This document shows, one piece after another, positions 1 through 64,000 of a stretch of 64,000 nucleotides of DNA (the first letter of the stretch is position 1; every line of letters starts with the position of its first letter). Below the pieces are notes generated by a model. It made no database searches and was not told where the DNA came from. It saw only the letters and a program-made list of their open reading frames with translations. A program made the position numbers and the translations under genes. Origin of the DNA: Tribonema minus (lineage: Eukaryota > Sar > Xanthophyceae > Tribonematales > Tribonemataceae); contig JAFCMP010000011.1 in assembly GCA_017506865.1 (NCBI GenBank), positions 1 through 64,000 of the forward strand, read 5' to 3'.

Positions 1-1093
1 ACTCGCGCGGCGCGCGCCGCGCTGCTGCGCCAGCGGTGGCGCGCGAGCCAGGCTCTGCCCAGGCCCCGCCCGGCCGCCGTGTCTGCCGCCGCACGTCAAG
101 CGGCGCTATCACGGGTGCTAGACGCAGCGCTCGCCGCCACGCAGCTGCGTCGGCTTGAAGCAGCAAAATGCGTTGGAAGCAGTCGCGGCGTGGCGCAGCG
201 GCGCCTCTAAGGGGGCCATGGGTTCTTGGCGCAATTGCCGAGCACTGACCAGCGGAGACCATGTCCCCGCCGGAATTCGCGGAGACCTGCCGGGCGCCAC
301 CTGGGCGTGGAGCGCCCCGCCCCCACTGCGGCGCGGGTGCCCAAGTGCCATAGACAGTGGACTCGGGTGCCCACCTGCGCCGCTGCACACAAGGGCTAAC
401 GTCACGCGACACAACTTGCCGCAGACGCGCTCTTTCAGCTGCTCAAGCAGGTGGCCCACCTCCGCGGTCTCGACCGGGACACCTTGCCCCCTTCCGCCGC
501 TACGCGGCGCGCCACGGGTTCAACAAGTTCATGGACATCGTCTTTGGCAGCTACCAGGTCTGCCTTCCAGTCCCTAAAGTGCAGCGAGCGACGACGCGGT
601 AGCAGCAGGCCGGTGCACTAAACTGCGCGGCGGCTTTGAAGTAGCTTGTTGCATAGACGTCACCATACGTGACAGCTCATGCCCTCCCGCCTCCGTCAGG
701 CTCAGGGGGGCGCGCGCGATGTGCAGCGCGTGCTTGAATCGGCTTCGCAGGAAAAGATAGACACATACGTAGTCTCAGGGGCCCTGGACCCCACTACACA
801 CCCTATTTCCGCAGCCTTTGACCACTTCGGCGCTATGTCACGCGACACCCAGCGCTGCTACACGCAATCGCACGAGCAGAGCTCCGCAGGGCAGCACAAT
901 CTCGCGCAGCGCGTTGCCTTCTGGCGCCGCGCACCTCCTCGCGCTACAGCGCGCGCATGCTCACACGTGTCGTGGATCGCAACTGAACGCAGTCATCGCC
1001 CCTGATGGCGACGTCAGCGCTTACCGCCGCATCGCACTGTTGCAAGTGCCGCGGCCCTCGCCGGCCAGCGCCGAACCGCCGGCCCCTCCGTAG
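1..1093 (+). pseudogene. ORF2 C-terminal fragment (zinc knuckle and endonuclease), frame-broken
   Basis: Fragments in all three forward frames together match the C-terminal ~370 residues of the intact ORF2 at 10898-15064. They include pieces of the CCHC knuckle, the RLDxxTLAPF region, the DxxxRDSS endonuclease core and the final PASAEPPAPP tail. No single frame stays open across the segment. The breaks are mostly single-base indels in G or C runs, so they may be sequence errors rather than true mutation. Confidence 0.75.
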
Positions 1094-1165
1094 ATTTAGT
1101 TATTGCAAGCCCGATTTATCGTGCGCGCAGCCATCGCGGTCCAGGACAATAATATACAACTTCAC
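1..1165 (+). mobile_element. Non-LTR retrotransposon copy A, 3' end only
   Basis: The window opens inside the last quarter of ORF2 of the same element that is complete at 8208-15136: base 1 aligns with about base 13967. It runs through the zinc-knuckle and endonuclease region, the stop at 1091-1093 and a short 3' UTR ending in aatatacaacttcac at 1165. Substitutions and the 3' UTR match copy C closely, while copy B is a distinct subtype. The main differences from copy C are many one-base gains and losses that break the reading frame. The next copy begins directly after a five-A run. The rest of this copy lies outside the window. Confidence 0.85.
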
Positions 1166-1180
1166 AAAAATCCGCGCCAG
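1150..1180 (+). other. Retroelement A/B head-to-tail junction
   Basis: The 3' end of copy A (…aatatacaacttcac) passes directly into aaaaatccgcgcc, the 5' start of copy B, without spacer or visible target-site duplication. The short A-run could be a remnant 3' tail of copy A or the 5' end of copy B. Confidence 0.75.
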
Positions 1181-1326
1181 GGTGGATTTTGCTGACCACA
1201 CGTTGGTGAATCCCACCCTGTGTGCCTGCTGTTCAGCCAACGCTCGGCACCCTCAGCGAGGGGCGGCCGCACAGTGTCTCAGGGGCGGGGCAAGGGCCCG
1301 CCCCACTTTCAACTTCAAGTCGTTCA

Positions 1327-3918
1327 TGGCATCTGAAGCGATGGAGGTGGTGCTGCCAGCGGCGACTGGCGACACGCCAGTGGGTCCAACTGGTCGCCGC
1401 GACCACCCCTCCGACGCTGCTGCCTCGTGGCGCGGCCAAAGCCGCCAAAATTGCGACAACAGTCCCGTCGCTTACAGCGAAGAGAAACCTGCTTCGGGAG
1501 GAGGCACGGCGCGACTGCCACGGCCACGATGCAGCCTACTTCGCTCCCGAGGCAGCTACACTGCTGCTCGTCCGCCTTCACGCGGGAGCAACTGGACCAG
1601 CAGGCACGCGCGATGTTCAGGCTGCTGATCAGGGAGCAGTACTTCTTCGTTCCCCCCGCTGTAGCGGCGGCGGGGCGCAAGGGCGGAGCCGCTGTCGGGT
1701 CGCCTCATGGCAGCGGCAGCGCGCCTGCAGGCCGCCAGACAGTAGAAGGACAGCCGTTTGTACCACCTGCTGCGGCAGCTGGCGCGGACTACACATCCTT
1801 TACGGTGGATTCTGTCTCCTGCTACAACCAGGAGCACTTGGCTGCCTTGCCGGCCAGTGTCCGCGCACTGTTAGCGGAGCTCGCGCCGGCCCGTCAGCCT
1901 CACGAACGCGGCGCAGCACCCCAGCGGCGGCCGCCTCAGCGCCGCCGCCCGACTCACGCGGGGCGCAGCAGCTGCTAGCGACGGCGCTCACGTACATGCA
2001 TGAGGCGGCGAGGGCGGGCGCCGTAGACGCTGCCTCGCTTGCATCCTTGCTCAAGGGTGCAGAGACGCTGGCGCCGCTGTCGCCTCGCGATGACTTCCGC
2101 GTGCTATGCTTGCGTGCGCCGGCTGCGCTCGTTGACGCGGCTCTCGGCGGCGGCGGCGAGCTCCGCTGACTTCAGCTTCAGCGGCTTCCGCTTGCGCATT
2201 CGCCCGCGCTGGTGACATGAGCGCCCCGGTCACGGTGACTGTGCGCGCGCGCGGCTGCGTGGTCTGCAGCGCAGCTTGCAATGCTGCTTGCGCCCGCACT
2301 CGCAGCTCCTGGCGTGGCCATCGCGCCGGTGCGCTTGCGGGCGTACGGCGGCGGCGGTACTTCCGCCGCCTTTCTGCTGCTGGCCAGCGCCTGAAGACCT
2401 GTGCGTGGGCATTGGCTTGGCGGTGCGGCCTCATCCGCGGCGCCGGCGTCGGCGGCATCGCCAGGCGCCGCTGGTGTTTGGGAGCTCACAAGTGGCCCGC
2501 GGCGTGGCGCGGCAACTCGCGCACTCGGTCCTATGCACAGTGGACGGCACGGAAGTAGCGCTGCGGCTGCTGGGCCCAGATAATCTGACGGCGTGCCCGT
2601 CTGCCTGCGACGGCACTTCACGCGCCCAGGTCAGCAGTGCCGGGCAGCGCCGTGCGCACACACCACGCTCCCCGCCCATCTGCACCACGCCAGCTGCCGC
2701 CACTGGCACAGCGGCCGGTGACCCTGCGGTAGCCGCGGCCCAGCCGCGGCGGCAGCCGCCGCGACGCAGCGTGCGCCCACCGGCGCCGCCGCCTCGCAGC
2801 CCCCAGCGCCGGCGGCGACCGGCGCGCCGTGACGGACGCTGCCGCCGCCTCGACACCCGCGCGGGCGAGCGCGTCGCCGGGCGCCTCGCCGCCGCCCGGC
2901 GGCCGACGCGGACCCTGCGCAGCTGGGCAGGAGCAGCGCATTCAGCAGCTGCAGGGGGCCATCATGGAGGGGAGGACCGCGCGGAAGGGGCTGCAGCAGC
3001 AGGTCAAAGGCACTGACAACCACGGCTGGCAGCCGCGCGAGGCGGGAGAGCGGGCTGCTGAGGCCGTTTGTGACCGGTCTCTGCCAGAGCAAGTTCGTGC
3101 GGGAACGGCTGGCGGCGCAAGCAACGGAGCCTTGCGCGAAGGAGAGCAGGTGCGCAACGCTGCGGCGGACCTCCTCGCTCGACTCGAGGCGCAGCTGACA
3201 GCGGAAGCGGCGCGCGCTGCGCGCGTGGCGGTGCCGGCGGCGGACGCCGCCGGCGCGGTGGCCACCATGCCCGTGGCGGGAGACCTTGAGGCTAGACTCT
3301 GAAGCGGCTCGGCGCGCGGCCGCAGTGGCGGCGGACGGGGCAACGCGGCGGCGGGCGCGGAGGCGGCAGGCGCGGCGGCGGCGGGCCGCCCGCCGCGGCA
3401 GAGGCGGCCGGGGGCGCGGCGCGGGCAGGCGCCGCCGCGGCGGAGGCGGCGGGCGCGCCGCCGCCTGCTGTAGGTGCTGCCGGCGCGGCGGCAGCGCGGC
3501 AGACGGCCGCATGTGCCTGTGGGCCCCCCAGCAGACCCCGCGGTGGCACCGGAGGCAGCGGCGGCGCCGCGGCAGCCGCCGCGCTCCTGCTCAGCGCGGG
3601 CGCTCGCGGTGTCGGCGCGCATCGTCGCCAGCGGCTCGGCACGGCAGCGGCTGCAGCCCACCTCCCCTCGCGCCATCCAGCGGGCAGCCCCCATGCTGCC
3701 AGTGACAGCAGCGCGCTTATGTCCGACAGTGGCACACACCCCGCCCCAGCCGCAGCGCACGGCTGCTGAGCGCACGCCGGGCTCGGCGGCGGAACCCCCC
3801 GCTGCACGCCCTTCGCGCGGGCTGCCTCAGGGTCAGTCCGCCGCCGACCGCTTCCTCTGCACCTTGACGGCGCCGCCGCCGGCACGCGGAGGGAGGCGGC
3901 GGCGCCTCGGGCCTGTAA
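1327..3918 (+). pseudogene. Copy B ORF1, broken
   Basis: Homologous to ORF1 of copy C in shifting frames. The leader ATG reads MASEAMEVVLPAATGD, and later pieces match the EQYFFVPPAV region, the coiled-coil stretch and the arginine/serine-rich tail. The TAA at 3916-3918 is in the same context (ctg taa gcc) as the ORF1 stop of copy C. Around 1455-1475 copy B has acaacagtcccgtc where copy C has one base fewer, so this copy shows what the undamaged ORF1 N-terminus probably looked like. Further downstream many indels break it. Confidence 0.7.
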
Positions 3919-3950
3919 GCCGCGGTGCGGCGCTCCCCTCATTCATCGTA

Positions 3951-6900
3951 ATGATGTTCGACTCTACTTCAGGGGGAGCCGCACAGCGGCCTTTGCGGCA
4001 GCCTGCTGCTGCAGCAGCGGCTGCCGCGGCGGGCACAGATCCGCCGGCGGCGCAGCCCGAGGCAGTGCAGGCGCCCGCTCAGCTGAAACGGCTGCCATTT
4101 ATCCGCGCTGCCTTTACATGACACTGGCTGCCTCTTTCGGGTGCCAGTGCCCAAAACCGCGCCTTCGCAGGAACGGGGAGGCGCACACGCTCACGAGCAG
4201 ACATCAGCGTCGCCGGCGCTGGCGCGCCGCATCGCCACGGCGCTGGCGGATCACCAGCGCCGCGAGCATCCGGATATGCCTGCAGATTTCCTCACGCGTA
4301 TGCAGGTGATTGACGCCGAGTGTCGGACCCTCCACCGCGCTGGCGAGGGCACCTACCGCGCCGTGGAACCTGAGCTGGTACTTGCGCATGCGTCTCGTGC
4401 GGCGAGCCCGGGTGCGTGCTCACGAAGTTGCACCTGCGCAAGCACCTCGACAAATCCCGGCCCGCGAGACACAACGCAGCGGCCGCGCGGGCCTCGCGGC
4501 GTCGCGCCTCTGCCCCCCATTCTCCCCCTCCTACAGCCAGTGCGGCACGCAGGGCCACGGCGCCCCGCGCAGCTGCCGCGGTGGCTGCGGCAGGGCCAAC
4601 GTGGCGCAGCGCGCTTCCGCTCTGGACGCTCGCGCCGCTCTCGCCCGCGCGCGCAGCGCTGGACGAACTCTCCTTTGACTACGTACTGCAGCAGCAACTG
4701 GTGGTTGGCCGCCGCATTCGCCTGGAGCACCGCTCGGACTTCACGGCCGCTTTGAGGCACGCTGGCGGGCCTCCGGGAGGCGCAAACGGCGGTAGCGCAG
4801 GCGCACGGTGCGCCGAGGCAGCGGCGCAGGCGTCCGCTACAGCGGGTGCATGGTGCAAGCTGCTGCATCTGCTTCCGTGCCTGCTGCTAGTGCCCGACGG
4901 CTCCCTGCCGCGGGCGCAACCGTTTCGCGGCCTTCGCGGCAGCAGCGAGCTGGAGCTACTCACGCGCCACAGCGCTGGCCTTCTGCCGCCGTTGTGCCGC
5001 CCGTGCGTGCGCCCGCGTCGCGCTAGGTCCATGACGGAGGCGGCAGTCGCAGTCCGCGAGCGCGCGGCGGCGACGGCGCGGCAGCCCGGGCGGCGTCGGG
5101 CGCGCCGCGCGGCTGCTGGCGGAGGGCACTGACACATCTGCCCCCCGCGACTCCGCTACCTTGCATAAACTGCAGGCTAAACACCCAGCTGGCGATGCGC
5201 CTGCGAAGCTGGATCCGCGGCCATCGGTGGCGCGCAGCTCAGTGGCGGCGGCGGCGGCGGGCGGCGCACTAGGGCACCACTCAACTGCGCTTCGTTCACA
5301 GCGACGAGGCGAATGAGGCCATCCGCCGCCAACCCTGGTCTCGGCCGCCGTTCCCTCTGGGCTGCGCAACTCCCACCCTCCAGCAGTGCGTCCGGCACAC
5401 GGCGCACACGTCGGGGCGCATGGTTTGACTGGCTCCTTGAGCTACTGGCGTGGCTGGGTACCACGGCGTACTCCACCCCCGCCACGCTGCCCGCCCCCTT
5501 TTGGCGCCATGCATGCCGCGCGCGCGCCTCAGCGCTGTGGGCGCGAAGGCGCGCCCCATCGCGTGCGGCGACACCATCCGCCGGCCTGTTCGCCCGCACC
5601 TTTGCTACGGACACCGAGACCGTGTCTCCGCGCTGCTAGAACCCATTGGCAGTTTGGGGTCGCGGCGCGCGGGGGGGCGCGGAGAGGGTGGCGCTCATGG
5701 CGCAGCTCACGCATGAGTGCGGCGGCGTGCTCCTTGCCATTGACGGCAGTAATGCCTTCAACGCGCTGTCGCGCTCGGCAGTCCTCACTGCGGTGGCCGA
5801 GCAATCTGCCTGGCCTGTACGGCTACGTCGAGCCATATCTACGGCCCCGGGCGGGCCCCTTGGCTACAATTTGCCTAGATGGGCACGCCGACGCCGCCCA
5901 TCATCCTCTCCCAACAGGCGTGCACCAGCAGGGCGAACCCATTGGCCGATGCTGTTCGCGCTGGCACTGCGCGGCACCATGGTGGCTGCCCGCGCCAAGT
6001 TCCCGCAGCTGGCGCTTCCGGGCTACTCCCTCGATGACCTCACCATCATGACGCCCAGCTGTGACGCGCCAGTGCCTCGGCCACGTTGGCCGCGCTTTCT
6101 GCTTCATACAAACAGGCCGACTGAGCGAGCTGAACATTCAGGTCAATGTCACGAAATGCGCAGCGCTGGTGCCGGCCTCAGGCGGCGCTCGCGAGCGCGC
6201 CGCCGCCGTCTTCGCCGCCGCCGATGTCCCCGTACCAGTATGTGACGACGGCGTCACGCTGATGGGGGTGCGGTGGGCACCGATGACTTCGTGCGCACAC
6301 ACGTAGCGGCGACCCTTCGTGCCCCCGGCACCGACCGCCTGGTGGCGGAGCTGGTGCAGATGGAGGATGTGCAGGCTGCCTTCTCGATTCTGCGGTCTTG
6401 CTGTCCCCGCCCGCGCAGGCATGTCGCGCGCGCAACACGGCGCCATCCCTCAGCACGAGGAGCGCTACGGCGCTTCGCGCCATCACGCTGGCGGCCGTGG
6501 CTGCGCTGGCGCAGTAGCCATCGGCGGGCTTACGCCGCCGCCCACGATGGCGCGCCGGCGGCTGGTGGCGATTGCCGCAGCACGCGCCGGCGGTTGCGCG
6601 GCGGCGGCACCGCCCTCTCTGTGGGCGGCGGCAGTGGCATGGGTACGCGGCAGACTGGGGTGGCGAGCCCCGGTGACGCTACTAGCACATCAGCAGGTAC
6701 GCGTGCATCTGCGGCTGGGTGAGCGGCGGCTTTGGCGTGCTGGGCGCGCGGCGCCGCGTGCATGTGCCGCATTGCTGCGCGTACCTCGAGTGCATGGGAC
6801 CGGCACTGGCGGCGTTTCCAGTGCGGCACGCAGCCGCGTCGGAGCACGCCCGCTACGGCTTCACCTTCACTCAGATAGCTACCTGCCTGCAGCAGCTGCG

Positions 6901-8138
6901 CAGCGCACGATGATGCCGCAGCGGCCCTCGCACTGCTCCTGCCCTCGGTCTGGTACCAGGACTGGCGCCAGGACGACGGCGCGCTGGCGGGCACTGCGCG
7001 ATCTGCTGCAAGGGCAGGCGGAGCTGCGGGGCTGGGCATGCGGACTCGCAGCCGGCGGCGCCGCGCTGCGCCAGCGGCGGCGCGCGAGCCAGGCTCCGCC
7101 CAGGCCCGCCGGCCGCCGTGCTGCCGCGGCGTCAAGCCGCGCTATCACGGGTGCTAGACGCAGCGCTCGCCGCCACGCAGCTGCGCCGGCTTGAAGCAGC
7201 AAATGCGTTGAAGCAGTCGCGGCGTGGCGCAGCGGTGCCTCTAAGGGGGCCATGGGTTTCTTGGCGCAACTGCCGAGCACTGACCCAGCGGAGACCATGT
7301 CGCCGCCGGAATTCCGCGAGACGCTGCGGCGCCACCTGGGCGTGGAGCGCCCCGCCTCCGCTGCGGCGCGGTGCCCCAAGTGCCATAAAACAGTGGAGTC
7401 AGGTGCCCACCTACGCCGCTGCACACAAGGGCTCAACGTCACGCGACACAACTTGCTCGCAGACGCGCTTTTTCAGCTGCTCAAGCAGGTGGCCCACCTC
7501 CGCGGTCTCGACCGGGACACCCTTGCCCCCTTCCGCCGCTACGCGGCGCGCCACGGGGTTCAACAAGTTCATGGACATCGTCTTCGGCAGCAACCAGATC
7601 TGCCTTCCAGTCCCTAAAGTGCAGCCGAGCGCCGACGCGGTAGCGGCAGGCCGGTGCACTAAACTGCGCGGCGGCTTTGAAGTAGCTTGTTGCATAGACG
7701 TCACCATACGTGACAGCTCATGTCCCTCCCGCCTCCGTCAGGCTCAGGGGGGGCGCGCGCGATGTGCAGCGCGTGCTTGAATCGGCTTCGCAGGAAAAGA
7801 TAGACACATACGTAGTCTCAGGGGCCCTGGACCCCACTACACACACCCTATTTTCCGCAGCCTTTGACCACTTCGGCGCTATGTCACGCGACACCCAAGC
7901 GCTGCTACACGCACTCGCCGAGCAGAGCTCGCAGGGCAGCTACAATCTCGCGCAGCGCGTTGCCTTCTGGCGCCGCCGCGCCTCCCTCGCGCTACAGCGC
8001 GCGCTCACACGTGTCGTGATCGACAACTGGAACGCAGTCATTGCCCCTGATGGCGACGTCAGTGCTTACCGCCGCATCGCACTGTTGCAAGTGCCGCGGC
8101 CCTCGCCGGCCAGCGCCGAACCGCCGGCCCCTCCGTAG
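3951..8138 (+). pseudogene. Copy B ORF2 (reverse transcriptase and endonuclease), broken
   Basis: Begins at an ATG in the same position relative to the ORF1 stop as in copy C and ends at a TAG at 8136-8138. Fragments of the reverse transcriptase (LAIDGSNAFNALSRSAVL, the DDLTIM catalytic region), zinc knuckle and endonuclease are present, but in different frames. At the catalytic box copy B reads GYSLDDLTIM where copy C reads GYLDDLTIM, which is a small insertion. The last ~600 bases are the best preserved. Not expected to make an active enzyme as written. Confidence 0.75.
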
Positions 8139-8184
8139 ATTTAGTTATCGCCCGATTATCGTGTGCTCAACCCCCATGCGGTCC

Positions 8185-8222
8185 AGGACATAATATACAA
8201 CTTCACCAAAAAAAACCGTGGT
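8185..8222 (+). other. Retroelement B/C head-to-tail junction
   Basis: The copy B 3' end (…aatatacaacttcacc) is followed at once by eight A residues (8208-8215) and the copy C leader. This is the same type of junction as at 1165, so the end sequence is reproducible. At the outer edge (15136) copy C ends in the same aatatacaacttcacc but lacks an A-run. Confidence 0.78.
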
Positions 8223-8372
8223 GCAGGGGTGGATTTTGCTGGCGCCACGTTGGTGACTCCCACCCTGTGTGCCTGCTGTTCAGCCAACGCTCGGCACCCT
8301 CCACGAGGGGCAGCCGCCACCGTGTCCCAGGGGCGGGGCAGGGCCCGCCCCATTTCAACTTCAAGTCGTTTC

Positions 8373-10864
8373 ATGCCATCCGAAGCGATGGAGGTGGTGC
8401 TGCCAGCGGCGACTGGCGACACGCCAGCTGGCCCAAATGGTCGCGCGGCCACCCCTCCTGCTGCTGCTGCCTCGTGGGCGGCCAAAGCCGCCAAAACTGC
8501 GACAACACCCCGTCGCTTACAGCGAAGAGCAACCTGCTTCGGGAGGAGGCACGGCTGCTGCACGGCCACGATGGAGCCTACTTCACTCCCCGAGGCAGCT
8601 ACACGCCAACCCCAGCCCCATCCGCCCTCACTCCAGGGCAGCTAGACCAACAGGCGAGCGAGATGTTCCACGCCGCGGAACAGGAGCAGTACTTCTTTGT
8701 GCCCCCCGCTGTCGCGGCGGTGGGGCGCCAGGGTGGAGCCGCTGCGGGCCGCCTCATGGCGATGGCGGCGCGCGTGCAGGGCCGTCCGACAGCGGAGGGA
8801 CAGCCATTTGTGCCGCCGGCGGCGGCAGCCGGCACAGACCTAGTCTCGTTTACGGTGGATCCAGTCACCTGCTACACCCAGGAGCACTTGGCTGCCTTGC
8901 CGGCCAGCGTCCGCGCACTGTTAGCAGAGCTCGCGCCGGCCCGTCAGCCTCACGAGCGCGAGCGCAGCACCCCTGCGGCGGCTGCACAGCGCCGCGCCCG
9001 ACTCACGCGGGGGCGCCAGCAGCTGCTAGCGGCGGCGCTCACGCACATGCACGACGCGGCGAGGGCCGGCGCTGGAGACGCTGCCTCACTTGCGTCCTTA
9101 TTCAAGGGTGCAGAGACGCTGGGGCCTCTGTCGCCTCGTGATGACTTCCGCACGCTATGCTTGCGGGCGCCGGCCGCGCTCGTTGACGCGGCGCTCGGAA
9201 CGGTCGGCGACTCCGCTGACTTCAGCTTCAGCGGCTTCCGCCTGCGCATCACCCGCGCTGGTGACATGAGCGCCCCGGTCACGGTCACCGTGCGCGGCGC
9301 GCCGGCGGCGTGGTCTGCAGCGCAGCTTGCAATGCTGCTTGCGCCCGCACTCGCAGCTCCTGGCATGCCCATCGCGCCGGTGCGCTTGCGGGCGGGCGGC
9401 GGCGGCACTTCCGCCGCCTTTCTGCTGCTGGCCAGCGCTCTGAAGACCTGCGGCGTAGGCATTAACGGTGCGGCCTCATCCGCGGCGCCGGCGTCGGCGG
9501 CATCGCCAGGCGCCGCGGGTGTTTGGGAGCTAACAGTGGTCCGCGGCGTTGCGCGGCGACTCGCGCACTCGGTCCTATGCGCGGTGGACGGCACGGAAGT
9601 AGCGCTGCGGCTGCTGGGCCCTGACAATCTGACAGCGTGCCCGTCCTGCCTGCGACGGCACTTCACGCGCCCGGGTCAGCAGTGCCGGGCAACGCGCTGC
9701 GCGCACACCACGCTCCCCGCGGCCTGCACCACGCCAGCCGCCGCCACTGGCACAGCCGCCGGTGCCCCTGCGGTAGCCACGGCTGCAGCCGCCGCGGCGG
9801 CAGCCGCCGCGACGCAGCGTGCGCCCACCGGCGCCGCCGCCTCGCACCCCCCAGCGCCGGCGGCGACCGGCGCCGCCGCGACGGACGCTGCCGCCGCCTC
9901 GACGCCCGCGCTGGCGAGCGCGTCGCCGGGCGCCTCGCCGCCGCCGCCGGCGGCCGACGCGGACCCTGCGCAGCTGGGCCAGGAGCAGCGCATTCAGCAG
10001 CTGCAGGGGGGCATCCTGGAGGGCAGGACCGCGCGGAAGGGGCTGCAGCAGCAGGTCAAGGCACTGACAAAGCTGCTGGCAGCCTCCGAGGCGGGAAAGC
10101 GGGCTGCTGAGGCCGATCGCGACCGGTCTCTGGCAGAGCAAGTTCGTGCGGAGCGGCTGGCGGCGCAGCAACGGAGCCTGCGCGAAGGAGAGCAGGTGCG
10201 CAACGCTGCGGCGACCGCTCGACTCGAGGCGCAGCTGACAGCGGAAGCGGCGCGCGCTGCGAGCGTGGCGGTGCCGGCGGCGGACGCCGCCGGCGCGGTG
10301 GCCACCACGCCCGTGGCGGGAGACCTTGAGGCTAGCTCTGCAGCGGCTGGCGCTGCGGCGGCGGTGGCGGCGGACGGGGCAACGGCGGCGGGCGCGGCGG
10401 CGGCAGGCGCGGCGGCGGCGGGCGCGCCGCCGCCTGCTGTAGGTGCTGCCAGCGCAGCAGCGGCAGCGGCCGCAAGCGCGGCAGCGGACCTTGCGGTGGC
10501 ACTGGAGGCAGCGGCGGCGCCGCGGCAGCCGCCGCGCTCTTGCTCACGCGGGCGCTCGCGGTGTCGGCGCGCATCGTCGCCAGCGGCTCGGCACGGCAGC
10601 GACTGCAGCGCCTCCCCCTCGCGCAGTAGGCAGCCCCCCATGCCTGCCAGTGACAGCAGCGCGCTTATGTCCGACAGTGGCACACCCCGCGCCAGCCGCA
10701 AGCGCACGGCTGCTGAGCGCACGCCGGGCTCGGCGGCGGAACCCCCCGCTGCACGCCCCGCGCGCGGGCTGCCCCAAGGTCAGTCCGCCGCCGACCGCTT
10801 CCTCTCCACCTCGACGGCCCAGCCGCCGGCACCGGAGGGAGGCGGCGGCGCCTCGGGCCTGTAA
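8373..10864 (+). CDS. Retrotransposon ORF1 protein (coiled coil, zinc-knuckle-like), copy C
   Basis: Probable nucleic-acid-binding, RNP-forming ORF1 protein of the element. The frame is open from about 8267 to the TAA at 10862-10864, but no ATG occurs in it before 8663. The natural start is likely the ATG at 8373 (MPSEAMEVVLPAATGD), which lies in another frame and needs the base missing near 8505-8511 relative to copy B. Visible parts are a Cys/His cluster (CPSCLRRHF…CRATRCAH), an Ala/Pro-rich linker, a long charged coiled-coil stretch (EQRIQQLQ to about AQLTAEAA), a very Ala-rich segment and an Arg/Ser-rich basic tail. It stops 33 bases before ORF2 and in the same frame. The function is inferred from position and composition; the sequence itself matches no family I can name. 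Confidence 0.65.
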
Positions 10865-10897
10865 GCCGCCGGTGCGGCGCTCCCCTCATCCACCGTA
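10862..10897 (+). promoter_or_regulatory. ORF1 stop and ORF2 start spacer
   Basis: ORF1 ends in ctg taa gcc, and the same frame continues with eleven sense codons to the ORF2 ATG. Copy B keeps this arrangement (TAA 3916-3918, ATG 3951), so it is conserved. Possible readings are readthrough of a single stop, or termination followed by reinitiation at the near ATG. The gtaagc inside the stop region also resembles a splice donor, but I found no frame-restoring acceptor. Confidence 0.5.
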
Positions 10898-13800
10898 ATG
10901 ATGTCTGACTCTTATTCAGGGGGAGCCGCACCGGCGGCCATTGCGGCAGCTGCTGCTGCAGCAGCGGCTGCCGCGGCGGGCATAGACCCTACGCAGCCTG
11001 AGGCAGTGCAGGCGCCCGCTCAGCCTGCAACGGCTGCCATCTATCCGCGCTGCCCTTTATATGACACTGGCTGCCTCTTTCGGGTGCCAGTGCCCAAACC
11101 GCGCCTCCGCCGGAACGGGGAGGCGAACACGCTCACGGCGCAGACGTCGGCGTCGCTGGCGCTGGCGCGCCGCATCGCCACGACGCTGGCGGATCACCAG
11201 CGCCGCGAGCATCCGAATGTGCCTGCCGACTTTCTCGCGCGTATGCAGGCGGTCGACGATGAGTGTTTGACTCTCCACCGAGCCGGCGCGGGCACCTACT
11301 ACGCCGTGGAACCCGAGCTGCTACTCTGCGCATGCGCCTCGTGCGGCGAGCCAGGGTGCGTGCGCACGAAATTGCACCAGCGCGACCACCTGTACAAGTC
11401 CCGGGGGGCGGCCGCAACGCAGCGGCCACACGGGCCCCGCGTCGCGCCTCTGCCCCCCATCCTCTCCCTCTCTACAGCCAGCGGCGGCGCGCGCGGCCCC
11501 GGCGCCCGCGCAGCTGCCGCTGTGGCTGCGGCAGGGCCAACATGGCGCAGCGCGCTTCCGCTCTGGACGCTGGCGCCGCTCTCGCCCGCGCGCGCAGCGC
11601 TTGACGACCTCTCCTTTGACTATGTTCTGCAGCAGCAACTGGTGGTCGGCCGCTGCATTCGCCTGGAGCACCGCTCGGACTTCACAGCCGCCCTGACGGC
11701 CACGCTGGCGGGCCTCCGGGAAGCGCAGACGGCGGTAGCGCAGGCACACGGGGTTGAGGCAGCGGCACAGGCGTCCGCCACAGCCGGTGCATGGTGCAAG
11801 CTGCTGCATCTGCTGCCGTGCCTGCTGCTTGTACCCGACGGCTCCCTGCCGCGGGCGCACCGTTTTGCGGCCTTCGTGGCAGGCGACCTGGACCTGCTCA
11901 CGCGCACAGCGCTGGCCTTCTGCCGCCGCGGCGCCGCCCGTGCGGGCACGCGCCGCGCTAGGTCTATGACGGAGGCGGCGGCGGCAGTGCGGGAGCGCGC
12001 GGCGGCGACGGCGCGGCAGCCGGGCGGCGTCGGGCGCGCCGCGCGGCTGCTGGCGGAGGGTGCTGACACATCTGCCCCCCGCGACTCCGCTACCTTGCAT
12101 AAACTGCAGGCTAAACACCCAGCTGGCGATGCGTCTGCGAAGCTGGATGCCGCGGCATCGCGGGCGCGCAGCTTGGTGGCGGCGGCGGCGCTGGCGGCGC
12201 CGGCACCACTCAACTGCGCTTCATTCACGGCGGACGGGCTACGCGAGGCCATCCTCGCCGCCAACCCTGGCTCGGCCGCCGGTCCCTCTGGGCTGCGCAA
12301 CTCCCACCTCCAGCAGTGCGTCCGGCACACGGCGCACACGTCGGGGCGCACGGTTGACTGGCTCCTTGAGCTGCTGGCGTGGCTGGGTACCGCGGTGTAC
12401 TCCACCCCCGCCGCGCTGCCCGCCCCCTTTTGGCGCCTTCACGCGGCCGCGCGCCTCAGCGCTGTGGGCGAGAAGGCGCGCCCCATCGCGTGCGGCGACA
12501 CCATCCGCCGCCTGTTCGCCCGCACCTTCTGCACGGACACCCGGGACCGCGTCTCCGCGCTGCTGGAACCAATTGGCCAGTTTGGGGTCGGCGCGCGGGG
12601 GGGCGCAGAGAGAGTGGCGCTCATGGCGCAGCTCACGCATGAGTGCGGCGGCGTGCTCCTTGCCATTGACGGCAGTAATGCCTTCAACGCGCTGTCGCGC
12701 TCGGCAGTCCTCACCGCGGTGGCCGAGCATCTGCCTGGCCTGTACGGCTACGTCGAGCACATCTACGGCCCCGGCCGGGCCCCTTGGCTGCAATTTGGCC
12801 TAGATGGGCACGCCGACGCCGCCATCATCCTCTCCCAACAGGGCGTGCAGCAGGGCGACCCATTGGGGCCGCTGCTGTTCGCGCTGGCACTGCGCGGCAC
12901 CATGGTGGCTGCCCGCGCCAAGTTCCCGCAACTGGCGCTTCCGGGCTACCTCGATGACCTCACCATCATGACGCCCAGCTGTGACGCGCCGGTGCTCGGC
13001 CACGTTGGCCGCGCGTTCTGCTTCATACAACAGGCGCTGAGCGAGCTCAACATTCAGGTCAACGTCACGAAATGCGCGGCGCTGGTGCCGGCCTCAGGCG
13101 GCGCCCGCGAGCGCGCCGCCGCCGTCTTTGCCGCCGCCAATGTCCCCGTACCAGTATGTGACGACGGCATCACGCTGATGGGGGTGCCGGTCGGCACCGA
13201 GGGCTTCGTGCGCGCGCAAGTGGCGGCGACCCTTCGTGCCCCCGGCACCGACCGCCTGGTTGCGGAGCTTGTGCAGATGGAGGATGTGCAGGCTGCCTTC
13301 TCCATTCTGCGTCTTGCCGTCCCCGCCCGCGCAGGGCATGTATCGCGCAATACAGCGCCATCCCTCACGCACGAGGAGCTACGGCGCTTCGACGCCATCA
13401 CGCTAGCGGCCGTGGCCGCGCTGGCGCAGGAGCCATCGGCGGGTCTTACGCCGCCGGCCCACCAGCGCGCGCCGGCGGCGGGTGACGATTGCCGCGGCCC
13501 GCCGGCGGTTTCGGCGGCGGCGGCGCCGCCCTCTCTGTGGGCGGCGGCAGTGGCATGGGTACGCGGCGCCGACTGGGGTGGCGAGGCCCCAGTGACGCTA
13601 CCAGCACATCAGCAGGTACGCGTGCATCTGCGGCTGGGGAGTGGTGGCTTTGGCGTGCTGGGCGCGGCGCCCCGTGCATGTGCCGCATTTGCTGCACGTT
13701 CCCTCGAGTGCATGGGGCCGGCACTGGCGGCATTTCCAGTGGCGGCACGCAGCCGCGTCCTAGAGCATGCCCGCTATGGCTTCACCTTCACCCAGATAGC

Positions 13801-15064
13801 TACCTGCCTGCAGCAGCTGCGCAGCGGCAGCGATGAGGCTGCAGCGGCCCTCGCACTGCTCCTGCCCACGGTCTGGTACCAGGACTGGCGCCAGGACGAC
13901 GGCGCATGGCGGGCGCTGCGCGATCTGCTGCAACGGGCAGGCGGAGCTGCGGGGCCGGGCATGCGGACTCGCGCCGGCGCGCGCCGCGCTGCTGCGCCAG
14001 CGGTGGCGCGCGAGCCAGGCTCTGCCCAGGCCCCGCCGGCCGCCGTGCTGCCGCGGCGTCAAGCGGCGCTATCACGGGTGCTAGACGCAGCGCTCGCCGC
14101 CACGCAGCTGCGTCGGCTTGAAGCAGCAAATGCGTTGGAAGCAGTCGCGGCGTGGCGCAGCGGCGCCTCTAAGGGGGCCATGGGTTTCTTGGCGCAATTG
14201 CCGAGCACTGACCCAGCGGAGACCATGTCCCCGCCGGAATTCCGCGAGACGCTGCGGCGCCACCTGGGCGTGGAGCGCCCCGCCCCCGCTGCGGCGCGGT
14301 GCCCCAAGTGCCATAGACCAGTGGACTCGGGTGCCCACCTGCGCCGCTGCACACAAGGGCTTAACGTCACGCGACACAACTTGCTCGCAGACGCGCTCTT
14401 TCAGCTGCTCAAGCAGGTGGCCCACCTCCGCGGTCTCGACCGGGACACCCTTGCCCCCTTCCGCCGCTACGCGGCGCGCCACGGGTTCAACAAGTTCATG
14501 GACATCGTCTTTGGCAGCAACCAGGTCTGCCTTCCAGTCCCTAAAGTGCAGCCGAGCGCCGACGCGGTAGCAGCAGGCCGGTGCACTAAACTGCGCGGCG
14601 GCTTTGAAGTAGCTTGTTGCATAGACGTCACCATACGTGACAGCTCATGCCCCTCCCGCCTCCGTCAGGCTCAGGGGGGCGCGCGCGATGTGCAGCGCGT
14701 GCTTGAATCGGCTTCGCAGGAAAAGATAGACACATACGTAGTCTCAGGGGCCCTGGACCCCACTACACACACCCTATTTTCCGCAGCCTTTGACCACTTC
14801 GGCGCTATGTCACGCGACACCCAAGCGCTGCTACACGCACTCGCCGAGCAGAGCTCGCAGGGCAGCTACAATCTCGCGCAGCGCGTTGCCTTCTGGCGCC
14901 GCCGCACCTCCCTCGCGCTACAGCGCGCGCTCACACGTGTCGTGATCGACAACTGGAACGCAGTCATTGCCCCTGATGGCGACGTCAGCGCTTACCGCCG
15001 CATCGCACTGTTGCAAGTGCCGCGGCCCTCGCCGGCCAGCGCCGAACCGCCGGCTCCTCCGTAG
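10898..15064 (+). CDS. Retrotransposon ORF2: reverse transcriptase with C-terminal restriction-like endonuclease
   Basis: An intact 1388-residue polyprotein for target-primed reverse transcription. In order: a C2H2-like motif (C52, C59, H100, H105), a second Cys/His cluster (C144, C146, C149, C154, H160, H164), and reverse transcriptase from about residue 450 to 750. Within the latter are GPSGLR (~461), RPIACGDTIRRLF (~530), the first catalytic Asp in LAIDGSNAFN (~589), QQGDPLGPLLFALAL (~648) and YLDD (~684). Next comes a CX2CX8HX3C knuckle (C1135-C1151) followed by RHN. The C-terminal endonuclease core shows D1243 in CIDVTIRDS and E1275/K1276 in QEKIDTY, consistent with a PD-(D/E)XK fold. 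This layout matches R2-like elements by family knowledge. The 3' UTR ends 72 bases after the stop. The N-terminal fingers may direct target choice, which is an inference. Confidence 0.88.
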   Translation: MMSDSYSGGAAPAAIAAAAAAAAAAAAGIDPTQPEAVQAPAQPATAAIYPRCPLYDTGCLFRVPVPKPRLRRNGEANTLTAQTSASLALARRIATTLADHQRREHPNVPADFLARMQAVDDECLTLHRAGAGTYYAVEPELLLCACASCGEPGCVRTKLHQRDHLYKSRGAAATQRPHGPRVAPLPPILSLSTASGGARGPGARAAAAVAAAGPTWRSALPLWTLAPLSPARAALDDLSFDYVLQQQLVVGRCIRLEHRSDFTAALTATLAGLREAQTAVAQAHGVEAAAQASATAGAWCKLLHLLPCLLLVPDGSLPRAHRFAAFVAGDLDLLTRTALAFCRRGAARAGTRRARSMTEAAAAVRERAAATARQPGGVGRAARLLAEGADTSAPRDSATLHKLQAKHPAGDASAKLDAAASRARSLVAAAALAAPAPLNCASFTADGLREAILAANPGSAAGPSGLRNSHLQQCVRHTAHTSGRTVDWLLELLAWLGTAVYSTPAALPAPFWRLHAAARLSAVGEKARPIACGDTIRRLFARTFCTDTRDRVSALLEPIGQFGVGARGGAERVALMAQLTHECGGVLLAIDGSNAFNALSRSAVLTAVAEHLPGLYGYVEHIYGPGRAPWLQFGLDGHADAAIILSQQGVQQGDPLGPLLFALALRGTMVAARAKFPQLALPGYLDDLTIMTPSCDAPVLGHVGRAFCFIQQALSELNIQVNVTKCAALVPASGGARERAAAVFAAANVPVPVCDDGITLMGVPVGTEGFVRAQVAATLRAPGTDRLVAELVQMEDVQAAFSILRLAVPARAGHVSRNTAPSLTHEELRRFDAITLAAVAALAQEPSAGLTPPAHQRAPAAGDDCRGPPAVSAAAAPPSLWAAAVAWVRGADWGGEAPVTLPAHQQVRVHLRLGSGGFGVLGAAPRACAAFAARSLECMGPALAAFPVAARSRVLEHARYGFTFTQIATCLQQLRSGSDEAAAALALLLPTVWYQDWRQDDGAWRALRDLLQRAGGAAGPGMRTRAGARRAAAPAVAREPGSAQAPPAAVLPRRQAALSRVLDAALAATQLRRLEAANALEAVAAWRSGASKGAMGFLAQLPSTDPAETMSPPEFRETLRRHLGVERPAPAAARCPKCHRPVDSGAHLRRCTQGLNVTRHNLLADALFQLLKQVAHLRGLDRDTLAPFRRYAARHGFNKFMDIVFGSNQVCLPVPKVQPSADAVAAGRCTKLRGGFEVACCIDVTIRDSSCPSRLRQAQGGARDVQRVLESASQEKIDTYVVSGALDPTTHTLFSAAFDHFGAMSRDTQALLHALAEQSSQGSYNLAQRVAFWRRRTSLALQRALTRVVIDNWNAVIAPDGDVSAYRRIALLQVPRPSPASAEPPAPP

Positions 15065-15177
15065 ATTTAGTTATTGCAAGCCCGATTTATCGTGCGCGCA
15101 GCCCATGCGGTCCAGGACATAATATACAACTTCACCTTCCAGAAACATTCGTGAGAATAAACACGTGCCGGCCGGCC

Positions 15178-18100
15178 ATGCGGACTGCGGGGGCATGCTG
15201 GCGCTGGGGCTTGATCGCTGGTAGCCTGCAAAATTGGTTTGCACTGGCATTTGTGCCCATTTCTGGTGGTCGCGTCGCCGTCAGCGCTCGCAGTGCTACA
15301 CTAGTGCGGCCAACAACCATAACTTTATGCACAGGACGACAAGGCCAGGTGAGTCTTAGCGCAGCTTTGCTGTCCTGCAGCGTCTACGAAAGGCGCTTAG
15401 AAACGAAGCAGCTTGAGTGCAATGTGGCACTCTCTGACGCATCACCGAGGCACCTTGCGAGAGGCTACAGAGGCAAGCACTGCAAGATATCCGTGGCGTT
15501 TGATGTTCCTTTGCTTCGTGCCTGTGCAGACCTTCAAATCGCCGGACGAGGCTAGGCTGCTGGATGCACTGGATAAGATTGCACCATCCAACCAGCCTAT
15601 GTTGGACATGATGAAGTTTGCTCTGGACATGATACAAACGGCAATCAAGGTCCAAGAAGCAGCGCCCAATGTGAGATCCAAGATGGCAGATGCCACCATT
15701 CGTTGTTTGATCACACGACGCTGTTCTTGATTGAAAGGAATCATGTATGGTTGCCATATTGTATAATTCTGGCATCAATGGCACCAGCGCAACCCATAAG
15801 CAGCTGATGACGCAACGCCAATAGTGTCCAAATCTCTCACATCAGACCTCCTGCCTGAGACTGCTGCCATGTTTGCAATACATACACGCAGCTGTTGAAG
15901 TGAAGTGCGCGATTTGCTGTGCTGTCACATACATAGAGCGGGTGCTGCATGAGAAGGAGCCTGCAACTGTCAGAGAGCAGCTGTCACAGGCGTTAGACCA
16001 GGGGCCCCATGTGGGAACAGCAAGAATCTTATTGTTACTCCCACTTCAAAGTACATACACACACATGATTCATATTTGCCCTGCCTTGTTGCGCATTTGT
16101 TGCAGCGGCATACAAATCAACCTACGTTGTAGTTTTCTTATGATGTTCTTCTCCAGCAATGCTCATGTGATCCTCTGCTGCATATCTTGTGCTTCAGGGA
16201 AACATTCCAGATTGCTATCTCAAGCTCAGCTGCTCAGATCTGGCAACGCTCGTCGGGATGGCGGCACCATCAAACGATGAGACGCGCGTCTCAAAAGCGG
16301 CCAAGGTCCTACTAGAGACGTACCAGATCATGTGCGTCATAGAGAGCGCAAGCGCCAGGTGCAAAGCGGCCAACTCTCCACCGGGTGCCAAAGATGTCAG
16401 CGAAGAAGCTTCAGACTCAGACTTGGAGACCACAAAGTTGAGCGACATGGTACGTGATGTCACCGCAAGGAGCAACATGGAGGCGGCGGAGACACAAAAC
16501 TGCGATCGGAAGGTAATGCAATTGAATCGGTTGGGTTGCAATTACATGATGGCACTGAGTTGAGCGCTTTGGCACTTGAAGGTAGCCAATGGCATTTGGC
16601 AATCATGTCAATTCACATTATGCAAACACCCCCAGCATCATGTATGCGCACATTGTTTGCTGTTTCAGAACCCTTTTGACTTGAAGTTGTGGCATGCTCC
16701 AGAATTATTGAAGTGTCGGGCAGCTGTACATTTAAGCCCCAACACCTGCTGATCACCCTTACCCAGCCTTTGAGCACAGCAGCACATCTCATAGCTGGTG
16801 CAGCACACATATGTAGGGGTGTGTGGGCTGGAATGTACCCTCGAGGTTGCCAGCCCTCCCCTGGTTATTCGTGAAAACTCATGTCCAAGGAGCTGCGGCC
16901 TTGTTGAACAATGTAGGCCCTCCTCCTGCCTTCGGAACGTTAACTTCGCAGTAAGCCTCTTATCGTGACTTCTAGTATGATGAGGTCTTGACTGCTGTCC
17001 ACATGCCTGCACACATGCTGCAACGTTGCTGAAACAGGTGGTCGGGTTCATATGCATTCCATCAAAGCTCCGGCTCGGGACCAACAAGTGCGCGTTCTTC
17101 CGCCAGCACTTCCACGTTGCCACCAGAGAAGAGATTACCGAGAACACGGCGCTGCTGTTGAGTGACTCCTCTGCATTCAGTCTGCGGCCTTGGTTCATCG
17201 CCTACATTGCTCCTGAGGGCACCCAGAAACTTGAGGTGCAGCACGCACTTCATCCCACTGATTTCAAGGTCCGGGCCAATGGTGAGTGCATGCCTCTGGC
17301 CCCATGCATGCCTGCTGTGGGCATATGCTTGTGTTCACAATGTAACCGAAGAAGGCCAAGACGTTTGCACACACATGTATGCACAACATGTACTGAACCC
17401 CCCATGCGTATGCCCAGGATTGCTGGGTTCTGTTGGTTAGGTGTATGAAGCAATTCGTCTGCACCTAATCATGCTGCAGCAGCAATACCCGTCATTGCGT
17501 GTAAGGCAGTATGGCATTGGCCTCCTTTGCACGGCCAAGTACAGCGCTTTGTGTGGATGATCTCACTCATCACTCATGCCGTCTTGTCACGTGGTGGAGT
17601 GTTACATTTCAGCAGCTACAGGCGTAGTGTGGTGCAGCATATGATATCAGCAAGTGCATACGTTTGATAGACACATGCCAATCTGGCCCTCACTGTCCTC
17701 TGTGAATCATTTCTGCTGCGTGAACGTACACATGTAGGCGCTTATGGTGCACCATACCTTGACAGCCTGACATGTGCTGGGATGCAAAAATTTGAAGATG
17801 CGATAGGCTGAGCAGCGGACGCGCTGGCGTAGCCGCGAGCAATGTGGCAGCAATTGTCGGACATGGCGCTGTGCCGGGCAGATGGTGGTGGGATGCATGC
17901 TGCGCACATGTGCGCCGCAACAACGGCTGCTCCGTATGCTTCTAATGGAACCTTCTCCGCGTATAGCTCCTGGGCTCAGTGTTTTTGCGCCCTCAGCTAA
18001 ATATCTTTGCGCCCTAAGCAAGAGTCAATGCAAGCACACATTTTTGCTTCTTGCTTGTACGCGATAAATTCACTCCCGTGCCAGGGAAGTGCTCAAGCCA

Positions 18101-18568
18101 CTGGCAGTGAGATTCTGATGCAAAAGTCACCCTCAGGCTGCGCATAATCTAAAGTCTATTCACCTTACTAATAGTATTGCAATGTGCATTGCCGACTCTC
18201 TTACTTCTACAATATGCGTGGTGTGCGTACGGCTCTGACGCAAATGACTCAGATGCCTACAAGACGCAGTCAATTGCCATGTCCTAACGAATATGCTTTA
18301 CCTTGTCTGTGTGACGTATGCAGACGGAGAGCACAGAGGCCACCGCCTGCTTGCCACGTACAGCAGACGGGCACTGCGGTTGGCTCGCAAAGCCTGGCGT
18401 GATCACGACGGCGGCGACTTCCTCAACATGAAGTTAGCGCCCATGTCAGAGCAAATGTACATCGACAGAAGCCCCCCAGGTTCTTTGTTAGACAGCGACT
18501 CGGATGGGTCAGACTGTGAGAGAAGTGATCCGGAGTGCAGCTCAGACACAGACTGCGCAAGCGATTGA
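15178..18568 (+). CDS. Gene 1: N-terminal module shared with the AAA+ gene, Ser/Asp-rich tail
   Basis: Five-exon model: 15178-15348, 15530-15670, 16198-16512, 17038-17281, 18324-18568. All phases agree, giving 371 residues. The N-terminus is hydrophobic (LIAGSLQNWFALAFVPISGG) and could be a signal peptide or anchor. Exons 1-3 are paralogous to exons 1-3 of the AAA+ gene at 39959-38475: exon 2 is 47 codons in both (ARLLDALDKIAP against DRLLDAVDSIAP), and exon 3 shares LLETYQxxCVI. Exon 4 (FRQHFHVATREEITENTALL…) and the start of exon 5 (DGEHRGHRLLATYSRRALRLA) match no family I know. Exon 5 passes into an acidic Ser/Asp repeat tail. A TGA at 18566-18568 interrupts that tail, and the same frame continues as Ser/Asp-rich sequence to 18937; reading on would give 494 residues. 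The start ATG lies 42 bases from the retroelement array. Function unknown. Confidence 0.7.
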
Positions 18569-18937
18569 GATAGCGAAGATGATGACCCGGATCTCGACTC
18601 TGAGTCACAAAATGTCTCAGACAGTGACCCAGACGGTGACACTGGTTTACATACGGATGGCGAAGCGGGCAGTGGTTCTGAGTCACAGCCTGCCAGTGAT
18701 TCTGACTCAGTGGTTGACTCACCTGTTGAGTCAGAGAGTGATTCAAACAATGATTCAGAAATTGACTTAGATTCTGACTCAGACAATGATTCGGACAATG
18801 ACCCAGAAGTCGGTGCATACCTTGGCTCAGGTGCGGACAGTGAGGCTGACTCAGACAATGAGGCAGGCAGTTGGTCTGCCTCAGACGGCGAATCAGACTC
18901 ATTTAGTGATGCAGACGACGAAGGACACCAACACTGA
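18569..18937 (+). CDS. Continuation of the gene 1 Ser/Asp-rich tail after an in-frame TGA
   Basis: The frame that ends at TGA 18566-18568 reopens immediately and codes for 122 more residues of the same composition (DSEDDDPDLDSES, SDSDNDSDNDPEV) before a second TGA at 18935-18937. No splice sites are visible that would skip the first stop. The second part is therefore a lost C-terminal end, a readthrough extension, or evidence of a sequence error. It is not an independent gene. Confidence 0.6.
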   Translation, partial: DSEDDDPDLDSESQNVSDSDPDGDTGLHTDGEAGSGSESQPASDSDSVVDSPVESESDSNNDSEIDLDSDSDNDSDNDPEVGAYLGSGADSEADSDNEAGSWSASDGESDSFSDADDEGHQH

Positions 18938-20430
18938 GGTACCGTTCACGTGCCCTGCACCTCATGGCTAGGAAGACACACATTTATGGGAACATAATGA
19001 ACTTCATTGCTGATGTGAATGACAATGTCAGCGGTATGTTGCACTGTCTTTAGCAGACCAGACTGGAATTGTTGTGCTACTGCAATGCCCAGCCACTGAC
19101 ACAGCCTGTTGTGCTCGCAACATTGCTGTTCAGCAGACAAAATGGCTGTGAATGTTGTGATGCTGAGCCCGGCGCCCCTCTGCACTAACTCTTGTGGACT
19201 CGAAATTTTGAAGGCGGAAAGGGAGGCCGGGTTTCCTATGCAATCGTGAAGTCTACTCCTTAAAGTTTGCAGCAGCCTCACACTGCGCCCTCAGAATTGG
19301 GACAATGGCGTGGCAGCACAGCCCAGCAGACGTAACACGTGGTATCACAAGCGCTGCAGCTGTTGATGAAGTTGCTGCCGCAGTAGCTGGGGTAGCCCCC
19401 ACCCCCCCCTTGATCGTAAGATTCCCCGGTAGCTACCCACGCTCACTGGCAGCTGGTCGCTGGTCGCTGTCATGCGCCGCACTAGCATGCCACGCTGCGG
19501 CACGGCGCGCGTAGTGCGTGCTGCCAACGCAGCTGCAGAGCATGAGGTCACATATGCTGCCGCCTCCGGGTCCGGCGAGCCCTGCTGCGCGCTATGGCGG
19601 CGCCGCGGCAGCATACGTTGCTGCGAAGGCGACGTCGTACAGCCTGAGCTATGCAGGTGTGACGGCAACTTTGTGCATGGCCTGCAGACTGAGTGTGGAA
19701 GCTATGCCCGGTGCCGTGCCCGGCGCGAGTGCGCTGGCCGCGTGTGTAATGGTGCTATGCGCGAGCAGAGGAGACGGCAGTTGCAGCTGCTGGGGCAATA
19801 ACTGCAGTGCTGCCATGTCCGGCTGCTGGTGCTGGGAAGTGAAGCGCTGCTGGGCGATGTCATGCGGTAACCGTTGCTGCTGCCGCTGTGAAGCTGCTGC
19901 AACCACGTGCTACTGTGGCTGCTGATGCGGAGCAACTGCTGCAACCGTGGGCGCGCCGTGCGCGCTGACTGTCGTCCGGAGCAGGGCGTCACTCTCGCCC
20001 CTGCGACACTGTTGCCCCAAGTGCTCACAACACAGCAAAGGCAGATGCCATTCGACGATAACGTCAGCATGACGTATGCGGAGGCATTGCATCAGATAGT
20101 CTCAGACTGTCATTCACTCGCTATTAATCATTGAGCACCTACTAGTTTCATGCATATCGCGGTGGGCTCACTGGCAGGCTGTGCCGAGCCTGGGGCATCT
20201 GGTGCGAACTTTTTGGCACGCCTCGGCCAAGTGCACTCACGTGAAAAATCGAATTGCGAATGCGCTCCACCATCGCCTTATGTCGTGTGCGAGGGAGTAT
20301 GCAGCCAGAATCATCTCATCAGCGCTCTGAGAGCGACGTCAATCATTGCCGTCGTGTTGCTTGCTCAAGGCTCACGATGGCGATGTTGCTCACCAGCCTG
20401 ATCAAAGTACAGGCCTGTGCGAGTGTGTCT
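18938..20430. other. Gene-poor stretch
   Basis: The 3' flank of gene 1 followed by GC-variable DNA. Short open frames on both strands at 19.3-19.9 kb are Cys/Ala/Gln-rich with no recognisable domain or splice pattern. A ~75-base piece at about 19190-19280 resembles one at 61210-61290 (aggccgggt…cctatgca), which suggests an old dispersed repeat. Confidence 0.45.
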
Positions 20431-20433
20431 ATC

Positions 20434-20505
20434 AAGTAGCGTAGTGGTACGGAGAAAGTGCCGCTGACCGTGAGGTCGTGGGTTCGAATCCCCGTCCGAG
20501 GGAAG
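20434..20505 (+). repeat. tRNA-like SINE head (A and B box)
   Basis: Contains tagcgtagtggtac, close to a polymerase III A box, and ggttcgaatcccc, a good B box, 40 bases apart as in tRNA genes. The 5' and 3' flanks do not pair as an acceptor stem and the T stem is imperfect, so a working tRNA is unlikely. A tRNA-derived SINE or a decayed tRNA fits better. A similar A box (gtagcccagtggtac) occurs at 36463. Confidence 0.5.
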
Positions 20506-21100
20506 CAGGGAATATCACGCCACTACGTTCTGTCAGTTACTTTTTCCTCGCTACATACCTACCCCATTTATTTTCCTTAATTGTGAGTGGCCATTTTCAC
20601 TAATTGTGTTGAGTGGCCACTGCACTCACGTTCACCATGCATGTTGAACACTGTGGCATGTTCCACAAAGTATGGACGATAATCACCTCCAGCGGTTGTG
20701 TCAACAGGTGGCATGTTCAGTCCAACCTTGACCGTAGCATGTGTTGAAGGTACTGCCACACATCGACTGCCAGTGTGCCTGCAGTGCCTTCGACTAATAT
20801 GACCCTACCGCATGCTCTCGTTATATTCTTTGCTCAGAAACTTTACAGTCATTGACAACCTTTCTGTGCAAACTTGAAAAAGGGAGAGAGGTTCTAGCTT
20901 TCTAAAGAGCAACGCAATGCAAGTTCAACTCGTGCAGTGATTGTGGGCCACAATTGTTGTGTCACGGTTACATCTATACAAGGGAATGATCTACGACGGC
21001 GTGCGTCATACCATGCCATCAGTGAAACCCTAATCCAAGTAGGGTTATGGTGAATGCGGCGATGGTGTTGGGTGTGTAGGTCAGTAGGTCATAACCTACG
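20506..21100. other. No gene seen
   Basis: AT-richer intergenic DNA between the tRNA-like element and the Helitron remnant. I see no coding pattern or repeat array. Confidence 0.45.
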
Positions 21101-21105
21101 GTCAA

Positions 21106-22240
21106 TCAAGCAGGACATTGATGTAGGTCATGCATCATCAGCGCCAAATCAGCAGGCACTGCATGTAACACCCAGGACATTGCAGTCAAACACAGGCAAG
21201 GCAGCATTGTGATTTGTTGTGAAGGACACGGGCAATTTGAGAGCGTATGGCACAGCATGCTGCAGTGAGCAGGCCACGGCAGCACAATGCAAAGCATCAC
21301 AAGGTACACATTCATGTATGCAAAATGGTGGGGCAGAGACTGAGCCATCTGTTGCACTGCATTTTTGTCCAGCGTTGTCACATGCCCTGCGTAACCTTCT
21401 TGTCCACCAGGCTGAGCCAGGAAGGCGATACACATTTGCCATGGGCAAATGTAAGCATATGCATACTATGCAGTAGCTGCTCCAAATATGTGAGCTCGGA
21501 CAGTTCAGGGGGACATGGTTCAAGGACCATGTGATTCTGAACGCTGAAGACTGGTGGCATAACAGCAATCGATGTGCGCTGTCCGTAGGCTTTGTATGGA
21601 CTTATGCATTTGCTACAGATGAAAACTGCAGGACGAACGAAGGAGCATTCTTTGTGCATGGCTTGCTGACACTTGTCATAGGTCTCCTGTGGCCAAGCTC
21701 CATGACACACGTGGCGCCAGACTTGACTTCGTAGGAATACAAATGGTCATAGTCATGTGTCATGTCATAGAACTGCTTTGCCAACCCTAGAACATGAGGA
21801 CTCTCAAGCAAATCTGCATGTAGTGGCAGCCCATCCGGTGATCCTCCTGTAGCTGGTTGCCCGTAGAGCAACTGCATATGCGCAATTTGAGGGTCCGCAC
21901 GTGATAAATCACCAGGACTCTATGCGTCCTCGGTCTGCGAGCGGCCACTCTGGCACCATCTGCACAAAGTCGCTGCTCACGTCGCTGTGGTGTCTCTCGC
22001 GCACGAGCATCAGACTGCCTAGCCCGACGCGCAGCGAGACGATGCTCACGTTGCTCTGGTGTGTCTCGCACAGACCGCCTAGCACGGTCAACAGCAGACC
22101 GTTGCTCACGTTGCGCTGTGTTGTCTCTCGCATAGGCCGCCTAGCACGGTCAACAGCAAGCCCGTTGCCTCACGCTGCTATCGCGGTGGACACGGCCACT
22201 GTAAGCACCTCTTCGCTTGCGACCTTGCTGCTCTGATGCG
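21106..22240 (-). pseudogene. Helitron-type protein remnant (DUF6570-like region)
   Basis: Read on the minus strand, the first part has charged repeats of the type RDTPEQREHRLAARR and ARETPQRREQRL. Then comes a Cys-containing stretch (CSFVRPAVFICSKC) and PPELSELTYLEQLLHSMHM, followed in another frame by GGQEGYAGHVTTLDKN and QQMAQSLPHHFAYMNVYLV. This series matches the N-terminal part of Helitron helicase proteins, where a DUF6570 domain with PxELxxLTxxEExLI, then GGQ…GHV and LPR-type motifs, precedes the Rep/helicase region. At least one frameshift near 21430 and the absence of the Rep and helicase domains show it is a decayed 5' portion. The family match is from memory of the motif order. 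Confidence 0.6.
21960..22185 (-). repeat. ~60-bp minisatellite in the Helitron remnant
   Basis: Three imperfect tandem units (gttgctcacgttgc…tgtctctcgca…ccgcctagcacggtcaacagc). On the minus strand they code for the RxTPxQRExRL repeats. Units differ by small indels, so the repeat shifts frame between units. Confidence 0.65.
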
Positions 22241-22244
22241 ACGG

Positions 22245-23300
22245 CCGATTGAGTGCCACTGCTGCACGCTGCGGCTGCTGTCACTGCTGCTGCCACTGTC
22301 GCCGACACTGCGCCTCGCCTCGCCCCTCTTTGGTTTCGGTTTCGAAGTTCAACTTTTTTATGAGGACATACAAACTTGAACTTTAAACACCATCCCTAGG
22401 CCTCGCACGAAGTAGAAGGCGTGCGCACGGCGCGCGCTCGCTTGCGCTCGCTCGCGACCGTTGACGCCCGCCGACAACTGCTGCATCTTCTGGCTGAGCT
22501 AGGTACTAGTTCATAGGTCTTAGCATTTGACTTCGAGTTGCTCCGGCAATCGTGATGCCCATACCGGCACTGCAGAGTCCGCAAGTTCCGGTGGACACAA
22601 GCACAGCACCAGTGCTGGTCGCCTCACGGTCAACAACAGTGCAGGCGGCCAGCAGGTGTGACTTCATGGTTGCCGCGGTGACGCAGCGGTGCAGGTGCAA
22701 CTTGCATTTGAGCGTCCATTTGCAGAGCCCCTCCGTATACACTACCATGCCTTGTCCGCTACATTCAATTCAAACACCACACTCAAGTGCAGTTCAAGGT
22801 GCCATTGCAGCGCGAGACTGCAGTGCGAGCAGCCGCAACAAGGAGGCAGATGGTGCTTTGAAGTACAATCAATCATACTATTAAACCAGGACCTAAACCT
22901 TAACCGCAGCTTTCAAAGGCTATTTAATATGCAAAACGCACTGCGCTCCTTGCACCCTGTACAGCCCTACATAGCATATATAACCTGCCTGCCGTTTTGT
23001 GCCCCCCGCCGCCCCCGAAATCAACAATACCTGCATATGTACCCTACCAAGAGCTGAACTCCGTCTCCAGATCCGGCACTGATCCCTACCCAGGCGCCGG
23101 TACAAATTTTGTTCTCACAGTGGGATCTGCAAGCTGAGTACCCGGCATGAAGCTTTAACACCGCCGCTCACAACAGCTGCCTTGACCGCCGTGTCCGATG
23201 AACCTCGTCCCGCGCTGCTGCTCTCGCCCTCCCTCGTTTGACGCCCCCTGTTGTCGTGCGATATGTACTGCGGGCGCAATCCAGCGAGCGCTGCCGAGGC
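22245..23300. other. No confident gene
   Basis: Intergenic DNA downstream of the AAA+ gene. A forward frame at about 22552-22884 has mixed composition but no recognisable domain, ATG context or splice pattern. No tRNA or array repeat is seen. Confidence 0.4.
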
Positions 23301-23305
23301 CGCGC

Positions 23306-26300
23306 TCACATCATCGCCTTCACCTCAGCGTCCGTCATGTGGTGCCCCCCCGCCTCGCACCGCCACCCCCCCGGCTCGCGCAGCCACTTGTACCCCGCGA
23401 CGCACCTCCCGCTGCGCTGTATCGCGTTCTGCACGGCCTGCTCCTGCTTCACCCTCTCCGCCTCCTTGAGCCGCAGCTCTTCCGCTGCTGCAAATTGGTT
23501 CTGCTCGTCGAGTTTTTTTGCGCGCGCCTCCGCGGCCGCGCGCGTCGCCGCTTCCGCCGCCTTGGCCGCCCTCACCGCTGCCGCGCGCCGCACGCGCTCC
23601 AGAGCGAGGCGCTCAATCACCTGCAAAAGTTGGCGCAGTGCGGAGGTTGACGCAGTTTGTTGGGGGTGAAGTTGCGTATTGGCCTCCCACTCTCTAATGA
23701 TGTTGTGTTGAAGAGTGATGACGCCGCAGCACGCATTGACCATTGCCTGTGGCATGTACTTGAGAGCAAGACATACTTGTGCTGCGGGCAGGCTCATATA
23801 CATTCATTTATGAACATGCATTGGTGCATGCATGAAACATTATTGACAACTTGCAGCGCGCGGTGCTCTGAAGATTTGGCATGTACACTGCAGATTGCAC
23901 AGGCAGTACCCAAAAGCCTTGCATCACGTACACTATGTGCTGTGTACTTGAGCAACTCCTGACAACGTGCAACCAAGTTCAAGTGGCACTAGCGATGGCC
24001 TGACATGCGTATCTTCACAGCACAAACCTGCGCACACCATTACAATTCTTGGAGAGTGCCTTCACTGCAGCACTGATAAGTCACCCACCTGTGCCGCCGC
24101 TGCGGTGCTGCACCGCATGGCAGTCGCCAGCGCCGGCGCAAAAGCGGGATCGCGCATGGCGTCCCCGGTGGAGTCCGGAGGCAGCCCGATGGCCTGCGCC
24201 GCTTCCCCAATTGCAGCCCACTCCTCTGGCCCGATGAGACTGCCATCATTGTTGTTAGGTTTAAAGCCACTATGCGCGTCGTCGTGAAGCTCGGACACCG
24301 CGAGCTCATCGCGAGCGGTGGCGGCAGCAGTTGAAGTTGCAGTTGAAGTAGAGCGCTGCGCCGCCGCGCGCAGCGGCGCGTCCTGCAGCCGCAGCGGCGG
24401 CAGCACCAGCGGCGCGCGCCCTCTCGCGGCGGGCGGCGACGGCGGCGGAGGCGACGGCATTGCACCTACCACTCTCTTTAAAGCTTTTTTGAGGTCATCA
24501 GCGGTGACGAGGTCTGCGTCGTCCTGATCGCTGCTGCTGCTGCTGCTGCTGCCGCTGCTGCCGCTGTCGATGTTGTCGGAAGCGCGAGCGGCAACGGCGG
24601 CAAATGCGCCATTGGCCCAGTCGTTGACGGTGCGGCCGTTGGCAAACCCGCGCGCGCGCACAAGCTCCTGCAAGGCAGCCGGGTACATCGGCGTAGTGAC
24701 GCTTTGATGCCGTTGTGTGATGCACACAACCACATACCATGCTACATGTTATTCATAACTATAGCTTTGAGGCGAATGTGAGTACGGCCAGGCCTGTCCA
24801 TGTACGGTGCAGTTGTATGCGCACCCAAAGGTATGCATGTACCTGACATCAGCAACTCATGACGGACGCAGCCATAACATACTTCAGACACATGCCATAA
24901 GCTCATGGAGCAGAGCACCTCTCGGCACATAACACCTGCACGCCCAGAACCTGCTTATCCGAGAGTCAGGCTTTAGGTGAGGGTTCGGGTTTTACCTGTG
25001 CCATTGTAGGCAGCGCCTCTGCAGCAGCGCTCGACAGCTCCAGGCACCCCATCCTTTCAGATCGCAGTGCGCGACGCAGCACTTCCGCAGCGTCCAGGGC
25101 GGTGAAGTCGGGGAAGTGTATGGTGGTGCCAAAGCGGCTCGCGAGGCCCGCGTTGGCGGTCATGAGGGCGTCCATGTCTGCTGGGTATGTGGGGTATGTA
25201 AGGTATACTTGCATGAGTCAGGTATTGGGCTGGAGCAGGGGTGTGTGGAATGCAGTGTCCAAGCATGCAAGGTCAACGTTGAGAAGCTGCACAACGTGTG
25301 CTGCAATGGCGTAACCAGCGGTGTGTGTGTACAGTGTCCAAGCATGTGACTTCAGCACTAACAAGCCACAGGGTGTTTGCAACCATGGTGAAGTTGGTAC
25401 CCGGTGCGAGAACACCACGCTACTGTAAGCAGATTCTGAACACTTCTACACACATCAGGTTCGTGAGACTACAGCAGGGTAAATCCCTCAAGTAGGACAA
25501 GGGCTTCTGGAAACTTGAGTGCTGTCCATTTGGCGAGCAAGTTGTGGGTGCAGAGTAAGAATTCACCGCAGATGGTGCACTGCGCTTTGCGAAATGATCA
25601 AAGTACATGTAGGATGCTGTATGATGACATAACTTGAAGATGTGTACTTCAAGATAAAGTATACTTCGAAGTATATAGCTGTTGCTCAGCAGGCAAAATG
25701 TAATACTCCAGCATCTGACCCCCTTGCCAAACAACTACTGGAAATACCTTTCCAGCACCACTCATTGTTAGCTCACTAAGTTTGTACTTGACAGTGGGGC
25801 TGTTAATGCATGTTGACGTTAAGAACTCGTTCGTAGCCTTTGGACCCTTTCTTGCGCCCTGAACTCTGTTTCCGGAACCCTACATGCACGTACCTGCAGG
25901 ATAGCCCGCCAGAATCACAACCAGCTTGCCTCTGAAACGTTCATCTGTGAGAGACTGCACTATCTGGTCCACTACCTCCTGCATGATGCCTGCGGAGAGG
26001 GCGCGCTGGGGGTTCAGGCCTGCGTTCACAAAACAAAACAAAACGTGATGCAGCAGCACCAACGTGGTTGGGTCAGCGTGACATGATGTGTGGACATGGT
26101 GATGTACTCTAAAGTATTGACCTGTATGGAGGTAGGCCTCAAGGGCCACTGGAGCAAGCAATTGCGAATTCAAGCAACTGGTGTGCACTGCCCACAAGCT
26201 CAGCAAAGCGAGGTACACTTTGGGATCTTCAAGTATTTCAACGTGCTTCAAACAAGGGGTGCTTCTAAGACGTATCGCTGTCACTGCCGAGGTATGTCAC

Positions 26301-29300
26301 ACCCCAGGTGTGCACCTGCTCGTCAACCTTTGATGATAACCCATTACAATGGACCTACTGACAAACAAGACCTTGCAGTCGCTTGCGTGCCGCATAAACC
26401 AACCATTCAACAACGTAAATTGAACAGTGCTTCCACAGTGTCTAAGCTGCAAGAATTCAGTGCATGGACATGCACATTGTTCAATGAAGGCCAGCTGCAC
26501 AAATACATACAACTTTCCTCAATGTGTGCCTGACCCTCTGCCGTATCAGTAGCAAATCATTTCGTGAAAATGGGGAGCCAATCGCCTGATGGGGTGAGAC
26601 CATCAACAGAGCCCCAATGCGCAGCTTCAAATGCTTGCAGAACTTGACAACCTCATCCTCTCAAGAACCCATGCATGCACACACCAAGGCGCACGCACCG
26701 TATGCCTCATCGATAAACAGTGTGCGCCCCAGCGCCTTGTTGAGCATCTCCTTCGTGCGAATGGCCGCCTGCCCCCCTGCAAACCCCGTGGTGAAATCCG
26801 CAGGCGAGCAGGATATGACTTCGTCGCTCTGAAGGACGCCCAGCTCTTTGAACATGCGCCCCATACGCCGCGCCACGGTCGTCTTGCCCTGCACAGGTTG
26901 CGCGTGAGATGCATGTCGGGTTGGTGAAGCGAATCGGCATGTTGCAGTGTTTGCGGGTAGAGCTGGGCCGCCATCAGAACTGGACAGATCATCATTTCCA
27001 GCAAGTATGGAAACGAATCAACAGAACGTAGAGGTCTAGGTGACAAGGGATGATTAGGCGCAAGTGCTTCCACCAACAACCGTGGTCGCCATTGCTGCAG
27101 TCATTGGTCACGAGTCAAACAGTGCCATCATATCCACAGTAGTCAAAATACTTCTGTGTGCAAGCCTTGTAGCATTAGAGGCATGGTGTTCAGTATGGAA
27201 ATGTTTCACGTGTTCGGTAGGCCAGCTCCAGCTGGTAGCCCAACACAGGAGGTTCAGCAGCTATCTATGCACATGGCAAGTGCACAGCCCAGCGCTTCTT
27301 ACTGCCCCAGTGAGCACTGCCGCCAACAGCAGTGCCATGGCGGTTCTTTGTGCTTGATGCCCGGGCATATACTTGCAGATGCCATCACTTGGCCATCATG
27401 CTTCAAGGTTCAGTTGTTACAGTCGTTCCGGACCATTGCGGGGGGCTGCCACATACACACATATACGTACATACATACATACATACATACGCACATACAT
27501 ACGTACAGTGCCGGGGCTGCCCGTGAACCTGAAGTTGAGGCAGACTTTGTCCAGCGGGTCGATGCCGCGACTCTTGGCCATCAGGAACACGGCACGCAGC
27601 CTCGCAAGCTCTGCAGCTGGGCCTTCGCACCCCACAAGATCGCCGAAGAGCTGCTGTGTCAGGTCAGCAGCGCTCGGCGGCTCACGGCCATACTCGGGGT
27701 CAAAGTCCGTTGCGACCTGCAAAGGCACATGATGATGGTTTTGCACGCATATATGGTCTGTACTCAATGCCAAAGTCTGTTGCGACCTACAACGGCAGGG
27801 ACAGACAAGAATGGTATCGCACGCATGGTAAACATGATTTTGTTCATGTACTCGCGGTCAAAGTCCGTTGCGACCTACAGAGGCAGGGGGGGGGGGTATA
27901 CAACAGTGGCATGCGGAAATGGGCAAGAGTGATTCGTCACCGGCTGCCCAAGCTTGGGTTCAGAGTCTGTTGCGACCTGCAAAGGCGGAGACACACGGCA
28001 ATGGCAATGCAGAAATGAGCCAGAATGGTTTTGTGACTGGCACAGCCTGTAGTCGCGGCCAAAGTCCGTTGCAACCTGCAAAGGCGTTGACACACGGCAA
28101 TGACAGTGCCGATATGAGCAGGAATGATCATGTAACCAGCAGCCCATGCTCCGGGCCAATACCTGCTGCGATCTGCAAAGGCGGAGACACATGACAATGA
28201 CAGTGCGGACATGCGCAAGACATACAATGGGGGCATGCAGCATTATAGTAGGAGCTGCCATCAGTGTCGGATGCAGTGGTTCACCAGAGAATTGCTGTAC
28301 TGTGTATCCAGTGTCAAGCTACACAATAGTAGTACTTGAACGCTCCGCAAGTTTGCAACAGTGGTACAGCATCGCAGTGCATGACCAAAGTCAGGCTGTG
28401 TGGCTGGTTGACCACTTTTCTGTATCGGCCCCAGCAGTTGTGCAGCCCATCGATGCAACACTCCACGTTCAAGTTGCAAACTCATTGACGTACACATTTG
28501 CCATAACCCAGAGAGAAACCGCAAGTGATCGGCGAAGAGTCAAGTGGCACAGTGCTATTGTGCTCAGCACATTTCAGCAGATTCAAAGACCGGCAATGGG
28601 AGCAGCAGCAGCGCATGGAGCCGAGACACAGCTGCAGAGTACGGCTGACAAGTGCCGCAGTCTAACAGCTACAGCAATCAGCCAACAAGCTAGCGCGCAC
28701 CAATGCCGCAGCATGAACTTTGTAACCTGAACCCGGTACGTCAGCTGTCCCCCTTCCTCCCCTCCCCCCCTAAACATTGCACTGTGGCTCTCCATGCAGC
28801 ACGTCAGTTTGCTCATGTAGCGATTGCCCCAACAAGTCAAGCAACAGAGGCTTCACGCACACTCACCAGCTCGGTGTCCGTTCTGTGAACTAATTTGCCC
28901 ACCGTTTGGATCGTTCTAATAATAAAACACGATTGCCATCAAGAAACATACTTGCAAACGCTGTGTGCAGTGTGCGTTGGCTCAATGATCGCCCAAACAA
29001 GTCAAGCAGCAAAGGCAGCATGCCCACTCACCAGCTCTGTGCACATTCTGTGTACCGATTTGCTCACCGCATCGCGCATTAAACGCCATGCGCGCACTCA
29101 CCAGCTCTGTGTCCATTCTGTGTGCAAATGATACGACACACTGCTATCGAACACATTAGAGCACAGGCTTTGTTCTATGTCCATTTGCTCGCTGATTGCC
29201 CAAACAAGAAAAACAACATTGACCGTGCGCGCACTCACCAGCTCTGTGTCCATTCTGTGTACTGATTTAATCACTGCACCATGTATCATTTGTGCACCGC

Positions 29301-32300
29301 ATCGCGCGTCAAGGCATATTACACACTCACCAGTTCTGTGTCCATTCTGGCGGCGGCACTGTCATCCCGCCTGCGCCCCTCCTTGCGCACCTTGGCCTCT
29401 CGCAGCAGGTTATCCACCTCACCGCCATTGCCAAAGTGCGTTGCCACATCGCGGCGCCGCGCGAGCACTGCCACCGCTGCCAGACGCGCCTCCACCTGGC
29501 ACAGGTCACACCAAGTTCACCGAGGTCCATCGAAGTTCACATCGGCGTACGCAAAGCTCTGCGATGATGGCAATTGTTCATGACTGGTACAGACCAGAAG
29601 GCATCGAACACAAGACAACATGCACTGCAACACACACCATGTAGAAGTATGCCTTGTCTCTGTATCTTTGTATGTGCAGATCTTTTGACCATGCTCTCTG
29701 TGAACTGAGGCATAAGTGCAGATTAGCATGTACCTTTGCAGTACACAGCTTTGCATTGTGTCTCGCCCTCAACATAACCGCATAAAGTGTGCATGCACGA
29801 GTGGGATGTGCAGCAGGCTGTAACAATATACCAACATACCCCCCACCTTTGCGGTGAGGTGCTCCTTGCGCATCTTCAAGTCCAGTATCTCCAGCAGCTC
29901 CTCATCCGTATAGTCTGCAAAGTTGAAGGCGTCATTCAGGGCAAAGCGCCTCTCCAGCCCAGGGTTGTTGCTTTTCAGCATGCGCTCCATGTCTTCGCGA
30001 TACCCAAGCATCAGCACAGCGCGGTCCTCGCCAGGAACGTTCTGGATCTGTGGAAGGTTGCCAAATCGTTGTGCAGTTACCGCGCGTCAGGCACGCGACG
30101 TGTGTTGAGGTGTGGTGCTGTGCGTGCCAACGTACATTACGCTCTTTGGTGCTGTTTACACACGTTTGTACATCCATCGTTTGAATTACTGCGCAAACAG
30201 CAGCACACCAAAGCAGAAGCTTCAGGAGGTGTAGTGCAATTTGCAAAGGACACATTTGCCTACATTCCATTGAAGTTGCACTGGCAGAGGGGGCAGGGAG
30301 CTTGTGCAATGTGGCGCTTGGCTGACATAGGTGTCAATAACACGGGGGGGTATACTCAAGGGGGAGTCTTGCGGCGAAAAGGGTTGCAATTTGCCTCTTC
30401 ACATCCGAAGCAATCATTGTGAAGAAAGCTCACCATGCTGATTTATACAATTTGATGCATTCGTCTATATGGTGCTTACTGATGCAAGGCCGCTTGAGCC
30501 AGTCATACCTGCATGGCTTTGATTGCCCACCTACTTGTGTGCAGCAGACAAACCAGCGCTGTTTGGGCGTCCACTCACTGTTCAATGGCTCAATATGTGC
30601 AACCTTGGGACCCCAACGACCACCCTCTCAAGTACTTGACACCATTTTTTGCTCATCACCGCGTCAGTGACATGGAAGTTCAACATTGACGTTTCCCGCG
30701 CTTCCACTGCACTGTGACAACACCCAAGTTTGCCTGCCACCGCCCGCGCAACTCATCCATACCTTGAATATCTGCTATATGGCTATTCTCTTTCGTATTC
30801 TAGGACAATAATCACTCAAAATACGTGTCAGCGCCCACATTGCATACCTGCTCGACCAGAGTGTCAATGACGCCGGCGTGGTACGGATCGCTGCCGCCGC
30901 GCACCCCCCCCCCACCGCCCCCCCCGCCCGCCCCTGCATGCAGCCCGTAAGCCTCGTCAATGACACACACACTGCCCTTGGCGGCCTGCAGTATGGACCG
31001 CGTTTTTGTCTCCGATTCCCCTAATACGGAACCGATGAAGTCGCTTGCGGTTTTGGTGTGCGCTTCGCCCTTGGAGAGGAGGCCCAGGTCGCGAAGAATG
31101 CGCGCGTAGAGACGCGCAACTGTTGTCTTGCCCGTACCTGTAGGAGCATCAAGGGGCAGGTGTGTCACGGCTGTGGATTTCTGTCTGATGATGATCAGCG
31201 GGTTGGGGTAGGCATGAGTGCGTAATGTGTGTAGGGGGTGAGCTACGGAGGCAGGGCTACTGTGGCAGAGGGAGGGGGAGTCGCACTCATGCAAACCGTA
31301 ACCATTGCCCTAATACACACTGGCATTGTGCCATTGCGTGCATGCCATCAATGTTAGGCGATGGTCTAGCATTGGAAGCGGTGTGACTTAGCTCCAAGGC
31401 CCACTATGGCATTTGTTGTGATGCTTTTGGCGAATCCACCATTGTATGCAGAAGACAGTGTGAGCCAACCCACCCCAACAGGTAGGTATGCGACAGTAGT
31501 ACTTTCATTTCAAACATACCCTATACCCCTCATGCCTAGTGCAATATGTACCTGGCAAGTTTTTTCCGCAAACAGGTTGCTGCTGGGCGATTCCTTGAAT
31601 GCGGTTGCACACAAACTTCAATATCAACACATTTGGTCCCAAAACATCAACAATGTTCTAAGCAAGCACCACAGTTCATCACAACGGTCCTTTGCCTTGA
31701 CTGGATCAACACATCTATGCGGCCAGATTCATGTGCTGTAGCTATGACTTCCTTCTCAACAAGAATTGGCGCAGATCTATCACATCATAAGCTGAGCACA
31801 AACTTGAAGATTGCCCGCAATGCACTGCACCTGGGTTCCCCAGAAACAGTTTGTTGAGAGAAACGGGCCGCAGCGGGCGGCCCTCTAACTCCAGTGCCGC
31901 ATTGGTCTTCACAAGCTCCGCCAGGTTGAGGATGGAGCGCTTCACGCTCTCCAGGCCCACCAAACCTGCAAGCGGCAATGCGCAGCGAACTTGTCAATCA
32001 ACTTTGTGGTTGCCATTGTATACAGGCAGCTCGATTTGTATTGAGTGCACCTCAAAAGCTCTTGTGAATATGCAACATCGCCTTGATCAGGTTATGCGGC
32101 TGCTGGGTGATCGACCCTGGTTAGTTGCCCACTGCTGGGGCACCTGATGGTCTGAATACTAGCGTGACCCCTATTTGCGCGCAGCCAAAGGCATGTGAGC
32201 AATAGGGTGTTGCATGATTAGCCTTAATTATCAACATCATATTTCAAGGTATTGCGCAAGGCGTAACATTCATAGCCGGTACTAAGCCTGACTTGTTGAA

Positions 32301-35300
32301 GTTCGTGAGAGCTGCCACTTGATGCTTGCTGCCGCTTCACCACATCAAGCATGATACATACAATGTTTAAACATGGTCTGCTGATCCTCCTATCAGAATG
32401 AACCCACTATTTGCTCAACTGTGATGCACGTGTAATCAGGCCCATCGTTGACTGGTGTTTTCAAAACAAGACTCTCAAATGCGCAGAAGTATGTGCGCTT
32501 ATGCACAAATCACCATTAGGTCAATGTTGTTGGTTCACACTCAATGGGCCGCCCGTATTCACTCAATTGACAATGGCTACCTATACCTACTTACACTGCA
32601 GCTTCTGCCACGCCGCTGACTTGCTCAGATCAGGCACAGCCTCGCCAAGCAGATCTGATCGCTCTATGATGTAGGGGTCAGCGTCATGGTTGTGCTTGAG
32701 GCGCATTGTCTGGCGTTGCATTGTCTGCAGCACAGAGAATCAAGCAGTCAAATCAAGTCAGATGAAGGTTGCAAGTAGGGCAGGTTGTGACTTTTACAAA
32801 GTGAGGTGGGCACTGGTGAGAGGTAAATTGACAATGGCAGATAGGCGCAAGGTCGTTACCAGGTTTCATGTTGCGAGCAGACCCTAGAGTAGATGCCACC
32901 TTGTCACAGAGACTGCACACATAAGCAAACAACAGCCAATAAAATCTGCACACAATCCTGTCACCGCAGCCATTTGACAATGACGAGCCGACTCCCTTGA
33001 TAGCCAAATGCAATTTAAAAAACAGCACAGTCTGACTCAGACTCTGACTCACATACCCGTCACCAATCACGCAGCCCACCTACCTTGTCAAACAGGATGT
33101 GCAGGCGCGCGCGTTCGCGCAGCATTCACTCAGACTCTGACTCACATACCTGTAACCAATCATGCAGCCTACCTACCTACCTTGTCAAACAGGATGAGCA
33201 CGGCGCGCGCATTCGCAAACCCCCTCGCCCCCCTCCTCCGCCCCAGCCGCGCAATGGCCACCCTGGCCCACCTATCCCCCTGCTCCTTCCCCGTGTCAGG
33301 GTGGGGACCGGGCTCAAATTGCAGGGGGCGCGTCCCCCTTTTCCCAGCTACCAGCCCCTTAAAGATGGCCAGTAGCTGCGCATCGGAGTAGTCTTCAAAG
33401 GTGAGGGTCTCTGGGAAACGGCTGGGGAGTCCCCTCGTTTTGTTCGAAGAGCTTCTCCATGTCTTTGTGGTAGCCGGCGAGGGCGACAGCGAGGGTGTCG
33501 CGGCGGTTGTCCATCTCTGTCAGCAGATAGTTGAGCACCTGTCGCACGCAAAGATCGGAGCAAGCGACACACTATGTTGAAAAACGTCATATTTTTCTTC
33601 CAAAAGAGTATTCTGAAGATGTGAAATGCAATCTTGTAGCCAAGGTCTGGTAGAGTTGGCCTCCGAACATGGAGTTGCTGATAAAGAGCTTCTCCATGTC
33701 TTTGTGGTAGCCGGCAAGCGCGACGACGCGCGTGTCGCGGCGGTTGTCCATCTCCGTCAGCAGGTAGTTGAGCACCTGCCGCACAGATCGGAGAGTAAGC
33801 GACACAATAGCTTGAAAAGCGCCATATTTCGTTAACAGAATAGTGTTTGAAGGTGGACACGGTAGCTTACAGTGCCATATTTTACTTACAAGATAGTATT
33901 GAAGGTAGGCTTTGCAATCTTGTGGTCAAGGTCTGATAGAGCTGGCCTTCACACGTGGTGCTGATAGAGTGGGTGGTTTTCCGCTGCTGTCAGCAGGGCA
34001 ACCAACACTGCACCCTAGAGACTGTTGTGCATGAGGAGATGGTGCATGCCGGCGTGCCTTAAGTGAACTCAAGGCCAACGCATTGATATGATTGCTATTG
34101 AGCGCTGCTGAGAAGGGGCGCGGGCCGGGGGCGCTTCGCGTTGTTCACAGTCAGCGCTAGCACGTTGTGTACAGTCAGCGCTGGCACGTGAGCCATATAC
34201 ATACCATCAGCACCATATTGCCCCGTGTGAATAGATCACACTACAATTTGTGCAGTGCCTCACCCAGGCAGCGGTGCAAGCGTGTATATGCGCTTGAATG
34301 TGAAAGGCCTTATGTACAGCACAAGTGCTACAAAAGTGTGCTCGAGTGGACACACCTTTCAAGTATACCAGCATGTCACACTCTACAAACCAGACACTTC
34401 TACAGAAAGCAAGAAGCTACATGCTGACCTGCTTGCCCTGCCCCCCCACCCCAGCAGAGAGCAGTGCGTACGCCTCGTCAATAACGAGCACGCCACCATT
34501 GTCCTCTTTCAGAGTGTCCAGCTGCGACTTCAGCAGCGCAATGCCTTGGTCTGCCAAATCTGCCCCTGACGTCTCCACTATGCCGGTGCCGTAGTTCCTG
34601 AAGATTCTCAGGTCCTGTAGCAGGCGCGCATAGAGGCGCGCAACTGTAGTCTTTCCGCTGCCTGCCAGGACAGAGTGGGATTTCATGAAGTGAGTTAGCA
34701 AAGAAACAGCAGAATGACCATCACGTGCACTAGGTATTAACTATGTTTGCATCGATGCAAGAAGTACACGTCAAGTTGGAGGTGGGCTGCGCACCCAGCT
34801 AGACGCGCATACTACGGTGATACATGCATTTGCATATAGTTTAAGCCCATATGCGCACATGAGGACTTGAAGCAGAGTGCATTAGCAGGCGACAGCACTT
34901 CCATGTAGCATCTGGGTCCTTGAGTCCGACTGTCTAACGTGTGACTTTTTGGGTACTAGATGATCATCTGAAGGCGCATCGCTTGAATGAGCATGCACTC
35001 GTGCTTCAGTGCGGGCGCAGCTGGTCCAGTATTGCGGGGCGCACATGAAGAAGACAAGTGAGTCTGTGAGTATCTGCGCCCCCTTTTGTGCTACCTTTTG
35101 TGCGAATGGTTTAGTGGGTGCGGCAGCGACTCAACGGGCGTGAAAGGGGATTGTTGTCGGTCCGAGCTGCAAATCGACTTGCCCAAACATGTTCTGCTGC
35201 CAGGGTCCCCTTGTCGGGTGCACAAGCATTACGTAGCTGCAGCGTCAAGTGGACGCCTCTCTGGTTCAAGCGCTTCAATTAGCAATACGGGACGGGGGAC

Positions 35301-38300
35301 ACTGCATGGTGTTCATCAACGCCTGACCTGGATTGCCCTCCAAGCGCACGTTGAACAGGTGGTCCGTCAGCTTGTAGCCGCGCCGCTTGTCCAGTGCAAC
35401 CCCCACAAAGATCGTCATGAAGCGCAGCTTGATCGCGCGCATGCCCGACATGGCCATCAGCTCGTCCATCGCCTCGCTCTTCAGCGGCTCATACTTCAAC
35501 TTCAACCGCTCCCACTCCGCCCTCTCCTCGTCCCCATCCTCCGCTTCCGCCTCCACCACCACATCGGCCCCCGCAGCACCGCTATCATCATCATCATCTT
35601 CAGAGCTGAGCGCTGTCACCAGATCCGTCGCGGTGGCGGCAACCACCTCGCGCGCGACGCGCGACCACGCTTCGCCGCTCACGCGCTGCGCCTCCCGCGC
35701 CGCCGCGCCGTGCTGCAGGAAGCGCAGCGCGTGCGCGCACGCCGCGCCGCCGCGGCCGGGGACGCGCGAGAGCGCCAGCGCGTAGGCCAGCGCACGCAGC
35801 GGCGGCCACGCGGCCGCCGCAACTTCAACTTGAAGTTGTTCATGCGGAGCGGCGCCGCTGCTCGCTGCCTCATGTGGCGCCATTTGCGCGCCCCTTGTAG
35901 AGGTGATTGGCGTCGGCTGAGTGGCCGTACCGCCTGCAACTGAGTTTGATGCCGCTGCGGCTGTCGGTATCCCCAGCGCCACCACTGGTACCGCCGCTGC
36001 TGGAACCGCTGCGGCAACTGACACCGGCGTTGCCACCGCCACTGAGACTGCTGCCGTCGCAGACGCAGACGCTGCCAGTCTCAGAGCTGCAAGAACGCCA
36101 CATCAAATCAAAACTAGGGGTCACACATTGTGCATCGTCATTGTCCTGAAACCAGCTGTACTATGCAAGGATGGGGGATGGGTCACCAATGCAACAAACA
36201 TCGAGATGACAACATGAGTCTGGTACAACAGAGCGCTGATGGATGGAAAGACCGCGTGCGATTTAAAGTACCCTGCATATGCCTCAAAGCGTAATTGTTT
36301 GTAAATAGATATACAAACACTAGTTTATGGGTCAGCCTGCAGCAATGGGGACGTCAGGTGTGACATCAGAGTATCACCATGCTGCAATATTGCTGACACA
36401 AAGGGACTTTGAGCACTGAACTTCAAGCTGCATGATGTTATGTTCATTCCAAGCTCAGCCAGGCAGTAGCCCAGTGGTACAACCGTTCAGACAGTGAGGA
36501 TTACCACTGTTGCTGGTATGTGTAACTTTTCGCAAAGAGTGCTTTTAAACATGACTGCACCTGCAGTCTGGTGCACTATTGTCATGCATTCGCAACAATG
36601 GACTGAAAAACCATTGGCGTAAAAATAATTTCACTTAATTATAATGCATCACAGGTGAGACACGTCAAGAATGCAAGCTCTCCAACAAGGGCAACTACCT
36701 AGCTCCCTTCCACGCCATTCAATGCAACATGGGCATGATGTGTGATGATGTGCAGCATTTCGCACATTTCATGACACGGTTACTCTACCAATTCATAGGC
36801 GCTTCAAAGGTGGCTCGGACAGTTGCAAGGTCTCAAAGGCACTTGCGGCATGTGAGCTGCCGCCACGAACCTCATATCTTGCACTACAGTACTGATACAA
36901 AGGGGGTTCAAACCCTCGTTTCCCCTTTCATCAGAGGGACTGACTGCATTGCGAGCTCTCATTTATGAGCAATGCAAAATAGCACACCGCTCAGCAATCC
37001 CCGGTACAAGTGATTCACAGCAAGCGCAGACTGCTGGTGTAGCACCACACCTGGCCAAGGCATCAGCAGCAAAGCGATGCTCTGGTGGCAGGCCACACTC
37101 ATGACACCAAGCGCTCTGCTTACTCTACACACTCTAATCATCAGACACGCAGACAGCCACAACTTCAGGTTGAAGCAATACCGCCTCACCGGCATCCGCG
37201 GCGGCGAGCTGAATCACCAGACGTGCAGACACACTCACAACTTCAAGTTGAAGTTGCAGCCTCACCGTCATCCGCGGCGGCGAGCTGAGCGCTGCACTCC
37301 AGCGCCTAGTCATCAGACAATCATACCTTCAAGTTGAATTTGAATCACAACTTCATGATGAAGTTGCGGCCTCACCGTCATCCGCGGCGGCGAGCTGAGC
37401 GCTGCACTCCAGCGCGACGTCCGCGGCCATGCCGCCGATGCGCATATCGCACAATACGCGCGCATACGCAGCGGCGCCGCTGCCGTCGCCGCCGCGCGCC
37501 GCCTCCGCAGCGGCCGCGCGGCGCGCCCTCACCCACGCGCCCTGCTCCGCCGCCGCCAGCGCCGCGGCCAGCGGCTTTGACGGCAGCGGCGGCAGCGGTG
37601 CTTCGCGCTCTGCCATGAGGTCGGCGGCGGCGTCGCCGAGGAGAGGGGTGAGGTGCGCGGCGGCGGCGGCGCGCGCGCGCGCGCGGCGGCACGGCGGCGC
37701 ACGCGCTGAGCATCGCTGCGACGTCGCCGCGCATCGCCGCGAGGACGAGGTCCTGCTTGAGGCGCGCGAGCGCTGCCGCCTCTTGCATGAGCTGCATGCC
37801 GTCTGAGTCTAAGTCTGAGTCGTGTGGTTCCGCCTCGCCGATGGGCGTCTCTGTAGAGTCTTGGGGAGCATCGGAACCGCCGCTCGAGTCCTGCGCAGCG
37901 GTGTGGGGGTCACCTGCCGGCTCCATGAGTTGAAGTTGCGCCTCAATCGTTGGCATCTGCTCCTGCAACAGGTCAATGCGAAACAGTGAGGGTTGGAGTC
38001 AGCGCAGCAGCGCCACATAATGCACGTAATGCTGCTGATGCGACGCTGCAGCGCTGTGCACCATGGTACAGAGTACAACTGCATGGGATGCACCAAAACT
38101 GCGGCTGCAGAGGCCTTGCATGCAGCTCTGAGACAGCGTCTTGGCAGACAGCATTGGCTGGACAAGTTGTGGGGAGAATGCGTGCATATGGTACGAAGCG
38201 ACCTGTATGTCAACACCTGACCAGCAAAGTCATGCATTTGAAGGCTGTTCGCGTTTGAACTTGGGCTTCGTGCAAACTTCATCTTGAAGTGCAGGTGCCG

Positions 38301-39959
38301 ATCATCATCACAAAGACGCCGGAGCTCGACGTCAGCCCTGGTGGGCGGCGTGAGTTGACGATCACCGACAAGCAGTGGCATAGCACTTGCCGGTTTGGCA
38401 GACATGAAGTCTACACGCCAGCCTGCCAGCCTCCCTCACCGCTGCCGTTCAATTCAAAGGCGACCTGCAATTACATTTCTTGTGTCTTCTCCTTGATGAC
38501 CGCTGTTGTCACCAACGTCAGTGGCATCACGAAGCGCTCCGCCGAGTGTCAGTGCACCATCCTGTGAAGTAGCCGCCGCCGCTGCCGCCGCCGCCGCCGC
38601 TGCTGCTGCTGCTGCCTGTCTCTCGGTCTCCGTACTTATTACGCACAGCTCTTGATACGTCTCGAGGATGATTAATGCTGCTCTCTCTGCTCGGCTCGTG
38701 CCACCTGCTGATTCTATAACGCCGGTCAGCGTTTCACTGTCAACCCTGGTGTACTCCTGGCCCGCCTGCAGGTTCAGCACCAAAAGTGAGTGGTGTGTAC
38801 TGAGTGCTGGCTGTGTACTGTGCACTGTGTACCTGTCGTGTACTATGTGTTGGCACGAGGCGCTGTACTTCTCCGCCGTCACCCTGTTCACCGTGGTGGA
38901 ATGTGGCATCGTTGTCCTACTATTGTGGCAGCGGCGGGCTGTACAGCACAAGCCAGTGTGTCCAAGCTCTTACGGTGCGGTAGGCAGAGAGCTGGATGGA
39001 AATGTGCATGCTGCGGCCACATATCATTGCAAGCAGCGAGCATGTTTTGGACTGCTGGAACGTAAGTCATACTTCATAGTGTAAAGGTACGAGGGTCACA
39101 GTCAACTGAGGGCCAACCGTGAACTCCATTCTCAGGTGCTGCAATACCTGGCGAGCCGGCACCGCATTGAAAGGAAGAGAGCTGGATGCCGTGTTGCTGA
39201 AACTGATGACCAAGATTGCGCTTTGAACAATGGGAACCAGTTCAACAATACATATCTCTGTATTCGTCATGAACTGAGTGAGCAAGCAAACAGTAATCGG
39301 GAGCGAATCCGCATGATCCAACCGCAAGTCAAGATACACCAGAGATCAGGTCTATTTGTCTGGCATCGTGAGCCATGAGAGAAGCAAGATGATGTAGCCA
39401 TATTTCAATTATCTGCTGCGGCCTCACCAGAACTGCTGGCTTCTGCAGCTTCATCGTGCTGTGCACCATATCCAGTGCCATGTCCATCACGTCTTGCAAA
39501 TCCGTGCTGCCAGGCGCAATGCTGTCCACTGCGTCGAGCAGCCTGTCCTTGTCAAACAGGCCTGTCTCCTGCGCAAGAAAGAGCGTACGAAGGGGACACT
39601 GCAACTAGGCACGGAATCTTGCACCAACCAATTTGACAGGCATCGAACACGTGCCACGCGCAGGTGTGTGTCTGAGTATTGTTGGGCTCCCTGAACAGCG
39701 TCGGACTAGTTTAAGAGACCAGCGCGTGCTCGCAAACTCACTCTCATTTCCTGACTCGCCTCGTGACGCCATACACACAGTGCAATACCGTGGCGTGCTC
39801 GCTCACCTTGCCTGCACGCAGAAGAAGATAGGGATTACCTCGTCGTGGAGGCTGAACTGGGGAGCGACAGCCACCGGGGAGCACAAACGCAAGCACTGAC
39901 CAGTGAAACAGGCCGCATGCCGACAGGCCCAACCGCAGGTATGCCCTGGGAGCACCCAT
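23306..39959 (-). CDS. Triple AAA+ ATPase, CbxX/CfqX–SpoVK-like, with shared N-terminal module
   Basis: Minus-strand exons: 39959-39807, 39568-39428, 38765-38475, 37962-37376, 36086-35328, 34661-34429, 33538-33181, 32724-32595, 31965-31831, 31137-30848, 30047-29847, 29495-29331, 27716-27507, 26888-26699, 26019-25894, 25177-24996, 24667-24089, 23620-23306. Phases agree if one surplus base is ignored in each of exons 4 and 7, giving ~1680 residues. A hydrophobic N-terminus (LSACGLFHWSVLAFVLPGG) and two module exons are paralogous to gene 1. Three CbbX-type AAA+ modules follow: Walker A GNPGSGKTT, GNPGTGKTT and GSPGTGKTT; Walker B VLVIDEAY, VCVIDEAY and LFIDEAY; sensor/Arg-finger LAGYHKDMEKLF…SRFP, LGYREDMERML…ERRF and LAGYPADMDALM…SRF. 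Lid motifs include GFANARAV and HFGNGGEV. The C-terminus has RCVAGYKWLREPGGWRC and a following GGHH, a tail also known in fungal multi-AAA SpoVK-like proteins. It is probably a hexameric remodelling ATPase; substrate unknown. Confidence 0.8.
27005..27190 (+). repeat. Dispersed repeat, copy 1
   Basis: A ~185-base segment (tctaggtgacaagggatg…cgcaagtgcttccacc…accgtggtcgcc…cacgagtcaaacagtgcc) found again in inverted orientation at about 57830-58015. It lies inside an intron of the AAA+ gene. It is probably an old DNA-transposon or MITE fragment; no terminal repeats could be fixed. Confidence 0.65.
27455..27506. repeat. (ACAT)n microsatellite at a splice donor
   Basis: Imperfect acatacatacat repeat. 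On the minus strand it starts exactly at the donor of the exon 27716-27507 (act|gtacgtatgtatg), so the donor is part of the microsatellite. Confidence 0.7.
27691..28183 (-). repeat. Six tandem copies of an acceptor edge (…ag|VATDFDPEY)
   Basis: The true junction of exon 27716-27507 (minus: ttgcag|gtcgcaacggactttgac) is at 27691-27726. Diverged copies sit at 27761-27796, 27848-27884, 27954-27986, 28051-28085 and 28151-28183, about 70-105 bases apart. Nearly all keep an AG acceptor followed by a gtcgcaac-like start of the coding sequence. The copies lie in the intron upstream of the real exon. One spacer contains a run of ten G. Confidence 0.85.
28824..29350 (-). repeat. Five tandem copies of a donor edge (MDTEL|gtgagt)
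   Basis: The true end of exon 29495-29331 reads MDTEL|gtgagt (29325-29350). Copies of that exon end with an intact gtgagt lie at 29232-29260, 29096-29123, 29026-29053 and 28861-28890. Their flanks also repeat (gcccaaacaagtcaagca; accgcatcgcgc). All lie in the same intron as the acceptor-edge array. Confidence 0.85.
33035..33230 (-). repeat. Duplicated donor edge (ILFDK|gtaggt)
   Basis: Two ~93-base units starting at 33035 and 33128 (actcagactctgactcacatacc). The second contains the true end of exon 33538-33181 (AVLILFDK|gtaggt). The first carries a diverged copy, HILFDK|gtaggt, inside the intron. Confidence 0.8.
33450..33970 (-). repeat. Duplicated acceptor and first part of AAA1 exon 7
   Basis: Two units with a ~237-base period start at 33450 and 33687. 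Both encode VLNYLLTEMDNRRDT and a following ALAGYHKDMEKLF, each preceded by its own AG acceptor (33538 and 33775). Only the downstream copy continues into the Arg-finger region SRFP. The upstream copy reads KLFISNSMFGGQ and reaches a stop. A third, shorter remnant is at about 33905-33970. Confidence 0.85.
36455..36500 (+). repeat. A-box-like fragment (possible SINE head)
   Basis: gtagcccagtggtac resembles the A box at 20440. No B box follows at tRNA distance; the nearest ggttcaaaccc is about 440 bases away at 36906. It lies inside an AAA+ gene intron. Weak. Confidence 0.25.
37157..37430 (-). repeat. Triplicated donor edge (SAQLAAADD|gtgagg)
   Basis: Three ~80-110-base units start at 37157, 37236 and 37346 (cacaacttca). 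Each contains a copy of the end of exon 37962-37376 with its donor (minus: gccgccgcggatgacg|gtgagg; the first unit is diverged). The unit at 37346 is the true exon end, and the other two lie in the following intron. Confidence 0.8.
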
Positions 39960-42900
39960 GGCGCCAGTAGTGGCTCTCACCCAAAAAGATCTGGTTTTTA
40001 TTCGCCTTGACCCCCGGTTTTTTGGGGGTTTTGCACAAACGCGGTTATAGGCGCGCAGAGTCGGGTACGAGAGATTCCTCGGCCGGGGTAATCTTTAAGC
40101 GATCTCTGCCAGGGCTGCAAGCCCCATGTGCCACCTTGGGCCACGTTGGTTTGCTGATTGCTGCATGTCAGCCTTCCATTGAGACGCGTGACCTGCAAGC
40201 CCAAACCATCGCCTGCCCCCTCCCCTGTGCCCCCTGTTGGTGTTTAATTTTTTGCTCCATCAGGTGCCAAAACTGCTGAACACTTTGACCTCAAGAGACC
40301 AAAATTTACCTCTTGTGCAGGAGTTGTATACATAGCTGCCGAAGAAGCAGAAGATGAGAGATTTCAAGCATCACTGCGCAGTGTCTGCGCTCCTGAATGT
40401 GTGGCACACGCTGAGCCTAAACTTCTAAGTGCAACCTGGCTGCAGCTAAGAACCAGATAGCGCTATAGAGCCAGGAGCTTAGGAGATCAAAACCCACACG
40501 CTCCTTCAGTTTATTGCCGCCTGCTCCCTCAGAGTATCACCACAAAAGCTGTAATCGCACTGCAAATAAACCCGTATGATCATAGCATACATGTGGCGAG
40601 CAGCCATGCTGGTGCGTGTAGGACAGTCTGGGTCCAAGGCGTTGGGAAATGGTGCATTTAAAGTTTCAGCATGCAGCTTGCGTCTCTCGACGCTTTGATA
40701 ACCCGTATGATCATAGCATACATGTAGCGAGCAGTCATGCTGGCGCGTGTTGGACAGTCTGGGTCCAAGGCGTTGGGAAATGGTGCATTTGAAGTCTCAG
40801 CATGCAGCTTGCGTCTCTCGATGCTTTGATAATCAATAAACTCTATTTATTGAGTGTAATGGCGGCACACGCAGTTTGCAACATTTCAGAGATGACAAAC
40901 CACGCAAACGCCAACAGCAGAGGCAGTCATACACCAGGAACATAGCATACAATCTCAGATGGAACGCCATTTCCATTTTGAAGCTCATCATGTCAGTTTC
41001 CCCACCAAGGTGCATGGTAAACGTGCCATCAACAAAGCTGCATCGCACTGCTGCATGTGTTCTGGCTGCAAGCACACACCGAATTTTTGGACTGTCTTGG
41101 CACCTTCATGAATGCGAGTCAGATGCAAATGTTGCAAAGTCGGATCCCACCTTCACATGCTTGGATGTGAACGGCATGCGGAGAGTGCGCATGACCACAA
41201 TCACCAGGCGCACACTGGCATTCGAACGAGATTGTGAAGAACGTGTAAACACTCTCCATGAGCCACCGATGAGAACAGACGCACAGTCCGCTCCTTTCCC
41301 TCAGGGCTAGGTGACAAGCTGTCCTTGCATATTGGCTTTGGAGCCCCTTTTTGTTGCCATGTACTTGGAAGTACCACACATGGCCTCCGCACCAAGTTGG
41401 GCACATATTGCAACACAATGCAGCCTCGAGCACCATTTGCTTCACAGTTGCAGTGTGTACACCTTGCCGTGCTTGTAGACATCGATGGTAGTGCGCACTT
41501 CAGGAGCTGTATAGGTGACTACTGGTCCCCGCGCTGTTTCTCTCCCGTCGCCGCTGGAAGCCCCCAGCATTAGCCCCGGACCCCCCTCCACCTCGAAAGA
41601 ATGCTGGTCATGCCTGAAGAGTTTGCTGTTTGCTGCGGCAATTTCCAGCTGCCAGCATGCTGTTCACTGTGAACAGCGCGCTGCCACGTGCGTCCTCGCA
41701 CCTGCCATTTATTGATGGCTCACAAGAAATCATGTCTTCATGGCCAGCCAACCACTCGAATCTCTGACGGCAGCAGCATCTATATCCAGCAGGCACACCG
41801 CCAGAAGGGGTGCAGGCAGACAGGCGACTGGCACAAACATTGCATATCGCGTTGGAGCGTTTTGTCTGAGCGGCTTTTCGAATTGTTCACAGCTGCATGC
41901 TGTGCCTTCTGCTGCGGTCAAGGAACACTTCGGTGCAGCCACAAAAGCGCATTAGTGTTGGCTACAACCAGCAAGTCCCGACATGACGCATCACTGATTC
42001 GGCACCAGTGATGTGTGTGACTTCGATGGCATCTACAAGCCAGCTGAGGGTCTCATTGATCAGCATTGATCATGATCCCGACGTCTTGGCAAGCTGCGCA
42101 TCTTGAGTGCAGGGGCCCATACCTGAAGTACGATGGCCGTGGCATACATACAGCCCCCCCCACTTTCCAAGAGTATGCTGCAGCTTCACCTCAGCGAATC
42201 GCGACCCTGCATCGCACCGCAGTGTGTAGTCATGGCACATGGAGTGGGTAGAAGCCTTGCAAGTCCATGTGCATACACAGTGTACACCACTCGCTCAGAA
42301 GGGCCATTTTTAACTTCAACAGGTAACCTCAACTTTGAAGTAGTGAACTTTCAGGTTTTTGGAAAGTCCCAGAAAAATCGCCGGTGCCAATTGCAAGGCC
42401 CATCACACGACCTGGCGAGTGGGCGTTCATACAACGTGACTGTCTCGGTGGGCTCGACCAAGCAAACGCAAACCGAAGGCGCTTCATCTTGTCAGCAGAG
42501 GGCGCCGACACACTGCCCGTCGACGAGCGAAAGCACTGTTTTGGGAACCAGGTTCTCGTTGCTGGTGAGGGCAGCAGGGTCTTTAGAGAGCAGCTGGTGA
42601 GCAGGAGCATCGCAGGTGTCTAACCGACGTGCGAGATGCGAGCCGGCGCGCAATGACACGCACTGGCGGCGGACAGCAGCTGTCAACACAAGCGCAATTG
42701 ACATTGGGACGCGCTCTCTGAGCAAAACAAGCGCACAGCCCGCGCTTTTCGGCGCGTGCAAGCCATGGTGCTGCAGTCCATTCTTCGGATGAGGGCGTCA
42801 GTTCTTCTCTTCGCGCTTGGCCTGCTGGGATGTTCGTGGTAAGTCTTGCAGCTGCCTCGCACGCACACTCTGCGGCAATCAAAATCGTTGCAGTGTGCCA

Positions 42901-43738
42901 AATGTAATTTCGTTCTGGTGCGCTCAAGTACAGTTTCTGCCATGTGATGGTTCTAGACACTTTTCTCTGTTCAAGCCTGTGATTGGCTATGGATTCCAAG
43001 GTGTATCGCTGCTCACATCAGAGCCGCCATCACATTTGCTCTAGAGCCATCTCTCGTCATCCTCTGCAGGCACTGCAACTATTCAATTGAAGCAAAGCAA
43101 GCATGTGGCTATTGGCCATTCTATTGCCAACAGGACAGTGCTGTCACTCATTTTGTCCCGCATTGCAATTTCAGCAACGCCAGCACACACGAGCATATAG
43201 CACAAAAATGATAACATTGCCCTCTGGGTCATCGTCTGCACTCACAAATGGCCGCTGACAAATGGCCGCTGTCAGCAAATGGCAACATTTTCTTTTGCAG
43301 ATCCAATTGCCGCCAATATGCGTGTTCTTTGCAATTCATTCTTGGATTCAACACTGCACCCTTTCCACACTGCACCCTTTCCCGCCATGGAAGCATGGCA
43401 CAGAGCAAGCGCAAGCACAACAGTTGCTGCGGTCTTCTGCTCCTGGCCACACACCTCACCCGTAACTATTCGCTGAAAGTTTGGGTTAGGATAGACAATC
43501 GCACAACTCATTTGATGCCTTTCCTTTTTTCCCAATGCACAATTGTGCCTTTTGCAGGCAACATTTTCTAGTTGTCGTGTTTCGCCATACTTCCATGCAC
43601 ATGTCTCACCATTCAGGATCGTGAAACATGAGCGAAACCAGGAGACTGCTATGCCAACATGCTTCTTGCAACCAACTTGGACATCGCCGCCTGCTCATCG
43701 TTTCAACTGCTTCTCCCTGCCTCAGGCGGACGATACAA
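39960..43738. other. Intergenic region without a confident gene
   Basis: Lies between the divergent AAA+ and sulfotransferase-like genes, so both promoters should be here. Open stretches at 40876-41310, 41325-41573 and 42384-42623 (+) have no family I recognise and no convincing exon chain. A 131-base tandem duplication is described separately. Confidence 0.4.
40571..40832. repeat. 131-bp tandem duplication
   Basis: Two copies, 40571-40701 and 40702-40832, both starting cccgtatgatcatagcatac and ending in gctttgataa. They differ by only about nine substitutions, so the duplication is recent. Noncoding. Confidence 0.9.
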
Positions 43739-46700
43739 ATGGTGCAGCGGCAGCACGAACAACCGGTGGAGCAGCCATTGGAAAAATCGCTGGCAGCAGC
43801 GCTCGAGGCGAGAGGCCTGAATCCAGCAACGGCGCACTCTATGCTGCCCGCAAGGGGAGGCAGGAATGGCGCAAGCAGTGATGAGTGGCTGCAGGGGGAG
43901 GGGGTTACGCAGGGGAAGCTGCCGCGCAGGCAGCAAAAGAGTGGGGTGCGGGCGCCGCGCATTGGGAATACGCAGGGGGGCGAGGGGCGATTAGGCGGGG
44001 ATGCGGCACAGGTGACACCTTGAGTTAATGAATTAAGTAATTCATGAACGCTTAGAGCACAGCATGTAAGTGAATTTATGTGGAGATGATGTAGAACTTT
44101 AGAATACTGCTGACATGCACAGCACCCGCATTGAGCTGTAGCAGTTCCTGGCACTTCACACCTGCGCTCTTGCATAAGTGGCATTTACTGTGTGACATCA
44201 GTTACACGTCAGCATTGGTCACTATCGATTGGTGTGCCGTGCTGGCACCGCATTTATGAGCACGGCTGCTGTGCGCACATATGTACATACATACCTTCTG
44301 ACTTTGATTAGTCAGGACAACGTTTTATAGCACCACACATATAATGACCAGGCCAATCAGGCCATCGCTGTGAGGTGCAGTGGAGCTTCTTGAGTACCGC
44401 CTTTACACAAACAGCAGCAGGCAATGTTGAAGTTGAATACCCTGAAGCTGAAGCAGTTGCACAATCATTGTGACTTCAAATTTCATAGCGTGCTACATCC
44501 GTGACAGACGCAACGCACTGGGGCCAAGATGTTCCGTAATCATGTCATGCTGACAGGTGTATTTTGATCTAAAAAGCAAGTTCTCTGCACGGCAAGATGA
44601 CCATCAGCTAGTGGCTTGTTGTGGCAGTAGATGTGCTGGGCGTCTCGAGCTGTGACTTTGGCGTGGTCTATGCGGTGTGTGAGCCATAACTCACAATAGC
44701 CATCAGTATTGCATGGGAGTAGACCATACGACAGGCACCGGAGTCGACTGCTGATAACTATGATGCGTACTAGTATACATGTAGTCAGCTTGTTGTGTTG
44801 TCAGCAAAATTGAGGTCATTTCGCCTTGTCGTTAGAAGTTGCTATGTGAGTGAGCTGTCAGCGCATGACTGACTGTGCACCTGTGAGGCAATGTCATGTA
44901 TACAGGGCAGTCAAGCAGAAATGCACACAGCAGTTGTAATAATGTTAGCTTTAATGCCCCACTTATACCTCAAGCGCTCCTAGTGAAGCCAAACTTCGCC
45001 ACGCATGTACTTTGAAGTGTATAGGGGGTGTGAGAAGGAGTGAACGCCTGTTGGTGTACTACCAGCTCACTTGTGGCCTAAGCGGAGACTTGACGGCTTT
45101 GCCAGGGCTCAAAGCTTTGCATGTAATTTGCAACGTGTATAATGTCGATCGAGCATTTGAAGCGCTAGCAATATGGCCAAAAAAGACGGGGTGGCTACTG
45201 CAATTTCACGTGCTATCACGTTACTTCAATTGACACAGGCACCGCATCCGTGACACATGCATGACCTGCTACGTCAAGTGCATGGTGCATGACCTGCTAC
45301 TTCAAGTGCATGGTGCGTCACCTGTCTATGCAATAAGTCAGCATAGCCTACAGCAGTTTTCGCCTGTGCGCGCTCGCGTTGAACCTGACAATACACACGT
45401 GGATCAGGCACTGAGGTGCAAAGATTTTGTGGCTGACACTCCAAATGTACTTGAACTTTGAACACATCTTGATATTAGCATCACTGTTGTTCAATGAATA
45501 AATACTGCAGTGCACTGGACGTCAATCTGTGCGTGTGATCATGACAAATGTCAACCTGCGTCGCCTGTGGTGAACAGGGGGATCAGGGGGGCGTGGGTGG
45601 CGAAAGAGGGCTGCAGCGGGGGTTTCCAAGGGATGCCTTGGAACGCAACAGGATTCGCGAGGAGATAATGGCGGTGCGTACATACGTTGTGCAATGTATG
45701 CGAAGGCATGCTGCAAGACACTACGAAACAAAGATGTTACAGCGCGGGTTTCCAAGGGATGTCTGCGAACGTAAGAGGATTCGCGTTGAGATCATGGCGG
45801 TACGTACATGCGTTGTGCAATATACGGCAAGGCATGCTGCGATGCACTATGAAACAAAGAGTCGTACTTGGAAGAAGGTTGCAGTGACACGAACACACGC
45901 GTTCTCGACAGAGTAATTTTCGGTGATACTGAAAGCATGTACTCTGCTGCTCACAATCATTGAATGCAGGCTGTATTTTTGGGCATATGTGCCATGCCGT
46001 GGCATCTCAGCACCATTGTGGTGCAAGGCGACCAGTGTAAAGCATGTCGACAACGCAGCGGTTTGAGATTAGGGTTAGGGTTAGGGTTGCTTGGACACCT
46101 CATCCTGAACTTCCTGGGACCTGCTGTTATTGCGAGTCAGGGTAGTGGGTTGTTGGCTTGAACATCTCATCTTGCACCTCTGAGACCTGCGGTCATCGCG
46201 AGTCGCAGGCACCTGTTTGGGTTTCGAGGGCCCTGATGAGCTGCTGGTGCAACTGGACTTGTTGAAGTAAAGCATACGCTTACGGTTTTACTTGGACCAG
46301 TGCATTTCAACCCCAGCTCCACTCCAGCTGCGCATACACGTTCTTGCTTTGTGCTACCATACACACAATGAAGTATTGCTTGGTGGCCACGAGTTGCCAT
46401 CACTACTTCTTCAAGTGCATTGCAACCCTTACTTCAACTAACGCTGCACTCATCGTGCTCTGCCTCTGCATCACCATAAGCAGCAGCAACAGCCGCTGCA
46501 GCCGCAGGGTAAGGCATTGACCCCTGCGCAGCTCGAGAGGCCCATACTCCTCAACTTCTCAAAGGCAAGTGGTGTTCACCATGCGTATGCGCTCTCTCCG
46601 TTGCCAAGCCATTCGCAGAGCTCAGTCACACAAAAAAAGCAGCGGCAATCGCCAATTTTGCCATTGTCAGTGGTTCTTGTTTGAGTAAGGGGCCTTTGGC

Positions 46701-49700
46701 TATTAGCTGATACTTGGAGCTATGTGTCAGCCGTGTGTGAGTTGTTGACAGACTTGATGCAATATCGTCATTGGTTTGCCTTCCTGATGAAATGTGCCTG
46801 CTGCTTTGCCGCGCTGCTGTTCTGCACTGTGCATGTATACTCTTTGCTGCAATGCTCGAAGCAGTTGCCCACATCTAATTACAAAGGCTGCACATGGCGG
46901 CATTTCAATTCATCGTCATGTACTATTACGCATCTGAAAACTGGCAGATGCGGATGTGTCTGCACACTGAACAAGGAAACTTCAAGAAGGTCAGAGAGGA
47001 AGAAACTAACGTGATGACACAGCGGGGCTCACTGGTGTGACTCTCCTCTGTCGTGACTCTCTCTCAGCCAATCGATAACTACATCGACCTGGATGATGTG
47101 AAGCCAGGGCATATGTGGGTGCCCATCAGTCTCGACAAGTTTGACCCCAGCACGGATGACTTGCTGGTCAAAATGTGCCAGCTCAACTACAAGGACTACG
47201 CAGAGGCGCCCTGGAAGGTACAGTACCCACATATCCTGCCCCATTTGCTTTATCTCTGAAGCCTGAAATTCAAGAGCACTGGCACAGGTTGCAAGGTGGG
47301 GCACACAGTTGAAGGTACTTGCATACCCTATATGCTTCTCTTCGGAAGCTAGAAAGTGAAGCGTGTCTGCACTGGCACAGGTTGCAAGGTACTGGTGGGG
47401 CACAGTTGCCATATTGCGCACGTTCTGCTGGCAGTGCATGCGCACTGTGTTCAGTGGTGCGCAAAAGAAGCTGTCCGGTGCAGAGTCCGTCTTGCCATTT
47501 TAGTCTTTGATTTGGTGCCACACACTGCCGCTCATACTGCCTCAGCCGGCGCTCGCAGCAACATATTGTCATTAAGGTTCATTTTGTTGGTCGTCGCTGC
47601 ATTCATGAGGCTACAATTATAATGCTTTGATGCAACGGTTCGCGACTTGCATAAGACTGCGCCGCTCCAGCACGGCGGCAGCACACTTATTTTGATGCGG
47701 CTTCAAATGCGCTCATGAGTCTGCAACTTCAGTGCAAGTACTGGCAGCCGATGTTGCAGCTGGTGGCTTGCAAACAGCGGCATGGAAGTGAAACTGAAGA
47801 TAGCTCCATGGTTGATGTGGTCCTGGTTGTATGCTGCTCTGTATTGCCTGTGCACTTTACCAACGCCCTGCTGTGCTCTCTGTTGTCTTGTGGTGCCGCA
47901 GCTGCCCATGGGCAACCTGGTGAATGTCCATTCTAACTGCATCGAGCTGGAGGTAAGAACTCAATAGCAACATGCTTGTCTAAGCAAGCATTTAATGCTT
48001 CACAAGGCAGGTCATGATGTGCATGCTTCTGCCACAGAGAATTGATGTACTTCTACTGATCTGCAATCACAGTCCATGCTGCAGCCTGATCTCAAAGCTC
48101 GTTTCATGTCCTCATTTCGTTGCCGAATTCAATCCTTAGTCATGAGGCTTTTCTTTTTTTAAGTTTGTGGAGTTGAAGTTTTCATTGTCGCCAAGTCACT
48201 CAGGTGACGCAGTATACTGGACGTGAGTCGTGTGAGCAGATAGCCAACATGCGCTATCATTGCCCTTGTGCTGTCTTTTTGAGTGACAAAGAATTTATCA
48301 ACCATGAGGTGGCGTGCACCTACATGGAAGCAGTGGTGTCGCATTCAGAATGCAACATGCGGTGAGCTCTACGGCTTCACCAGAGCTCTGAGGCACTTCA
48401 GCATGATGTGCCAGCGATTGCTTTTGCATATGCTGGCAGCAATCTGTGTGAATCTATAGCTGTGCATGCTGCTGGCACACGCCACGCTTGCTGACAAATC
48501 CTGCGCCGACGTTGAAGGTTTCATCAATCCATTGCTTCTATGTATCAATGCTGCAGGGGGACCACGTTAAGCTGGTGTACGCATCAGTGCTTGAGGTATG
48601 TATGTATACCCCCCCAGATTGCAATTTCATTTTGGATCCGGCTTGCTGACTGTGCATCCACGTTTGGCAGACATGCTTCAGCTGGCTTGAATGCATAGCA
48701 GTTGCTGCGTTGCAGGTAATTTGAAGTGAGAGGCAAGGGGTTTGCAGCTCGTAATTAAACCAGCAAGAGGCATTTTCGCATGCCACCGCTGAATGCAGAG
48801 AGTGTTGGGCAATTGCCTGTGTGATTGACATGGGCACCTGCTGATGCAGTGCACTACGACTGGTCTGCCAATCATTGCATGTTGGTGCTGAAAAGGGTTT
48901 ATTGACACAGCGTGGGCTTAAGCCAGTAGTCTGAATAAAAGTGGTGTAGAAGTATTTTGGTTACCTGTCACTATTTGTAGATGGGGTTAAAAACAATGCC
49001 GGAAGTTCTGTCTGTCTTAGCCGAGTACCTAGATGTGCCGAATGTGAGCTGTCGAATGACCATTTCGCCATACTTGTGTAACTGAGAGAGGGGGTGTGCT
49101 GATCGTGCTGCACCTGGCATGTTCAGATGCTGCAAATGCCTACCATTCTAGAAGAATCACATAATCTGCTGCATGCAAGCATTGAAGCAGGTCGTGGCTG
49201 CATTGGCATTGCACTTGGTCATCATCAGCGCAACAAGTTGCGCGTTTTAGTGCCAGACACCAGTACATAGAGTGCGTACTCACTCACCTGACATTTGCTG
49301 CCCTGTCCCTGTGCTTTGCTGTATCAGGAGGCACTACGACGGCATCCATCCAGGATACTGCCACCGACAGGCTTCATCTATCACGAAACCAGGTGAACAC
49401 ATGGCATTGTGAGCATCTTGAGGCTTTGAAAGCAACAGCAATCAAGCGCGTGTGTCGGCGCGAGCGCAGGCATGTATGTATGCATCCTCTTAACCTACTG
49501 CTCCAGAAGGTGCAATGTACTACTTCTAGCAGCATGGCATGGAGTTTTTTCAGGGTGTTTATGGTAAGGTTAGGGTCAGGATTACTTGCCTCTGCACTTG
49601 ATCGCCTACAACACATACTTTGAGATACCTTGCTATTGTACTGTGCTACATAGCGACGTTCCAGCAGCACAGTACAATAGCAAGGTATCTCACTCACATG

Positions 49701-52700
49701 GTTTTGGGTCTCTGCGATGCTCAACATGACACGCCCACTGCGCCTATTGCTCCACTATTAGGTGTGGGTCGACTCTGGTGGCCAACATGCTGGCGAGCAT
49801 TCCTCATAACCTGGTGTGGTCAGAAAGCACCGGTCCGTGGAAGGTTCTTCACACATGCAAGGACTGCCAGGTAAGATTTATGCTGCCTGAATGGCATTCA
49901 CAATGGTTTCTGCTTCATCCTTTCAGCATGGTGACAATCATGTATGGGTCCACTTGGTGGCACAGCAGTGACTTTGTTTCCATAAATCCTTCTTAGCTGA
50001 AGAGTATACCTGGAGGTAGTCAAGTGGTGCTACGATCAATGCTTATGGGCAAGAGACCTTTCAGGCCGCAAGTCTTCTGAAGTCATGACGCGCGCAATTC
50101 TCCGCACATCGTCAATGCTTACGCTGGCCAAGGGGCTTGTTGTGGCCTCAGATGACCTGATAGAGCATCAGCTGTATGCTCTGCATCTGTACATTGCACC
50201 GATTTGATCATGCGGCGCAAACTTGGAGTGAGGCCTCATGTGTCAGTCTTGATCAAGCCGTACCTCAGCTCTTGCACTATACCTGGCGTCAAATACATCG
50301 ATGTCATTCCTGCATCATGTTGCCATGAACTCCGCTGACCCCCCCCCCCCCCCCCCCCCCGTGATCCCCTTCTGCTCCGTCAGACTGAGCAATTAGCAAA
50401 GTACATGCGGTTGGTGGTGACACTGATGGGCAGGGCCCCTCGAGACCCCCTCGTGGGCGAAGAGCGCCCCTCACGACTATTCTTCAAGCTGCAAAGCTCT
50501 GAAGGTGTGGACGTGTTGTCCTTGGCGTTTCCGGAAGTTCCATGGATGTTCCTGTTCAGGGAGCCTGTTGAGGTGAGATGCCCTGCAGTGGAACAGCTCA
50601 TGACCAACGATGGCAGCAAGCGACAGTGGGCTTGCTTATCTGGGGCAAGGTAGTTCACAGGTTGCTTTAAACGCCTGTCAAGCACAAGCATAGCGTACCA
50701 TACTTTGTGGAATGTGTGTTGGTTGCTGAGCCAAGTTCCTTGCTCTGTGCACCTGTTTGCATATTTCTGGGCTGGGATGACAGACTGACAGACCCCCTGA
50801 GCTCCTAGCCAACCCACTGCATCACCCAGGACTTGATGCTATTCGTTGTTGTATACAGGACCCTAAAATGAGGTTGATTCAAACGCTGTCAACATCTTTT
50901 TACGCGTTTGCTGCCATTTGCATGCCTACATTTCAAGGGCGCTCGCCTGTGTGCAAGCATGGTCGTACCGTGCTACCTCAGATCACAGCCGTGCTAACTG
51001 AGCTTGTGGCTGCTGCTGCCCCCCTTGTACGCGTGCCTGTATTGGTGGCAGGTCATGATGTCACGCATGGGCGCACAGCGCATTGGCATGGAAGGCACAC
51101 ATGTGAGATGTGAAGTCAGATTGCAGTATTAAGCAGGTTCACGCATGAGATACAGAAGCCATTGAATGCTGTGGCACAAAATTGACAAACATGAAACGTA
51201 GTTGAGGCCAATGTTGAAATAGGCAGCACAGACACCAGAGCTGAAAATTTGTTGTTTGCGGCCACGTCAACCATGCAATGTATCGCATTTGCTGTGTTTT
51301 GGTGATGCTGTTGTGTTTACAAGATAAAGCAATGATCAATTGCAGTGACTCTTGACTTCTAATCATGCCCTATCGTCAGCGTAGTGCATGTATGCCAGCA
51401 TTGTTGGGTGTCTACGCTGCAACTGTCACTTTGCGTTAACAGTTGCGCTATGGTTTTTGCCACATGTCACCATGTCATAACAGTCCCATGATGACATCCG
51501 TTAACATTTCAACATAATGTCGCGCCGTGGAAGTCATCTTCTGACTTGCATATGCTTTGTGTGCGCATGCAGGATGACGTTGCTCAGAAACTGCAGCAGA
51601 TGGCTGGCAAGCAGGCGCAACAGGTAATGCACTGCCATTGCATAATCACACTCAAATGAATTCAGCGACTGCTTCCGATGAATGCTTCCAGCGGTGGTGC
51701 AGACTGACTCTGAGATGTCAACCAGCACTCATCCTATCACACTGTGAGCCTGATGATGCATCAGTTGCAGGCAGCATATGAGGGCAGACGCAGATGCTGA
51801 TGCTGCTGAGGTCTGATGGGTAGCAAAAATTTGGCAAACAGTACCACATGCCGCACACAAACACGGTTGAAATCGGTCTGTAACGGAGCAGATGGCTTGC
51901 AGACAACTAGACAACAGCCAAATGCTGTATTGTAAATCTGAAGGCGCAGGGACGATGGTGGTTCCAGTGATTCGAGAATCGCTTTCGCGCTTTTGTTGAG
52001 TCGTTGTCATTCTACTCACTGTGCCTCAGTTGCGCCCACAAACAGACGACTCTAGCCAACTGGCACCCAGCGTGCAACCAAAGCGACAAAGATTTGTCCA
52101 AATTATCTGAAGGTACGGCAAATTTGGGTTGCCGCAGTGAGTGACCGTGAGCACAGTAGTCTTGACTTGGAGGTACAGGCACAAGACACACGATGACCCA
52201 TGTGTGCACATGTGCTCGCACGCGACAGGGGCCTATACGCTGCGTTTAGTTGTCGCCATAGTTGCGCGGCAGGCGTGTTCATATCTGCTGTGTTGCCGAT
52301 GCTTTGCTGCTGGCAGGTGCGAGGGGGGGGCAGTCCGCCTCAGGCAGAGATGAGAAATGCCAAGACGCTGGCTGGCTTCTGTCAGAAGGCCATTACGGTG
52401 AGATGCATTGGCTTGCACCTGCTCAGTCTCACTCTTGCTACTGCTGATTACTGGTGGTTTTGATTGCTTTGCCGTGGGGAATGATTCCTAGGCGGCGGTG
52501 GCTGTGTTGAGGGGCTTATGTTGGCTCATGGAGCATCAGCGTAGGTGCAAGATGTAGGCAACTGGTCTGCTTCTGCATGCAGCATAGCAGCACCAGCAGC
52601 TATGGCAAGATTGTAAAATGGGATGTCTCAACATAAAATCGGCGTAACTACGCATGGCAACATGAAATCGACATAATTTTGCATATTGTTGCCGACTGCC

Positions 52701-54494
52701 GCAATACATCCCATGTTGTCCAGGTGTTGTGAGCAAGTAGGTTGCCTTTGCCGGTTCAGGGCGCTGCATACTTTTGGCACAAGAATGATGACGTGATGAC
52801 CCCAGCATCGCATAACCCCACACTGCAAGTCATGACATATCCCACACTGCCCATAACCTCTTTTGAGCACTGACAAATTGGCAATTGTCATCCATTCGGC
52901 ACATTGTCTTTGTCCCGCAGTTTCACGCAGCGCACGAGTTCCCCATTGCGCGCATGCACTATGGTAGAATACACACATTTGGCCGTAGAGCACTGACACC
53001 AACAATCCTCAACCAAGTACTGTGAATTGTTTTATTTATTTGACATTGGCATCTTGCAACGGCGTTTCAGGCGGCGCATGAGCACCCGGGCAAGGGCATG
53101 ATGGTGGAATACACTTACCTGCCCTCGGTCATGTGGGAGGAAGTGCTGCCAAAGCACTTTGGGGTGAAGATTGGCTTGACAGAGAGGGCAGCCTTGCTAA
53201 AGGCATCAGAGCACTACTCCAAGGTGCGCAAACGTGTCAGCTGCGTGGGTTGTCTGGCTGCACGGTGGTGATGCTGTGGCAGCCACTATCCTTTATTGCG
53301 TCTTGCACCGTTCACTTGTCAGCACCACTGCTAGCTTCTTTTTTCACGTGTGTGTTATTAACCAATGCAAGACTGCAAGGCTTCTTTCTTCAAGAGTGTG
53401 GTACTCAATGCAAGACTGCATCCTTCATCACGTGCGTCTGTGCCTTAGTGAGCACTGACTCAATCCAGTTGCAGATGCACCCTGAGAGCGTCTCATCCAC
53501 CGACACTTGATGGCACTGTCACTGCGCCTTGGGGGGGCACGACCTTGCACTCACATGGTGGACAGAACAGGATGCGCGCACGCCTACTAGTCTCTGGTAC
53601 TTCACCTGCTGCTGAAGTTGGGTACTTGAAGTAAACTGGTTGACTCTCACCTACAGTTATTGGTAAGTTACCCGGTGCAGTGACGTAGCGCCACTGCATT
53701 TAAGCATGCAACATGGCCGCGGCTACAGCAGTAGCGTGTGAGAACTGATTGAACTTGCCGTGAGAACTGAATTTCTTGCGTGTTGATTTTTTTCTTGTTT
53801 GGCAGGCCGCCGAGAACTCAAAGACCGCATTCAGCGATGACAAGGAAGCCAAACATCAAGCAGCGTCGCCTGCTGTTAAGGTACGTAGAGTTCAGCACCG
53901 GCATTCGGGGCAATTGGACACTTCAGAGTAGTACTTTGCTTCATGCTTCATCTTATGCAGGTGTGAGTTTAATGCAAGCAGTGTGTCCACAACAGACTTC
54001 ACTTGGGCCTTGTGCTCGCTCAACCCAGATGCAGCCTTGATCTGCAGAAGCTGAAGCACTGGCAGCAGGGCAGCGCTAGGCACTTGTAGGCACTGAAATG
54101 TTGTAGCATGCGCCTCAGGTCCGCAGCGAATCGTTGTGTGTCACAACACTGCAAAGCTCCAATGAGTTGCTTAAGTCACTAAAGAAGCTGCTGGGTCTGG
54201 CAGTGCTGTTGTTGCCACCAAGGACGTACAAACCAGTTGTTGTCGGCCCTATCAACAAGGCTCTGCACAGCAACATCGCACCACCATTTTCGCCCCTTTG
54301 CCTTCCGCTTGATGCTCACCGCCACACGCGCGCTGTTCGCTTTTTTTTTCACCTCACCAACCTACTCGCCCTGTGTGCCGATGAATGTCTATCTGCAGGC
54401 GGCCTCGGACAAGATTCTGATGCCGCTTTATCAGCAGCTCCAGGCTATGCAGATGTGGCTTCCGGAGGAACAGCGGCAGACGGTGCAGAGCTAG
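43739..54494 (+). CDS. P-loop sulfotransferase-like protein
   Basis: Sixteen-exon model: 43739-44011, 45578-45673, 46508-46564, 47068-47217, 47902-47952, 48557-48595, 48981-49043, 49328-49392, 49762-49870, 50384-50572, 51052-51102, 51573-51623, 52317-52397, 53071-53223, 53806-53880, 54399-54494. The sum is 1599 bases (532 residues), with phases consistent throughout. Key motifs are MWVPISLDKFDPSTDD and DYAEAPWKLPMGNL before the core; HETRCGSTLVANMLASIP, the P-loop expected to bind the PAPS 5'-phosphate; RLFFKLQSSEGVDVL; and PWMFLFREPVEVMMSRMG, a likely 3'-phosphate/substrate region. VEYTYLPSVMWEEVLPKHFG lies near the end. This order fits eukaryotic sulfotransferase-family proteins. The first two exons are less certain. 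The intron 46565-47067 uses a GC donor (gcaagt). Acceptor substrate unknown; no clear membrane segment. Confidence 0.65.
45605..45855 (+). repeat. Duplicated donor edge (RIREEIMA|gtgcgt)
   Basis: Two ~123-base units. The first (from 45610) holds the end of exon 45578-45673, LQRGFPRDALERNRIREEIMA cut by gtgcgt. The second (from 45733) repeats it as LQRGFPRDVCERKRIR and VEIMA with a gtacgt donor. Both units stay in frame when read through. Confidence 0.8.
46069..46088 (+). repeat. Short TTAGGG run
   Basis: Three perfect ttaggg units plus tt inside an intron of the sulfotransferase-like gene. Could be an interstitial telomere-like repeat or chance; too short to define the telomere type. Confidence 0.55.
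46087..46210 (+). repeat. ~67-bp diverged tandem repeat
   Basis: ttgcttggacacctcatcctg…attgcgagtcagg is repeated as ttggcttgaacatctcatcttg…catcgcgagtcgcagg. Intronic, adjacent to the TTAGGG run. Confidence 0.6.
47274..47408 (+). repeat. ~94-bp intronic tandem repeat
   Basis: cactggcacaggttgcaaggt…ggggcacagttg occurs at 47276 and again at 47370, within the intron after exon 47068-47217. Confidence 0.65.
49621..49692 (+). ncRNA. Perfect 27-bp hairpin in an intron (candidate small-RNA precursor)
   Basis: Arms 49621-49647 and 49666-49692 are perfect reverse complements (tgagataccttgctattg…; …caatagcaaggtatctca) separated by an 18-base loop. It sits in the intron between exons 49328-49392 and 49762-49870. 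A perfect stem of this length is unlikely by chance. Expression as an RNA is inference; it could also be a tiny foldback element. Confidence 0.5.
50339..50360. repeat. 22-base C homopolymer
   Basis: An uninterrupted C run 23 bases before the acceptor of exon 50384-50572, forming part of its pyrimidine-rich tract. It could form an i-motif, or a G-quadruplex on the other strand. Its length is likely to be uncertain in the sequence. Confidence 0.85.
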
Positions 54495-55157
54495 GCCAGC
54501 CTGAGGCATGCAGTCATCACTGCGGTGGCTGTCACACGCATCGCGAAATCCACTGCAGGGCAGCGGCAACAGCAGTTGGCTGGGGGCGCTTGCAAGTGCC
54601 TATATGGCACATGTCTGCGTGTACATGAGCACAGAGGAGGCGCAGCGTCTCCAGCTGCTTGCATGCTGCGCGGCACCAGACACAAGTGGTTTGGCGACCC
54701 TAGCTTTCAACTCATCCCTCCACACCTTTCCCCAAGTTGAGGTCGTCACCACCCCAGCAGTCCACAATGGCTGCCTCCTATGATGCCAGTTATTGGATTC
54801 AAAGATCAAAAACGAGTGAAGGCGTGCGCCACTAGTCCTTCAGCGAGGTCACATACAGCAAAATTTGCGCGCGCTGCACAGTCCAGCATTGCAAGGTAGC
54901 AGCTCATTGTTGGTGCGTGAAGCATGTTCGCAGCATGGCTGATTTTCCGCATGCCGCCCACAGTGAAATACATCAAGGTCAATTATGTTCAGCAAATGCC
55001 GACAGTTGCCATTTCACTGCTGATGCCGCCTTGCCATGTGAGCAACATCAATGGCTCTGGTCTCATGTGATCAGTGCCAGCATAAACTGGAACGATCAAA
55101 GAGTGATCATGTGGATGCTTAGTGACCTGAAACGACCACTCAGCAAGGTGCATGCAT

Positions 55158-55470
55158 CGTGACGGCTTTGAAGAGAATCTGATGTATTTTGTGGAGGGTG
55201 TGTGCGCACAGCAAATTCAGACATGCAGCACTGGTGCACACACACCTGCGACCACAAAATCGTGACAGCTTTGAAGAGAATCTGATGTGTTTAGTGGAGT
55301 GTGTGTGCGCACAGCAGATTCAGACAGCACTGGTGCGCACACACCTCGCACACACACACCACAAAACACATTAGATTCTCTTCAAAGCCGTCACGATATT
55401 ATGGTCGGAGGTGTGTGTGCACCAGTGCTGTATGTCTGAATCTGCTGTGTGCACACACGCTCCACAAAAC
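55158..55470. repeat. 103-bp direct repeat plus inverted copy (foldback)
   Basis: Direct copies begin at 55158 and 55261 (cgtgac(g/a)gctttgaagagaatctgatgt). The segment 55187-55290 returns inverted at 55366-55470, separated by 75 bases. A transcript would fold into a ~105-bp hairpin. It lies between the sulfotransferase-like gene and the F-box/ankyrin pseudogene. Probably a foldback or MITE-like element or a small-RNA locus. Confidence 0.8.
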
Positions 55471-55499
55471 CGTTGTGACACGTGGCTCCAGGAACGCCC

Positions 55500-56480
55500 T
55501 AGTGGGCCGGGCGCATGGGTTCTGCTGGGAAAAAAACACACAATCGAACAACGCAAAGAAACAGGGCGCTGCTGCTGCGAGCGCGCCCGGCGTCAGCGGC
55601 TGCTGTGCACGCCGTTGCGTGCAGGGGGCAGCTTGTTTTATGCAGCCACTGAAGGACATGCAGGCAGCCTCCGCGTACGGCTGCTGAGAATATTATGACG
55701 GGGTGCAAGGGGCAGCCGTTTGCGTGCGCCCACTGTAGAAGCTGGAGCCTGAGGTGACCGTGATAGGCCGCGTTGTAGGACGTCATGTTGCTCTACGGGC
55801 AGCCGCGGCACTCCGCGCGTATTGCGGGATGTGCAGGTGGCAGCCTGCTGCGGCGCCACTGCATATACCTTCGCGCCAGTCGCATCCAACCTGACCTTGA
55901 GCACCTCCAGGTGCCCTCCGCGCGCCGCCGCAGTGCACGTGCTAGAACAGAGTTACTCAAGTCGCACCCGATGACGTGAGCCACTGCAGCACTTCCAGGT
56001 GCGCGGTGATCGCTGCTGCTGCGCTTGCATGCATGCTCCAGGGATGTCACTGCCAGTGGGCATGTGCCCACTAAAGCATCCGCAGATGCCCGCGCTCAGC
56101 TGCAGCCGCTCGAACGCCCACAATTTGAGCTCTGCCCACGCCGTTTGCGCGTAGATGTAGGTACTGCACCACCTCTAAAGGACCGTAAGCAGCAGCATGC
56201 TTCAGCATAAATGTGTAGTCTCCTTGCCCTCGTTTGAAACCGCCCACGGGGCACGGAGCAATCATGGCCCGCGCAGTCGTTTCTTTCTGTGATGAGGCCC
56301 ACCCCCTGTTCTGCATGGTACTGGCGTATAGCGCGCGCCACTCCATGCTCACGGAAGACAGCTGGAGGTATCGCCCATTCGGCAGGAACTCAAAGACTTT
56401 TGTCCACATGTCTGAGGGATCAGCGAATGGAAGGGGCCCAAAAGTTGGTACTGATGCTGCAAGAAAAAGCAGGCACATGC
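55500..56480 (-). pseudogene. F-box/ankyrin-like repeat gene, decayed
   Basis: Minus strand. An F-box-like start (DMWTKVFEFLPNGRYLQLSS, then VSMEWRALY) is followed by ankyrin-like units (LKHAAAYGPLEVVQYLHLRA; AAAAERGHLRML; AHLEVLQWLTSSGA; YNAAYHGHLRL; GGCLHVLQWLHKTSCPLHA). The chain is broken by a TAG right after GHLRML, where a Gln codon would be expected, and by frameshifts near 56050, 56000 and 55790. The family is known from many protist genomes as substrate adaptors of SCF ubiquitin ligases. Here at least one break is a substitution, so true decay is likely. Confidence 0.6.
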
Positions 56481-56828
56481 TCAACAGACAGGCGCGTCCG
56501 ACCTGTGCGGCGTCATGATTATGCAGCAGATGAAATGTCACGGCAAACGCGCTAATTTCAATCCCTGCAAAGAGATGCAAGTAGACCACAGGACACGGAC
56601 CGTGAGCCTGGTCAAATCACAAAGGATCAATTCAAGCAAGCTTGGGAACACACATCTGACCACTATGCTGCTGGCTCGCTTTCGCTGTGGCGTCACAAGA
56701 AGGTGTAGGAGGCAGGACACAGGCCTCTTCCTGATGGCAACCATATGGCTCTTCTGCCAAAGGTTTTCTTCCGAAAACTTCAACAGCAACTTGATGTATG
56801 ATTTAATGAGCTTGACAAAGTAGATGGT

Positions 56829-59800
56829 ATGTTTTTCGTGCAATCGAAGCAGCGACGGCGCAGACGAAAGCGGCGCAGGCAGAATGCCTGCTTGCTCCTG
56901 TGCCTGGCGCTCCTGCCTCTGGCGGCCTGCCACCCCTGCGATGGGCTCGAGGAAGGCGATCCAACACTGCACTGCTGCGTGGCGGCAGGGTATGCCATAG
57001 CGACTGAAACTGAGGCTCAGATGCTGGAAATAGCAGCGGCAAAGGAGCGCGTCGGCGATGCCGTCTATGATGAGCTCTTGGAAGATTGCATAGAGCGGAA
57101 ACGGCAGTATGCGGAAGGGACCTGCAAGGCAGCTTTTCAGCTGCTGTACTCGCACACAAAGGTTACGTGCACCAACCCTCCTTTCACGGGGCGCCACCTG
57201 ATGGAGCAGATAGGCGAGCTGCTGAATTCGGAGCCCACTGAACAAGACGCAGAGATGACCTGGAGCGTTCATTCCCTTCGAGAGGTTGGTCTTTGTTCAG
57301 GAGCATCCGACACATAGTAAGACAGTTTTTGTTGGTGATTGACTTACCTCAAGAAAAATCTGACTGCCTCAGTGGCTTGACCATTTGTGCATTCGCAAGA
57401 CAGTTGCAGTGTGGTTGACAAAGTGCCCAGCTGGCATGCTGAACCAGCGTTCAAAGTGACAGCACACAATGCGTTGTGCAATGTGGGGTTGATTCACTGC
57501 TAGCTGGGCGTTCACTTGATTGCAATGCTTGATAGTATATTCTGCCACTCTACGTTGTTTCACTCTCAAGACCTTGTTGATCAACTTTGATTGTATTCTT
57601 GGTGCAAGCCTGTTGAGAGCACATTATCCACAACCCCAGTCACGACAAAGGATGGACATGCAAAGGCCAGGTGGAAGCTAACGGATCACACGTGAAACTC
57701 CACTCACTGCACAGACTGACTCGTCCAGACAAAGTCAGAGCCAGAGCAGCGAGACTGCAGCATTTTGGATAGCATGGTGTAACCAAGCCTAGTGTTGCGT
57801 ATTGGTGCCATGATATATGAACACCCTTGCCTCGAACGCTAAAAAGCTTGCACACAGAAGTCCTTTTGTCTACTGTGGTTATGGTGGCACTGTTTGACTC
57901 GTGGCCAATGACTGCAGCAGCGGCGACCACGGTTATTGGTGGAAGGCACTTGCGGCTAACCATCCCTTGTCACCTAGAGCTCAACAATCTTTTTGATTCG
58001 TTTTTCATATGTAATAAATCACGGTGACACAGGCATATGCTGCTTTGAATAGGGAATTTGGAAATAATTTGCAATTTGGTAACTCCAGTTTGGGTAAATC
58101 TGTGCGGAGTCTGGTGGGGCACTCGTTTTGGTACCTGGCCATGGGTGCTGATGAGACTTGTCAAACATGTAAGAGCATGCATAAGCAGCACTTATGCTGT
58201 GACGCGTTGTACCCATCACAACTCTTTTGCCGCCTCAGGAGTGCCGAAAGCGCAGGTTTCTCATATGGACCCGCAACAACATGGATTTTTTTGCAGGCCA
58301 TAGCCACAAGAGGTGTGTGCGCCAAGCCCTACTTGTCTCATCGTGAAGCTTGTAATTGAGCTGAGGCACTAAACTAAAGCGTGCAGGTATGACGCTTTGC
58401 GCCAAATGTCCAAAGAACGCATTTCTACAGCATTTGGTATGAGCAGATAAACGCAACACACAAGGCTGCATAAGGTACCAATCCACATTGCTGCCGCATG
58501 CTGCACCCCTGACTGCTGAGCAGAGATCAGGCAATTTGCTCAGCATCCGTGGGCATCGACACGCTGCACATTTGCTATTCAAGCTGAGTTCACTTAGGTG
58601 CATGGCATCAGTGAGCTGCAAGTCGACGAGTTCAGAAGTCAGTGCGTGTCTCATCGCTCCGACAGCATGCAACGTACAGTTCCCCGCTTTCAGCCTCACA
58701 CTCAGACTCCACGACACCACACAACGTAACGTAACGAGGGAAAACATGCTTGGTGCAGGCTTCTACGTGGACATGATGGTCCGGTGTATGACTTTCTCAG
58801 CAGACTTGAAAAACCAGTCGCAACGGCTGTGTCAAGGCCTTTTCCTACGAGCGTGAAAATCAGATGCCGGGTGCTGCACAAACTGCACAAGATACGGCAG
58901 CAACACGGGGCAGCTAAGGCGAAATGTGTGTGCCGTTGCCTTGCAGGTTCTCACTGCAATGTGCCTTCTGGGAAGCACACGTGCTCAACAGGACACTGGT
59001 GATGGATGATTTCACCGGCATGGACAAGTGAGCCCCCATTTCACCACGGTGCATAAATGTTGAAGTCTGCCCCGGCATCAACTTACATTCCACAGCATTG
59101 TCTTCTGTTGCACTATGCGGCACTGATACGTGCATGTTGGTCACAAGGACCATGCCCACCGCAACAGTCGTCGGCATTCACACAGCATCCGCATAATTTC
59201 AAGATGATCTTGTGGTTTGTTTGGCATACTCCACACTTGCCACATGGCACAAGACCGCGTTTTCTTGAAGCTCAAATGAGCACAAGCCTTCGCTGTCCAT
59301 CGGTTGTAGCCCATTCATGAGCTGCTCTTTATTGCTTCTCATGACGTATTGCAGATACGTGTGGCTTTTAAATCAGTCAAGTGATGCCTGGAAAAACAAC
59401 AGTCTTGTAGTAGTTCAGTGACGTGTGAACGCCAAGAAGCAGCTGGTGTGTAGTCTCCCTGTAAATTGTGCTTGACATATGATAACCTGCTGGATCTTCA
59501 TACGACTCCTGTTGCCCGCTATCCCCTCGCATTACAGAACGCACACAGGCACCGCCAACAACATGGAGGTTCCATTCACTGCGTGGTACAGAATCGATGC
59601 GCTTGACCTCCTGCCAGCTGGAGGCATGATGTACCATGAGTTTGTCAGGGGATGCGGAGCCCCCGGTGTGCTTACACAGGTACATGAAGTTCTTTTTTCC
59701 ATCACATGACTTTCATCAGCGGACATGATGCAATGGTTTTTGGTGTGGACTCTCACGAGCACGGATCATGCATTGGCATGTCGCGTTCTGCTGTTAGCAA

Positions 59801-62800
59801 AGGATGCCCATGGCTCACCTGATTCTGTTGACCATGAAGCTAGACTGTACCTGTCAGTAGTCACAAGGCTCCAAGTGCGTTGTGTACTTTGAAGTTTATA
59901 TACTTTATAAGCTCACATGTGTTGCCCAGGTACATCAGCCTCGTGAGCAGGCATCGTGTCGCATGTGTGGCATTTGGAAATCATTCAAAAATCAAGGCAT
60001 CTAGGCTCACGTGTAACAGCTTGGAGTTGTTCAAGACCCTTTGTTCAGCAGGTGGCGTCGGCAGCGCCAATCTACCGATCTTCACTCTGCCCGCCATTCC
60101 TGACCTATGCTTCCCTTGCTGGGTGCTGTCAAGGCAGCGACAAATTTCAACACGCCAGGCAGCTATGCTTTGCCCTGGCCCTAAATCCGCTAGTAAATCA
60201 ATGCGTGCCTGCACACGCAGCCTGACACATTGACGTTAAAGTGCACTCTATCAACTCACTCCACCATTTCTGCATGTGCGTACACTCTCAGGACAATGGA
60301 GATGTTGCGATAGTGGCGTCTGGCGCCAGCCTGCACGACGTGCGTGGCAAGTCGCGATACCCGCTGCTAGTGCGCGAATGGGACCGTCAAGCGCCCCTGG
60401 AACCTATGGCCAAATACGGCTTTCATATCTGCCACAAGCACTTCGATTCAGCCAATCCACTCAGCCACAAGGAGCCCGGCGCAGACTATGAGGTGGCGCA
60501 GCAGTACGGGTGAGTGAGTGAGTGAATGAGTCCGGGATAACTTCAATGATGTGTTGACGTTTTCTATTGATGTTTGTATCGCATGTTCTGGGATTGTGTG
60601 CAGGGTTGTGTGTTGTACTTTGTGAGGGCATTTGTGACCATTTGCAGATTATGTGCTCCGATCTCACTTCAGTACCCAGACGCCAGAGTCTATGAGCATT
60701 TGCAAATGATGTGCAGCTTTGTAGGTGCAGCACTCAGGTCCTCATGTCACGAGGAATGGGCGTTGGCACCAGGAAGCATGTGCTCTCACTGTAGCACTGT
60801 AGACTAGCATACCATCCTCGAGGCCCTTCTTCTGCACTGTGCTCCTTAACCTATGCAAACCTTTGCCTCGCTGCTTTGAACATCGTCGAATCGCTGGTTG
60901 AGCTGAGGAACACATGATGTAAAGGCTCCTTCCTCATGGCGGGCCGAAGGTAGTACATCAGAGGTACTGGATTGGTTTGCTGCACATTTGTGCGTAGATA
61001 GCAACCTCATTATGCAGTTCCTGTCCAGCTTTGGGGGTGTCAGTCTGAGCAAACTGCCATAAACTGCGGCCTCTGCCTCAGCTTACGTCCCTCGTTTTCA
61101 TGACTAAAAGTACACTTTGCCGCAGTGATGCCAATACCTCAGACATGATGCCCACAAGCACGCGAGCGCGCTCTTCTTCAGTAATCGCGGACTTACTTGT
61201 AGCTATAATGGCCCCAAGAGAGGCCGGGTGTCCTATGCATTCCTAGGGTTTACTTGTATGCAGCACCCTAGTCTGCACTGCGCGTCAAGAGGTTTACCGC
61301 TGGCGCTGCACCACAGCCCAGCATCCGCGCTCCGCGTGTGTGCGCCTTGATGCGCTCAGTACCTGAGTTGCTGGTGCTCTGAAAGATAAACCCCAGCAGA
61401 TCAAGAAGCATGCACTGTTGCCTCTGCCCCGCTGCTGCCGGCGCGCACAGAGCCGGGTTTGCGCCGTGGGTGCACGCGCTTGAAGCGCAGATCATGGACA
61501 GGCTGGCACTTGCGCTTCAAGAAGCGCACGCGCAGCATGCGGATGCTGTGCTGGCCTGCCTGCACGTGCGGAGGGGGGATAAAGTGTCCAGGGTGGGCCA
61601 ACAAGCAAGGTGCGCATTGCAACTGACGCAACTCACGTCAGATGACGAAGTGTGACATGCAGATTCGAAACAGGTCTTCCTCAAATGCTTTGCAATTGCC
61701 TCAGTATGCGTCGAAAGTAACGCAATAAAACATATGCGCAACTGCCCCTATGTGCATTTCTCACTGACCTTGTGACGTCGATTACAGCACCACCCAATGG
61801 CAGTGGCCTGCGTCTCTACCTCTTTTCACAAGTAGACAAGCACAGCAGGAGCGATCTGCTGCTGCTGCGACCATAGGCATCGCACATGCTGTAATCTGTG
61901 TCGGAAACTTGCACAAGTGACACCACGTTCTGCTGAAGCGCATTGTTTTGCCTGGTCGCAGCTCACTCTGCTGAGCATCATCTGCTGCCTCGCGACACTG
62001 CAGGTACCCCAATCTGGACTTTGAGACCTCCCCCGAGGGCATCCTGCAGACGATCAAGCCCCACGTGCCTCAGGGCTCGGTGCTCTACATCGCCACCAAT
62101 GAGCCAGAGGTGGCGACGTTCTTTGAGCCACTGCGCGAGCGCTACAGCGTTTTTACGCTGGTGCACATTCCAGACATTCTGAACCCGAAGGATTTCCTGG
62201 GGTCCAGCTTGGCGATGATAGACTACGAGGTGACATGTTTGTGGTTAGGGTTGAAGTTTGGCTTCAGGAGGAATTGAGCGGTGAATGTGTTGCTCATCGC
62301 CATTGAATACTTTGCTGTACCAGCTCCACTGCGTTATTAAAGTTGGCTGGTTTTACAAGGCATGCAGCTCGCGCTCATTGCCGCAAGTTGGTGTGCCTCA
62401 CTCACAAGCAGACCTCCAGGACTTGTAGTATTCTGTGGCACTGTTGAAGTTGCCTATATTTTGGCAACAGGTGTCGTAGGCGCCATATCCGTTGCATCAT
62501 TTTGCAGTCGCTGATACTGTCACTGACGGAGCACAGTCAGTGCTATGTGCTTTTTCGACATCCCACAAGGAGGATATCCGCTGGATTGTACTTCTAGCGT
62601 ATTACACGAAGCTCAAAGCTCAGAAAAAAAAGTGCTCCGTACATGAAGGTGGGCATTGTGTGTTGGTGTGTAATGATGCGTGTAGGAGGCGTTGGCAATT
62701 GCAGATCACAACCGATAGGGAGTTGGCAGCAGTAAGGTAATGGCACCGTCATTTTTGATATGGTCATCGGAAATCAACATGTCATCATGTAAGTATACGC

Positions 62801-63155
62801 TTCCAGTTTGAGCACATCAGCCACCTGCAGATGCACTCCCTTCAACCCAGCATGTGCGCACTCACTGATCCAGATACTGTTGGTGACCATGAGTTCGCAC
62901 GGCACAATAGTGCAGATTGGTGGTTGTGTGCATGCCACAAGCGGTATCCGTAGGCTGCTTTCAAGATGCAAGCTGCTGGCATGCTCAGCATCCTGCGTGC
63001 CTCTATTTACACGCACACGTTGCTTGCTTTTCTCGGGTGGCGCTTGTGTTGTCGTGCAGATTCTGGACAAGTGCCCTCAGGTGATTCCGACATTCAACTC
63101 GGAACACACCAAGGGCTTTGAGCAACACATCACTCTGTCCAAGTCTGACAAATGA
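56829..63155 (+). CDS. GDP-fucose protein O-fucosyltransferase-like, type II membrane protein
   Basis: Eight exons: 56829-57284, 58239-58312, 58947-59027, 59538-59679, 60292-60509, 61451-61609, 62004-62229, 63060-63155. They sum to 1452 bases (483 residues), with all phases matched. The N-terminus is very basic (RRRRRKRRR), then hydrophobic (ACLLLCLALLPLAAC), as in Golgi/ER type II glycosyltransferases. Family motifs follow: FSLQCAFWEAHVLNRTLVM (the LNRTLV block), CLHVRRGDK at about residue 360 (the GDP-fucose-binding HxRRGDK loop), GSVLYIATNEPEVATFFEPL and QVIPTFNSEHTKGF. It should transfer fucose to Ser/Thr of proteins in the secretory pathway; the exact substrate is unknown. An extra in-frame exon near 60052-60125 (VASAAPIYRSS) cannot be excluded. 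Exon 1 was joined on phase and on the type II layout. Confidence 0.75.
57830..58015 (-). repeat. Dispersed repeat, copy 2 (inverted)
   Basis: Inverted counterpart of 27005-27190, located in the first intron of the O-fucosyltransferase-like gene. Identity is high across ctaggtgacaagggatgg and the cacgagtcaaacagtgcc block. Confidence 0.65.
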
Positions 63156-64000
63156 CAGTGGCTGCAGGGCAGCTTCAAATGGGCATTCCAACGGGCAGAT
63201 TATTGCTGTATGTATTGCACCAGCACGGTACGCTTCACTGGCTGTATGCACCCATAATGTGTGCAGTTGCTTGCAGGCCTGTTTTGTGAGCGCACACATC
63301 AGCAAAACTGGTGCACATATGTGGTGGTGGCGAATGGCAATTGAACATGCAACATCAACATACTTGAACAACTGAAACACAAGGGGGCCTGCAGCACCAC
63401 ATGATGCTCGCTGAGCAAGCACATTCTAGCTGACGCTGCTGCCTTACCCCTCAGCATTCTTGCCCTGTCAATGCGCTTGAACATGTCAGCAGAGCTAGCG
63501 CATGACCCTCCCTGTACATTGCATCGCATGGCTCCCTTTCAAAAGGCTTTGACATAGCATATGTGCAGTGTCGGGCGATGTGTTTAAAAATCACCAAGTC
63601 GCACAAGTGCACACCAGCAGCAGTGTGCAGCGCATCAGCTTTAGGCCTCCTCAGTATGATGTTTCGTACTGTTGCTCGAGCAGGATGCGGCACTGATTAA
63701 ACGAAGTGCAAGGCATCTCGGCAACAAATCAACAAAAAGCATTGCCTGCTTGCAGCACAAAATCTCCTCCTTGTAAGCAGGAAGGGGTGGGAAGATGTGA
63801 GCAGGGCAGTGAGTGCAGCTGTGCATTCAGACACACCAGTGTGGGCGCAGATGGAAATGCAGTATTGATTATTATGGACACTGACAGCACCACTTGCATT
63901 GAACACCATGAGCTGAGGGGAGGCGTTGCCTCCCTGTAGCTGGAACACCAAAAAAACTGCTGTTCAACACATCGGCCGTGAAACTCACACAGTGCTGCTG
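63156..64000. other. 3' flank, no gene seen
   Basis: Downstream of the O-fucosyltransferase-like stop. Short frames on both strands show no domain, and no repeat or RNA gene is evident before the window ends. Confidence 0.45.

Follow-up and report, generated by a model that had tools for sequence, protein, structure and literature searches.

Results

Copies of both splice junctions within one intron

We find that the minus-strand intron at 29330-27717 in an AAA+ gene of Tribonema minus has probably been enlarged by repeated short tandem duplication of its own borders, with the copies remaining recognisable because the working junction is under selection. The gene lies in a 64,000-nucleotide stretch of genomic DNA, referred to here as the window. 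As counted in an earlier note made from the sequence, this 1614 bp intron holds five donor-edge and six acceptor-edge copies, working junctions included (Table 1). On the minus strand, the donor-edge copies end at 29331 (working), 29239, 29102, 29032, and 28867, and the acceptor-edge copies start at 28172, 28075, 27976, 27874, 27786, and 27716 (working), giving spacings, in ascending order of coordinate, of 165, 70, 137, and 92 bp for donors and 70, 88, 102, 99, and 97 bp for acceptors. Across 38-56 nt, their identity to a reference copy is 63-97%. That they carry splice signals is confirmed for all 11 full copies: CTG/GTGAGT is present in 5/5 donor-edge copies and AG is kept in 6/6 acceptor-edge copies, while an additional donor-edge remnant, AATGGACATAGAAC at 29185-29172, no longer has a GT on a reading by eye. 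All five donor-edge copies have the same score of 5.17 (median of predicted donors, 4.8), and the acceptor-edge copies score 5.0-7.0 (median, 5.06). Only the outermost of the 30 possible donor/acceptor pairs keeps the frame open, however, and a stop is met in the other 29, leaving the proposal of a bank of alternative splice sites unsupported as far as protein variants are concerned.

Table 1. Features of the AAA+ gene in the 64,000-nt window, with the exon border marked by a slash
Feature	Position	Strand	Basis or remark
Upstream coding exon, VEARLAAV...ARMDTEL	29331..29495	-	open frame, splice sites; working donor after 29331
Donor-edge copy d1, working junction	29315..29352	-	repeat family D4, alignment
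Donor-edge copy d2, CTG/GTGAGT	29223..29260	-	repeat family, alignment
Decayed donor-edge remnant without GT	29172..29185	-	by eye
Donor-edge copy d3, CTG/GTGAGT	29086..29123	-	repeat family, alignment
Donor-edge copy d4, CTG/GTGAGT	29016..29053	-	repeat family, alignment
Donor-edge copy d5, CTG/GTGAGT	28851..28888	-	repeat family, alignment
Intron middle outside both arrays, ~600 bp	28221..28821	-	survey: without array pair
Acceptor-edge copy a1, exon-like part from 28172	28144..28199	-	family D1, alignment
Acceptor-edge copy a2 (28075)	28047..28102	-	repeat family, alignment
Acceptor-edge copy a3 (27976)	27948..28003	-	repeat family, alignment
Acceptor-edge copy a4 (27874, TAG)	27846..27901	-	repeat family, alignment
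Acceptor-edge copy a5 (27786, TAG)	27758..27813	-	repeat family, alignment
Acceptor-edge copy a6, working junction (27716)	27688..27743	-	repeat family, alignment
Downstream coding exon, VATDFDPEY...TGSPGT, then AAA domain	27507..27716	-	open frame
Second donor-border duplication, same gene	33035..33216	-	working donor after 33177
Second acceptor-border duplication, same gene	33447..33829	-	working acceptor 33538

The spliced product matches PF00004 above its cut-off and, with the upstream exon included, AAA_lid_6 at a score under the curated cut-off. Two further borders of the gene are duplicated. The second donor-border duplication has one extra copy (offset 93 bp, identity 88%), and the junction-query search described below found no such copy at the homologous paralog junction. 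The second acceptor-border duplication has its extra copy upstream (offset 237 bp, identity 86%), and its counterpart in the paralog is a single contiguous exon copy.

Comparison with a paralog

A close paralog on contig C542 has exons homologous to those on either side of the focal intron (293569-293395 for the upstream and 292808-292593 for the downstream exon) and an intron in the corresponding position. The paralog intron is 596 bp long, 1018 bp shorter than the focal intron, and the two focal arrays together cover approximately 1013 bp, nearly the entire difference; moreover, the middle of the focal intron (~600 bp) by itself approximates the full length of the paralog intron. The earlier note had raised growth by junction duplication as a possible mechanism, and for this intron it is therefore supported; the difference in length would represent gain in the focal gene and not loss in the paralog. 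Intron gain by tandem duplication would call for a relative that lacks the intron, but the paralog has one at the homologous position.

Junction queries (45+45 nt) were prepared for 38 junctions of the AAA+ gene and its paralog. Extra copies were found in the junction's own intron for 6 of the 38, whereas control searches against other introns gave a match in 1 of 652, and a chance origin of the copies is excluded on this basis. Nine of the 13 copies recovered are from the focal intron, and each of the six copy-bearing junctions has copies in one paralog only at the search threshold. The homologous acceptor in the paralog has perhaps one faint extra copy when inspected by eye, in which case an initial duplication at this acceptor could be older than the paralog split.

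Tandem-duplication arrays in a 314 kb sample

We surveyed 314 kb in five contigs, taking exon borders from a self-trained gene finder that applied strong penalties, was trained solely on confident exons, and mis-called at least one exon. Array pairs with fewer than 35 unmasked bases, or with an offset outside 25-2000 bp, were excluded. The focal donor array was not recognised in the survey as spanning a border, since the matches that define it stop short of the working copy, and it was entered by hand in the core/flank, spare-copy GT/AG, intron-length, and two-ended-intron analyses only. Arrays are found in all five contigs, 76 in total (24 per 100 kb), with 32 entirely within predicted introns, 8 outside predicted genes, and 3 confined to exons (4.7-8.2 under the local null). 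The remaining 33 span a predicted exon border and occur in 4/5 contigs, contig C1 (4 arrays) having none. Block-wide shifts gave 14.9 border arrays, with 33 reached in 0/400, and local shifts gave 16.8-21.6, with 33 reached in 0/300 at each of four ranges. The observed rise in the odds of a border array is approximately 2.0-2.6 fold against local shifts, and the enrichment of intronic repeats at exon borders on which the earlier note's reading depended is borne out for this sample.

At the 44 predicted junctions hit by arrays, spare copies lie on the intron side only in 32 cases, on the exon side only in 7, and on both sides in 5. Array coverage is 0.13-0.18 in the zone reaching from 50 bp on the exon side of a border to 200 bp on its intron side, against 0.06-0.09 at distances above 300 bp. 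Median intron length is 490 bp with no border array (n=89), 947 bp with one (n=13), and 823 bp with two (n=6), but among these 108 sampled introns the greater length of those with border arrays is not significant (p = 0.50). Large net growth is therefore shown for the focal intron and not genome-wide.

Divergence of the copies

In 37 junction pairs, exonic parts are more similar than intronic parts (identity 0.87 versus 0.73 at donors and 0.83 versus 0.76 at acceptors), their divergence being 0.5-0.7 times that of the intronic parts. The excess at borders is found mostly among the older arrays, those of less than 80% identity (19 border, 10 intron). The 14 border and 22 intron arrays with identities of 80% or more are near the null (14/36, p = 0.13-0.32), and at 90% or above the numbers are too small to discriminate (5 border, 5 intron); this split omits 11 of the 76 arrays, namely the 8 outside predicted genes and the 3 exonic ones. 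When longer survival of border copies was simulated, for units of up to 400 bp and excluding units with more than one junction, the odds that an array spans a border rose 1.2-1.6 fold under the strongest constraint tried and about 1.0-1.4 fold under weaker constraint. Survival bias is accordingly rejected as the complete cause, as the simulated rise falls below that observed, and some border preference may be real. The earlier note's interpretation is supported in part, but a mechanism dedicated to borders is not demonstrated, because tandem duplications are common in the sample and the longer persistence of copies under selection is in line with part of the excess.

Discussion

Our preferred explanation is that short tandem duplications, spaced at 70-165 bp, repeatedly straddled each of the two borders, each event placing a spare junction within the intron. 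The spliceosome would still use the outermost donor and acceptor, leaving the protein unchanged, and duplications at borders would be tolerated for that reason; those inside exons would mostly not be. The number of spare junctions may later have risen through unequal exchange or slippage between copies. Selection on the working junction would hold one copy of each pair still, and border duplications should therefore remain recognisable for longer than purely intronic ones, while the inner copies themselves would be neutral. The conservation of 25-nt cores above flanks among the spare focal copies (138/150 versus 206/348 kept for donors, and 196/250 versus 380/658 for acceptors) is not predicted by simple neutrality, and could arise from repeated copying of a constrained edge copy or from selection.

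Selection for function is the basis of a different explanation, in which the inner splice sites are maintained to adjust gene output by way of unproductive transcripts that contain stops. The better conserved cores would be expected in that case, as would the intact signals of 11/11 sites, whose scores fall among those of predicted working sites, and GT/AG is kept in spare copies at 119/128 compared to 1742/2014 exon positions (p = 0.04; arrays with more than one junction dropped). This excess is weak and confounded, however, and is expected when full constraint applies to the working copy alone, GT/AG being kept at 68/74 in the 37 junction pairs compared to a neutral expectation, calculated by hand, of approximately 64. 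Selection on the inner GT/AG was rejected on these grounds. Given also that the paralog intron lacks donor copies and has a single faint acceptor copy at most, we regard functional decoys as very unlikely. Alternatively, breakage or template switching coupled to transcription or splicing might favour exon-intron borders as sites of duplication. The approximately two-fold excess over local shifts, reproduced only in part by the survival simulation, is consistent with such targeting, as is the over-representation of introns with arrays at both ends (6/108 versus 1.4 expected, p = 0.0006), although three of these six are 79-299 bp introns within exon duplications and the focal intron is among them only through its hand-added donor array. 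Nevertheless, the more similar arrays are at or near the null and 32 of the 76 lie wholly in predicted introns, and we consider border targeting unlikely. Its stronger form, in which coupled duplication aimed at borders ratchets introns to greater length at both ends and the spliceosome dependably takes the outermost of up to 11 sites of similar strength, also seems rather improbable.

Introners are known from some algae, and a reverse transcriptase domain (PF00078) is present within 10901-14608 of the same window, which might point to insertion of mobile elements as the source of the repeats. The copies, however, consist of the AAA+ gene's own exon edges, which are all but absent from other introns in the control searches, and a search of the 158 Mb genome, skipping very common words, matched the region to itself only, making this origin highly implausible. 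Mis-assembly, although frequent at tandem repeats, is likewise a scarcely credible source, because copies that differ from the reference copy at 3-37% of sites are not the product of assembly stutter of identical units; similar arrays are also seen in 5/5 sampled contigs.

Intron lengthening is usually ascribed to transposons and random insertion. The focal intron is nearly three times the length of its paralog, apparently through copying of its own borders, and the sample contains dozens of similar arrays of varied divergence. One organism therefore allows direct tests of intron growth, of spare splice sites, and of how a site is chosen among near-identical candidates. In addition, selection on the working junction offers a simple, if partial, reason for repeats to gather at borders.

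Tandem repeats near intron ends have been described in Chlamydomonas and Volvox, although these are short motifs, di-, tri-, and hexanucleotides among them, border-spanning copies of exon edges being unmentioned in the accessible part of that report (PMC3887541). A short tandem duplication across an intron-exon boundary provides splice signals in the potato RdRp gene as well, but creates a new intron there, according to the portion of the report available (PMC4974935), whereas the case described here is one of lengthening, in an existing intron that the paralog shares. The closest parallel is with the amphioxus (lancelet) "mirages" of the BflGb6 and BflGb9 globin, Adh3, troponin C, and PGBD5 genes, in which, in the available sections of two reports, units of 10-160 bp are duplicated at a 5' or 3' boundary, AG/GT is retained in many, not all, copies, and BflGb6 has 6 and 3 copies in two haplotypes (PMC3087553, PMC3902484). 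The focal copies similarly span the exon-intron boundary in tandem at spacings of 70-165 bp, in the minisatellite range, with splice signals in every full copy and one remnant without GT. Use of the authentic border in amphioxus is supported by RT-PCR in those sections, whereas splice use in the focal gene is predicted from sequence; arrays at both borders of one intron, as in the focal case (5 + 6), are unmentioned in them for amphioxus (PMC3087553, PMC3902484). Hence the process itself has precedents in a few lancelet genes. The genome gives 92 matches to the chlorophyll-binding family, and a search for the nuclear small RuBisCO subunit, which could miss a gene divided by introns, gave none; this suggests an alga whose plastid is red-derived rather than green. 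Our observations extend the mirages from an animal to a distant lineage, that of Tribonema minus, adding a case in which both ends of one intron are affected, with a paralog as control and a survey of part of the genome in which border arrays are frequent.

Junction copies within the AAA+ intron

The 1614 bp intron that separates the two AAA+ exons carries four extra copies of its donor edge, each composed of approximately 20 terminal exon bases followed by GTGAGT, and five extra copies of its acceptor edge, each composed of the intron end and approximately the first 16-26 bases of the exon. Donor copies are spaced by 165, 70, 137, and 92 bp, and acceptor copies by 70, 88, 102, 99, and 97 bp; the arrays span 28822-29330 and 27717-28220, respectively, and amount to approximately 1013 bp. 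Inspection by eye shows that the sequence after the donor is of one type in d1 (the working junction) and d3, and of another in copies d2, d4, and d5, a pattern that duplication of a whole two-copy block would produce. All 11 sites have splice scores within the range of predicted working sites when evaluated with a matrix trained on the same genome. Of 30 donor/acceptor combinations, the outermost pair alone maintains an open frame. All inner donors lead to a stop at the 59th codon, counting from 29495, and when the working donor is joined to an inner acceptor, a stop is always reached no later than the 122nd codon. The predicted spliced product of the outermost pair leads into an AAA domain (PF00004, above cut-off), and both exons align with those of a close paralog located on contig C542. 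The cores of the spare (extra, non-working) copies are better kept than their flanks, with three donor pairs having like flanks matching at 67/75 core versus 125/174 flank positions (p = 0.003, although these pairs are not independent). Such a pattern would result from repeated copying off a constrained edge copy, and weak selection on the inner sites may also be a source of core conservation.

Comparison with the paralog

Exon stretches in the paralog are 70-86% identical to those of the AAA+ gene, and its homologous intron has a length of 596 bp. The resulting difference of 1018 bp is close to the extent of the arrays. No alignment was found between the rest of the AAA+ intron and the paralog intron, however, and so the length match is suggestive rather than proof of base-by-base descent. 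Growth of this intron by border duplication is well supported. We also searched for copies of 38 junctions, taken from 11 introns in the AAA+ gene and eight in the paralog, within their own introns, excluding the first compared paralog intron because its acceptor is not clear. Thirteen extra copies were found at six junctions, whereas control searches of junction queries against other introns gave matches in 1/652.

Exons of the AAA+ gene and junctions with extra copies in their own intron
Feature	Position	Strand	Extra copies
AAA+ gene upstream coding exon	29495-29331	-	
AAA+ gene downstream coding exon	27716-27507	-	
AAA+ gene donor	29331	-	4
AAA+ gene acceptor	27716	-	5
AAA+ gene donor	33177	-	1
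AAA+ gene acceptor	33538	-	1
Paralog acceptor (C542)	293566		1
Paralog acceptor (C542)	290676		1

None of the six junctions has extra copies in both genes at the search threshold, and border duplication in the two genes thus appears to have occurred recently and more than once; loss from the other paralog could formally also account for the unshared copies. One faint acceptor-like copy, seen by eye and below the search threshold, is present approximately 100 bp upstream in the homologous paralog intron, perhaps implying that the first acceptor duplication predates the split.

Several other differences between these genes were observed. A 131 bp duplication over a different acceptor occurs in the paralog (C542:293824-293497; 85% identical) and is not found in the AAA+ gene. 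Two adjacent introns of the AAA+ gene (25893-25178 and 24995-24668, minus strand) are missing in the paralog, where the exons are contiguous, and were either lost in the paralog or gained in the AAA+ gene. By eye, the reading frame of the exon at 33538-33177 (minus strand) apparently slips in comparison with the paralog, either genuinely or through an error of assembly. The gene finder missed what is probably a coding exon at 32724-32594 (minus strand), which by eye is flanked by plausible splice sites and has no blastn match within the paralog region compared.

Tandem arrays at predicted exon borders

We surveyed 314 kb, comprising the window and 250 kb more of the same genome, using borders from a simple gene finder trained on the same 314 kb. 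Accepting offsets of 25-2000 bp, and dropping pairs made up mostly of short-period repeats, gave 76 direct-repeat arrays (24 per 100 kb). Of these, 33 span a predicted border under the looser exon filter, compared to 14.9 for a block-wide-shift null and 16.8-21.6 for local shifts of 500-4000 bp, the observed value never being reached in 300 trials at each of four ranges. The stricter filter gives 26/76 border arrays against a local null of 12.9-17.8, which reached this count in at most 2/300 trials. Border arrays represent 0.51 of border and intron arrays combined (null, 0.28-0.34), and exon-only arrays are rare (3/76). At 44 junctions hit by an array, the spare copy is located on the intron side only in 32 cases, the exon side only in seven, and both in five; at least two of the exon-side cases seem to be gene-finder errors, since 33553-33179 aligns to the paralog as a single exon and the extra copy lies upstream of it. 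Array coverage shows a hump across the border and a second hump 100-175 bp inside the intron. None of the four arrays on one sampled contig, C1, is at a border. In the window, a 131 bp tandem duplication located off predicted borders (40569-40832; 95% identical) represents a recent duplication of this type. Two tandem duplications of the window outside the border-array count, at 45614-45860 (plus strand; offset 126 bp) and 21968-22178 (minus strand; offset 69 bp), seemingly have splice-like sites by eye.

Selection holding the working copy, so that the spare alone drifts, would keep a border pair detectable for longer. As expected on this basis, exonic parts are more alike than intronic parts in 37 border pairs, both at donor borders (1148/1318 versus 1408/1941) and acceptor borders (1106/1327 versus 964/1262). 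The border excess among arrays of less than 80% identity (19 border, 10 intron) is also in line with longer detectability, those of at least 80% identity being near the null (14 border, 22 intron; Fisher p = 0.046) and the 10 arrays of at least 90% identity dividing into five border and five intron. Simulated survival, however, raises border odds 1.2-1.6 fold under the strongest constraint tried, and approximately 1.0-1.4 fold under weaker constraint, which is less than the observed rise of approximately 2.0-2.6 fold. A mutational preference for borders may therefore also contribute.

Taken as a group, introns with border arrays show no significant length excess (p = 0.50). Arrays occupy 8350 of 74994 bases (11%) in 108 introns, and are therefore only a modest contributor to intron length in this sample.

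Other genome features

The 158 Mb genome, in 554 contigs, matches the chlorophyll-binding family 92 times but the small RuBisCO subunit family not at all. These counts suggest a photosynthetic protist, perhaps one whose plastid is red-derived. A reverse transcriptase domain (PF00078, 2e-8) is located within a long open stretch at 10901-14608 (plus strand), and the upstream predicted gene (2217-10864) has pieces resembling it by eye, which suggests two neighbouring retroelement copies.

Comparison with known systems

Duplication over a boundary is reported to have created a new intron in potato RdRp (PMC4974935), and a survey of plants and algae describes tandem repeats as commoner towards the ends of introns, particularly those of two green algae (PMC3887541). 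Among the matches listed, the open-licence titles and abstract openings contain no report of border duplications of the present kind in an alga. Boundary-spanning tandem duplications are described for the amphioxus globin, Adh, troponin C, and PGBD5 genes, where they are named mirages and reportedly leave normal splicing undisturbed (PMC3087553, PMC3902484). We file the duplications in the AAA+ intron as belonging to the mirage kind, for which this lineage is new.
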